NCBI GenBank assembly: GCA_003567725.1
Contig: PWYU01000071.1
Span: forward strand, 1-56,759
DNA: 56,759 nucleotides
Reading direction: 5' to 3'
DNA from: Syntrophomonadaceae bacterium
GTDB taxonomy: Bacteria > Bacillota > Dethiobacteria > DTU022
Part shown: piece after piece, positions 1 through 56,759 of the stretch
Position numbering within the stretch: position 1 is the first letter of the stretch
Layout: each line of letters begins with the position of its first letter
Program-made: the position numbers and the translations under genes
The notes under the pieces: model-generated
The model's input: the letters and a program-made list of their open reading frames with translations, nothing else
What the model was told of the DNA's origin: nothing
The model's database searches: none

Positions 1-120
1 ACCTTTGTTAATTACCTCCTGGGGCTTGGCGCCCTCATCAACTAACTTGCGGGTAAGCTCATCGGCTTTGGCCGCATCACATTCGATAATGGCGTTAGCT
101 AAGGTTTCAAAATCTGCCAT
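1..120 (-). CDS. Corrinoid (B12-binding) methyltransferase protein, N-terminal part
   Basis: The first 40 codons of a protein that runs off the left edge. It starts at ATG 120, with GGAG eight bases upstream. The residues (MADFETLANAIIECDAAKAD..., then LTRKLVDEGAKPQEVIN) match the helical cap domain that opens methanogen- and acetogen-type corrinoid proteins of the MtaC/MtbC/MttC group. The cobalamin-binding DxHxxG motif would lie outside the window. The gene follows the MttB-family methyltransferase on the same strand after 93 bases, the usual pairing: the methyltransferase moves a methyl group from a methylamine or betaine onto the Co(I) corrinoid of this protein. The family call is fairly secure; the substrate is unknown. 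Confidence 0.8.
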   Translation of the reverse strand, partial: MADFETLANAIIECDAAKADELTRKLVDEGAKPQEVINKG

Positions 121-213
121 TCCTACCACTCCTTTTCGATAGTATTATGTTGTGACTTACTATTATGTTTTAAAGCAGTAATTTTTTAGATCCCTGAATA
201 GCTATGAATATAA

Positions 214-1674
214 CTATTTTGATTCATAGGATTTCAACCGTTTGCTTATCAAGGTTTTTATTTCTTCTTGTTTTTTCTCCGAGAGTTTAGGAGGATGATA
301 GTTTTCTAAAATATCGCGTGCTTTTTCATTTGCTTTCATTGACAAAGTCATACTACCTGTCTGTTCCCAGCTGTCCCTTCTATTACGATTCAACAATTTG
401 GGGAACCACATTTCTTCTTTAAAATTGGCAAAAGTATGTTCATTTGTAACATACTGTCCACCCGGACCTACATTTTCGATTACATCTATAGCCAATGTAT
501 TGGTATTAATTGCAAAATTTTTCATCATATGGCGAACCATATCAATTATTTCGTCTGAAACAACCAGCATCTCGTAAGAACAAGTCATGCCTGACTCAAC
601 ATAACCAACATCATGGATTAAATTAGCGCCACTGAGAGCAGCTAATAGGATTGTATATGCTGACTCAAGCGCCGCTTGCTCATCAAATATATTAGAATCA
701 GAACATCCTGCTGTACTAAACATAGGCAGTTCATACATCTTGGAAAGTTGAGTTAGAACAGCACTGCCAATGTGCATTTCAGGTGCAGCATAAGAAAATA
801 GTGTGGATTTCATGTCAAGTATCGTAGCAACTCCGCCATAAATAAAGGGAGACCCTTTTCTTTTCAACTGGTGTATTGTCAATGCGCTTAATAATTCAGC
901 ATTAGCTGTAACAAATGCTCCAGCCCTGGTAACCGGGCCAGTGCCTCCCCCGCATAAACCGGGAGTATAATTAACGGGAATACGGTACTCGGCACAACTC
1001 ATCAACTTCTGTAAACCATCTGTTGAATGACAAAGCGGGGATACTGGTTCTGTGTAAAGAGAAAATAGCGGATTAGCCTGCAGGTTTTCAAGTCCGCCTC
1101 TGACTATTGCAGCCATCTCAACCTGATCCAACAGACTCTGACGATGATGGGAAGTAATTAACATCGGTTTAGTAGTATTATTCACCATGGCCTCAAACTG
1201 GTGCAGATCAGAAACACTGGCTGGTTCATCTTTGGCGATTCCCATAGACATCATAAAATCAATATTGGGCAGAGCATCAACAACCCGGGTTGTATTTTCT
1301 ATGTCTTGTTTTGAATTACTGCGCCTTTCGCCCGTATAAGGATCAATAACATAATGCAGATCCGATCCTGTTCCGAAATAAGGATTGTTTTTTTCCAAAA
1401 ACATGCAACGGTTGTTATCACGATCAGCAAGAACCACCCGCGGTGGAGCAGAATTAAGTGCACTTTGAACAACATCTGATGGAATCTTGCAAATTTTTGA
1501 ATCTTCATCAATAATAGCACCGGCAGACTTTAACAACTTTCTTGCTTCAGGTTCATCAACTTTGACTCCCACTCTTTCTAAAACTTCCAATGAACCTAAA
1601 TGGATTTCATATAGCTGGTCATCTGATAAAATGCGAAAAATTGGCGATAATTGTGCTTCAACATTAACCTTCAT
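214..1674 (-). CDS. MttB-family (non-pyrrolysine) corrinoid methyltransferase
   Basis: A 486-residue protein of the trimethylamine methyltransferase (MttB, COG5598) family. Members transfer a methyl group from a quaternary or tertiary amine to a cognate corrinoid protein. I start it at ATG 1674 (MKVNVEAQLSPIF), which has GAGGAG upstream; an in-frame extension of 20 codons has no such site. The frame is open throughout, with no internal amber codon, so it belongs to the non-pyrrolysine branch, whose studied members (for example MtgB) demethylate glycine betaine, proline betaine or carnitine rather than trimethylamine. Family-like segments include the glycine-rich GLCGGGTGPVTRAGAF. It is followed by a corrinoid protein and faces a GntR regulator. 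Family call secure; substrate not deducible. Confidence 0.88.
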   Translation of the reverse strand: MKVNVEAQLSPIFRILSDDQLYEIHLGSLEVLERVGVKVDEPEARKLLKSAGAIIDEDSKICKIPSDVVQSALNSAPPRVVLADRDNNRCMFLEKNNPYFGTGSDLHYVIDPYTGERRSNSKQDIENTTRVVDALPNIDFMMSMGIAKDEPASVSDLHQFEAMVNNTTKPMLITSHHRQSLLDQVEMAAIVRGGLENLQANPLFSLYTEPVSPLCHSTDGLQKLMSCAEYRIPVNYTPGLCGGGTGPVTRAGAFVTANAELLSALTIHQLKRKGSPFIYGGVATILDMKSTLFSYAAPEMHIGSAVLTQLSKMYELPMFSTAGCSDSNIFDEQAALESAYTILLAALSGANLIHDVGYVESGMTCSYEMLVVSDEIIDMVRHMMKNFAINTNTLAIDVIENVGPGGQYVTNEHTFANFKEEMWFPKLLNRNRRDSWEQTGSMTLSMKANEKARDILENYHPPKLSEKKQEEIKTLISKRLKSYESK

Positions 1675-2148
1675 GTTCGTCAACTCCTCTAGTCTCAATA
1701 ATATATTACTTTTACAGTCTAAAGATACAATCAAAAAACATAAAACTTAACCAGGAACAATCTAAGATGCTGCTATAAGGGCCCTGTCTCATATTCTATT
1801 GGTCTATAATTATCACCTCCAGCTTTATTTTTAATCCTATACCCGGTATTCACTACGCCAACTTGTTTGTAAAATTTTTTGGATCAATTATTTAAAACTG
1901 CTTATAGATCGTAACAACCGGTTTTCATGCTTCCTGGCTTTTTATCAATAATTGTGATTGTTGGATTATATTAAAGAAACATATTATTTTCACTTGTTTC
2001 ACATATATTACTATGATATCAGAGACAGTGTCAAGATATATTTGTGATATTATTTTATTTTTACTGACATATATTACAGTCTTGTCATTGGTGGTATTTA
2101 TTGCTATAATACGTTTTAAGAATTGTCATTCAAAGGAGCAACGTTTTA
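1675..2148. other. Divergent intergenic region, mttB-type gene / gntR
   Basis: An AT-rich control region of 474 bases between two divergent genes. It holds one clear promoter for the regulator (listed separately). AT-rich stretches with partial dyads lie around 2010-2060 (for example GATATCAG and a GACAGTGTC stretch), which could be operators for the GntR protein, but no single convincing palindrome stands out. On the minus strand a TATAAT-like box lies near 1965-1975 without a good -35. No small gene or structured RNA was recognised. Confidence 0.5.
2082..2110 (+). promoter_or_regulatory. Sigma-A-type promoter of the GntR regulator gene
   Basis: TTGTCA at 2082-2087 and a perfect TATAAT at 2105-2110 are separated by 17 bases, the optimal spacing. 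The start codon lies 39 bases further on and is preceded by AAAGGAG. This is a close match to the housekeeping consensus. Confidence 0.75.
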
Positions 2149-2799
2149 ATGAAAGCTCTTAAACCTAAATTTACAAACTCGCACCAAATATATCAAGACA
2201 TTAAGGAGTCAATAATTAAACTTGAAATTGCTCCTGGTGCTAAAATAAATGAAGCCCAGCTACAGGAAAAATATAACATTAGCAGAACGCCTATCAGAGA
2301 ATGCCTGCAGCGTCTGGTCTATGATAAATTGATTTATATTGTTCCCAGAAAGGGAACCTTCGTAACTCAGGTAGACATCAAAGAATTTAAGAATATTTTT
2401 GAAGTAAAGATTGAATTGGAAGGTTTAGCCGGAGAATTAGCCATTAAAAGATCAGGTGAGTCAGAAAAAAAGATTATCTACGATCTCCTTTCCAATACTA
2501 AAAGTGTACTGGAAAAAGGTGACTATGATGAACTCATAGATCTCGATCAAAAGTTCCATCAGAAAATAAGGGAATTCAGCAGAAATGAAGAAATTAAAGA
2601 TATTTTGGACAATTACAATTTGAAAGCAACACGCTTCTGGTATTATACGCTTGATGAAGTCCCCGAAATGGAAGGTTTTCTTAAAGACTTCGAAGATTTT
2701 TATCAATGTATGGAAAATCAGGATGTAAAAAGAGGAAGGGAAATTTGCTCCAATCATGTAATCCGCTTTATTGAATACATAAAATATAAATTATTCTAA
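2149..2799 (+). CDS. GntR-family transcriptional regulator, FadR/FCD subfamily
   Basis: A 216-residue regulator. Residues about 10-75 form the GntR winged helix-turn-helix, with the typical KYNISRTPIRECLQRL recognition segment and the wing IVPRKGTFVTQVD. Residues about 80-210 form an all-helical FCD ligand-binding domain with the usual D/H-type metal or carboxylate-binding positions (DLDQKFHQKI). The start ATG has AAAGGAG eleven bases upstream. It is divergent from the MttB-family gene, so local control of the methyltransferase/corrinoid operon by a methylated amine or its product is the natural guess. FCD regulators often sense carboxylates. Family secure, regulon inferred. Confidence 0.9.
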   Translation: MKALKPKFTNSHQIYQDIKESIIKLEIAPGAKINEAQLQEKYNISRTPIRECLQRLVYDKLIYIVPRKGTFVTQVDIKEFKNIFEVKIELEGLAGELAIKRSGESEKKIIYDLLSNTKSVLEKGDYDELIDLDQKFHQKIREFSRNEEIKDILDNYNLKATRFWYYTLDEVPEMEGFLKDFEDFYQCMENQDVKRGREICSNHVIRFIEYIKYKLF

Positions 2800-2921
2800 T
2801 GCTGTTTAAAATATTAGCAACTGTCCACTTTCTTAGCTACTTTCCTGGCTCATCATAAAGAATCAGCCGGCCTGTTATGGCTGTATTTATACAAAGATGA
2901 GGAGAAAAAAAGTCAATCTAT

Positions 2922-4037
2922 TTACTGCAGTAATTCCCGCGCTACCACCAGGCGCTGGATCTGGTTAGTCCCTTCATAAATTTGGGTTGCCTTGGCATCA
3001 CAAAAATATCCGGCCAGGGGATGATCAAAACCGGCAGCAGGAAAACCACAAATATTCATACAACATATCGCTGCTTCCATAGCCAGATCAGCGCTATAGT
3101 ACTTGGCCATGGCAGCTTCCCTGGAGCACTTCCTACCGGCATCTTTGATCTGGGCTGCCCGGTAAACCAGTAGACGGGATGCTTCAAGCTTTGTAGCAAG
3201 ATCAGCAAGTTTAAAAGCCGGGCCCTGCCCTGTTTTTAGGCCGCTTTGGCCCTGCTCTTCTTTCAAATAGGTTTTTGTATAATCAATGGCAGCCCGGGCT
3301 AATCCCAGTGCTTGTGCGGCAATACCAATTCGGCCCCCATCCAGCAGAGCCATCGCTATGCTAAATCCCATACCCTCTTCTCCTAACCTGTTCGAAACTG
3401 GAATATAGAGATCCTCCAAACGTAATTCGGTGGTATTGGAACGGTTCAACCCCATCTTTTTTTCCGGCTTTCCCGGGATCAAGCCCGCTCTATTTTTTTC
3501 CACCAGAAAGGCAGTAATACCCTTGTGGCCAAGCTTACGGTCAATGGTTGCAAAAACGGTATAGAGATCGGCCCGGTCCCCACTGGTTATAAACAGCTTG
3601 GTGCCATTTAATAGATAACCAGCACCGGATTTATAGGCGCTGGTTGAAAGATTACCGGCATCAGAACCTGCTTCGGGCTCAGTCAGGGCAAAAGCGCCGA
3701 GCAGCTCTCCCCGGGCCAGGCCGCACAGGTAGCGTTGCTTTTGCTCTTGCGTCCCAAAATAATAGAGAGGATAAGTGCCTACCGAAGTATGTACCGCAAT
3801 GATCAAGCCTGTGGCGGCACAAACCCTTGACAGTTCTTCAATTAAAAGTGTATAGGTTAAAAAATCTGTTCCTCCCCCGCTCCACTCAAAAGGCAGGGGC
3901 AGGCCCAGGTAGCCCTTGCGGGCTGCCTGGCGCAAATTTTCAGCAGGAAATTGTTCCCCCCGGTCCAGTTCTTCTGTCGCAAAGCGGCGAAACTCTTCTC
4001 TTCTGGCCAGGTGTTGATCGGAAAGGACAAAGTTCAC
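2922..4037 (-). CDS. Acyl-CoA dehydrogenase
   Basis: A 371-residue FAD flavoprotein that oxidises acyl-CoA to trans-2-enoyl-CoA. The GTG start at 4037 has AGAGGA seven bases upstream. Seen in order: an N-terminal helical domain, the FAD/substrate segment GAFALTEPEAGSDAGN with the following TSGDRADLYTVFA sheet, and the C-terminal helical domain ending in QIYEGTNQIQRLVVARELL. The Glu of YEGT is the usual catalytic base of short-chain (butyryl-type) dehydrogenases. The length is normal for the family. A thiolase gene lies 130 bases upstream on the same strand, so the two may act in short-chain fatty acid or amino-acid carbon breakdown. Chain-length preference is inferred only. Confidence 0.93.
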   Translation of the reverse strand: MNFVLSDQHLARREEFRRFATEELDRGEQFPAENLRQAARKGYLGLPLPFEWSGGGTDFLTYTLLIEELSRVCAATGLIIAVHTSVGTYPLYYFGTQEQKQRYLCGLARGELLGAFALTEPEAGSDAGNLSTSAYKSGAGYLLNGTKLFITSGDRADLYTVFATIDRKLGHKGITAFLVEKNRAGLIPGKPEKKMGLNRSNTTELRLEDLYIPVSNRLGEEGMGFSIAMALLDGGRIGIAAQALGLARAAIDYTKTYLKEEQGQSGLKTGQGPAFKLADLATKLEASRLLVYRAAQIKDAGRKCSREAAMAKYYSADLAMEAAICCMNICGFPAAGFDHPLAGYFCDAKATQIYEGTNQIQRLVVARELLQ

Positions 4038-4074
4038 TTTTTGATCCTCTCTACTCTACTTTTTTAACCCTCTT

Positions 4075-4103
4075 TGGGACACGGGGACAGGTCCCTTGTC
4101 CCA
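4075..4103. repeat. 29-bp GGGACA/TGTCCC palindromic repeat, copy 1
   Basis: Copy of an interrupted palindrome that opens TGGGACACGG and closes TTGTCCCA, with an inner GGGAC/GTCCC stem. Seven copies exist in the window. This one sits between the thiolase and acyl-CoA dehydrogenase genes. It has no U-tract of its own, so it is not a standard terminator. Confidence 0.9.
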
Positions 4104-4167
4104 GAATTATAAGGGCACCAGGTTATTACCTGTCAATTCCAGATAAGGTCTATCTTTTCAAAACTGC

Positions 4168-5349
4168 TTAAGAAACCTTTACAATAGTCGCCTCACCCTG
4201 GGCCGCACCGCTGCAGATCGTGGCCAGGCCGTACCCGCCGCCGCGCCGGCGCAGCTCAGCAATTAATGACAAAAGAATACGTGCTCCGCTCGCTCCGATA
4301 GGATGGCCTAAAGCTACTGCTCCTCCATTAACGTTAACCAGATCACGGTTCCAGCCACCGAGCTTAATGCAGGTTAAGGCCACGGCGGCAAAAGCTTCAT
4401 TAACTTCGATTAATGATAGTTGATGAGCTTTTAAACCGGCCCGCTCCAGGGCTATTTCTGATGCCTCGTAAGGGACAGTAGCAATATAGCGGGGCTCCCT
4501 GGAAGCAGTTCCACTGGCCACTATTTCGGCCAGAGGCTCCAAACCAAGGTCACTTGCTTTCTCCTTAGAGGTTAAAACCAGCGCCGCCGCCCCATCTGAA
4601 ATACCTGGAGCGTTGCCGGCCGTAACCAGGCCTCCCTTTTCAAAAGCGGGAGGCAGCTGGGCTAATTTTTCCAGGCTGGTATCCCGGCGCGGCAGTTCAT
4701 CACAGCGGGCCAACTCAAATTTGTTATTGCGGCCCGGGGTTTTTACAACAACAATTTCTTCTGCTAAACTACCGTTATCCATTGCGTCAACAGCCAGACG
4801 GTGGCTGCGCAAAGCCCATTCATCCATGGACTGCCTGGTAACAGCATGTTCAGCAGGAACGGCGCTGCCGTGCACGCCCATATGAACATTGTGGAAAGGA
4901 CACCACAAACCATCATGAATCATAGCATCAACGATCCTGGCATCGCCCATCCGGTAACCGCTGCGTGCGCCTTGCAATAAAAAGGGGCTGGCACTCATAT
5001 TCTCCATTCCTCCGGCTACCAGAATAGAGGCCTGCCCGGTTCTGATCAGGACCTCGCCAAAATTAACCGCCCGCAGGCCGGAGGCGCAAACTTTATTAAG
5101 CGTATCAGAAGGAACCGTATAAGGCAGGCCCGCACTGATCGTTGCCTGCCGGGAAGGAATTTGTCCGGCCCCACTCTGAAGGACCATACCCATAAGAACC
5201 TGATCTACCCGATCTTTGGGTACGCCCGCCCTTTCCAGGGCCGCTTCGATGGCAATTGCCCCCAGCTCCACAGCCGGCACATTTTTAAGTGAGCCTAAAA
5301 AACGTCCAAAGGGAGTGCGGGCAAAACCAACTACCACTGCTGGCTGCAT
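4168..5349 (-). CDS. Acetyl-CoA C-acetyltransferase (thiolase)
   Basis: A 393-residue thiolase catalysing condensation or cleavage of acetyl-CoA/acetoacetyl-CoA. I start it at ATG 5349 (MQPAVVVGFARTPFGRF), which has GGAGGTGA directly upstream; the open frame extends 20 codons further without support. The nucleophilic Cys lies in NKVCASGLRA, the catalytic His in GHPIGASGARI, and NEAFA is present. The second Cys lies in CSGAAQG, a variation on the usual CIGGGQG. Length is normal. It is upstream of, and probably co-transcribed with, the acyl-CoA dehydrogenase. The in vivo direction (degradation or synthesis) cannot be read from the sequence. Confidence 0.93.
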   Translation of the reverse strand: MQPAVVVGFARTPFGRFLGSLKNVPAVELGAIAIEAALERAGVPKDRVDQVLMGMVLQSGAGQIPSRQATISAGLPYTVPSDTLNKVCASGLRAVNFGEVLIRTGQASILVAGGMENMSASPFLLQGARSGYRMGDARIVDAMIHDGLWCPFHNVHMGVHGSAVPAEHAVTRQSMDEWALRSHRLAVDAMDNGSLAEEIVVVKTPGRNNKFELARCDELPRRDTSLEKLAQLPPAFEKGGLVTAGNAPGISDGAAALVLTSKEKASDLGLEPLAEIVASGTASREPRYIATVPYEASEIALERAGLKAHQLSLIEVNEAFAAVALTCIKLGGWNRDLVNVNGGAVALGHPIGASGARILLSLIAELRRRGGGYGLATICSGAAQGEATIVKVS

Positions 5350-5423
5350 ATCCGTCACCTCCGGGAAAAAATTAGAATCAGCTGTCACGCTGCCCTTTTC
5401 TATCAACAACGTGCTTAAAGACC

Positions 5424-6707
5424 CTACTTCCTTTTTAATGCCCGGTGGGCGATATCCCTGCGGTAATAAGCCCCTTCAAACTTGATCTGATCACAGGCAC
5501 CGTAAACCCGGTCCAGGGCTTTGGGCAGATCACTGTCCCAGGCGGTTACGCCGAGTACCCGGCCCCCATTTGTGACCAGGCGCCCCTCTTTTTCTGCCGT
5601 GCCGGCCTGAAATACCGCAACCCGCCCTGCGCCTTCCTGTTCCACCTGATCAATGCCTTCGATGGGAAAACCTTTTTCGTAGCTGGCCGGGTAACCTTTA
5701 GAAGCCATCACTACACAAACAGCCGGATCTCCAGTCCAAAGTGCTTCCCGGCCGCTTAAATCACCGCCGGCAGCTGCGTCGAGCAGAGGCAGCAGATCCG
5801 ATTTGAGACGGGGGATTAATGCCTGCGCTTCCGGGTCTCCAAAACGAACGTTATACTCAAGCACATTGATTTCGCCTTTTGAAATCATTAAACCGGCATA
5901 AATCACTCCCCGGAAATCGATGCCCTCACTTTTAAAGCCGTTTAAAAGGGGCCAGAAAACCTGTTCTTCTGTTATTTTAGCTAATTCTTCTGTGTAAATC
6001 GGGGCCGGTGAATAAGCGCCCATCCCCCCAGTATTCGGTCCTTTATCTCCTTCATAAATTGCCTTGTGATCCTGCGAAGAGGGCATGAATATTAGGCTTT
6101 TGCCGTCGGTAATAGCAATAACTGATACCTCTTCCCCGCTCAGGCACTGTTCGATCACCACCCGGTCACCGGCCGAGCCAAAGGCGCGTTCAATCATAAT
6201 ATCATATAGCGCCTGTTCAGCTTCAGCGGGCCCAGAGGCCACTGTTACCCCTTTGCCGGCGGCCAACCCTTCCGCCTTGATTACCACCGGTCCACCGTAA
6301 AAGCGAGCCAGGTGGCTGCGGGCCTGGTCAAAATCATCAAAAACGGCAAAGCCAGCCGAAGGGATGCCCCATTTTTTCATTTTACGTTTGGACCAGACTT
6401 TGCTGCCTTCAAGCTGGGCACCTGCTTTGCCGGGCCCAAATACTTTCAGGCCGGCCTTCCGAAAGCTATCAGCCAGTCCCAGCACCAGGGGAGCTTCTGG
6501 TCCCACTATGGTCAAATCTATTTTTTGCTCTAAAGCCCATATTTTTAGATTTTCAATATCGTCTGCGGCAATATCGACACATTCCGCTACTTTAGCTATG
6601 CCCGGGTTACCCGGAGCAGCACATAATTTTTCCAGAAGCGGGCTCTGGGCCAGTTTCCAGGCCAGGGTATGCTCCCTTCCACCCCCGCCGACAATCAATA
6701 CACGCAT
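5424..6707 (-). CDS. purD: Phosphoribosylamine-glycine ligase (GAR synthetase)
   Basis: A 427-residue ATP-grasp enzyme that joins glycine to phosphoribosylamine, step 2 of purine synthesis. The ATG at 6707 (MRVLIVGGGGREHTL) is preferred because GGAGGG lies eight bases upstream; a GTG three codons earlier falls inside that site. The N-terminal nucleotide loop GGGGREH, the ATP-grasp segment VVIKAEGLAAGKGV and the metal-binding EYNVRFGDPEAQ are all present. It is the last purine gene of the purM-purN-purH-purD run, 55 bases after purH. Length and motifs are complete. Confidence 0.97.
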   Translation of the reverse strand: MRVLIVGGGGREHTLAWKLAQSPLLEKLCAAPGNPGIAKVAECVDIAADDIENLKIWALEQKIDLTIVGPEAPLVLGLADSFRKAGLKVFGPGKAGAQLEGSKVWSKRKMKKWGIPSAGFAVFDDFDQARSHLARFYGGPVVIKAEGLAAGKGVTVASGPAEAEQALYDIMIERAFGSAGDRVVIEQCLSGEEVSVIAITDGKSLIFMPSSQDHKAIYEGDKGPNTGGMGAYSPAPIYTEELAKITEEQVFWPLLNGFKSEGIDFRGVIYAGLMISKGEINVLEYNVRFGDPEAQALIPRLKSDLLPLLDAAAGGDLSGREALWTGDPAVCVVMASKGYPASYEKGFPIEGIDQVEQEGAGRVAVFQAGTAEKEGRLVTNGGRVLGVTAWDSDLPKALDRVYGACDQIKFEGAYYRRDIAHRALKRK

Positions 6708-6762
6708 TTGTCTCACCCTCCTTGAGATGCTTGCCTGATTTAGCTTTACACCTGCTTATAGA

Positions 6763-8310
6763 TCAGTGTTTAAAATAGCGGCGACCGGTAAAGACCATGG
6801 CCACATTATGGCGATTGCACAGCTCAATCGATTCTTTGTCTTTCTGGGAACCGCCTGGCTGAACAATGGCCGTAACCCCGGCTTTAACCGCTTCTTCAAC
6901 TGTATCGGGGAAGGGAAAGAAAGCATCAGAACCAAGAACCGCTCCCTCAGCCTTTTTACCGGCCTGATTAAGGGCAATTTTAGCCGCCCCAATCCGGCTC
7001 ATCTGTCCGGCACCAACTCCATATGTCATATTTTTTCCGGCAATCACTATGGCGTTTGATTTAACATGTTTGACCACTTTCTGGACAAAACCAAGGGCCG
7101 CCCACTCGTCTTCGCCTGGAGCCCTGGCGGTAACTACTTCGCCGGCGGTTACTTCAACCGGTTCCCCGTCGATAGTCTGGATAAGGATTCCACCCGAAAC
7201 GGTTTTTATATCAAGGCGGTCCCGGCTGCTTTCAACCGGATCTACTTCCAGCAGGCGGATATCCTTCTTACCTTTAAATACTTCCCGCGCTCCTGCTGTA
7301 AACTCTGGAGCAGCTATCACTTCTAAAAATATTTTACTCATTTCTCTGGCCGCTTCTTTATCCACCGGCCGGTTTAAAGCCAGGACCCCACCAAAAATGG
7401 ACACCGGGTCGGCTTCAAAGGCCAGGATATATGCCTCTTTTAAGTTCTCTGCCGTACCAACCCCGCAGGGATTGGCATGTTTCACCGCCACAGCGGTGGT
7501 TTCGTCAAATTCTAAAACCGCCTCCCAGGCGGCATTAAGATCATTTAAGTTATTGAAAGAAAGCTCTTTACCCTGCAGCTGTTTGGCTGCAGCCAGCCCT
7601 GTGGGTGCTTGAGATGAAGCGTAAAAAGCAGCCTGCTGCTGAGGGTTTTCTCCGTAGCGCAGCTCCTGGATTTTTTTAAAAGATTTATTTAAACGCTCGG
7701 GGTAAAGAGCAGTATCAACTTCAGATAAAGTATTGAAATATGAAGCAATGGCCGCATCGTAAGCAGCTGTATGAGAAAAAGCTTCCGCTGCCAGATTGAA
7801 CCGGGTTGCAGCGCTAATTGCCCCTTTTGCCTGCAGCTCTTCAATGATCGGCCCGTAACGCTGCGGATTGACTATTACCGCCAAATAAGCATGATTTTTT
7901 GCGGCTGCCCTGAGCATAGTGGGCCCGCCGATATCAATATTTTCCACTGCTTCTGCGTGGCCGACTCCTGCGCGGGCGATGGTTTGTTCAAAGGGATACA
8001 GGTTGACAACAACCAGCTCCAGGGGCGTAATCCCTAATTTTTCCATTTCCCGGCGCTGCTCTTCTACATCGGGCCGGGCCAGGATGGCAGCATGAATGTG
8101 AGGATGCAGGGTTTTTACCCGGCCGCCAAGAATCTCTGGAAAACCGGTTACTTCAGAAGCATCGGTAACTTCCAGGCCGGCCTCGCGGATAGCCCTGGCC
8201 GTTCCACCGGTAGAAATAATTTCAAAACCCAGTTTGACGAGCTCTCCGGCAAATTCACTTATACCTGTTTTATCCGACACACTGATCAAGGCTCTGCGTT
8301 TTTCAGTCAA
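6763..8310 (-). CDS. purH: Bifunctional AICAR transformylase / IMP cyclohydrolase
   Basis: A 515-residue fusion for the last two steps to IMP. Residues about 1-195 are the IMP cyclohydrolase (MGS-like) domain, with SDKTGISEFA and STGGTARAI. The rest is the formyltransferase domain, with LRYGENPQQQAAFY, VAVKHANPCGVG (the Lys/His pair used in catalysis) and the C-terminal FFPFPDTVEEAVKAGVTA. It uses 10-formyltetrahydrofolate. It overlaps the end of purN by 8 bases, which suggests translational coupling. Typical full length. Confidence 0.98.
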   Translation of the reverse strand: MTEKRRALISVSDKTGISEFAGELVKLGFEIISTGGTARAIREAGLEVTDASEVTGFPEILGGRVKTLHPHIHAAILARPDVEEQRREMEKLGITPLELVVVNLYPFEQTIARAGVGHAEAVENIDIGGPTMLRAAAKNHAYLAVIVNPQRYGPIIEELQAKGAISAATRFNLAAEAFSHTAAYDAAIASYFNTLSEVDTALYPERLNKSFKKIQELRYGENPQQQAAFYASSQAPTGLAAAKQLQGKELSFNNLNDLNAAWEAVLEFDETTAVAVKHANPCGVGTAENLKEAYILAFEADPVSIFGGVLALNRPVDKEAAREMSKIFLEVIAAPEFTAGAREVFKGKKDIRLLEVDPVESSRDRLDIKTVSGGILIQTIDGEPVEVTAGEVVTARAPGEDEWAALGFVQKVVKHVKSNAIVIAGKNMTYGVGAGQMSRIGAAKIALNQAGKKAEGAVLGSDAFFPFPDTVEEAVKAGVTAIVQPGGSQKDKESIELCNRHNVAMVFTGRRYFKH

Positions 8311-8908
8311 TGATCATACACCTTCTTCCCTCTACTTTCAGTTTTTCCTTGCAAAATAGATCTATCGCCGTAGGGTAGAGACGATGTTCTGAAGCATGAA
8401 TTCGCTGGTGCAAAGTCTCCACCGTATCTTCTTGAATGATTGGTACTGCCTCCTGCAAAATCACCGGGCCGGTATCCAACCCTTCATCAACAAAATGGAC
8501 CGTACAGCCGGTAATTTTCACCCCGTAATTTAAGGCCTGCTCCACACCGTCCAACCCAGGAAAAGCAGGCAGTAAAGAAGGATGAATATTCATGATGGCA
8601 AGGGGATAAGCCTGGATAAAATAAGCGGTTAACAAACGCATAAAACCGGCCAGGACAACCAGATCAACCTGGTCTTCTTTTAATTGTTCCACGATAGCCC
8701 GGTCGTACTGCTCCCGGCCACCGTAATCTTTAGGATTCATAAACAGGGCTTTCACTCCCCGGTTTTCAGCCCTTTGCAGGGCCAGTGCTTTTTCCTGATC
8801 GCTAATCGCCACCGCCACTTCTCCGGCAATATGCCCGCTTTCCACCGCCTCCAGGATTGCTTCCAGATTGGTTCCCCGGCCGGAAGCAAGCACAGCAATT
8901 CGTTTCAT
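8303..8908 (-). CDS. purN: Phosphoribosylglycinamide formyltransferase
   Basis: A 201-residue folate-dependent GAR transformylase (step 3). It has the N-terminal loop VLASGRGTNLEAI, the catalytic segment MNIHPSLLPAFPG (His near residue 108) with the preceding Asn, and the following GCTVHFVDEGLDTGPVILQ, in which the Asp completes the active site. It is preceded on the minus strand by purM across a 370-base gap and overlaps purH by 8 bases. No purT-type enzyme is seen in the window. Confidence 0.97.
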   Translation of the reverse strand: MKRIAVLASGRGTNLEAILEAVESGHIAGEVAVAISDQEKALALQRAENRGVKALFMNPKDYGGREQYDRAIVEQLKEDQVDLVVLAGFMRLLTAYFIQAYPLAIMNIHPSLLPAFPGLDGVEQALNYGVKITGCTVHFVDEGLDTGPVILQEAVPIIQEDTVETLHQRIHASEHRLYPTAIDLFCKEKLKVEGRRCMIID

Positions 8909-9278
8909 ACCACAGCCCCTCCTGGCTATAAAGATATTTTGCTCTTTTAAAGTCCCGGGTCAATAAACCATTTCTATTTAGAGCATCTAAATCCTCTGCT
9001 TAATTCAAACTCTTTTGGTAATAACACCGGACATAGCAAAAATATGCATCGCAAACACAAAGCCAACCCACTTTGCTTAAGTAAAACCCTGGTTTATAGA
9101 TATTACAGTTACAGTAAAACTTCTTGCTGTTTTTTCTGATGCAGTTTAGTGTTTAAAGTTTAGGTAATGAAGTGAATTCTCGCACTTTTACTTTTAAGTA
9201 TACCGGTAACTTTTAATCCTGTCAGTTTAAGCTCTAATCAAGAAAAAAGATCAAGTAATAGCAACAACAATAGCTTAA
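8909..9278. other. Non-coding gap between purM and purN
   Basis: About 370 bases with no open frame of note and no match to the dispersed repeats. I see no riboswitch consensus (in particular no ZTP/pfl-type motif), and no clean terminator. It interrupts an otherwise compact purine gene run, so purN-purH-purD may have its own promoter here, but I cannot point to one. Confidence 0.4.
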
Positions 9279-10319
9279 TTAGAGGTTTTTCAGCTCAATT
9301 AACCCTTCACCGGAAGTAATCCGGCCAATTTGGTAAGCTGCGATATCCTGATCCTTAAAATAATCGATCAGCTTATCTGCTTCGCTGCCAGGAACAACCA
9401 GGGTAAAGCCGATACCCATATTAAAAGCGCGAAACATTTCTTCCCGCCTGACCGGCCCCAGAGAGCTGATCATCTCGAAAACAGGTGGTTCCGGGAAAGT
9501 GCCGACTTCGACATCAGCCTTCAGGCCGACCGGTAAAATCCTAGGCAGGTTGCCGGGTAATCCACCACCGGTTATGTGGGCCATGCCTTTCACCGTAAAT
9601 TTTGAAAGCGCTCCTAAAACCGGCTTAACATAAATCTTTGTTGGTTTTAGCATCTCTTCGGCCAGAGTCATACCCAGACCGGGCTGGTAATCGCTAAGCT
9701 TTAATCCGGCCTCTTCAAGCAGGACTTTGCGGGCCAGGGAGTAACCATTGCTGTGCAGACCGTTTGAAGCCAGTCCCACCACGGCATCGCCATCTTTAAT
9801 ATTTTTTCCGTTAATAATTTTGCGGCGATCAACCATGCCGACCACAAATCCGGCCAGTTCATATTCACCGGGAGGGTAAAAGCCAGGCATTTCGGCAGTT
9901 TCCCCGCCCAGTAAAGCGCACCCGGCCTGCCTGCAGCCTGCGGCGATGCCGGCCACAATTTCCTCTACCTCTTTGGGGATCAGTTTGCCCAGGGCCATGT
10001 AATCGAGGAAAAACAAAGGTTCAGCGCCCTGGACCAGGACATCATTCACGCACATGGCCACACAATCAATCCCCACGGTATCATGCTTTTCAGTGGCAAA
10101 AGCAATTCTCAGTTTAGTCCCAACTCCATCACAACCAGAAACCAGAACCGGTTCCTTCATCTCTTTGATATTGGGAGCAAAAAGCCCGCTAAAACCACCT
10201 AAACCTTGCAGGACTTCCGGGCGGAAAGTCGACCGGGCCAAACCTTTTATTCTCTCAACAGCCTCTTCCCCGGCATCAATATCAACGCCGGCTTTCCGGT
10301 AATCCATTTCCTCGTTCAT
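9279..10319 (-). CDS. purM: Phosphoribosylformylglycinamidine cyclo-ligase (AIR synthetase)
   Basis: A 346-residue enzyme for step 5 (FGAM to AIR). I start it at ATG 10319 (MNEEMDYRKAGVDID), which has GGGGAG eight bases upstream. The frame stays open for 32 more codons, but those codons are made of two copies of the 29-bp palindromic repeat (translated GTRDLSPCP twice) and are not purM-like. Hallmarks are the GVGTKLRIA loop, the DCVAMCVNDVLVQGAEPLFFLDY segment, GGETAEMPG and the C-terminal ITGGGLPGNLPR. The nearest upstream gene is hppA, about 680 bases away, so purM probably starts its own transcript. Confidence 0.97.
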   Translation of the reverse strand: MNEEMDYRKAGVDIDAGEEAVERIKGLARSTFRPEVLQGLGGFSGLFAPNIKEMKEPVLVSGCDGVGTKLRIAFATEKHDTVGIDCVAMCVNDVLVQGAEPLFFLDYMALGKLIPKEVEEIVAGIAAGCRQAGCALLGGETAEMPGFYPPGEYELAGFVVGMVDRRKIINGKNIKDGDAVVGLASNGLHSNGYSLARKVLLEEAGLKLSDYQPGLGMTLAEEMLKPTKIYVKPVLGALSKFTVKGMAHITGGGLPGNLPRILPVGLKADVEVGTFPEPPVFEMISSLGPVRREEMFRAFNMGIGFTLVVPGSEADKLIDYFKDQDIAAYQIGRITSGEGLIELKNL

Positions 10320-10333
10320 CCAATCAACTCCCC

Positions 10334-10407
10334 TGGGACACGGGGACAGGTCCCTTGTCCCAAACATTTTCCCGCTCTTGGGACACGGGGACAGGTCCCT
10401 TGTCCCA
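10334..10407. repeat. Two direct copies of the 29-bp palindrome, upstream of purM
   Basis: Copies at 10334-10362 and 10379-10407, both opening TGGGACACGG, 45 bases apart start to start. The first ends within a few bases of the purM ribosome-binding site. As RNA each can fold into a GGGACA/TGTCCC hairpin. They are in frame with purM and extend its open frame upstream, which would mislead automatic start calling. Confidence 0.9.
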
Positions 10408-10554
10408 AATAACATAGTGTAAACAGCCCGCCGCCCCGCAGCCTGTAAAACTTGCAGGGTAAGATTTATTTCATCAGAGCTTTATTGAAATGCTGACCAA
10501 ACTAATAGATCTGAGCCAGTTAGAATAGCTCTTACCGCTGATATCTAATTGATA

Positions 10555-10631
10555 AGTAACTACTCAGGCATGCCCGCTAAGCCACAGGGGACGGTTATCA
10601 TTAAACATAGACAATAGGCTGAATAGTTACA
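10555..10631. repeat. MITE-like element, short internally deleted copy
   Basis: A 77-base copy with near-perfect terminal inverted repeats AGTAACTACTCAGGC and (complement) GTAACTATTCAGCC. The core reads CCCGCTAAGCCACAGGGGAC. The whole is the reverse complement of the copy at 46877-46955 with only a few differences. It lies in the 680-base hppA-purM gap (10320-10999), which otherwise holds only palindromic repeats and AT-rich sequence without genes. Confidence 0.8.
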
Positions 10632-10871
10632 TTAATAAAGGCTATTTAACTCTATATAGGGTCGATAAGTCTAAATATTTTTCATTTTTAGGCAGGGCTG
10701 CTCATAAACGATCCAATTTGGAATTACTCATATTGACTTTTTCGAACAAGAAATCAAGTTTCTGAATCTGTTGCATGATAGATCAAGGGTTTATACAAGA
10801 TACCTGTTCTTAGAATTTATATATAAATCAAATTGAATGCAAATCTTTTAATATAAACATACGTGCTAGTC

Positions 10872-10959
10872 TGGGACAAGGAACCTGTCCCCGTGTCCCA
10901 GAATTATCTACTCTATCAAGGAACGTTATTTGGGACAAGGGACCTGTCCCCGTGTCCCA
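10872..10959. repeat. Two copies of the 29-bp palindrome, opposite orientation
   Basis: Copies at 10872-10900 (with one change, GGAACC for GGGACC) and 10931-10959. Both are in inverse orientation to the pair at 10334-10407, so the two pairs bracket about 460 bases. Just downstream of the second copy on the plus strand lies the hppA terminator hairpin. Confidence 0.88.
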
Positions 10960-10960
10960 G

Positions 10961-10991
10961 AGAAAAGGCGCCCGGGGTTAACCGGGCGCCT
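10961..10991 (-). terminator. Rho-independent terminator of hppA
   Basis: On the minus strand, AGGCGCCCGG-TTAA-CCCCGGGCGCCT forms a strong GC stem followed by TTTTCTCT. It begins about 10 bases after the hppA stop codon. The U-tract is short, but position and stem strength support a terminator. Confidence 0.75.
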
Positions 10992-10999
10992 GGTTTAGC

Positions 11000-12979
11000 T
11001 TAGAAGAACAGCGGAGCAAAAACAAGAGCAACAATGCTCATCAGCTTAATCAAAATGTTAAGCGAGGGCCCGGCTGTATCTTTGAAAGGATCGCCTACTG
11101 TATCGCCGACTACAGCTGCTTTGTGGGCTTCACTGCCCTTACCGCCGTGCTGGCCTGATTCAATGTATTTCTTAGCATTGTCCCAGGCGCCACCGGCGTT
11201 GGCCATGTTGATCGCCTGCAGTACGCCGGTTACAAGTGCGCCGGCCAGCAGCCCACCCAGGGCGGCCTTACCCAGGAACGGGATCAAGCCTACGGCCAGG
11301 GGCACTACAACAGCCATCAAGCCGGGTATAATCATTTCCCGCAGGGCGGCCTTGGTGCTAATATCAACACAGCGGGCATATTCAGGCTTGGCCTGGCCTT
11401 CCATCAACCCGGGAATTTCTTTAAATTGACGCCTGATTTCTTCAATTAAAGAAAAGGCGGCATTACCAACAGCTTCCATTGTCCTGGAAGTAAAGAAGTA
11501 GGTAAGGACCCCTCCGATCAACAGCCCGGCGATAACCTGCGGGCTGGTTATATCAATCACTTCTAAACCCGCTACCTGTGCATAAGCGGTAAACAGGGCC
11601 AGAGCGGTCAACGCAGCTGAACCAATGGCAAAACCTTTGCCGATAGCAGCCGTAGTGTTACCCAGCGAATCGAGCTCGTCTGTGATTTCACGCACTTCCG
11701 GTTCCAGTTCAGCCATTTCAGCAATACCTCCGGCATTATCAGCCACAGGTCCATAAGCATCAACCGCTACAGTCATACCCACTGTAGAAAGCATCCCCAC
11801 CGCCGAGATGGCGATGCCGTAGATACCGGCAACATGGTACGAAATCAATATTGCAGCGATAATGGTGATAATCGGAAATACAGTACTTTTCATCCCTACC
11901 GCCAGTCCGCTGATTATGTTGGTAGCCGCTCCGGTGAGGGAAGCCCGGGCAATATTCTGGACCGGTTTAAAGTGATCAGAGGTATAGTATTCGGTCACCC
12001 GGCCGATAATTACACCGGCAAAAAGACCGGCCACAATGGCAATAAAAGGCCCGTAATCGGGGAATATACCCTCTCCGATAAACCAGTTGACGATAAAAAA
12101 GGCCACTACTAAGACAACCAGGGCACTGACCCAGATGCCCCGTTCCAAAACTGCTCCCAGCCGGGCCCCTTCTTTGGCCCGAACGAAGAAAAAGGCAAAT
12201 ATTGAGGCAAGGATGCCCACTGAAGCTACCAGCAGCGGCAAAAGGGTTCCTTCAAAACCGAATAATACAATCCCCAGAGTCATGGTCGCGAGCATAGACC
12301 CCACATAGGACTCGAAGAGGTCAGCGCCCATACCGGCCACATCACCAACATTATCACCCACATTATCGGCAATAACCCCGGCATTGCGGGGGTCGTCTTC
12401 AGGAATACCGGCTTCGACCTTACCAACCAGGTCGGCGCCCACATCAGCAGCCTTGGTATAAATACCGCCGCCAACCCGGGCAAAAAGTGCAATCGAACTT
12501 GCCCCCAGGGCATAACCGTTAATAACATCAGGTTCTCGAATAAAAATATAAAGCGTTCCCAGGCCAAAGAGGCCCAGGCCAGCCACCATCATACCCATAA
12601 TGGTTCCACTGGAAAATGCTGTCGTTAAAGCCGGGTTGATCCCTGAGCGGGCAGCGTGGGCGGTGCGAACATTAGCAATGGTTGCTACCTTCATACCAAC
12701 AAAGCCGGCAGTTCCGGACAGAATTGCACCCACTACAAAGCTAACTGCAGTCAGGACATTGATTACCACGGCCAGCACACCTGTCAGCACGATTACAAAT
12801 ACAATTAGATAGGTATATTCGCGCTTCAGGAAAGCCATCGCTCCTTCATGAATAGCTGCGGCAATTTCTTGCATATGTTCGCTCCCGGCTTCGGCCTTGC
12901 TCAGCCTGGACCATAAGATAAGTGCAAAAACAAGAGCAGCCAGAGCACAGGCCGGAACCACGTACAATAACCCTTCCAT
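11000..12979 (-). CDS. hppA: Membrane-bound ion-translocating pyrophosphatase (K+-dependent type)
   Basis: A 659-residue integral membrane protein with about 16 hydrophobic segments. It hydrolyses pyrophosphate and pumps H+ or Na+ across the membrane. The substrate site [21 protein letters not shown] lies near residue 180, with [22 protein letters not shown] next to it. The segment [18 protein letters not shown] near residue 438 carries Ala where K+-independent pumps have Lys, so this is a K+-dependent pump. Whether the ion is H+ or Na+ cannot be read safely. The start ATG has GGAGG upstream. It sits between purF and purM; purine synthesis and nucleotide polymerisation release pyrophosphate, but a functional link is only a guess. 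Confidence 0.96.
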
Positions 12980-13032
12980 CTTCTACTACCTCCTTAAGTT
13001 CTGATAGTTGCTGTTTAAGATTTGTATAAAAA

Positions 13033-13070
13033 ACTGGAGAAAGGCTGGCTTAAATACCAGGCCTTTTTCT
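13033..13070 (-). terminator. Possible terminator after purF
   Basis: On the minus strand, AAAGGCCTGG-TATTTAAG-CCAGCCTTT forms a hairpin followed within a few bases by a run of six T. It lies about 105 bases after the purF stop and before hppA. The distance between stem and T run is larger than ideal, so confidence is moderate. Confidence 0.45.
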
Positions 13071-13174
13071 AAAACATCACACCCTCTTTTATATCACAGA
13101 TCAAATAATAATCATATCGTTTAAACAGATTTTTGCGCTCCAGCGGGCGATTCCTTTATATTTAGTCAGTTAAT

Positions 13175-14572
13175 TTATTCGTCCAGCAGGGGATAATCTC
13201 CTGTGAAACAGGCCCGGCAAAGCTTCTCAGCAGGTAGGCCAACTGCTTCCACCGTTTCATCCATGGTTAAATAGCCCACCGAATCTGCCCCGGTTAAAGC
13301 CGGCATGTCTTCCACCTGGCGGTTATAGGCAATCAGATCTTGGGCATTTGGAATATCAATTCCATAATAACATGATCCTTTTACCGGCGGGGAACTGATC
13401 CTGAGATGAACCTCGCGGGCTCCGGCCCGGAGCATAATTTTAATCAACTTGACACTGGTGGTACCCCGCACAATGGAATCATCCACTAAAACCACCCGTT
13501 TACCTTCCACGATCTTTTTCACCGGATTAAGCTTTATATCAACCCCCTCCTGCCGCATTTTCTGAGTGGGTTTGATAAAGGTCCGTCCGATATAGCGGTT
13601 CTTCACCAGGCCCATTTCATAGGGCAGGCCCGCTTCTTCTGCAAATCCCGAAGCGGCCGCAATACTTGAATCAGGCACTCCAGAAACAATATCTGCATCC
13701 ACCGGATGCTGCCGGGCCAGCTGGCGGCCCAGTTCGCGGCGGACCAGGTGAACATTTTTACCCTGCAGATTACTGTCCGGACGGGCAAAATAAATATATT
13801 CAAAAACGCACAGTTTTGAACAAGGGTTAGCAATGAACTGGCGGCTGTGCACTCCTTCTTCATCTAAAACAACCATTTCTCCCGGTTCAACATCACGGAT
13901 GAAGTTTGCTCCAATGGTATCGAAAGCGCAGGTTTCTGAAGCCATAAAGTAGCCGCCCCCGTCAAGAGAGGCCAGAGAGAGCGGCCGAAAACCGTAACCA
14001 TCACGCAGGCCGATTACTTTTCTTCCATCACTAACGATAAAGGCAAAGGCTCCTTTTAAGCGCGGAGCCACTTCGGCTAAAGCTTCTTCCAGGTTGCTGC
14101 TACCCTGCCTGGCCACCATATGAGCCAGCAGTTCACTATCCGTATCAGTCTGAAAGATGGCCCCTTGGCGCTCCAGTTCTGAGCGTAGTTTAACCGTATT
14201 GAGCAGGTTCCCATTATGAATCACGGCCAGTTCTCCGTGCCGGTAGCGCAATTTCAAAGGCTGAACATTTTCGGGGCTGCGACCTCCGTCGCCGTAAGAA
14301 TAACGGACATGGCCCAGGGCCAGCCGGCAGACAATGCCTTTTAAATCAGCACTGTCCGGAAAAACATCAGAGACCAGGCCCATGCCCCTTTTTAACCACA
14401 TTTTACGGCCTTCGCCGGGCCCGGCGGCAATACCGGCCGATTCCTGGCCGCGGTGCTGCAGGGCATATAAAGAAAAACAGGTCAAAAAAGCCAGAGGCTG
14501 ATCTGCAGCAAAACCACCGCAAACCCCACAGGCTTCATTTAATTCTCCGGGTCTAGTTAAGTCCTGATCCAT
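13175..14572 (-). CDS. purF: Amidophosphoribosyltransferase
   Basis: A 465-residue enzyme for the committed step, PRPP plus glutamine to phosphoribosylamine. A short propeptide ([14 protein letters not shown]) precedes Cys15 of ACGVCGG, which would become the N-terminal nucleophile of the glutaminase after processing. That is the Bacillus-type form, which usually carries a [4Fe-4S] cluster; candidate Cys ligands are seen at [17 protein letters not shown] and near the end ([12 protein letters not shown]). The PRPP loop [14 protein letters not shown] is present. The start overlaps the end of purL by 16 bases and has GGAGG upstream. Last gene of the riboswitch-led purine operon. Confidence 0.97.
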
Positions 14573-16788
14573 GAAAAAACCTCCTCATAGGCCTTTTTCA
14601 ACTCATCCAAGCCCAATTTGAAGGCAAGGGCATTCCCGCATTTAACCGTCAGGCTGTCACCGCCATCCACGCGGCCCAGTTCGCTCATCCTGACTCTTTT
14701 TTTCCGGGCCAGATCTAGTACCCGGTCACTGGCTTCTGGAGGAAGCGAAATAAGCACCCGGGTGGGGCCTTCACCGAACAGCTCCAGGACCGAATCAAGC
14801 CCGGAAGCAAGGGTAACAGCTGCTCCTCTCCCTCCGGCCAGGCAGCTTTCGGCCAGCGCTACGGCCAGGCCCCCTTCTGCTAAATCATGAGCAGAAACAA
14901 TCAAACCATCTGCAATTAACCGGCGCAGCAAAGCCTGCACTGCTTTTTCCATCTCCAAATCAATGCCGGCGGGCCGGCCGGCCACCTTCCCGTACAGTTC
15001 TTTCAAAAATTGGCTCCCTCCAAAAGAAACCTCACAAGGTCCGAGCAGGTAAATTAGATCGCCATTTCGAACAAATCCGGTCTTACAATAATTTTTTGCG
15101 TTCTCAAGGAGGCCCACCGCACCTACCACCGGCGTAGGATAAATGGCTTCGTCTTCCACTTCGTTATAAAAGCTGACGTTTCCTCCCACCACGGGCGCCT
15201 CCAGGACCCGGCATGCTTCGGCCATGCCTTCCACCGCCTGCCTGAATTGCCAGAACATCTCCGGCTTTTCGGGATTGCCAAAATTAAGGCAGTCGGTTAT
15301 TCCTACCGGTTCCGCTCCGCAGCAGCTTAAATTCCTGGTCGCTTCAGCTACAGCGAGCATCCCGCCCAGGTAAGGATCGAGGTAGGTATAACGGCTGTTG
15401 CCGTCAACCGTTACCGCCAGGGCTTTGCCTGTTTCTCGCAACCTGAGTACTGCGGCATCGCCACCCGGTCCCTCTAAAGTTGAAGTGCGCACCATATAAT
15501 CGTACTGCTGCCAGGCCCACTCTTTAGAAGCGATATCGGGTGAAGAAAGCAGGCTGAGCAGGTATTGTCCCGGATCACCGGCCGGCTTTAAAGCTGAAAG
15601 GTCGAAAGCAGAAAGCTTGCCGATATACTCCGGTTCCCTGCTTTCGGGCTCATAGGCCGGCGCTCCTCCGGCTACACTTTCAGCGGGCACTTCAGCGACC
15701 ACTTCCCCGTGGTGGCGCACGGTTACCATTTTACCGGCACTGACCTGTCCCAGGACGCTTAAAGGCAGCTGCCAGTGCTGAAATATTTTTTCAAGATCCT
15801 CTAACTTTTCCGGTTCAACAATAAAAAGCATTCTTTCCTGCGATTCAGAGGTGAGGATCTCAAAAGGTTCGAGCCCTTCTTCTCTTAAAGGCACCATTTT
15901 AAGATCGATTTCAAGGCCTGTCCCGGCCCGGGAGGCTGTCTCGGTCAGGGCACAGGTCAGCCCTGCCCCGCCTAAGTCCTGAACGCCTACCACCAGCTGC
16001 TTTTCCACCGCTTCCAAAGTGGCATCGATTAAGATCTTGCCCAGGAAAGGATCGCCTACCTGCACGGCAGGGCGATCTTCTTCGGACTGATCGGAGAGCT
16101 CTTCAGAGGCAAAAGTTACCCCGTGAATTCCATCGCGCCCGGTCCTGGCCCCGGCCAAAACCACCAGGTTGCCTTCACCGCAGGCCTGCCCTAAAACAAG
16201 CCTTTTTAAAGGCATAACCCCCACACACATGGCATTGACCAGCGGATTGCCCCGGTAGCAGGGTTCAAAGTAGACTTCACCGCCAACAGTAGGAATACCC
16301 ACACAATTACCGTAACCGCCAATCCCGGCCACCACTCCTTCAATCAAATAGCGACTGCGGGCATTATTGGGCGGCCCGAAACGCAGTGAATTTAAAAAAG
16401 CGATAGGCTGAGCGCCCATAGTATAAATATCCCTTAAAATACCGCCCACACCTGTAGCCGCACCCTGATAAGGCTCTATGGCCGAGGGGTGGTTATGGCT
16501 TTCGATTTTGAACACAGCGCCGTAACCATCACCGATATCGACCACCCCGGCATTTTCGCCTGGTCCCTGGACCACCCGCGGCCCTCCGGTGGGAAATAAC
16601 TTTAAAGATGACCGGGAATGCTTATAACTGCAATGCTCAGACCACATCACGCTGTACATGTTAAGTTCCACCGGGTTAGGCTCCCGGCCGAGCTGTTCAA
16701 CAATCATCTCGTATTCAAAATCTTTTAATCCCAGTTTGCGCCAGATTTTTGGTGCTTTCTCCGGCCTTAAATTATCTGCATCAGCCAC
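14557..16788 (-). CDS. purL: FGAM synthase, large subunit (small-PurL type)
   Basis: A 743-residue subunit that uses ATP and ammonia from PurQ to make FGAM (step 4). I start it at GTG 16788 ([19 protein letters not shown]). GGGAGGTG lies seven bases upstream and the codon overlaps the purQ stop by 8 bases. An in-frame ATG 24 codons earlier lies deep inside purQ and adds residues unlike PurL. It has the typical [38 protein letters not shown], and a second-half AIRS-like repeat with [10 protein letters not shown]. The short form requires PurS and PurQ, both directly upstream. Confidence 0.96.
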
Positions 16789-17494
16789 TTTTAAGCACCT
16801 CCCGGCCCTTACAATAACCGCGCAACGACTCGAAGATGACCAATCCGTCTGTCGATCCAAGCACCGCTTCCCCGGCTCTTTCCGGATGGGGCATCAATCC
16901 GACCACGTTGCCTGCCCGGTTGGAGACCCCGGCGATATTTTCGCAAGAGCCGTTAGGATTGGCTGCTTTAACGGCCTCTCCCCTTTGATCAACATAGCGG
17001 AAGATAACCTGCCCGTTAGCTTCAAGATCCTGCAGCACTTCTGGAGGGGCATAATAGCTGCCGTCACCATGGGCAACAGGCATCATTAAGACCTGATCGG
17101 TTGAAGCCTTGTTTGTAAAGGGCAGGCTGTTATTTTCAATCCTGACATAAACCTGGCGGCAGCGAAATTGCAAACTGTCATTTCGGCATAGCGCCCCGGG
17201 CAGCAGCCCGGCCTCGGTTAATACCTGAAAACCGTTACAGATTCCTAGTACAAGACCTCCGGAACAAGCAAAGCGGTTCACAGCTTCCATGACAGGAGTA
17301 CGCGCCGCGATAGCTCCGGAACGCAGGTAGTCGCCGTAGGTAAACCCGCCGGGCAAAATGATAACATCAAAGCCCTGAAGCGATCGCTCTTCGTAATCAA
17401 TGTAGGTAACTTCTTCTTTTAAGACATCACGGACCAGGTGGTAAGCATCGAGATCGCAGTTTGATCCGGGAAAAACAATCACCCCGCAGTTCAT
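16781..17494 (-). CDS. purQ: FGAM synthase, glutaminase subunit
   Basis: A 237-residue class I glutamine amidotransferase that feeds ammonia to PurL. It has the oxyanion segment [18 protein letters not shown], the nucleophile elbow [12 protein letters not shown] (Cys near residue 90) and the C-terminal catalytic pair in GLMPHPERA. Its start overlaps the purS stop as ATGA, and its end overlaps the purL GTG by 8 bases: tight translational coupling of the three subunits. Confidence 0.97.
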
Positions 17495-17748
17495 AATTTT
17501 ACCTCCTGCAGGCTGTAATTATAATCTTCGATGACCGGGTTACTGAGCAAACGCTCCGCCATATCTTTTAGCCTGGCGGCAGCTTCTTCCCTGGTTTCAG
17601 CTTCGAGAAAAAGTTCAAGGTATTTACCTACACGGACTCCTTTGACGCCAGCAAATCCCAGTGCCTGTAGCGAATTTTCCACCGCGGTCCCCTGAGGGTC
17701 ATTTACTTCTTTTTTTAAAGTAACCTCAACTTTTGCCTTCCACTGCAG
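17491..17748 (-). CDS. purS: FGAM synthase, small subunit; probable CTG start
   Basis: The bridging subunit of the PurS-PurQ-PurL complex, about 85 residues. The only ATG/GTG-type start in frame (GTG 17682) would give 63 residues and cut off the first strand. Upstream in the same frame lie [20 protein letters not shown] residues that match PurS N-termini closely. No ATG, GTG or TTG precedes them; a CTG at 17748 does, a few bases after an AAGGAGGCGGAGG stretch inside the end of purC. I therefore place the start at CTG 17748, overlapping purC by 23 bases. The product is secure, the start codon is inferred. Confidence 0.85.
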
Positions 17749-18460
17749 GGCCTCCGCCTCCTTCCAGGCGGCGCAAAACTTCCCGGTAAGCCTCGATCAC
17801 TCCACCCATGTCGCGGCGGAAGCGGTCTTTGTCAAGTTTCTCACCGCTGCTGCTGTCCCAAAAACGGCAGGTATCGGGCGATATCTCATCACCGAGCACA
17901 ATCTCTCCGTTATGGCGGCCGAACTCCAGCTTAAAATCAACCAGGACGATATTCTTCTCTTTTAAATAAGGGACCAGGATCTCATTAACCTTTAAGGCCA
18001 GGCGTTCCATCTCCGCCATTTCTTCTGGTTTGGCCAGATCAAGGGCATAGATGTGGTAATGATTGATCATCGGGTCGTGCAGCTCATCGTCTTTTAAGGA
18101 AAACTCCATTACCGTTTTTTTAAGCTCGGTCTTTTCCGGTATACCGAGGCGTTTGGATAAGCTGCCTGCAGCGATGTTGCGCACAATCACTTCCACGGGG
18201 ATAATTTCTAAAGATTTAACCAGCATCTCCCGGTCACTGAGTGTTTTTACATAATGGGTATTGATGCCGTGCTTTTCAAGCAGGTTGAAAAAGATCTCTG
18301 AAAGACGGTTGTTCAAAACTCCCTTGTCTTCCAGGCGGTCTTTTTTGACCCCGTCAAAAGCGGTAGCGTCATCTTTAAATTCCACCACAACAAGGTCCGG
18401 ATCATCAGTCCGGTATATCTTTTTTGCCTTTCCTTCGTACATAAAGTCTTTTTTTTGCAT
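17726..18460 (-). CDS. purC: SAICAR synthetase
   Basis: A 244-residue ATP-dependent ligase joining aspartate to CAIR (step 8). Start ATG 18460 ([16 protein letters not shown]) has AGAGGTG upstream; a GTG four codons earlier is part of that site. Family marks include [49 protein letters not shown] and [12 protein letters not shown]. The tail is a short Gly/Pro-rich stretch ([13 protein letters not shown]) whose DNA doubles as the ribosome-binding site and start of purS. Confidence 0.97.
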
Positions 18461-18581
18461 TATCCTTATCACCTCTTCTGGGTTTTAATTTGATTTAAAA
18501 CCGGTTACTACGTTTAAAATTAAACCTGCAAGGTGCTTACGGCACCTTTATAAATCCACTTAAAAAATATAATAAATCTCT

Positions 18582-19883
18582 TTACCCTTCTTCCAGCCCC
18601 AGCCGCCGGTAGACATGGTTAACCCGCTTCATATAATGAGCAGGATCAAAGCATTGCTCAAGCTTTTCCGGGCCCAGCTGTTTCTTGATGAGCTCTTTTT
18701 CTGCTAAAGCCTCTTTAAAAGAGCGGTTCTTCTCCCAGGCTGCCATGGCGCATTCCTGCACCAGGTTATAAGCTTCCTCCCGCGACAAGCCGCTTTCCAC
18801 CAGCTCCAGCAGCACTTTTTGCGAATAAATCAAACCTCCGGTCAGCTCCAAGTTGCGCGCCATCTGCTGTTCATAAATACCCAGCTCCCCTATCACCCGG
18901 TACATCTGCTGCACCATATGGTCGGTAATGATCGTGGCATCGGGCAAAATCACCCGCTCTACCGATGAATGGGAGATATCGCGTTCGTGCCAGAGAGCCA
19001 CATTTTCAAGAGCCGTCCCGGCATAACCTCTGAGCAGGCGGGCCAGGCCGCAAATCTGCTCACAGGTGACCGGGTTACGCTTATGGGGCATGGCTGAAGA
19101 GCCTTTTTGCCCTTTATAAAACGGTTCTTCCAGTTCCCTGACCTCGGTGCGCTGCTGGTTGCGGATCTCTAAAGCCATTTTTTCTAAAGTTGCGCCGATA
19201 ATGGCCAGGGTATTGACAAACTCAGCATGACGGTCCCGCTGCAAAACCTGCGTGGAAACCGGGGCCGCTTTTAGCCCCAGTTCCCTGCAGACATATTCTT
19301 CGATATACGGATCTATATGCGCATAGTTGCCTACCGCGCCTGACATTTTACCCACCCGTAGCGCCTCTTTAGCCCGGCCTAACCGCTCCCTGTCTCTTTC
19401 AATTTCAGCATACCAGAGGGCGAATTTTAAACCCAGGCTGGTCGGCTCAGCATGGACTCCGTGGGTTTTACCCACCACCGGTGTCTCTTTATGCCGCAAA
19501 GCTTGTTTTTTAAGGGCCTGGCTTAATTCTGTCAGGCCCGTTTCAACCAGGATCGCCGCTTCCTGGATCAATACCGACAAAGCAGTATCAACGATATCGT
19601 AAGAAGTAAGGCCGTAGTGGAAATAGCGGCTTTCTTCGCCAAGCGATTCGGCTACACAACGGGTAAAAGCTACTACGTCATGCCGGGTTTCCTGTTCTAA
19701 GGCTTCGATGCGGTGAAGATCGAAACGGGAATTGCGGGCAATCAGCTCCGCCGCCTCCCCGGGGATCACTCCCAGTTCGGCCCAGGCTTTTGAAGCCAGG
19801 ATCTCTACGTCCAGAAATTTTTGATAGCGGTTTTCCAGGCTCCAGATCCGGCCCATTTCCGGCCTTGTGTAGCGTTCGATCAT
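18582..19883 (-). CDS. purB: Adenylosuccinate lyase
   Basis: A 433-residue member of the fumarase/aspartase superfamily that splits SAICAR and adenylosuccinate. The superfamily signature is GSSAMPHKRNPVTCEQ, with HGVHAEPTSLGLKF and TRHDVVAFTR upstream of it. The start overlaps the purE stop by 4 bases (ATGA), so the pair is coupled. A gap of 121 bases separates it from purC, with no convincing terminator. Confidence 0.97.
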   Translation of the reverse strand: MIERYTRPEMGRIWSLENRYQKFLDVEILASKAWAELGVIPGEAAELIARNSRFDLHRIEALEQETRHDVVAFTRCVAESLGEESRYFHYGLTSYDIVDTALSVLIQEAAILVETGLTELSQALKKQALRHKETPVVGKTHGVHAEPTSLGLKFALWYAEIERDRERLGRAKEALRVGKMSGAVGNYAHIDPYIEEYVCRELGLKAAPVSTQVLQRDRHAEFVNTLAIIGATLEKMALEIRNQQRTEVRELEEPFYKGQKGSSAMPHKRNPVTCEQICGLARLLRGYAGTALENVALWHERDISHSSVERVILPDATIITDHMVQQMYRVIGELGIYEQQMARNLELTGGLIYSQKVLLELVESGLSREEAYNLVQECAMAAWEKNRSFKEALAEKELIKKQLGPEKLEQCFDPAHYMKRVNHVYRRLGLEEG

Positions 19884-29561: not shown

Positions 29562-29664
29562 GTAACAACACAGCCCATGCTGTCATCATTAAATAAAGCC
29601 TGCTGAAGAAAGCTGAAGCGAGCACAGTTTTCTTCAGCAGGCAACCGCAGCTAAATATGGCTGA
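29562..29664. repeat. About 100-base repeat, copy B, right of the DUF368 gene
   Basis: Second copy of the element at 28351-28453, starting 6 bases after the DUF368 stop. Its hairpin GCCTGCTGAAGAAA/TTTTCTTCAGCAGGC is nearly perfect and could act as a terminator-like structure on either strand, although no T run follows. Confidence 0.75.
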
Positions 29665-29758
29665 GCTGATACTTAGCTTTTATAAAAACGCTCATTTTTA
29701 AAAAACATATTTACAGCAGAAACGCTTTGATCTTAGCCGGCAAAAAAAGGGCAGTTAT

Positions 29759-30775
29759 TTAAGGCTTAAAACTTGCGTACATCTTCAAAAGGCCTGCTTG
29801 CAAGCTAACCGCAGGAGAAAAGGCTATTTCTTTTTTAGCCCTGGAAGTATCAGCGAAGGTGTGAGGAGGGTCTCCGGCCTGGACCGGTTCGTATTTAATA
29901 GAAAGTTTTTTTCCGGACAGCTTCTTTAAGATCGATAAAACCCCGTTAACAGAGATGCGGCTGCCGCCCCCGATGTTATAAACCCGGCCTGCAGCATTAG
30001 GAGAAAGCGCCGCAGAAAGATTAGCCGTTATGATATCATCAATATAGGTAAAGTCCCTGGTCTGCTCACCACTGCCGTAAATAACAATCTGCTCATCTTC
30101 ATTTATCGCTTTGATAAACCGGTGAAAGGCCATGTCGGGGCGCTGGGCAGGCCCGTAAACCGTAAAATAACGCAGGCTGACTGCAGGCACAGCAAAATTT
30201 TGATAGTAAAGGTTGCAAAGATGCTCCGCCGCCAGTTTGGTAACTCCGTAGGGCGACAGGGGCCGGGGCAGATCATCTTCATGCATGGGCAGTTTACCGG
30301 TATGGCCGTATACCGATGAAGAGGAAGCGTAGACAAAGCGCTCCGGCTTACTATCCCGGGCCCATTCCAAAAGGCGCTGGGTAGCGAGGACATTGTGCCT
30401 GGTATAATGGGAAAACTCTTTTCCCCAGCTGGCCCGCACTCCGGCCTGGGCAGCCTGGTGGAAAACAATATCTACATCCTTTACCCTGCTGCTCGCTATA
30501 TCCGCCAGATCTGCTTCAAGCAGTTTAAACCCCTTTGCCTCAAGCAGGGAGGTAGCGTTATTTTCTTTAAGCCGGCGGTCATAATAATCGGTAAAACAAT
30601 CTATGCCGGTTACCCGGCAGCCAAGCTCCAGCAACCGCCTGGACAAATGCGAACCTACAAAGCCGGCCGCCCCGGTTACCAGGCAGTGTTTGCCGTTCAT
30701 TTTAGCATGGTAAGCATAGCTATTAGCTTTGGTTTCTGCAGGGCTGCTTTCAGTTCCGGTCTGCTTTGGACTCAA
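29759..30775 (-). CDS. NAD-dependent sugar epimerase/dehydratase
   Basis: A 338-residue short-chain dehydrogenase of the extended (UDP-sugar 4-epimerase) class. I accept the TTG start at 30775 because GGAGG lies eight bases upstream; an internal ATG at 30700 has no such site. The NAD loop GAAGFVGSH lies at residues 35-43. The catalytic YxxxK is in SPYGVTKLAAEHL, with the Ser in YASSSSVYG. Closest in look to UDP-glucuronate or UDP-glucose 4-epimerases (DYYDRRLKENN). It would supply a nucleotide sugar to the glycan block. Exact substrate unknown. Confidence 0.88.
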   Translation of the reverse strand: MSPKQTGTESSPAETKANSYAYHAKMNGKHCLVTGAAGFVGSHLSRRLLELGCRVTGIDCFTDYYDRRLKENNATSLLEAKGFKLLEADLADIASSRVKDVDIVFHQAAQAGVRASWGKEFSHYTRHNVLATQRLLEWARDSKPERFVYASSSSVYGHTGKLPMHEDDLPRPLSPYGVTKLAAEHLCNLYYQNFAVPAVSLRYFTVYGPAQRPDMAFHRFIKAINEDEQIVIYGSGEQTRDFTYIDDIITANLSAALSPNAAGRVYNIGGGSRISVNGVLSILKKLSGKKLSIKYEPVQAGDPPHTFADTSRAKKEIAFSPAVSLQAGLLKMYASFKP

Positions 30776-30891
30776 TTTTTACTTCCTCCCGTGCTTAACG
30801 CTTTTATGGTAAATATTCTTCAATTGAACGGCTTTACGCGCAAAAAACTTTCTGCAACATTTTAAAATAATTCCCAGCAGGCCCCTACTCT

Positions 30892-31881
30892 TTACCTCCG
30901 GCCAGGATCAAAGAGCTCTTCAAGCGCTTCTTCCTTACTGCTCTGGTCCAGCGCCAGGTAATAGATATCGCCTTTGGCGGCGGTAAAATATACGCCCTCC
31001 AGAGAAAATTCGTAAATAGCGTCCGCTTCCAGGCGCTCAGCGGCAAATAAAGCCAGGGCAGTGATCTGGTTAAAATTCAAATCGGTGCGCACATGCTCGC
31101 GGTAGGCGGCGTAGGTGGGAATAACGTAGCGGAAAAGGCCCACTTCTTGAAAATACTCAAAAGTGGCGAACAAAAGCCCTTTCTGGCGTTCCATCCGGTT
31201 TAAATCATCCCTGGCATCCTCTTCCCGGTACGTCAAATAAGTCAGGTAGCCCCGGCCGTCTAACATCTGCGGACCGGCCTGTAAGGATTCCTGTGGGGTG
31301 GGACCGACCATGTCCTCTTCCACCTCGTAGTAAACCCCGCCCAGAGAGTCGATCAGCTGTTCTAAGCCCTGTATATCCATTGCCACATAATAATGCAGCT
31401 CAATCTCTTCTAAGAGCTTACCAATGGTATCAACAGCGTAGCGCATCCCTTTTTCATGCTGCTGCGCCAGGTTCTCTTGTTCTCCGGCTGCCTCAAAACC
31501 GTAGCTGTAAGACTGGCGAATCCGATCTTTTTCCCCGGTGCGGGCAATTTCCACATAAGAATCGCGGGGAACGGCTAAAAGGGTAACCGAATCGCGGTCA
31601 AAATTAAGCGAAGCGATTAAAATAGTGTCCACAAAATAGACTTCACCGAAGGTGTTGTCTTCCCTGCGGTTGTGCAATCCTAATATGGCTACATTAACCA
31701 GCCGGTCATCAAAATGGGCTTCAATCTCTCCCCTGCTGCCAAAATCATGCCGGAATAACGAAGCGGGATTGTAATAAACCTGGTAGACTCCGGAAAAGAT
31801 GATCGAAAAAGAAACCAGGATGATCGAAAAAACGATCCCCAGGGAAATATAAAGCCTCGCTTTACTGGAAAGATTGTCCAT
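30892..31881 (-). CDS. LytR-CpsA-Psr (LCP) family cell-wall ligase
   Basis: A 329-residue membrane-anchored protein. Residues about 10-32 are one transmembrane helix, followed by an extracellular LCP domain. Family positions seen: AVPRDSYVEI with its Arg, the helix GLEQLIDSLGGVYYEV, and NRMERQKGLLFATFEY with the Arg pair that holds the lipid pyrophosphate. LCP enzymes transfer undecaprenyl-linked teichoic acid or capsule onto peptidoglycan. It lies 17 bases after a second LCP gene on the same strand. Compact for the family. Confidence 0.9.
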   Translation of the reverse strand: MDNLSSKARLYISLGIVFSIILVSFSIIFSGVYQVYYNPASLFRHDFGSRGEIEAHFDDRLVNVAILGLHNRREDNTFGEVYFVDTILIASLNFDRDSVTLLAVPRDSYVEIARTGEKDRIRQSYSYGFEAAGEQENLAQQHEKGMRYAVDTIGKLLEEIELHYYVAMDIQGLEQLIDSLGGVYYEVEEDMVGPTPQESLQAGPQMLDGRGYLTYLTYREEDARDDLNRMERQKGLLFATFEYFQEVGLFRYVIPTYAAYREHVRTDLNFNQITALALFAAERLEADAIYEFSLEGVYFTAAKGDIYYLALDQSSKEEALEELFDPGRR

Positions 31882-31898
31882 AATCTGTCCTGCCCCTT

Positions 31899-33461
31899 CT
31901 AATCGCTATGCTCTTCTTCGCTAACCTCTTCTGTTTGTTCCTCCGCTATATCCTGATCAGTTTCACCGGTGCTATCTTCACCGGAACCCGGTTCATCTTC
32001 ACCCTGCAGGTCAGTTCCCTGCTCATCAGCGGGAACTTCGGGTTCTTCTGAAGTCTGATCCTGATTGGACTGATCTTGATCTGACTGATCATCGGGCAAA
32101 CCGGGAATACGCTCTTTTTCTTTCTCTTCCTCTTCTTCTTGATCATTTCTAAAGAATCTGCTTCTTTCTTCCTCCCGTCGCAAGCGCTCCTGCTCTTCTA
32201 AATATGCGGGAGTATCTACGAGCACAATGTGAGGCCATCTTTCTGCCTCTATGCCATAAACTTCTTTGATTATTTCGAGCCGATCATCCTGCGCTAAAAT
32301 TTGGTACCAAATCCCGTCTTTGGTCTGACCTCTGCCCGGTAATACATAAAACTCGAGGTCTTCCACCCTTAAATCGCGGGCATAGTAAGCCAGGGCGGCA
32401 ATCTGGGTATAGCTGAGATCGGTTTCCACGTAATCTTTATAGATGCGGTAAGTAGCCGGAATATCGGTTAATTTACCTTCCTCGCGCAGGTAGACAAAGG
32501 TTTGGGTCAGCAGGCTAATCTGCCGCTCAATCCGTCCGTAATCCTGATCGGTGGCTTCATCGCGGTACTGCAGGTAACGCAGGTAAGTCTTACCATCCAT
32601 AATCTGAGGGCCCTCGGGTACCAGGACCCGGCCAATTTCCCAGTGTTTATCATAAATGGTCTCTTCCACTTCGTAGTAAACCCCGCCCAGGGCATCAACC
32701 AGCTCGATTACTGAATACATGTCTACGGAAATATAATAGTGAATGGGAATATCACCCAGAGTCTGGCTGATGGTATTGATGGTATACCTGATCCCCGCCT
32801 GGTGTGAATCTTCGCCCGCTCCGTACTTGTAGCCGAAAAAATAAGAGTGGTTAATCTTATCGTGCATCCCGCCCATGCCGTAAATGGGTACGTACGCATC
32901 CCTGGTGATGCGCACCACCGCTACTTCTCCGGTACCAAAATTGATGGAAAGTACAGCGATCATATCGGGGCGAAACATCTCTTCGCCCATTCTTTCCCGG
33001 CTCCAGCCGCGATCAAAGCCGAGCACCGCAATATTGACCATATGGCTCGAAAAGGCCTCGCTGACCGTATAATCCTGCTCAAAGTTTGCACCATCCAGCA
33101 AGACCCGCTGCGGCTCCTGCACATCGCTGTAAAAATTATAGCTATAACCGGCCACTCCGATCAGCATGAGCAGCAGGGCGCCGGCTAAAGCCAGAATGAC
33201 CTTCTTGAAGCGTCGCTTGCGCTGTTTATGCCTGCCGCCCCTGGTGCCGTTATCGTTTGTTTTGCTATTAAAATCACTTTCCAGCTGATCGTACCAGGGC
33301 GGCTCCTGAGCAGCTTTCTTTGGCTCAGGCTGCGGTTGCTGTTTTCCTAAAGACGGGTTTTCTGCTGACGGTCCGTCCGGGCCGCTAAAAGTCTCTTTTT
33401 CAGGTTGCCCGGCATTTTCTGAATGAGCTTTCTCCCGGTCTTGATCACGGCCTTTGGCCAT
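31899..33461 (-). CDS. LCP family cell-wall ligase with acidic tail
   Basis: A 520-residue LCP protein. Start ATG 33461 (MAKGRDQDREK) has GGAGG upstream. Residues 1-85 are a polar, basic cytoplasmic part; about 86-108 a transmembrane helix; about 125-400 the LCP domain, with VRITRDAYVPIYG, IELVDALGGVYYEVEE and QDYGRIERQISLL. The last 100 residues are extremely rich in Glu, Asp and Gln and probably disordered outside the cell. Same ligase role as its neighbour; two LCP proteins often act redundantly or on different polymers. Confidence 0.9.
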   Translation of the reverse strand: MAKGRDQDREKAHSENAGQPEKETFSGPDGPSAENPSLGKQQPQPEPKKAAQEPPWYDQLESDFNSKTNDNGTRGGRHKQRKRRFKKVILALAGALLLMLIGVAGYSYNFYSDVQEPQRVLLDGANFEQDYTVSEAFSSHMVNIAVLGFDRGWSRERMGEEMFRPDMIAVLSINFGTGEVAVVRITRDAYVPIYGMGGMHDKINHSYFFGYKYGAGEDSHQAGIRYTINTISQTLGDIPIHYYISVDMYSVIELVDALGGVYYEVEETIYDKHWEIGRVLVPEGPQIMDGKTYLRYLQYRDEATDQDYGRIERQISLLTQTFVYLREEGKLTDIPATYRIYKDYVETDLSYTQIAALAYYARDLRVEDLEFYVLPGRGQTKDGIWYQILAQDDRLEIIKEVYGIEAERWPHIVLVDTPAYLEEQERLRREEERSRFFRNDQEEEEEKEKERIPGLPDDQSDQDQSNQDQTSEEPEVPADEQGTDLQGEDEPGSGEDSTGETDQDIAEEQTEEVSEEEHSD

Positions 33462-33647
33462 CAGCACCACCCTCCTTTCGCGGTAAAATCTCTATATTAA
33501 GGCAAAACTTCTAAAGACATAATCTGCTTTCAGGCCGGCTAAAAAACAACCGGCAAAGCAGGTTTAAGGCAGGCACATTTCAATCTCAAAGCAGCCTGGA
33601 ACACTGCAAAGTCTTCTTAAAAACCCTATTTTTATCCTAGATCCAAA

Positions 33648-34925
33648 TTATAACATACAGGGGAGATTTTCAACCTTTTTGCCGCTTAAATAGCACTGAT
33701 CAGTCCAGAGGTAATCCCATTCTCCAAAGCGCCCCACTGAAAGTATGCCCTTTTTCTCTAAAAATTCCAGGATTATCCTGCGTTTATCCTGCATCCCCTT
33801 TTCAAAGACCACATTGGCATAGGGCAGGATGCGGCAGTCGGTCACAGCCAGATCTGAAGTTTTAAACAGGCCCATTTTTTCAGCTGCTCCGGTGACATGC
33901 TCAAGCAGGGTCTCTTCTGCCATGGGCAAAGGCTTATACCGGGAAAAATAGGTCTCAAACTGCAGGGAGCTACAACCTTCCGGGGCATTATCGGGCGATT
34001 TACGGTAAGGGGCATGCCCTCTGGCCGGCAGTATTTCCCGATCGTAGATGTAAAACCAGAGATGATCGCCGGCCTGCGGCACTTTAAGCCCAATGGAAAC
34101 CAGGGCAATAGCAGTAGCCCACAATTCCCCGGCGGCCTCTAGAACCGGAGCGGGCGCATTATCGATCATTTTAGCTATCTCCGGCAGGGGCAGGGAGCTA
34201 ACCAGGTGTTCATAATGTTCCTTGCTGCCATCCCGGCACTCCACCACCTGGCGCTGTGTATCAATCCTGACCACTTCTTTGCCGGTCCGCAGATCCAGTT
34301 CTTCAACCAGCGGGTCAAAAATAGCCCTGAAGCCGCCCCGGCGGGGATAATAAAGCTCTGGCAGATAGTATGTTAAGGGGGTGTCATCGGTCATGGCCCC
34401 GAAGAGAACTTCTTCCAGGGATGGGCGGTAGAGGCGGTTGCCGATCCAGTCCGTGCTTAAGTCTTCAGGGGGCACGGTCCAGTATTTTTCAGTATAGCGA
34501 GCCGGGTAGCGATCGGCGATAACCTGTCCAAATTGTTCGTACAGCCAGGAGCGATAATTAGATCCTTCTTCCCGGGCGGGCCTTTCTATAAAGCTCTTGA
34601 TCGCCTCCACCTTTTCTTCTGTCGGCAGCGGGTAGAGGTTGTTTTGCACCGGATGCTTTAACCAGCGTCCCTGTTCATAATTATAGGGTTCGGGACGGTG
34701 GGTGATCAGATCAGCCTTTTCAAGCAAAGCCGAATAAGCTTCGTTTTTACTGAAGGCAAAATGAACGGCGTGATCAAAGCGAAAACCTGCTTTATGGAAA
34801 TGATCGCACAGCCCCCCGTAGCGCTCCCTTGCTTCTAATAATACCGTTTCTTTTCCGGCCTTCCCGGCATGATAGGCCGCCGAGATGCCGGCCGGGCCGG
34901 CGCCTAATACTAAGATTTCGGCCAT
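33648..34925 (-). CDS. FAD-dependent oxidoreductase of a polysaccharide cluster
   Basis: A 425-residue flavoprotein with an N-terminal dinucleotide-binding fold: LVLGAGPAGISAAYHAGKAG, then LLEARERYGGLCDHF. The architecture resembles amine oxidase/protoporphyrinogen oxidase-like and UDP-galactopyranose mutase-like proteins that occur in glycan loci (FDHAVHFAF, YTEKYWTVPPEDLSTDWIGNR). The substrate is unknown; a mutase or a sugar oxidoreductase are both possible. Its start overlaps the upstream sugar transferase gene by 16 bases, so the two are translated together. Confidence 0.75.
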   Translation of the reverse strand: MAEILVLGAGPAGISAAYHAGKAGKETVLLEARERYGGLCDHFHKAGFRFDHAVHFAFSKNEAYSALLEKADLITHRPEPYNYEQGRWLKHPVQNNLYPLPTEEKVEAIKSFIERPAREEGSNYRSWLYEQFGQVIADRYPARYTEKYWTVPPEDLSTDWIGNRLYRPSLEEVLFGAMTDDTPLTYYLPELYYPRRGGFRAIFDPLVEELDLRTGKEVVRIDTQRQVVECRDGSKEHYEHLVSSLPLPEIAKMIDNAPAPVLEAAGELWATAIALVSIGLKVPQAGDHLWFYIYDREILPARGHAPYRKSPDNAPEGCSSLQFETYFSRYKPLPMAEETLLEHVTGAAEKMGLFKTSDLAVTDCRILPYANVVFEKGMQDKRRIILEFLEKKGILSVGRFGEWDYLWTDQCYLSGKKVENLPCML

Positions 34926-36289
34926 GTCAACCTCCCCAGGGCCTCTTTGCTCAAACCGCGGGCCGCTTCGCGGTTAAATAAAGTCGGCACGGTTAAAAGC
35001 AATATTCTAAAATCCATTAAAAGCGAATTATCGGAAACATAATAAAGATCGTAGCGCAACTTATCGCGGGTATTGGTGGCATAATAGCCGGCCACCTGGG
35101 CCAGGCCCGTAATTCCCGGTTTAACCAGGTGCCGCAGGTTGTATTCAGGCATTTCTCCTTGGAACAAAGCTACAAAATAGGGGCGTTCCGGGCGGGGCCC
35201 CACAATACTTACGTCCCCCCGTAAAACGTTATAAAGCTGGGGCAGCTCATCCAACCGCGTAGCCCGCAGGAAACGCCCGACAGGGGTAACCCGGTCATCT
35301 TCTTCGGTGGAAAAAACCGGTCCGCTTTTTTCCTCAGCGCCGGTGATCATGGTGCGCAGCTTGTAAAGAGTAAAAATGCGGTTTCTGAAGCCGACCCTTT
35401 CCTGGGCAAAAATAACCGGGCCCGGTGAAGTCACTTTGATCAAAATGCTCAGCAGCAGCATCAAAAGCAGGGCCGGGGCGGCCATTACCAGAGCCAGGGT
35501 TAGATCAGAGAGCCGCTTGCTGAAAAGGCGGCTGAAGGTGATCTGCATATCTCGGCACTCCACCACCGGGGTGTCGTGCACCTGGGTAATCATGGCCCTG
35601 GTGAGAATAATTTCATACAAACCCGGTACAATAAATACTTCCCGGTTGCTGTCAAAACATTCCCGGATCACCCGGTTTTTATCTTCCAGCTCTAAAGTGC
35701 CGGTGATCATCACCGCATCCACCTGCGGCAGCCACTCTGGAAACTCTTCAACCTGGTCCGGCCCGATCACCTTGACCACTTCAAAAACCCCGCGGGGCAG
35801 GCACATTAATTTTTCCAAAGCCTGCTCCACTTCTTCTGCGCTGCCCAGCACTAAAAGCTTCTTCTGGCCGTGAATCCAAAGCTCCAGACGCCAGTAGAGC
35901 AGGCGCCAGCTGACAAGCAGAGCCAGCTGCAACAGCGGGGCAGCCAGGAAAACACCCTGCTGAAATATAAAAGCCCTGGTCCAAAAAGCAAAGAGCACAC
36001 TGAAAAGAGCGAGGCCGATTACACCGGTAATCAGTGAACGTATAACCGGCATCAAACCGCTTAGCTGCCTGGAGTAAAGGCCGAGATTGTTAAATAAAAA
36101 AGCGGTCACCAGGGATATTAAGGGCAGAAGTAAAAACAGTGGTTCCAGCTGAAAACCCTGCAGATCACCGGTCACGAATACAAAGGCAAAATATAGCCCC
36201 AGGTTGACCAGTGAAATATCTACCAGGGCAACCAGCCATTTGGGTATACCGCCGGTTTTTACGTGACCCCCATCTTTAGTAAACCCCAT
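34910..36289 (-). CDS. Polyprenyl-phosphate sugar-1-phosphate transferase
   Basis: A 459-residue initiating transferase that loads the first sugar phosphate onto undecaprenyl phosphate. Start ATG 36289, with GGAG upstream. Residues about 10-125 hold several transmembrane helices, then a Rossmann-like domain (KKLLVLGSAEEVEQALEKL). From about residue 260 the catalytic domain follows, with KRLSDLTLALVMAAPALLL, SPGPVIFAQERVG, FTLYKLRTM and RLDELPQLYNVLRGDVSIVGPRPE. WbaP/WcaJ-type architecture. It defines the block as a lipid-linked glycan pathway. Confidence 0.93.
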   Translation of the reverse strand: MGFTKDGGHVKTGGIPKWLVALVDISLVNLGLYFAFVFVTGDLQGFQLEPLFLLLPLISLVTAFLFNNLGLYSRQLSGLMPVIRSLITGVIGLALFSVLFAFWTRAFIFQQGVFLAAPLLQLALLVSWRLLYWRLELWIHGQKKLLVLGSAEEVEQALEKLMCLPRGVFEVVKVIGPDQVEEFPEWLPQVDAVMITGTLELEDKNRVIRECFDSNREVFIVPGLYEIILTRAMITQVHDTPVVECRDMQITFSRLFSKRLSDLTLALVMAAPALLLMLLLSILIKVTSPGPVIFAQERVGFRNRIFTLYKLRTMITGAEEKSGPVFSTEEDDRVTPVGRFLRATRLDELPQLYNVLRGDVSIVGPRPERPYFVALFQGEMPEYNLRHLVKPGITGLAQVAGYYATNTRDKLRYDLYYVSDNSLLMDFRILLLTVPTLFNREAARGLSKEALGRLTWPKS

Positions 36290-36426
36290 TATCAACTCAC
36301 TCCGCCCGACATTTAAGCTGTGAAAATTTGTGCTGCTGCTTATAGCTCTTTACTTTATCATTCTCCTGTTTTATCTTCTTGATTTTAGCTTCGTTTTCCT
36401 GCCTCTGGCCCGCCGGCGGTTTTTAA

Positions 36427-37473
36427 TCAGCCCTTTTTTACAGGTTCATAATCAGGCTCAAAAGACCGGTAGCGAAAAAGGCCGCGCCCCATCTGGATCA
36501 GGTTGCCTAAATAAACCAGGTAATAGTACCACTTTTTAACTACCCCGATCCATACCGCCACAGTCAGGTTAACCAGGACGGGCAGCGGCGGCCAGACCAG
36601 ATAGAGCGGTAAAATAGCCACCAAACCGGCCAGAACCAGAAAAGGATAGGGATAATAACGGATCAATGAAGTAAGGCTCCCTTCCCGGTAGCGGGCCGCT
36701 ACCACCTGCCCGGCCCCGCAGAGCTCTTTGCCCCGGTAACGGGGTAAAAAGTTGAGTTTCAGCTTATCTGCCAGACCCAGGTAAGGAGTATAGTGATCGG
36801 CCATGGAAAGGTCAACAGCCCTGACCACACCGCCCCCTGCCTGCACCCGGCTGTAGAGATCGATCTCCTCGAGCTGGCTGACAGCCGGGTTCCAGCTGCC
36901 TGCTTTTAAAACCTCTGCTTTTCGGTAGATTACAGCCCCGCCGTGGTATGCAGCCGGCCGGCCCCACTGTTTTACCGGCCCCATCTCTTTTCTGGAAAGG
37001 ACCACATAATCTCGTCTCTCTATCACCCTGTTCTCTTCATCCAGGTAAATATTGCGGGTACGGCCCACAAAACCGGCTGTCCCGGTCGGCAAAAAAGCCG
37101 CTTTTTCTCCCCGGATTTCTTTTAACCGATTAAGAAAAGACTTAAATTCTTCCCGCAAAACCATGTCCCCGTCTAAATATAAAATCCACTCTCCAGAAGC
37201 TTCCCTGGTGCCAATATAGCGGCCTGTCCCGGGTCCGCATACAGATTGTTCCGCTACCCGGTAGACTTTTGCGCCGGCCACCAGAGCAGCCTGGATACTT
37301 TCATCGGTGGACTGCGAATCCACATAGATCCATTCCACTGCATTGCCCCAGGGTAGGGATTTAAACAGATCCGGCAGGCGCCCGGCCTCATTTCTGCCGA
37401 TCACCACCACCGAAAGCCAAATTTTTCTGGGATGCTCATGGTCTTTTTGATTGTTTTTAAAATCCTGCTCCAT
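36427..37473 (-). CDS. Glycosyltransferase family 2 with C-terminal membrane segments
   Basis: A 348-residue GT-A fold enzyme. The start is most likely ATG 37473 (MEQDFKNNQKD); a TTG seven codons earlier has a poor site. It has the nucleotide-sugar segment LSVVVIGRNEAGRLPDL, DSQSTDESIQAA, and the metal-binding DGD in WILYLDGDMVL. Residues about 265-330 are two to three hydrophobic segments. Donor and acceptor are unknown. The next gene downstream is the sugar transferase, 137 bases away. Confidence 0.87.
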   Translation of the reverse strand: MEQDFKNNQKDHEHPRKIWLSVVVIGRNEAGRLPDLFKSLPWGNAVEWIYVDSQSTDESIQAALVAGAKVYRVAEQSVCGPGTGRYIGTREASGEWILYLDGDMVLREEFKSFLNRLKEIRGEKAAFLPTGTAGFVGRTRNIYLDEENRVIERRDYVVLSRKEMGPVKQWGRPAAYHGGAVIYRKAEVLKAGSWNPAVSQLEEIDLYSRVQAGGGVVRAVDLSMADHYTPYLGLADKLKLNFLPRYRGKELCGAGQVVAARYREGSLTSLIRYYPYPFLVLAGLVAILPLYLVWPPLPVLVNLTVAVWIGVVKKWYYYLVYLGNLIQMGRGLFRYRSFEPDYEPVKKG

Positions 37474-37746
37474 GGTCTTTACTTTTCCTTTCAAACCTTT
37501 TACATAACCTTATCCCGGAAAAACCGGTGCCATAAAATACTAAACTGCAAATTGACCCCCTATAAACTTATTTCAAATCTGCGGTTCCGGGATCGCTATA
37601 ATAATCTCTGCTAAAAGGTGCAGGACTTCAGAATTAAGGGCCTTATCATGATGCCCTTTCAATATTTAATCCGGCCTGCTTGAAGATCAGCAAGTGCAGT
37701 TTTATTAAGCAGGCTGGGCAATTACTAAAGATTAACCTTTAGGTGT

Positions 37747-38904
37747 TCAATGCTGATGCCTGGTCATAATCGCCTTGATATCTTCAAAGCGGTTGCGCCA
37801 GGTCTGCTGCCGGGCAAAATTGCGCCCGGCTTCCTTTTCTTTCGCCCCGGCACGAAGGGCTTCTCTCAGGGCCACTACAAACCCTTCCCGGTTACGATAG
37901 GCATAAAGCGGCCCCCGCATGGCTCCCAGTTCCCGCAGCGGCGGGGCCACCACCGGCAAGCCGCAGGCCAGGTATTCATAATACTTAATCGGATTAACCG
38001 CCTCGGTTAAATCATTCAGACGGAAAGGAATCAAACCTAAGCTGGCCTGCTGCAGGTAGGCCGGAGCAAGCCGGTGAGCCCTGGGGCCAAGCCAGGTGAT
38101 GTTTTTCTCTTTTAGTAAAATTTGCAAAGCGGGCTTCAGGTTTTTATCGGTCAGGGGACCGATGAGCAAAAAGTGGAGATCTTTCATGGCCAGGACACCG
38201 TGGGCCAGGGTTTCTAAATCAAAGCGGGTATCAAGGGTCCCCAGGTAAACAGCCACCGGCTTGCCGTCAGCGGGAAAATCAGCGGGTTTTTCCAGGGCCG
38301 CTTCAAAAAAATGATCCTCCACCCCGTTTGGCAGGTAATAGACCTCTTCCGTCCGCACTTCCCTAACCCAATCCAAAAGCGATTGCGATGTAGCCAGGAC
38401 AAAATCGACCCTCCGGATCATCTCTTTTTGAAGCTCCCCCACCCCCGGCGGTATGCGCCTGAACTTATCAAGCCGGTCGGCCAGGCGGTAGCAGCTTAAA
38501 TTATGCGGGATCAGATCCAGCAGGCTTAAGGCTACCGGGCCGGCGCACCAGAGCAGGTCGGCCGGGTAAAACCCGCTGTTCTTCAACTTATTATTCAGGG
38601 CAGGCAGGCAGAAACGGTACTGGTTGCGCCCGATATAATTACTGCGCAAAAAAGGCAGGTTGTAGTAAAAAAGGAAGCTGAAAGGCACCAGCCAGTCGAT
38701 ACCGTCCACCCGGTGCCCGCCATGCCGCCAGATTCGGAAACGGTGACGGTTTAAGGCATCAGGCTTAAACAGGTGCAGGGGGCTGAGCGCCGGCCCCAGC
38801 CACAAACAGTCATGGCCGTCTTCCTTGAACAGGCGGATGTATTGGTGCGAACCGAGCGGATCGGGCCGATCTAAGTTGTGAGACTCGGCAAAAATTACTT
38901 TCAT
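37747..38904 (-). CDS. GT-B glycosyltransferase (group 1 type)
   Basis: A 385-residue enzyme with a C-terminal donor-binding domain typical of group 1/GT4-like transferases: VAVYLGTLDTRFDLETLAHG, FLLIGPLTDKN, ITWLGPRAH, and the E-x7-E-like segment NPIKYYEYLACGLPVVAP. The N-terminal half carries the acceptor domain (DRPDPLGSHQYIRLF). It resembles TuaH-type surface-polymer transferases. ATG start; the upstream 640 bases hold only repeats. Confidence 0.87.
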   Translation of the reverse strand: MKVIFAESHNLDRPDPLGSHQYIRLFKEDGHDCLWLGPALSPLHLFKPDALNRHRFRIWRHGGHRVDGIDWLVPFSFLFYYNLPFLRSNYIGRNQYRFCLPALNNKLKNSGFYPADLLWCAGPVALSLLDLIPHNLSCYRLADRLDKFRRIPPGVGELQKEMIRRVDFVLATSQSLLDWVREVRTEEVYYLPNGVEDHFFEAALEKPADFPADGKPVAVYLGTLDTRFDLETLAHGVLAMKDLHFLLIGPLTDKNLKPALQILLKEKNITWLGPRAHRLAPAYLQQASLGLIPFRLNDLTEAVNPIKYYEYLACGLPVVAPPLRELGAMRGPLYAYRNREGFVVALREALRAGAKEKEAGRNFARQQTWRNRFEDIKAIMTRHQH

Positions 38905-39090
38905 ACTATTTCAGGAACTCCTTGCTCAAGTTATGATCTGTTCGTATGTGTCCATTTAACCTGCCGATCATAAAATAACAACAGCTACATCGGCCAATTT
39001 ATCCCTAAATCAACTAAATCTATTATATCGCCAAAACAACAATTGATCAGGCAAAAATTAACCAAACAAGGATAAACAGCAAAAATATTT

Positions 39091-39322
39091 TAGTACTACA
39101 GCGAAAGATTAAGAGTTAAGCGGTGCCATATGAACGGTTCAAGCGTCCCGAGCGGTGCCATGTGAACGTTAAACGGTGCCATGTGAACGTTTGAGCGTCC
39201 TGAGCAGTGCCATGGGGACGGTTCGAGCGTCCCGAAGCGCAGCGTAGGCCAAAGGGAAGACGATGGAACTGTCCCCGTGGCTTAGCGGGCTCTGGTTCAC
39301 GACATAAGTTTCGCTGTAAGTA
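39091..39322. repeat. MITE-like element with internal tandem expansion
   Basis: Ends TAGTACTACAGCGAAAG and CTTTCGCTGT-type (seen as AAGTTTCGCTGTAAGTA), inverted to each other. Compared with the copy at 28152, the left arm is repeated about four times as GCGGTGCCATxTGAACG-GTTxxAGCGTCC units (39120-39225) before the shared core CCCGAAGCGCAGCGTAGGCC and CTGTCCCCGTGGCTTAGCGG. It lies in the 640-base gap 38905-39542, which has no gene. Confidence 0.85.
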
Positions 39323-39418
39323 GCAATAATTAAAAGGAAAGGCCACCTAATGTTTGAAGGTAGATTAACGTTGCCAATTCCTGTATTGATGATTAATGCC
39401 TCCTAAACCCAAAATTCA

Positions 39419-39537
39419 GAGTTGACATAACCTGGGACAAGGGACCTGTCCCCGTGTCCCAAAGGCAAAACTAACCATACAAGGGTGACCATTGGAGTTG
39501 ACATAACCTGGGACAAGGGACCTGTCCCCGTGTCCCA
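39419..39537. repeat. Two direct 43-base repeats holding the 29-bp palindrome
   Basis: GAGTTGACATAACC plus the full palindrome is present at 39419-39461 and again, identical, at 39495-39537, with a period of 76 bases. The second copy ends five bases before the alcohol dehydrogenase stop codon. So here the palindrome was duplicated together with its left flank. Confidence 0.9.
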
Positions 39538-39542
39538 GGGTT

Positions 39543-40694
39543 TTAGTTGGCCAGGGAGGCTTTTAGTATGGCCCGCACGTCTTCCAGGCCGGCCGGGCAA
39601 AGGTTATTGCCGGAGCGCTCCGGGGTAAACATCTGCTCAGCCAGGGCCAGAGCATCTTTTGCTTCCAGGCCGTACTTTTTTAATAGCTCCCTTACCCCGA
39701 TGACGTTAAAAAGCTCTTCCAGGCGCCGGGACAGCCCGCTTATTTCGCCACAACCGATCATCTGAGCTGCCATCTGCAATCGCCCGTCATCGTGTTTGGC
39801 GTTATAGGCCAAAAGGGCCGGCAGGGTAAATCCGCAGGCCAGCCCGTGCGGGACACCCAGGGCGGATGTTAGCGGGTAAGACATGGAATGAGCCAGGGCA
39901 GTTCTGGTTACGCTGATGCAAACACCGCCAAAATAACTGCCGGTAAGCATCATGGCCCGCCTTTCTAAATCCTGCGGCTTTTCCACCACTGCAGGCAGAA
40001 TCGTTAAGACAATATCAATGGCCCGGGCGGCGTAGCTTATGCTGATCGGGCTGGCATTGCGGTTCCAGACCGATTCTAAGGCGTGGGACAGGACATCCAG
40101 GCCGCTAATAATAGTTGTTTCCTCCGGTAAGGACAGGGTCAGCTCCGGATCAAGCAAGGCAGCGTCCGGGTACAGATCGGGATGGATTAGGGAATACTTT
40201 TTGGTGCTCATATCATCCCAGATAGTAGCAAAAGGGGTGGCTTCGCTGCCGGTTCCAGCCGTTGTGGGAACAGCGATCATATATAGTGGGGGCCTGTCCG
40301 GCAGGGGCGCCTCCCCACCGAGGTGTTTTCGCAGGGAAAACTGCGCATCGTCAAGGCCCAGTAAAATACTGAGCGCCTTGGCCGTATCAAGGACGCTGCC
40401 GCCGCCGACTGCGATTACAGCATCAACCTCTTCATTTTCCAGAAAAGCCCGGTGCCCTTCTATGGAAGCAATATCGGGGTTGGGGCTGACCCGGTCAAGG
40501 ACTGTTACCCGCCGCCCTCCTAAAAGCGCCTTTACCCGGCCGGTAAGACCTCTTGCTGTTGAGCCTGCTGAAGTGATAAGCAGAACCTGATCAGCGCTTT
40601 CTTCCGGCAGATAAGAGTCCAGCTCGTTTATCACTCCCGGTCCGGAGGCAACCTCTACCGGGTTGTAAAAAGACCACTTCCGGTCATAATGCAT
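39543..40694 (-). CDS. Iron-type alcohol dehydrogenase, probable phosphonoacetaldehyde reductase
   Basis: A 383-residue group III (Fe-dependent) alcohol dehydrogenase. The cofactor loop is GGGSVLDTAKA near residue 100. The metal ligands are the Asp and His in GLDVLSHALESVWN and the two His in AHSMSYPLTSALGVPHGLACG. Members in phosphonate clusters (PhpC-like) reduce phosphonoacetaldehyde to 2-hydroxyethylphosphonate. That fits here, because PEP mutase and phosphonopyruvate decarboxylase are in the same run and no transaminase is. The start lies 2 bases after the stop of the upstream nucleotidyltransferase. Enzyme class secure; substrate inferred. Confidence 0.85.
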   Translation of the reverse strand: MHYDRKWSFYNPVEVASGPGVINELDSYLPEESADQVLLITSAGSTARGLTGRVKALLGGRRVTVLDRVSPNPDIASIEGHRAFLENEEVDAVIAVGGGSVLDTAKALSILLGLDDAQFSLRKHLGGEAPLPDRPPLYMIAVPTTAGTGSEATPFATIWDDMSTKKYSLIHPDLYPDAALLDPELTLSLPEETTIISGLDVLSHALESVWNRNASPISISYAARAIDIVLTILPAVVEKPQDLERRAMMLTGSYFGGVCISVTRTALAHSMSYPLTSALGVPHGLACGFTLPALLAYNAKHDDGRLQMAAQMIGCGEISGLSRRLEELFNVIGVRELLKKYGLEAKDALALAEQMFTPERSGNNLCPAGLEDVRAILKASLAN

Positions 40695-40696
40695 AT

Positions 40697-41437
40697 TTAT
40701 CCCTCCCGGCCCCTGGCAAAATAGTTTTTCGCCTTTTCTAAATCTTCACAGTCATCTATTTCCATGCAAAACTCATTATTAAGCTCCACCGGGTACAGGG
40801 CAAGATTTGAAAGCAGGTTATTCAGGGCATTTTCAGCATACACTGTAAGCTCTCCCTTAGCCTGGAAACGCTTCATTTCTGCCAGCCAGGCTGAGAAAAC
40901 TTTTGCGGACAGCCTGTAAAAGGGGATCAGAAAAACGCTGTCTTCATCAAATAAGTCAACCCCGATCTTTTTAACCAGGCCTCTTTTTATTGTTGCCTTA
41001 AAATCTTTATCAGGAAGCTCAATGGTGGGATTGGTTAATACCAAATCGGGGTTGTCTGCTTTAAGCAGCTGCTCTAAAACCACCCGGTCAAATACCAGGT
41101 CACCGTGCAGCAGGATAACCTCCCCGCAGCCTTTTTCCATGATATAATCACCGGCCAGGATGAGTGAATAAATGTAGTTGGTCTGCGCGTAGGCGGGATT
41201 GTTGATCAGGCTGACCGGCGCTTTTTCAGGAAATCGTTTAAGATAATCCGCAATCTGATCCGCAAAAGGCCCCGTGGTAATTAAGATATTCTCAAGGCCG
41301 AAATCTTTAAAAATCCTCAGCTGCCGCCCCAGGATGGTTTCCTCTCCATCAATTTCCACCAGGCACTTGGGCCTGTTTTGGGTTAGCTCTTTCATCCTCG
41401 AGCCTGTTCCTGAATTTAGGATGATAACCTGAATCAC
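40697..41437 (-). CDS. LicC-like nucleotidyltransferase, probable CTP:phosphonate cytidylyltransferase
   Basis: A 246-residue NTP-transferase. GTG start with AAGGGGG six bases upstream. It has the sugar-nucleotide pyrophosphorylase loop ILNSGTGSRMKELTQNRPKCLVEIDG, GEVILLHGDLVFD with the first metal-binding Asp, and the C-terminal metal site NEFCMEIDDCEDLEKAK. These are the features of LicC (phosphocholine cytidylyltransferase) and the related PntC-type phosphonate cytidylyltransferases. Next to a PEP mutase run and LicD genes, CMP activation of a phosphonate is the best guess. It could still activate a sugar phosphate or phosphocholine. Confidence 0.82.
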   Translation of the reverse strand: MIQVIILNSGTGSRMKELTQNRPKCLVEIDGEETILGRQLRIFKDFGLENILITTGPFADQIADYLKRFPEKAPVSLINNPAYAQTNYIYSLILAGDYIMEKGCGEVILLHGDLVFDRVVLEQLLKADNPDLVLTNPTIELPDKDFKATIKRGLVKKIGVDLFDEDSVFLIPFYRLSAKVFSAWLAEMKRFQAKGELTVYAENALNNLLSNLALYPVELNNEFCMEIDDCEDLEKAKNYFARGREG

Positions 41438-41622
41438 TAGTGGCCCCCTTATTCATTGAATTACCCCATCTGTATAGCGGTCCTCATCTGGCTGCACTGC
41501 TATTTAAAAAGTGTGCCACCCGGCCCGGTTGCAGGCGTTTTTAAACCAGCCCTGCTTTTTTTAGCCTTCAGTTACACTATTTCCACACTAAAAAACCGCT
41601 CCAGGCAGTTTCAAGGCCTCTC

Positions 41623-42756
41623 TTACCGGCCCGCTTGCAAATATTTCATGAAAGCGGTTTTATTATCCTCAGGTGTGGTTTTCGGCCGGCCCAGATCTTT
41701 CCTGGCGCCTTTGCGGACGCGGATTTCAAGCAAAGCCGGGCCTTCTTCAGACTTAATTTTATCCAGGGCCGCTTCCAGCTGCCCTGCTGTATCGGCCCTC
41801 AGGGCCTGCTGGTAACCGCAAGCCCTGGCCACCTGCGGAAAGTCAACTTGAAATCCCGCTGTGGCCTGCCCGCCCACCGAATCGTGGGCGCTGTTGTTAA
41901 AAATCAGATGATAGAAATTATTAGCCCCGCTGTTTCCGCTGATGGCTAAAGCGCCCATATGCATGATTACCGCCCCATCGCCGTCAAAGCAAAACACCCG
42001 GCGCCCTGGCTTTTTCAGGGCGACTCCTAAAGCAATCTGGGAAGCGTGGCCCATGGAGCCGACGTTTAAAAAATCGCGGCTGTGCCCCCCGCCTTTTTTC
42101 TCGCGGTATTCATAAATTTCCCGGGACAGCTTACCGGTAGTGGAAACTACCACCTCTTCTGAATCCAGCCTGGCCAGGATTATTATTAGCGCCTCTTCCC
42201 GGCTCATCTTGTAAAATTCACCCGGCTTTTTTTCTGACCGGTAGGCGCTGAAGGTGCCCTTTTCCACCACCAGGGCAAAGGGCGCAGCTTTGGTGCGCAT
42301 ATAATCTGCCGCGTGGGCAACTACTTCTGCCGCTTCCTGCTCTTTAAAAGGCATGATTTTATATTCTATACCCAGGGTCTTTAAAAGGGGCAGGGTTATA
42401 AGCCCCTGCTTGATATGCTGCGGCTCATCGGGCACTTGCGGTTTTCCCCGCCAGCCGATTAAAAGCAGCATGGGGATATTGTATACCAGGGGATCTGCCA
42501 GGGAAACCAGGGGGTTAATGGCATTACCCAGCCCTGAATTCTGCATATAAACCAGGCCGGGACGCCTGCAGGCCAGGTATTGGCCCGCGGCCAGGGCCAC
42601 TGCGTTACCTTCGTTGGCTGCAACCAGGTGGTTCTCAGGCGAAGCGTGGTCAGTTATGTAAGCGGATAAATCTGAAAGCAGGGAGTCGGGAACCCCTGTA
42701 AAAAAATCAATACCTTCTTTTTTTAAAGCTTCAAAAAAAAACCGGCACTCTATAAT
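41623..42756 (-). CDS. Phosphonopyruvate decarboxylase; possible ATT start
   Basis: A thiamine diphosphate enzyme converting phosphonopyruvate to phosphonoacetaldehyde, the step that makes the PEP mutase reaction irreversible. N-terminal IECRFFFEALKKEGIDFFTG, then VPDSLLSDLSAYI; the ThDP site GDGAVIMHMGALAISG followed by FNNSAHDSVGGQ. The open frame has an ATG at 42834, but it lies 26 codons inside pepM without a ribosome-binding site. Homologues begin at the I-E/I-K position, which here is ATT (42756), one base after the pepM stop and eight bases after GGGGGG. I place the start at ATT, giving 377 residues, the usual length. Function secure, start inferred. Confidence 0.9.
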   Translation of the reverse strand: MIECRFFFEALKKEGIDFFTGVPDSLLSDLSAYITDHASPENHLVAANEGNAVALAAGQYLACRRPGLVYMQNSGLGNAINPLVSLADPLVYNIPMLLLIGWRGKPQVPDEPQHIKQGLITLPLLKTLGIEYKIMPFKEQEAAEVVAHAADYMRTKAAPFALVVEKGTFSAYRSEKKPGEFYKMSREEALIIILARLDSEEVVVSTTGKLSREIYEYREKKGGGHSRDFLNVGSMGHASQIALGVALKKPGRRVFCFDGDGAVIMHMGALAISGNSGANNFYHLIFNNSAHDSVGGQATAGFQVDFPQVARACGYQQALRADTAGQLEAALDKIKSEEGPALLEIRVRKGARKDLGRPKTTPEDNKTAFMKYLQAGR

Positions 42757-42757
42757 T

Positions 42758-44056
42758 TTAGCTACCCCCCGGGATGAGATGCAGGATGTCCTTAATGGGC
42801 ATGCAGTAGTCTTCGCTTTCGCAGGCCCGTTCATTTTCTAAAATACAGCGGGCCGTATTGACCATGGCCGGATAAGCGCTTCTTAACAGATGGTTGGCAT
42901 AGATCACGATATTCACCCCGGCTTCAGCTAGCTCGCTTTCTTTGACCAGGTTGTAGGTGGTGGGCACCGCCACCAGGGCTGCTTTTTTGTTAAACTTGCG
43001 GTATTCCCGGCAAAACTCAAATATTTCATCAGGTTCTTTTTCCTTGCTATGGATCATAATCCCGTCCGCCCCGGCTTTTAAGTAAGCGCGGGCTCTTTGC
43101 AGGGCATCTTCTACCCCGGCCTTTAAGATCAGGCTCTCGATGCGGGCAATAACCATAAAATCTTCCGCCACCTGGGCCTGTTTGCCCCTGGTGATCTTTT
43201 GACAGAAATTCTCGATGCTGTCCTGCTGCTGCTCCACTTCGGTCCCAAAAAGAGAGTTTTTCTTCAAACCGATTTTATCTTCAATAATAACCGCCGAAAC
43301 GCCGAGCCTTTCTAAGCTTTTCACCAGGTAGGCAAAGTGCTCCACCTGCCCGCCGGTATCACCGTCCATGATAATCGGCTTGGTGGTAACCTCTAAAATA
43401 TCATTGATCGTATTTAAGCGGGAACTGGAATCGACCAGTTCGATATCCGGTTTTCCCTTCACGGTAGAATCGCACAAACTGCTGACCCACATTCCGTCAA
43501 ACTGCTTGACCATATCGCCCTGGCTTACTTTTAACTTCTCCACAATCAGGCCGGTCAGCCCGTTATGGGCTTCCATAACCCTGACCACAGGCTTTACGTC
43601 AAGCAGCTTGCGCAGGCGGTTAATGCGCAGCTGAGGAGTGGTCCCCACATCCTGTAAAGCCTGCTCCAGCATGCTCACCGATACGCCCTTGGTATATTCA
43701 ACTTCTACCAGCTCTCCGCCCCATTCTTTTAATGCTTCGATCACTTTTTCCCTGATTTCCTGCTGCACACCGGTTTTCCAGTCATCACCGTGCACCACAT
43801 AATCGGGCTTCAGTTTCATTAAATTGGGGACGTAATCAAGCGTATCCTGCGCGACAACCCGGCTGACCCCTTTTAAATTTTCAACAATTTTCTTGCGCTG
43901 TTCAAAATCTACTACAGGCAGCCTTTTATAAGTGGCTATAACCTCATCGGTTAAAATACCAACTGTAACATCGCCCAGTTTCCTGGCTTCTGCTATAACA
44001 TTAATATGGCCATGATGAATGATATCAGCACTCATGGCCAGGTATACCTTTTTCAT
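42758..44056 (-). CDS. pepM: PEP mutase with N-terminal cytidylyltransferase domain
   Basis: A 432-residue bifunctional-looking protein. Residues 1-140 are a TagD/CCT-type nucleotidyltransferase with HHGH (14-17, the HxGH motif) and TKGVSVS (122-128, equivalent to the RTxGIS motif). Residues about 150-432 are phosphoenolpyruvate mutase, with DGDTGG (231-236) for Mg2+ and the diagnostic [10 protein letters not shown] (259-268). The mutase makes phosphonopyruvate, the entry to nearly all C-P bond compounds. Whether the N-terminal domain makes a CMP-phosphonate is inference. The downstream decarboxylase is nearly fused to its stop codon. Confidence 0.95.
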
Positions 44057-44380
44057 TTCTCACTCCCCTTTAACGGTGCTAAGCACTGTGCCTGCCAAAG
44101 TTTCAACGAGCACAGCTTCTTGCCTTATTATATTTCGCTAAAGAACAGAAAAATCCCTTTTTAAGGACCTGTTTAACTAAAACTATAGCTGTAGCAGGAA
44201 AATGACACCAGCGTAATCTCTGCCGGCCCTTCGCTTTGCCAGGGTAACAACCAAACCGTGCCCGCCGGCGCGGCCGGGCTTTAACTTTTCGCTGCAGCAG
44301 GGGATAAAAACTGATCCGAAAGGCTTTCCCGGGTAGATAGCTGAGCAGGTAGATCACCTGAAAACAGGCAATTTATAAGC
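44057..44380. other. Non-coding gap between licD-like gene and pepM
   Basis: About 320 bases with no supported gene; short open frames here (for instance one rich in Arg, Ala and Lys at 44103-44357) have no start signals or family features. None of the dispersed repeats is present. It may hold a promoter for the pepM genes, but I see no clear -35/-10 pair. Confidence 0.4.
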
Positions 44381-45061
44381 TCAGCGGTTAAAAATGGCCA
44401 CCAGTTTTTCAGGGCTGGTATGTTTAATGGCCCCGTCATCAAATATGAAAAACCAGTCTTTACGAGGCACCTGCCACTGGCCATAGCGGAAAACCAGGTA
44501 ATCGCGGTAATCTTTCGGGACGGGAATACCGTCATAAAAAGAAGCGGTTTCCTTAAAAAACCGGCCCGGGATCCACATCATATAAACCTTGTAGGTGGTA
44601 GTCCAGGGCCAGTTGTGAAGCGAAACGGCCCCTTTCCTGATAAATATCTCCTGGATGATGCGGTGGGGCAGGGCATAAAGATAATAAAATAAATTCTTGT
44701 TTACAAAAGGATAGGGCATGCAGTAGACCTGCGGGCACCAGGCATAATTCTGTTCCTGTCTGAACAGGCTGATATCAATATCCAGAGAGGAACTTTTAAA
44801 ACACGGCGAAAACTTGTATTTAAAATTCAGGCCGCGGTAATTTTTAACCGATACCTTGTAACCCCGTTTTTTAACAGCGGGCAGGATCTTTTTAAGCTGC
44901 TCTTCATTACCGGACCACATGCTAATATCCAGATCATGATCGCCTTCAATGACCCGGCCTTCCCGGGCCAGGCCAAGCAGGGTTCCACTGTCAATCCAGT
45001 ATTCTACCCGGTATTCATTGAGCAAATTGCAGATCCAGTTTAATTCTGGGTTAAGGCTCAT
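44381..45061 (-). CDS. LicD-family transferase, paralogue 1
   Basis: A 226-residue LicD-type (nucleotidyltransferase-fold) protein. It shows SGTLLGLAREGR (25-36) and the metal site DHDLDI (41-46), then a C-terminal block WQVPRKDW..FDDGAIK. LicD moves phosphocholine from CDP-choline to teichoic acid or glycan; relatives transfer other CMP- or CDP-activated phospho- or phosphono-groups. GGAG lies eight bases before ATG. It is the third of three licD-like genes in a row, 16 bases after the second, and the next cluster downstream is pepM. Acceptor and donor are inferred. Confidence 0.87.
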   Translation of the reverse strand: MSLNPELNWICNLLNEYRVEYWIDSGTLLGLAREGRVIEGDHDLDISMWSGNEEQLKKILPAVKKRGYKVSVKNYRGLNFKYKFSPCFKSSSLDIDISLFRQEQNYAWCPQVYCMPYPFVNKNLFYYLYALPHRIIQEIFIRKGAVSLHNWPWTTTYKVYMMWIPGRFFKETASFYDGIPVPKDYRDYLVFRYGQWQVPRKDWFFIFDDGAIKHTSPEKLVAIFNR

Positions 45062-45077
45062 CTAATTTACTCCACTC

Positions 45078-45830
45078 TTAAGGGCTTATCGCTCCATCAT
45101 CCTGCCAGTACAACCACCTATCCCTGGGCACCCGCCAATCCGGTCCGTATTTTAGGGCCAGATATTCCTGTGGATTACCGGGAACGGGCAGCTTACGCCC
45201 GGCCAGGGTTATGGTTTCCAGATTTAAAAAATATTTTTCATCCACGGCCATTTTAAAAAAAGGCCGGAAATAATACTGGCTTCTACCTGCACTATAACAC
45301 AAAATATTCCATAGCGGCACGGGAATTATTTTCGCCACCGCTGCTGAAAGGGTTTTTCTCATACCTGGAGCAAATTTTTGTTCAACTGTCCCCTCCCTGG
45401 CATGAGCGCAAAATAAGACTGTGTTGATTAAAACTTTAACAACCGGACCGGCAACGGGATAGCAAACATCTTTCACTGCCCGGCCCTCCTCACAGCGGTA
45501 AAAGGCAAGATTGATCATATTAAACTTACCCTCTAAATCAGTAACCGTCAGCTGATGCGGTTTATAGGTTTCAATAAAGCGCCCCTTTTTTTGCAGGCAC
45601 CTTAAAATCTCGCCCCTATTCTTAAGGTAATCCTCACCCCAGAGGCCCAGATCAAGATCGTGATCGGTTCTTAAAAGCCTTCCCTCCCGGATGATCCCGA
45701 GCAGGGTGCCCTGGTCAAGCCAGTATGGAACTTTTAAGGTCTCGAGGGTAGCAGTTACTTCTCTGAACAGGTTATGTTCCTCCAGGCTGCCTGTTCTTGT
45801 TCCAGCCCTGTCATTATCGTTACCGGCCAT
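45078..45830 (-). CDS. LicD-family transferase, paralogue 2
   Basis: A 250-residue LicD-type protein, with QGTLLGIIREGR (40-51) and DHDLDL (56-61). The C-terminal block is WRVPRDRW..WQDDGAIS. The middle part differs from the other two copies. It has a hydrophobic stretch around residues 130-145 (VAGPVVKVLINTVLF). Its ATG overlaps the stop of paralogue 3 by one base (TAATG), so translation is coupled. The three copies are too different to be a recent duplication and may act on different sites of the glycan. Confidence 0.87.
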   Translation of the reverse strand: MAGNDNDRAGTRTGSLEEHNLFREVTATLETLKVPYWLDQGTLLGIIREGRLLRTDHDLDLGLWGEDYLKNRGEILRCLQKKGRFIETYKPHQLTVTDLEGKFNMINLAFYRCEEGRAVKDVCYPVAGPVVKVLINTVLFCAHAREGTVEQKFAPGMRKTLSAAVAKIIPVPLWNILCYSAGRSQYYFRPFFKMAVDEKYFLNLETITLAGRKLPVPGNPQEYLALKYGPDWRVPRDRWLYWQDDGAISP

Positions 45831-46696
45831 TATCTCTCCTGCGCTTTTTTCCGGGCCGCTTTTAATAACGCAGCCCCTCTCCAGGCCGGATAGCCTGATA
45901 GATCATAGATTCTTTCCGGTTTTACCTGCTTCAGGGCCCCGTCATCTCTCCATATGTTCCATTTGGGTGCCGGGGTGCGCCAGTTGCCATAGCGGTATAT
46001 TAAATAATGATCCCACTGCCGGGGAATATAGCAATTAAACAAAGGGTGATAAACCCTGCTGGAAAATAAAGGCAGCGGCACCAGCCAGGTTCCCACCCGG
46101 CGGCGTGCTTTCCAGGGCCAGCGGGTAACCTCTGTTACAATCAAGCGCTCGCGCAGTTTCCTCCTGGCCGCCACAAAATAATGGTATAGATATTTGGTTA
46201 TTTCTCTTGGAAACGGCGGCCCGATTCCTTCACCTGCCGGGCACCAGGCCAGGTCGTGCGCCTGCCTGAAAAGCATAACATGAACGGGCAGGTGATCTTC
46301 TTTTAAAAAACGGTACTGGCAGGCAAGCCCCCTGTATAGCCAGATAGTTATCTGAAAGCCTTTTTCCCACAGCAGGGGAATTAGCCCAAGCAGTTTTTCT
46401 TCGTCTTCGGCCCACATCTGCAAATCAATATCTTTTTCATGGCCCAGCAGCCGCCCTTCCCGCATCAGGCCGAGTAATACCCCGCTGTCAACCATATAAG
46501 GGACAGCATGTTCATTTAAAATAGAGGTGAAAAACCGGTAGTCCTTACTTCTTGGCGGCAGCAAAGCCGGGCCCGGTGGTAAATCAGGCCTGCTTTTTTC
46601 TGCTTCATGTAACCTCAGGTCTTCTTTATTACCATCCTTACCAGTAACCGGTTCCTGCTTTTTTAGTTCTGCTGCTCTTCCTTCATCTGCTCTCAT
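45830..46696 (-). CDS. LicD-family transferase, paralogue 3
   Basis: A 288-residue LicD-type protein with an extra charged N-terminal stretch of about 50 residues. SGVLLGLMREGR lies at 71-82, and the metal site reads EKDIDL (87-92) in place of DHDLD; that is also found in LicD proteins. The C-terminal block is WRTPAPKW..WRDDGALK. First gene of the minus-strand run that continues through the other LicD genes to pepM. The region upstream (46697-47108) is shared with the divergent exporter genes. Confidence 0.85.
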   Translation of the reverse strand: MRADEGRAAELKKQEPVTGKDGNKEDLRLHEAEKSRPDLPPGPALLPPRSKDYRFFTSILNEHAVPYMVDSGVLLGLMREGRLLGHEKDIDLQMWAEDEEKLLGLIPLLWEKGFQITIWLYRGLACQYRFLKEDHLPVHVMLFRQAHDLAWCPAGEGIGPPFPREITKYLYHYFVAARRKLRERLIVTEVTRWPWKARRRVGTWLVPLPLFSSRVYHPLFNCYIPRQWDHYLIYRYGNWRTPAPKWNIWRDDGALKQVKPERIYDLSGYPAWRGAALLKAARKKAQER

Positions 46697-46876
46697 TTTA
46701 AAAGATCCCTTTCCAGTACCGGCGCCAGGTTTTTCACTTAAAACCTTTTCTAGACCTTTTACGGTAGGCCGTAAATTTAAGCGCCTGCTTTTATTAAAAG
46801 ATTATTTTATAACAAACTTTATTAAACGTCTGTATAAAGAACACTTATATTCTTACAGGCCATTTTCCTTTAAATT

Positions 46877-46955
46877 AGTAACTACCCAGCCTATTGTCTT
46901 TGTTTAATGATAAGCGGCGCCTGTGGCTTAACGGACTAGGCCTCAGTAGTTACTT
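46877..46955. repeat. MITE-like element, short copy between licD-like genes and exporter
   Basis: A 79-base copy with inverted ends AGTAACTACCCAGCC and (other end) GGCCTCAGTAGTTACT, and a core AATGATAAGCGGCGCCTGTGGCTTAACGG. It matches the reverse complement of the 10555 copy. It occupies the 412-base divergent region 46697-47108, whose remaining sequence is AT-rich without a recognisable promoter consensus. Confidence 0.8.
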
Positions 46956-47108
46956 AAATTAAAGTATTTTTCCCGGTACTACAAAAATATTTCTTTTAAT
47001 CAGATCATACCCCGCAGAACCAAAAAATCAAGCTTTAATTTGACTTTTAAGGTGCCGCTCTTTACAATCATTGTGGGGCCTGCTGGAAAGGAGCCCGGTA
47101 CAGAAACG

Positions 47109-47885
47109 ATGAGCGAATACTTAAGAGAGCTGTTCAAAAGAAAAGACCTCATGATCTACCTGGTAACCTCAGGGCTAAAAGCCCAGTACCGGAACACTTT
47201 CCTGGGCTACCTGTGGTGGATCCTCGATCCGCTGCTAATGGGCGCTGTGTACTACTTCCTGCGGGTGGTAGTGCTGGGCATGGAAGGTGAGTATGTCGGC
47301 GCTTTTTTAATCACCGGCCTTGTAGCCTGGCACTGGATCAACTCCAGCTTAAAAGGGGCCGCCTCTTCCATCAGCGGCCGCTCCCGCATCATAACCCAGG
47401 TTTACCTGCCCAAGGCCATCTTTCCTTTTGCGGTAAATATAACCCAGCTGATTAATTTTTCCTTCGGCCTGGTCGTGGTGGCCATTTTCCTGGCCGCCTA
47501 CCAGATCGTTCCCGGCAGCCGGGCCTTGTGGTTACCGGTGATCATGGCTGTCCAGTTCATTTTCCTGGCCGGGCTCTCCCTGGTGGTGGCCTACCTGTGC
47601 ATGTTCATCCGCGACATCGACAACGTCCTCACCCACGTGATGCGGATCTGGTTCTGGGGCACGCCTGTAATCTGGGAAGCCGGTCGCCTTGATGAACAGT
47701 ACCATTTCATTTTCGACATCAACCCGGCCGCCATCCTTTTGATCAGCTACCGCAACGTGCTGATGTACAATGCCGAACCCGAACTGGGCAAACTGGCCCT
47801 AATTGGCGGCCTGTCTGTAATCCTGACCCTGTACATGATCCGTTTCTATCACCTGAACGAACACAAGATTATCAAGGCCCTGTAA
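47109..47885 (+). CDS. ABC-2 type glycopolymer exporter, permease (TagG/Wzm-like)
   Basis: A 258-residue membrane protein with six hydrophobic segments. I start it at ATG 47109 (MSEYLRELFKRKDLMIYL), the usual N-terminus of this family. A GGAG lies 15 bases upstream, which is long. The frame opens further up to a TTG at 47040 with residues unlike the family. It has the cytosolic helix ending SGLKAQYRNTFLGYLWWILDP and the C-terminal YRFYHLNEHK-like end. TagG/Wzm partners export lipid-linked teichoic acids or O-antigens. The ATPase follows after 90 bases. Confidence 0.9.
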   Translation: MSEYLRELFKRKDLMIYLVTSGLKAQYRNTFLGYLWWILDPLLMGAVYYFLRVVVLGMEGEYVGAFLITGLVAWHWINSSLKGAASSISGRSRIITQVYLPKAIFPFAVNITQLINFSFGLVVVAIFLAAYQIVPGSRALWLPVIMAVQFIFLAGLSLVVAYLCMFIRDIDNVLTHVMRIWFWGTPVIWEAGRLDEQYHFIFDINPAAILLISYRNVLMYNAEPELGKLALIGGLSVILTLYMIRFYHLNEHKIIKAL

Positions 47886-47975
47886 AACGGATCCCCAGTA
47901 TGTTTTGACTTATTAAGAAGAATTTCAGTTTTTAAACTGCTATCACCCAACCAAATCAAGAAGCGGTGACCGGTC

Positions 47976-49517
47976 TTGGAACATCAAAAAAGTTTGCAAC
48001 TGCAAAAAGAACTGTCTCAAAACGATCCCGGGGTCCTGATCCGGGCAGAAAACCTGGGTGTCTATTACGAAAGCGATACTGAGCGCCGGGATGACTTTAA
48101 ATCGCATGTCCACCGTTTCATCCGCGGCGAGCGCCAGAACGATATTTTCTGGGCCCTGAAGGATATCAGCTTCACCGGCTATGCCGGCGACGTCTTAGGG
48201 GTAATCGGACCCAACGGGGCCGGTAAAACCACCCTCTGCCGGGCCATTGCCGGACTGCTCCGACCCAACCGTGGCACCCTCGAGGTAAAAGGCAGTGTAT
48301 CGGCCCTGCTTTCGCTTGGCACCGGTTTCAACAAGGAACTGACCGGCAATGAAAATATCTACTTAAACGGAATGATGCTCGGCTTTTCCCGCAAGCAAAT
48401 CAATGAACTCCTGCCCCTGATCCAGGAGTTTTCCGGCCTGGGCCGCTTCCTCGATCAGCCCCTTAAGTATTATTCCAGCGGCATGAAAGCACGCCTCGGC
48501 TTTAGCATTGCTTCGGTTATCGAGGCCGAAATCCTGGTCATCGACGAAGTGCTCGGCACCGGAGACATGGAATTCAACGAAAAAGCGGTCCAGAAAGTCT
48601 GGGAGCTGGTGAGCGGCGCGCGCATGGTCCTGGTGGTTACCCATGAAACCGAATTTATCAAGGAACACTGCAGCCGGGCCCTCTGGATCGAAAACGGCAG
48701 CATCAAAGCTTCAGGTGATCCGGTTGAGGTAGCCGGCGCCTACGAGCAGCTTGCTTCCGGCACTGCTAAACCGAAGAAAAAGAAGCTCTCCCGCCTTAAA
48801 AAAACCAGGCAGGAAAAGGGAGAGGGAAAAGCGATCGAAGCCCGGGACTTAAGCCTGGAGTTTAAATTAAACGGAGAACCCTTCCGGGCTTTAGACAATC
48901 TCAGGTTTGATGTTTTCGACCGTGAAATTATCGGCATCATCGGTCCCAACGGGGCCGGAAAAACTACCCTGTGCCGCACCTTATGCGGCATCTACAGGCA
49001 GGATTACGGCAGGCTAGAGGTAAACGGGACTATCGCCGCCCTGCTCAGTTTTGGCACCGGCTTCAACCCCCAGCTTTCGGGCTACGACAACATCTACTTA
49101 AACGGCATGATGCTCGGGATCCCCAGGAAAACTATTCAAAAGGTGGAAGATGAGATTATCGCATTCTCAGAGCTGGATCAGTTTATCGACCAGCCGGTAA
49201 AGCACTACTCCAAGGGCATGCGCTCTCGCCTCGGCTTCAGCATCGCTTCCATGCTTAAGCCCGATATCTTCATCGTCGATGAAGCCTTATCGGCGGGCGA
49301 CATCTCCTTCCAGGAAAAAGCCGCGGTCAGGATGCAGGAAATGCTGGAAGAAGCCAAGGCCGTCTTAATCGTCACCCACAGCATGAAGATCGTCAAGAAG
49401 GTCTGCACCAGGGCCCTTTTAATGGACCGGGGCCGGATCATTTTTGACGGCGATCCCCTTGAGGCGGTCGATATTTACCGCACCTCGGTCAAGAGGAAAA
49501 AGGAAAAGTTTAAATGA
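47976..49517 (+). CDS. ABC exporter ATPase with two fused nucleotide-binding domains (TagH/Wzt-like)
   Basis: A 513-residue protein with TTG start. Two complete Wzt/TagH-type ABC domains lie in tandem. Domain 1: Walker A GPNGAGKTT (78-86), signature YSSGMKARLGFS, Walker B LVIDEVLG, H-loop VVTHE. Domain 2: Walker A (323-331), signature YSKGMRSRLGFS, Walker B FIVDEALS, H-loop VTHS. A basic linker (KPKKKKLSRLKKTRQEKGEG) joins them. Single-domain ATPases dimerise in normal Wzt/TagH systems; here one chain would supply both sites. No C-terminal carbohydrate-binding domain is present. It powers export of the glycopolymer through the TagG-like protein. Confidence 0.93.
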   Translation: MEHQKSLQLQKELSQNDPGVLIRAENLGVYYESDTERRDDFKSHVHRFIRGERQNDIFWALKDISFTGYAGDVLGVIGPNGAGKTTLCRAIAGLLRPNRGTLEVKGSVSALLSLGTGFNKELTGNENIYLNGMMLGFSRKQINELLPLIQEFSGLGRFLDQPLKYYSSGMKARLGFSIASVIEAEILVIDEVLGTGDMEFNEKAVQKVWELVSGARMVLVVTHETEFIKEHCSRALWIENGSIKASGDPVEVAGAYEQLASGTAKPKKKKLSRLKKTRQEKGEGKAIEARDLSLEFKLNGEPFRALDNLRFDVFDREIIGIIGPNGAGKTTLCRTLCGIYRQDYGRLEVNGTIAALLSFGTGFNPQLSGYDNIYLNGMMLGIPRKTIQKVEDEIIAFSELDQFIDQPVKHYSKGMRSRLGFSIASMLKPDIFIVDEALSAGDISFQEKAAVRMQEMLEEAKAVLIVTHSMKIVKKVCTRALLMDRGRIIFDGDPLEAVDIYRTSVKRKKEKFK

Positions 49518-49628
49518 GGCTGTTTATTTTCGGTAATAAGTTAAAATTGCTTATAGCAAGATATTTTAATAATACCTTTCTGCCATCATCTGCTCTGATC
49601 ATTTAATAGTAAAGGAGAAGCATTAAAC

Positions 49629-50732
49629 ATGATAAATTTTTTTTCAGCAAAAATTGGCTCACCTGTAACAGAAATAGATACCCCGGCGCTTCTATTGGAT
49701 GCTGATATTTTAGAGTCAAATATTAAAAAAATGGCCGGGTTTGCAAACAATGAAGGAATTTCTTTAAGGCCTCATTTTAAAACCCATAAATGCCCTGCTC
49801 TGGCCCATAAACAGATCGAAGCCGGAGCGATTGGAATAACCTGCGCCAAAGTCTCCGAAGCGGAAATAGCGGCAACCAGCGGCATAAAAGAGATCTTAAT
49901 CGCCAACCAGTTAGTCACCGCAGAAAAAATCGAAAAGCTGGTATCTTTAAACCGGCACGGTAACGTCATGGTCGCTGTAGATAGCATTCATAATGCAAAA
50001 GCTATATCAAAAGCAGCTGCCAAAAGAGGGCAAACAATAAATGTAGTTATCGAAAGGGATGTCGGCCTGCAGAGGTGCGGAACCAGGTCTCTGGATGAAA
50101 CCTTAAAGCTCGCTCAAGCAATGGAAAAACTTCCTGGCCTTCAAATGGCAGGCTTAATGGGCTACGAAGGTCACACGGTCTTTTTAACTCCCGAAGATAA
50201 AAGAGCAGAACAGTGTAAGATTGCCATGGAAACCCTCTTAAAGACAAAAGACGCTTTATCTAAAAACGGCTTTCCTGTTGATATTGTCAGTGCCGGGGGG
50301 ACCGGCACCCATGAGATTACCGGTAAATACCATGAGATAACTGAACTCCAGGTAGGCAGTTATGCTACCATGGATTGGAAATATAAGGAATCTGGAATGG
50401 ACTTCTCTTTAGCCCTTTCTGTCCTGGGAACAGTGGTAAGCACTCCTGAAAAAGATAAAGCAATAATTGACATTGGTATGAAAGGGATTACAACAGATTT
50501 CGGGTTACCGGTAGTAAAAAACTTAAAAGGCGCCTCGTTAACTTCCCTGTCAGAAGAACACGGCATAATAAAATTAAACGGAGACGCCTGTAAACTTTCA
50601 GTTGGTGATAAGCTGGAACTATATCCAACGCATGGCTGCACAACAATTAATCTTTACGATAGTTTCTATGTCATCCGTAACAACTACCTGGAAACAACCT
50701 GGCCCATTGCAGCAAGAGGTGCTGTTAGATAA
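49629..50732 (+). CDS. DSD1-like PLP enzyme (alanine racemase fold; D-threonine aldolase / D-serine dehydratase type)
   Basis: A 367-residue fold-III PLP enzyme. ATG start with AAAGGAG upstream. It opens EIDTPALLLDADILESNI, has the PLP lysine in RPHFKTHKC (Lys51), TCAKVSEAE, GYEGHTVF, and the metal-binding C-terminal HGCTTINLYD with its His and Cys. Family members cleave D-threonine-like beta-hydroxy amino acids or dehydrate D-serine. No neighbouring gene explains its role, and it is more AT-rich than the exporter genes before it. Reaction not settled from sequence. Confidence 0.85.
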   Translation: MINFFSAKIGSPVTEIDTPALLLDADILESNIKKMAGFANNEGISLRPHFKTHKCPALAHKQIEAGAIGITCAKVSEAEIAATSGIKEILIANQLVTAEKIEKLVSLNRHGNVMVAVDSIHNAKAISKAAAKRGQTINVVIERDVGLQRCGTRSLDETLKLAQAMEKLPGLQMAGLMGYEGHTVFLTPEDKRAEQCKIAMETLLKTKDALSKNGFPVDIVSAGGTGTHEITGKYHEITELQVGSYATMDWKYKESGMDFSLALSVLGTVVSTPEKDKAIIDIGMKGITTDFGLPVVKNLKGASLTSLSEEHGIIKLNGDACKLSVGDKLELYPTHGCTTINLYDSFYVIRNNYLETTWPIAARGAVR

Positions 50733-50756
50733 AGAAATAATAATTACCATAATCAT

Positions 50757-50832
50757 GACAGACTTATTTCTTGCTTTTTCTCTTGACCTGGTGTTTTTGC
50801 AAGAGCAGCATTCAGTTTTTCAAGCCCAGGCG
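50757..50832 (+). pseudogene. Fragment of an MNT nucleotidyltransferase gene (type B)
   Basis: About 75 bases nearly identical to 51735-51809 within the intact MNT gene, including the run CTTGACCTGGTGTTTTTGCA and TTCAGTTTTTCAAGCCCAGG. It has no start or end of its own and stops at the border with the minus-strand MNT remnant. It is a leftover of a duplication or recombination. Confidence 0.75.
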
Positions 50833-50856
50833 AGGCGGTCTTCAATGAATTCAATA

Positions 50857-51309
50857 CTAACCATAAAAATGGCCTTCCTTTATAGCTTCCCTGACTTCCT
50901 TGCGGTAAAGATCTAAAAACGGTTTAAAATCAAGATAATCCCTTATAACTTCATCTTCAAAATCAGTGCGCTTTTCTTCATCACAGCTATATATTACTTT
51001 ACTTCGACTAATTACCAGGTACTTAAACTCTATCGAGGCAGTGTTTAAAAGTACTATATCTACTTCATTTTGCAATAAAGACGCCGCTTCTTCTTATAAT
51101 TTCATCAACAAATAGTTGACATCATCCTGGTCATATTCTTTATCCAGCAGGATAGCAAAATCATAATCACTATTTTCAGTTGCAATTCCTTCAACCCTGG
51201 ACCCAAAAATATAAGCTGCTGTTACGCGGTATTTGCCCAGGAGATTTCGTAATTCTTTTATAGGTAATATACTTTTATCTTTAATAGCCAACTTAAAACA
51301 CCCCAACAT
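50857..51309 (-). pseudogene. MNT-type nucleotidyltransferase (MntA antitoxin-like) broken by an in-frame stop
   Basis: Two open pieces in the same frame: codons 1-71 with the active site GSRVEG...SDYDFAI (Gly36-Ser37, Asp48, Asp50), then a TAA (51096-51094), then EEAASLLQNEVDIVLL and a C-terminal part ending DYLDFKPFLDLYRKEVREA. Together they give a normal MntA-like length of about 150 residues, so a single nonsense change has split it. MntA-type proteins block HepT toxins by adding AMP. No HepT gene adjoins this copy. A second TTG start with a GGGGTG site is possible six codons in. Confidence 0.8.
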
Positions 51310-51505
51310 AAACGTGTTAGCAATTACAATAGTACACTATGCTACCAGAATTTACAACTGGCAGAGTTTGAAGATACGCTTGCACATATCCGGTGAATAC
51401 TGCAGTTATCCGATTAAGTAAGGCTCGAGGTTCTGCTTGTAAAATATGGAACAAGATTATATAATGATGATAGTTCTTCAAGCAAATCCATTTTTAGGTT
51501 GAAAG

Positions 51506-51955
51506 ATGAGGCTCATGATAAAAAATAAAAAAGAGTTCAAAACTATATGTAAAAAAAACTCGATCGCCCTGGCCTACTTGTTTGGATCCCAGGCTGAAGA
51601 GGGGTTAAAACTGCTTAACGGTGAAAAAGTTAGGCCCGTTGATTCAATGGCCGATCTGGATCTGGCCATTGTGTTCAATAAAAACTTGCCTCCTTCTAAT
51701 CAGCTGCCCAGGTTTTATGCAGATTTATATAATCTATTGGCAGACTTATTCCTTCCCTTTTCCCTTGACCTGGTGTTTTTGCAAGAGCAGCATTCAGTTT
51801 TTCAAGCCCAGGCAGTTACAAATATCTGCATTTACGCCGAAAATGAAGCTTTTAAGAGTGACTATGAAGAAAATGTAATGCGCCGGGCTGCCGATTTTAA
51901 ACCGTTTTTGGAAAAATTTTTCGAAGAAAGGTTAGAGAAATATAACTATGCTTAA
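51506..51955 (+). CDS. MNT-domain nucleotidyltransferase, antitoxin of a MntA/HepT pair
   Basis: A 149-residue minimal nucleotidyltransferase. The active site is GSQAEEG (Gly27-Ser28) with Asp50 and Asp52 in ADLDLAIVF; an insertion of about 10 residues separates the two parts. The remainder is the typical FSLDLVFLQEQHSVFQAQ strand-helix and RAADFKPFLEKF end. Its stop overlaps the HepT start by 8 bases, the usual coupled order. In studied pairs the protein AMPylates a Tyr of HepT to silence it. A second ATG at codon 4 is equally possible as start. Confidence 0.87.
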   Translation: MRLMIKNKKEFKTICKKNSIALAYLFGSQAEEGLKLLNGEKVRPVDSMADLDLAIVFNKNLPPSNQLPRFYADLYNLLADLFLPFSLDLVFLQEQHSVFQAQAVTNICIYAENEAFKSDYEENVMRRAADFKPFLEKFFEERLEKYNYA

Positions 51956-52373
51956 TAAGCTGCTAATAAAACAAAGATTGAGCATGATCGATGATTTTTG
52001 CCGGGAGCTGGAGCTGCTTCAAAAAATGCCTGAAGATCAGTTTCTGGAAATAAGAAATATTGCGGCTGCAGAAAGCTTTCTGCGCCGCTCGCTTGAAGCA
52101 ATTTTTGATGTCGGACGACACATACTGGCAAAAAGCGGTCACCTTGATCTGGCCGGCGAATACAAAAGTATTGCTCAAGGGTTGGCCAAACAAAATATTA
52201 TAACTGAACAAATGGCAGACACCCTTTTTAAAATGGCCGGTTACAGAAACCGCCTGGTAAACTTGTATCATCAAGTAACTAATGAGGAACTGCACTTTAT
52301 AGTGCAAAACAATATAGCTGATCTGCGTGAATTCACAAAACAGATCAACTCGTACCTCTCCCGTCTGGAGTAA
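51948..52373 (+). CDS. HepT-like (DUF86) HEPN toxin with altered active-site motif
   Basis: A 141-residue, all-helical HEPN protein. The active-site region reads GYRNRLVNLYHQV (residues 99-110). HepT toxins normally have R-x4-6-H-x-Y, here expected as RNRLVHLY. In this copy the expected His is Asn105, while Arg100 and Tyr107 (the AMPylated Tyr of the family) stay. A shifted His108 follows the Tyr. So the RNase may be inactive or altered. Coupled to the upstream antitoxin by an 8-base overlap; convergent with the DUF4143 ATPase 3 bases away. Confidence 0.85.
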   Translation: MLNKLLIKQRLSMIDDFCRELELLQKMPEDQFLEIRNIAAAESFLRRSLEAIFDVGRHILAKSGHLDLAGEYKSIAQGLAKQNIITEQMADTLFKMAGYRNRLVNLYHQVTNEELHFIVQNNIADLREFTKQINSYLSRLE

Positions 52374-52376
52374 ACA

Positions 52377-53828
52377 CTAAGCCAGAACTCTTTCTTTTTC
52401 CGCATGTCCAAGCAAGTACAGGAAAGCGAAAGCGGGGATGCGGACCACGGGGATCCTGCTGTTATGAGCGACAATCCCGTAATCTTCTGCCCGCTTGGTA
52501 ATAATTACAGCCCCTTGCACTTTTGCTTTTTCAGAATTGATGAGCTCAAACAAAGCATCCGAGGCTTTCACCGGTGCTTGTTCCCGATACTTAACCTCAC
52601 ACAGGAATTTACCGGCAGGAAGCCCGGCCACAATATCAACTTCTTTTTCACTATCCTTTACCCTGCGGTAATAACCTACCTGGATATTTGCAGAGCTATA
52701 ATAAGCGGCAATGTGTTTGTAGACGGCTGTTTCTACCATGCTACCCATTTCAACGGGATCAGCCAGCACATTTTCAAGCATGAGAACGGCGTTACGAATA
52801 GCCGGATCGGCCACATAAATTTTGGAGCGTCCTTTTAATATCCCTTTCCCGTCAACATTTAGCGGATTAGAAATATAAATCAGGTTAGCCTGTTTCAAAT
52901 AATCGATATAATTTAACAGGGTTATTTTATTAATACCTTCAAGTTCCTTTGCCATGGTAGTAATATTTATAATACTTGAAGAATGCATGCATAGATATAA
53001 AAATACTTTTTCAAACTGGAGCGGACTTCTGACATTATAGAGACTCAATAGATCACGCTTAAGTACTTTGTCCACCACGTCTTCACGTAACAATTTCTGG
53101 GACAATGTTTCTTCGCCTGCAAGAGCAAGCTCTGGGAATCCACCTACCGTCAGGTAACGATTAAAGTGCTGCTGTAGCGGCGAGAGTCCAGCCATCACAT
53201 CGCTAAAGTCACCTTTTTCCAGCATATCCAACCTGGTGGGGTTGATTGCTGCCGGGGGCTGCCACCCGGTGGTGATCTGCAGTAAATCACAGTATTCATA
53301 GAAAGATAAAGTCGGTATTTTTAATATGCTCCAGCGCCCCACACCGCTTTCAGCAGGGTCCTTCTCTAAAACAGGGCTTGCCGACCCAGTCGCCATTACC
53401 CGCAAATTAGGTTTTGTATCATAAAGTGTTTTGATCCAACTTTCCCAGTCCCGGGCATATTGCACTTCATCGATAAAAAAATAGCATTTATTCCCGGCCG
53501 GATAGGCATTTTTATATACCCTCATAGTCTCTTCAAAACCGGCCAGTTTTAATACCGGATTGTCAAAAGATAAATAAAGGATATTTCTGGCAGAAACATT
53601 TTGTGACAGCAGATTCTTAATAAGTTGAAACAATATGGTAGTTTTTCCAACCCGCCTGGGACCGGACAAAATTACAAACCGGCGCAAATCTTGATGTAAA
53701 AGCAATTTTTTTGCTTCATAATAGGCAAACCGGTGATGGACAGGCGCCAATTTATCAGTTACCGGCAAACCTTTCCACCAGGGATTATACTGCATCAACA
53801 CATTTAGTATTTGTTCATCACTAAGCAT
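52377..53828 (-). CDS. AAA+ ATPase with DUF4143 domain
   Basis: A 483-residue protein. Walker A GPRRVGKTT at 56-64; Walker B CYFFIDEVQYARDWESWIK near 115-130; ATGSASPVLE sensor segment; then the winged-helix-type linker. The C-terminal DUF4143 region has a nuclease-like EVDIVAGLPAGKFLCEVKYRE (Glu/Asp...Glu-x-Lys), as in many proteins of this family. Such ATPases are common in accessory and mobile-element regions of bacteria and archaea; their role is unknown. ATG start, preceded by an AT-rich stretch (TATATTATG-type) likely to hold its promoter. Confidence 0.9.
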   Translation of the reverse strand: MLSDEQILNVLMQYNPWWKGLPVTDKLAPVHHRFAYYEAKKLLLHQDLRRFVILSGPRRVGKTTILFQLIKNLLSQNVSARNILYLSFDNPVLKLAGFEETMRVYKNAYPAGNKCYFFIDEVQYARDWESWIKTLYDTKPNLRVMATGSASPVLEKDPAESGVGRWSILKIPTLSFYEYCDLLQITTGWQPPAAINPTRLDMLEKGDFSDVMAGLSPLQQHFNRYLTVGGFPELALAGEETLSQKLLREDVVDKVLKRDLLSLYNVRSPLQFEKVFLYLCMHSSSIINITTMAKELEGINKITLLNYIDYLKQANLIYISNPLNVDGKGILKGRSKIYVADPAIRNAVLMLENVLADPVEMGSMVETAVYKHIAAYYSSANIQVGYYRRVKDSEKEVDIVAGLPAGKFLCEVKYREQAPVKASDALFELINSEKAKVQGAVIITKRAEDYGIVAHNSRIPVVRIPAFAFLYLLGHAEKERVLA

Positions 53829-54026
53829 GGTTATCCATCCACCTCAGACCTATTATATAGCGTAGTATATATTATGTCTATATATGTTTATGTTATACTA
53901 TACATAATGCAGCCTTTTATTAATATTACACTATAAATATATCAACCCTCGCAGCCTGCAACTTTTTCTTACATAAAAATAATCGCATTATTTTGCTAAA
54001 ATTTCTTCTTTGCTAACCGCAAATAT

Positions 54027-54140
54027 TACCTTCCTTTACAGCTGCCCTGATTTTTTCACGGTAAAGCCCTAAAATAAGTTAAAATTCAAGATAATCCCTT
54101 ATAACTTCATCTTCAAAATCAGTGCGCTTTTCTTCATCAT
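54027..54140 (-). pseudogene. Fragment of the MntA-like gene (type A), second copy
   Basis: About 114 bases matching 50880-50990, part of the C-terminal half of the broken MntA-like gene, with identical stretches such as CAAGATAATCCCTTATAACT and TTCAAAATCAGTGCGCTTTT. It has small deletions and no open frame. It lies in the 507-base gap 53829-54335, which also holds an AT-rich ATPase promoter region, a MITE copy and the next fragment. Confidence 0.75.
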
Positions 54141-54172
54141 CTCAGAGATCTCTATTTTACAAACTTATAATA

Positions 54173-54263
54173 GACGGTTCGAGCGTCCCGAAGCACAGCG
54201 TAGGCCGAAGGGAAGACGATGGAACCGTACCTGTGGCTTAGCGGGCTATGCCTGAGTAGTTAT
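54173..54263. repeat. MITE-like element inserted between two MNT fragments
   Basis: A 91-base copy reading GACGGTTCGAGCGTCCCGAA at its left and GCCTGAGTAGTTAT at its right, with CTGTGGCTTAGCGGGC in the core. The left terminal repeat is missing. It ends exactly where the type B MNT fragment begins. Confidence 0.85.
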
Positions 54264-54331
54264 AGAGTGATTATGAAGAAAATGTAATGCGCCGGAGTGC
54301 CGATTTTAAAGCTTTCCTGGAAAAATTTTTC
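54264..54331 (+). pseudogene. Fragment of the type B MNT gene, second copy
   Basis: About 68 bases matching 51852-51919 of the intact antitoxin gene (AATGTAATGCGCCGG, GCCGATTTTAAA, GGAAAAATTTTTC). The piece encodes SDYEENVMRRSADFKAFLEKFF. No start codon; its end meets the flippase stop. Confidence 0.75.
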
Positions 54332-54335
54332 TACT

Positions 54336-55877
54336 CTAACCAGGTTTTAGCAGTTTTCTTACTTTCTCTTTCATTTCAGCCAGGTTGATCCTTTCAGCCC
54401 GGCAGGTGATTAAAAGCATTGCCGCACCCGTCAGGGCAAGAATTAGCATCTTGAAGCTAAAATTAAGCGCCACACCAGGCCCGTAAAAAGCCACCAGGGC
54501 TATTAAGAAAATGGCCGCCAGCGGCACGCCTAAAAGGGCGCTGATGGTTTTAAGGGGATAATTGACCGGCCAGAGGCGCCTTGAGATGAAAGCGTAGCTG
54601 GCCGCAAAGAGGATGTAAGAAAGGCCTGTGGCCGCGCCAGCCCCGGCAATACCAAACCGAGGTATAAAAAAAAGGTTCAGGCCGATATTAAGCACGGCCA
54701 CCAGCCAGCAGGCCAGCATGATGTAGACAGTTTTATTCTTCACCATAATCCCCACCGCTGACACTTGAGCGCTGGTAAAAAAGAGAAAGCCACCGGCTAG
54801 GAAAGGGATGGCTGTAAAAGAAGCATAATAGGCAGGTGGCACCAGGATAAAAATCACTTCCTGGGCCAGAGCTACAAAGCCGGTAACGATAAAACCGGAG
54901 GCGGCCAGCAGGAAAACCATGGTTTTTTTAAAGACTTCCCCTGCCTGCACCCTGTTTTCCTCATAAATCCTGACCGCATGGGGCAGCCAGGACTGACCTA
55001 CCGCAGTCTGAAGCAGCATCAGCACCGCCGCCATGGCCGCAGCAATAGAATAAAGGCCCACCTCTTCCAGGGTAGCCAGGCGCGAGAGCATCAGGCGGTC
55101 GGCGTTGCTTAATAGCCAGAAGGCCACGTTCATCGGCACCAGGGGCAGGCCGAAGGCGAGCAGCTTTTTTAAAAAGACCGCTGAAAAACTAAAGCTTAAC
55201 AAATCACGGATATAAAAAAGGCGCACCGGGATCATCACCAGCGCCGCTGCAGCTGCGCCGAGCAGGGCTCCTGCTACCCCTAAATTAAGTCCCACCACGA
55301 ATATAACCGCCAGGCTTAAGGTTAAAGCGGCGGTGATCACATTCAGGGTGGCAAAGGCCTTGGCCCGGAAACGGTTGCGCAGGGCTTGCGAGAGGATCAG
55401 GTTCATCATCAGAAGGGGGCTGGAAATAAAACCGACCGCCACCGCGCCCCGGTAACCTGGATCACCCAGTAACCAGTCGGCTAAAGCACCGCTAAAGGGT
55501 AAAACCACCGCTAAAACCAGCACACTCCACAGGGCTAAAAACGAAAACCAGGTAGCGCTCAAGGTCCTTTTTTCTGCCTCGCTTTTACACTGGAAAAAAA
55601 AGCGGGTATAGGCATTATCACCACCGAGGATCAGGATCCCCGTTAAAAAGGCAGTTAGCACGTTGATAAAACTCCAGGCCCCGTACTGGGCAGGCTCAAA
55701 AATACGGGTAAAAATCGGGGCGGAAATAAAAGACATCCCCTTGATTAAAAGGCTGCCCGAGCTGTAGATGGCGATGTCAGAAAAAAGCTTCCGGAAATTA
55801 AAAACGGGGCTTAAAGAGTCAGGCTCCGCTTCTTCCCCGGGCCGGCTTATGCTTAACTGATCGTCTCGCTCATTCAT
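54336..55877 (-). CDS. Polysaccharide flippase of the MATE/Wzx superfamily
   Basis: A 513-residue membrane protein with about 14 hydrophobic segments. Start ATG 55877 (MNERDDQLSISRPGEEAE) has GGGAG seven bases upstream; the open frame extends 31 codons further without a site. It has the Wzx-type opening LFSDIAIYSSGSLLIKGMSFISAPIFTRIFEPAQYGAWSF in several pieces, and the duplicated MATE-like halves. It flips lipid-linked oligosaccharide units. With a TagG/TagH pair in the same region, the locus offers two export routes. Confidence 0.92.
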   Translation of the reverse strand: MNERDDQLSISRPGEEAEPDSLSPVFNFRKLFSDIAIYSSGSLLIKGMSFISAPIFTRIFEPAQYGAWSFINVLTAFLTGILILGGDNAYTRFFFQCKSEAEKRTLSATWFSFLALWSVLVLAVVLPFSGALADWLLGDPGYRGAVAVGFISSPLLMMNLILSQALRNRFRAKAFATLNVITAALTLSLAVIFVVGLNLGVAGALLGAAAAALVMIPVRLFYIRDLLSFSFSAVFLKKLLAFGLPLVPMNVAFWLLSNADRLMLSRLATLEEVGLYSIAAAMAAVLMLLQTAVGQSWLPHAVRIYEENRVQAGEVFKKTMVFLLAASGFIVTGFVALAQEVIFILVPPAYYASFTAIPFLAGGFLFFTSAQVSAVGIMVKNKTVYIMLACWLVAVLNIGLNLFFIPRFGIAGAGAATGLSYILFAASYAFISRRLWPVNYPLKTISALLGVPLAAIFLIALVAFYGPGVALNFSFKMLILALTGAAMLLITCRAERINLAEMKEKVRKLLKPG

Positions 55878-56250
55878 TACCATGCTCCCTTTTACCAACT
55901 TTACCGCTGGTAAGCTCTTTTTGTCCCTAAAGGCTTCTCCAGGCTCTTGTTTGATCTTAAAACAGAACAAGAACCTTTATGCTGCTTTGATGATCCCCCT
56001 GCCCTCCTTCAGTACCCGTTACTTAAACTGATCACTAAACTTACGACCTCTCACTGATCTACCCCCGAGCTAATTGTTAACATACTACCAATAATTCTTC
56101 CAAAACCTATGAGAGAGATAAATAGTAAAGACCTGAAATGGCAAGCATTAAGGGCCTTGCTTAACCCGAAAAAGATCAGGTTATCACTTACCAAGGCCAG
56201 CAAGCAGAACAATCGATAAAACTTTTAAAGCTATAAGCCAACCTGAAAAC
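55878..56250. other. Non-coding gap before the flippase gene
   Basis: About 370 bases. The in-frame upstream extension of the flippase gene reaches 55970 but lacks a start signal. I see no repeat copy, terminator or promoter that I would defend. Confidence 0.35.
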
Positions 56251-56759
56251 TTAATTTTCTTTATCCCGGCCCTTATTTTTAAATAGCCGCACCGGCTCAC
56301 CGCGCAATATTTTTTTAACGCCAAGACCCAAAAAATAAGCCAGGCTCAAGGGCAGGTGGTAAAGCGCCCCGGCAGGGATTGTAAATAAATGGCTAAAGAG
56401 GGTTTTAAAATCGCCCCTTAAAAGGCAGTTAAGCATAAAACCGGTTGAATCGGTAACCAGGTTGAACTTGATCTTTTCCTTCTCCCAGGCCCTTAAACGC
56501 AGCCGGTCGTAGCTTTTTAAATTGCGGTAACGGATTAAATAGGCTTCTTTGAAGGTATGGCCGCTTTTAATACTTCCGGCCTGGCCTGAAGCGCTGTGAA
56601 AGCCGGTTACGGTCAGGGGCCGGTGCACGTAAGCCAGGTCATAGCGGTTTAAGATGCGGTAGAACAGCTCGCTGTCGGCATGCAGCAGATCGGTCCTGAA
56701 GCCGCCCATCTCCCGGTAGGCCTCGCTGGCCACCAGGAGCGAGGCCGGTGAAAAAATAG
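56251..56759 (-). CDS. Glycosyltransferase family 2, C-terminal part (runs off the right edge)
   Basis: At least 169 residues in open frame to the window edge; the start lies outside. The visible part begins IFSPASLLVASEAYREMGGF and continues with the DSELFYRIL helix, that is, the acceptor-side GG(F)-x-ED/DSE block of GT-A family 2 enzymes. Residues after that are a basic helix and one or two hydrophobic segments (LFTIPAGALYHLPLSLAYFLGLG). A GTG at 56733 could be mistaken for a start, but the frame continues into typical family sequence. Substrate unknown. Confidence 0.85.
   Translation of the reverse strand, partial: IFSPASLLVASEAYREMGGFRTDLLHADSELFYRILNRYDLAYVHRPLTVTGFHSASGQAGSIKSGHTFKEAYLIRYRNLKSYDRLRLRAWEKEKIKFNLVTDSTGFMLNCLLRGDFKTLFSHLFTIPAGALYHLPLSLAYFLGLGVKKILRGEPVRLFKNKGRDKEN

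Follow-up and report, generated by a model that had tools for sequence, protein, structure and literature searches.

A 2-hydroxyethylphosphonate-type gene cluster with two candidate cytidylyltransferases and a probable role in surface glycan decoration in a Syntrophomonadaceae bacterium

Phosphonoglycans carrying 2-hydroxyethylphosphonate (HEP) are known from Glycomyces and Stackebrandtia. In the fosfomycin route of Streptomyces, Fom2 and FomC serve the decarboxylase and dehydrogenase steps towards CMP-HEP, and decarboxylase and dehydrogenase genes are also present in the locus described here. FKRP, the closest solved fold to one of its LicD proteins, is a CDP-ribitol-dependent transferase (PDB 6kal, 6kam). 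The Fom1-type cytidylyltransferase domain makes CMP-HEP in fosfomycin synthesis and is fused there to PepM (PMC6697681), as it is in our locus. The same source, Rice et al. 2019, reports that the neighbourhood of pepM can include LicD-like phosphotransferases and LicC-like enzymes (PntC), that cytidylyltransferases can be fused to PepM, and that the steps following PepM are enigmatic. The Pnt clusters of Treponema denticola, Olsenella uli and Atopobium rimae, for which a cell-surface product was proposed, combine a PepM-nucleotidyltransferase fusion with a separate LicC-like PntC, have LicD-like or glycosyltransferase genes nearby and make AEP via a transaminase (PMC6697681). According to a second paper, a lipopolysaccharide choline phosphotransferase is among the genes in pepM/aepY/phpC neighbourhoods, and in marine organic matter of high molecular weight as much as 20% of the phosphorus is present as methylphosphonate and HEP, esterified to polysaccharides (PMC9381506). 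A search of the open-licence literature found no paper joining pepM, LicD and phosphonate biosynthesis; phosphonates, LicD and cytidylyltransferases were treated together only in Rice et al. 2019.

The window, that is, the whole stretch of 56,759 nucleotides analysed here, contains a compact gene set of the HEP type with two candidate cytidylyltransferases for one step. The genes for PepM, phosphonopyruvate decarboxylase (Ppd), a proposed Fe-type reductase, a LicC/PntC-like enzyme and three LicD proteins lie on the minus strand, and a TagG/TagH-like exporter pair is divergent from them on the plus strand. This is the gene set named in the original prediction, and both PepM and Ppd pass curated cut-offs. 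The features are as follows.

30892-31881 and 31899-33470, minus strand: two LytR-CpsA-Psr (LCP) proteins, possible polymer attachment (PF03816 in both; tied to the cluster solely by neighbourhood)
34910-36295, minus strand: polyprenyl glycosylphosphotransferase, which may initiate polymer synthesis (TIGR03025, 371 bits, cut-off 295.55)
36427-37494 and 37747-38904, minus strand: two glycosyltransferases, possible polymer synthesis (PF00535 and PF13692)
39543-40694, minus strand: Fe-type alcohol dehydrogenase (ADH), proposed phosphonoacetaldehyde reductase yielding HEP (Pfam Fe-ADH; best NCBIfam model TIGR03405 Phn_Fe-ADH)
40697-41437, minus strand: LicC/PntC-like cytidylyltransferase, proposed CMP-HEP synthase (fold matches of the AF2 model; residue alignment)
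41623-42834, minus strand: Ppd (TIGR03297, 501.4 bits, cut-off 312.5; GDG...NN thiamine diphosphate motif)
42758-44056, minus strand: fusion of a Fom1-type cytidylyltransferase and PEP mutase (PDB 5x3d; CTP_transf_like and PEP_mutase; TIGR02320)
44381-45061, minus strand: LicD1, proposed phosphonyl transferase (Pfam LicD, 29.4 bits, cut-off 22.6; model)
45078-45830, minus strand: LicD2, proposed phosphonyl transferase (Pfam LicD, 31.9 bits, cut-off 22.6; orthologue clade)
45830-46696, minus strand: LicD3, proposed phosphonyl transferase (Pfam LicD, 19.9 bits, below the cut-off of 22.6; motif; orthologue clade)
47040-47885, plus strand: TagG/Wzm-like ABC exporter permease (ABC2_membrane, 27.5 bits, cut-off 26.9)
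47976-49517, plus strand: TagH/Wzt-like tandem double ATPase (ABC_tran twice; NF010066 TagH, 368 bits, cut-off 320; two Walker A motifs)

The mechanically called Ppd frame overlaps pepM, and the protein probably begins at a more internal start. Scanning for promoters and terminators gave counts near those of shuffled sequences (16 versus a mean of 12.2, and 16 versus a mean of 15.3). The gene arrangement is not due to chance, because two related loci (L018 and L019) share it gene for gene, as does a third (L022) up to the end of its contig.

The locus appears to be a variant, with the loading enzyme switched, of a pathway type already known from Rice et al. 2019 (PMC6697681). Like the Pnt clusters, it has PepM fused to a nucleotidyltransferase, and a PntC/LicC-type cytidylyltransferase and LicD-like phosphotransferases near pepM, but it carries a proposed reductase instead of a transaminase and a histidine in place of the amine-contacting acid. 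It differs from the Streptomyces fosfomycin route in that the GISST motif is altered, a LicC-like enzyme is added and LicD proteins take the place of antibiotic tailoring. The original prediction's statement that no system of this make-up had been described was too strong: PepM fusions, PntC and LicD-like proteins near pepM were on record (PMC6697681), as was a lipopolysaccharide choline phosphotransferase in such neighbourhoods (PMC9381506). Three features look new: the association of LicC with an altered ISS motif, the split between Glu and His at the amine-contacting site according to transaminase or reductase linkage, and a LicC-reductase fusion.

In the pathway we propose, PEP would be converted to phosphonopyruvate by the PepM domain, to phosphonoacetaldehyde by Ppd and to HEP by the Fe-type ADH. 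CMP-HEP would then be formed from HEP and CTP, with the LicC-like enzyme as the most likely catalyst, and the Fom1-type domain fused to PepM would have lost or changed its role in this step. In the cytoplasm, the LicD proteins would transfer the phosphonyl group of CMP-HEP to hydroxyl groups on a lipid-linked polymer; the polymer would be exported by TagG/TagH, and its attachment to the wall may be the task of the LCP proteins. We regard the pathway as a whole, irrespective of which enzyme makes CMP-HEP, as likely; for the complete proposal, including loading by the LicC-like enzyme, a lost or changed role of the fused domain and placement of HEP on an exported glycan, the chances appear evenly balanced.

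The PEP mutase occupies residues 148-430 of the fusion protein (PEP mutase match over residues 148-405), scores 418.8 bits against TIGR02320 (cut-off 319.55) and contains the EDKxxxxxNS motif ([10 protein letters not shown], starting at residue 259). The proposed reductase scores 346.6 bits against TIGR03405, below the cut-off of 423.7, as do the ADHs of the five relatives scanned; its adjacency to Ppd and PepM is kept in relatives, and it has D200, H204, H269 and H283, which we take to be the metal ligands. Among 80 named PepM loci, which are the best 80 of at least 574 and lean to near relatives, Ppd is present in 77, ADH in 62, AEP transaminase in 6 and both ADH and transaminase in none; 12 contain neither, several of them on short contigs.

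No AEP transaminase scored above the cut-off in the genome (best 202.1 of 360.8 bits) and none is present in the cluster; the profile was built on one Clostridium seed, so that distant transaminases may escape it, and comparably weak matches occur in all 14 control genomes. PF01633 (choline kinase, LicA) had no match in the genome at E 0.1 and matches 8 of the 14 control genomes. The TagD search of the genome matched nothing but the PepM-fused domain, at 48.4 bits against a cut-off of 165.4, and no LicD genes were found outside the three in the cluster. Because of these four results, transfer of HEP from CMP-HEP by LicD to a glycan is the best reading of the genes, and this part of the original prediction is supported; the roles that it gave to all three LicD proteins and to the LCP proteins are possible. 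AEP as a product and CDP-glycerol as the LicD donor were set aside because the transaminase and TagD searches, respectively, gave nothing above the cut-off; the TagD result also separates the locus from glycerol-phosphate teichoic acid systems. Phosphocholine decoration was likewise set aside, because of the PF01633 result and the histidine at the amine site.

The AF2 model of the LicC-like protein (pLDDT 94.0) matches PntC-AEPT best (6pd2, Z 29.8), followed by LicC (1jyk, Z 26.3). D113, E226 and D228 are conserved, and His111 aligns with the amine-contacting Glu/Asp of PntC/LicC. This site is His in all 19 readable ADH-linked LicC proteins (a twentieth row, L109, ends before the site and was left out) and Glu in all 13 transaminase-linked rows, which come from 12 loci. 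His111 may be a residue predicting HEP versus AEP from sequence. Among the cultured relatives, Lachnotalea glycerini DSM 28816 (L061) combines ADH with a His-type LicC. The family names LicC and LicD, and the second-ranking match to LicC, would suit an alternative in which these proteins add phosphocholine or AEP to a polymer and the phosphonate genes serve another purpose. As in the Lic pathway of Streptococcus pneumoniae, a LicC-fold, CTP-dependent activation would be followed by LicD transfer; here, however, PepM and the reductase adjoin, His replaces Asp105 of LicC and the LicC gene sits between those for ADH and Ppd, and with neither a choline kinase match nor an AEP transaminase above the cut-off this alternative is very improbable.

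The fused domain, residues 1-136 of the PepM protein, matches PDB 5x3d over residues 4-136 (E=1.2e-51). It was overlooked in the original prediction, and with it the competition of two enzymes for the CMP-HEP step. In the window, HHGH and YKRLP are retained and GISST reads GVSVS, so that the intact motif is absent. Among the scored loci, an altered ISS motif occurs in 32 of the 34 that have a LicC-like gene and in 1 of the 34 that do not; the exceptions are L065 and L089 (LicC with intact ISS) and L090 (altered ISS, no LicC match). For this tally, 25 of 93 rows were left out, namely 23 named loci with flanking sequence shorter than 3 kb on a side and without a LicC match, L107 (contig end) and L113 (LicC in the same frame, as a LicC-CyTase-PepM fusion); L118 was omitted as lying on the same contig as L035 and L119 as a fragment, and LicC states of L106-L117 were assigned by hand. 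The association may reflect a single evolutionary event, because one motif change suffices on the larger tree; the smaller tree needs four, and independent contrasts relating motif state to LicC presence gave two and one supported pairs, too few for a test.

Together with the exchange of Glu/Asp for His and the fusion of LicC to the reductase in L089, which indicates HEP as the LicC substrate, the ISS alteration in loci with LicC suggests that HEP is probably cytidylylated by the LicC-like enzyme and that the PepM-fused domain has either lost this function or taken on a different one. We did not adopt a plain dead-domain reading, given how well the domain is conserved within the window's genus. 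Judged from sequence, it may still work in this lineage, because its identity is similar to that of the mutase (90 versus 93% to L018 and 90 versus 88% to L019) and the HxGH motif and lysine are kept. Such conservation, with 70 of 136 positions invariant across 15 near rows, and the three old LicD clades, which suggest different jobs, agree with another division of labour, in which the Fom1-type domain still makes CMP-HEP, the LicC-like enzyme activates a second phosphonate or phosphate and two CMP-linked donors feed the three LicDs. We consider this unlikely. Position 127 is Val in the window and Ser in all 55 intact-motif rows, and PMC6060094 reports that Plasmodium CCT became practically inactive when the matching Thr, or the residue at either position matching the altered ISS sites, was Ala. 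Furthermore, the choline kinase, TagD and AEP transaminase searches revealed no second donor route, and the L089 fusion speaks for HEP as the LicC substrate, although L089 has an intact ISS motif. More generally, a LicC-type enzyme may have become a dedicated HEP cytidylyltransferase through the Glu/Asp-to-His change and displaced the Fom1-type domain, the latter being kept in a non-catalytic or re-purposed form in many PepM fusions of several phyla; we put this forward tentatively, at slightly below an even chance. If it is true, part of the fused domains counted as phosphonate-cluster nucleotidyltransferases are not the working ones, and the annotation of fused PepM proteins would change.

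The three LicD-family proteins of the original prediction can be retained with one reservation: LicD1 and LicD2 exceed the Pfam cut-off, whereas LicD3 falls below it but retains the LicD motif and has orthologues. LicD2 and LicD3 each form an orthologue clade of their own (8 and 7 rows). The LicD1 model (pLDDT 82.7) matches FKRP best (6kal, Z 14.9), and FKRP is also the best match of the LicD profile among PDB sequences (E=1.4e-16); identity to LicD1 is, however, 20% across 153 residues, and the donor and acceptor of LicD1 are predictions. The exporter pair passes both cut-offs, as in teichoic-acid-type ABC export, and the two ATPase domains of TagH are an addition to the original description. 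These neighbours argue against a phosphonolipid or small secreted phosphonate as the end product, for which one could cite the part of Fom1 in fosfomycin synthesis (PMC6697681) and the CDP-alcohol phosphatidyltransferase near two related PepM loci (L042 and L059). Three LicDs and a TagGH-type exporter adjoin here, no Fom3 or other antibiotic-tailoring enzyme is present among the cluster genes scanned, and ADH, LicC, LicD and TagG occur together in 6 of the 80 named loci (best 80 of at least 574), so that this outcome appears improbable. On the preferred reading, a HEP-bearing glycan, the sugar and LCP genes may act on the polymer that the cluster would decorate. Relatives of the polyprenyl glycosylphosphotransferase adjoin the cluster in L018, L027, L028, L030 and L033, and the glycosyltransferases stay adjacent to it in L018 and L019.

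The window is one entire contig of a draft genome of 2.39 Mb (127 contigs; completeness, 95.9%; contamination, 3.5%). The window genes agree with the gene list of the original prediction. In addition to that list, PepM was found to be a fusion protein, in which residues 4–136 match PDB 5x3d (E = 1.2e-51), an entry labelled PEP phosphomutase that we take to be the Fom1 domain. PepM relatives are scarce in the phylum (13 of the 398 sampled genomes, its own genome counted in), and the closest named relatives among the matches listed are from Syntrophomonadaceae MAGs (locus L018, 92% identity). According to Rice et al. 2019 (PMC6697681), the product of the Fom1 N-terminal domain is CMP-HEP, and PF01467 fusions and triple fusions account for 23.6% and ∼3% of PepM proteins, respectively. 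One triple fusion, LicC-CyTase-PepM, was found at locus L113 (6331–8334).

Following the decarboxylase step, a reductase would lead to 2-hydroxyethylphosphonate (HEP) and a transaminase to its amine counterpart (AEP). No AEP transaminase over the cut-off was found in the genome (top match, 202.1 versus 360.8 bits); weak matches are present in 14 of 14 control genomes, none over the cut-off. The top NCBIfam model for the neighbouring Fe-type dehydrogenase (ADH) is the phosphonate one, at 346.6 bits and under its cut-off of 423.7. All five dehydrogenases scanned from relatives are also under this cut-off, with that model top in four, and the four transaminases scanned all pass TIGR03301. Among the 80 best of at least 574 named loci (8-kb neighbourhood), Ppd is present in 77, ADH in 62 and the AEP transaminase in 6, with both of the latter in none; LicD is present in 30, TagG in 9 and a nearby LicC-like gene (within 4 kb and >150 bits) in 23.

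The AF2 model of the LicC-like enzyme (40697–41437, reverse strand; pLDDT 94.0, 22 sequences) is most similar in fold to PntC-AEPT 6pd2 (Z 29.8, rmsd 2.0, 236 aligned), followed by LicC 1jyk (Z 26.3, rmsd 2.2, 225 aligned) and many other sugar nucleotidyltransferases (Z 24–26). The amine-contacting acids reported by Rice et al. 2019 (PMC6697681), Glu104 and Glu196 in Treponema PntC and Asp105 and Asp192 in LicC, align with His111 and Glu202 of the window enzyme in a profile alignment with positions counted by hand. The amine site is His in all 19 readable ADH-linked LicC rows and Glu in all 13 AEPT-linked rows (12 loci); the four rows with neither gene in reach are split 2:2. Since the ADH-linked rows probably form a single clade, the His switch may likewise reflect one event. 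In searches of the open-licence literature (top-ranked results in the case of longer lists), no prior description was found of the His switch in reductase-linked LicC or of its link to the state of the fused domain. L089 contains a LicC-ADH fusion (4443–6251) that parallels the Treponema PntC-transaminase fusion. Two archaeal MAG contigs (L036 and L065; Thermoplasmata and Pacearchaeota) carry ADH and the His-type LicC, which may reflect inter-domain transfer or mis-binning.

In the fused cytidylyltransferase domain, the PPi-site motif is GVSVS in the window versus GISST in most relatives. Among the 68 of 93 rows scorable for both traits, the motif is altered in 32 of 34 with LicC versus 1 of 34 without (Fisher 1.4e-15, relatedness ignored), the exceptions being L065, L089 and L090; in a first cut of 81 rows, of which 65 were scored, the corresponding counts were 22 of 24 and 1 of 41. 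The smaller tree requires four motif changes and the larger only one, so that the alteration may have a single origin. The GIS core itself is missing in 11 of 12 added Bacillota loci (exception, L106), and the YKRxP lysine is also missing in the named set's six AEPT loci of Clostridium type. Where the mutase domain is 60–65% identical, the fused domain is 46% identical across 206 altered-motif pairs versus 67% across 339 intact pairs, the pairs not being independent. Replacing either of the two final signature residues of Plasmodium CCT with Ala is reported to render the enzyme practically inactive (PMC6060094); the first of these positions corresponds to window Val127 and the second to Ser128. 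Loss of function is thus likely for the far Bacillota loci, whereas the window's domain may or may not have lost it; in the window's genus, conservation of the fused domain equals that of the mutase, and HxGH and the lysine are retained, which counts against loss there.

The original prediction knew of no described system of this exact make-up in a Firmicute. However, the pathway type is already known: clusters with a fused plus a separate enzyme were reported by Rice et al. 2019 (PMC6697681), whose main text contains none of the terms "inactive", "degenerate" and "catalytic residues"; a lipopolysaccharide choline phosphotransferase was named in pepM/aepY/phpC neighbourhoods (PMC9381506); and phosphonate-bearing glycans were proposed in marine bacteria (PMC8931226).

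Across the genome, LicD matches are confined to the three cluster genes, each of which groups with relatives in a clade of its own (8, 8 and 7 rows; support 99, 99 and 100 in a 49-row quick tree). Judging from these separate, supported clades, the three genes are old and probably not redundant. FKRP is the top PDB match of the LicD profile (E = 1.4e-16) and of the LicD1 model (pLDDT 82.7; Z 14.9, 153 aligned), with LnuA second for the model (Z 12.7). Among genomes of the class, LicD is present in 18 of 96, PepM in 16 of 97 and both in 13. Two of the five genomes with LicD and without PepM (L121 and L122) have the order LicD3-LicD2-LicD1, with the contig breaking off short of the pepM position, and another (L123, genome G037) has LicD genes of another kind.

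TagG/TagH and a polyprenyl glycosylphosphotransferase relative adjoin the cluster in L018, L027, L028, L030 and L033, with TagG and TagH up to 17 kb from the latter gene in L018. TagH (47976–49517, forward strand) is a tandem double ATPase with two Walker A motifs, as in eight of eight relatives examined, and represents a one-chain ATPase pair for a TagG-type permease. Immediately past the exporter genes lies an enzyme with Ala_racemase_N and D-ser_dehydrat domains (49629–50732), and a Polbeta nucleotidyltransferase and HepT-like gene pair in a toxin-antitoxin-like arrangement (51506–52373) also adjoins the cluster. A CDP-alcohol phosphatidyltransferase is encoded near two CyTase-PepM loci of relatives (L042, 12297–12989; L059, 11305–11976), where a phosphonolipid route is possible.
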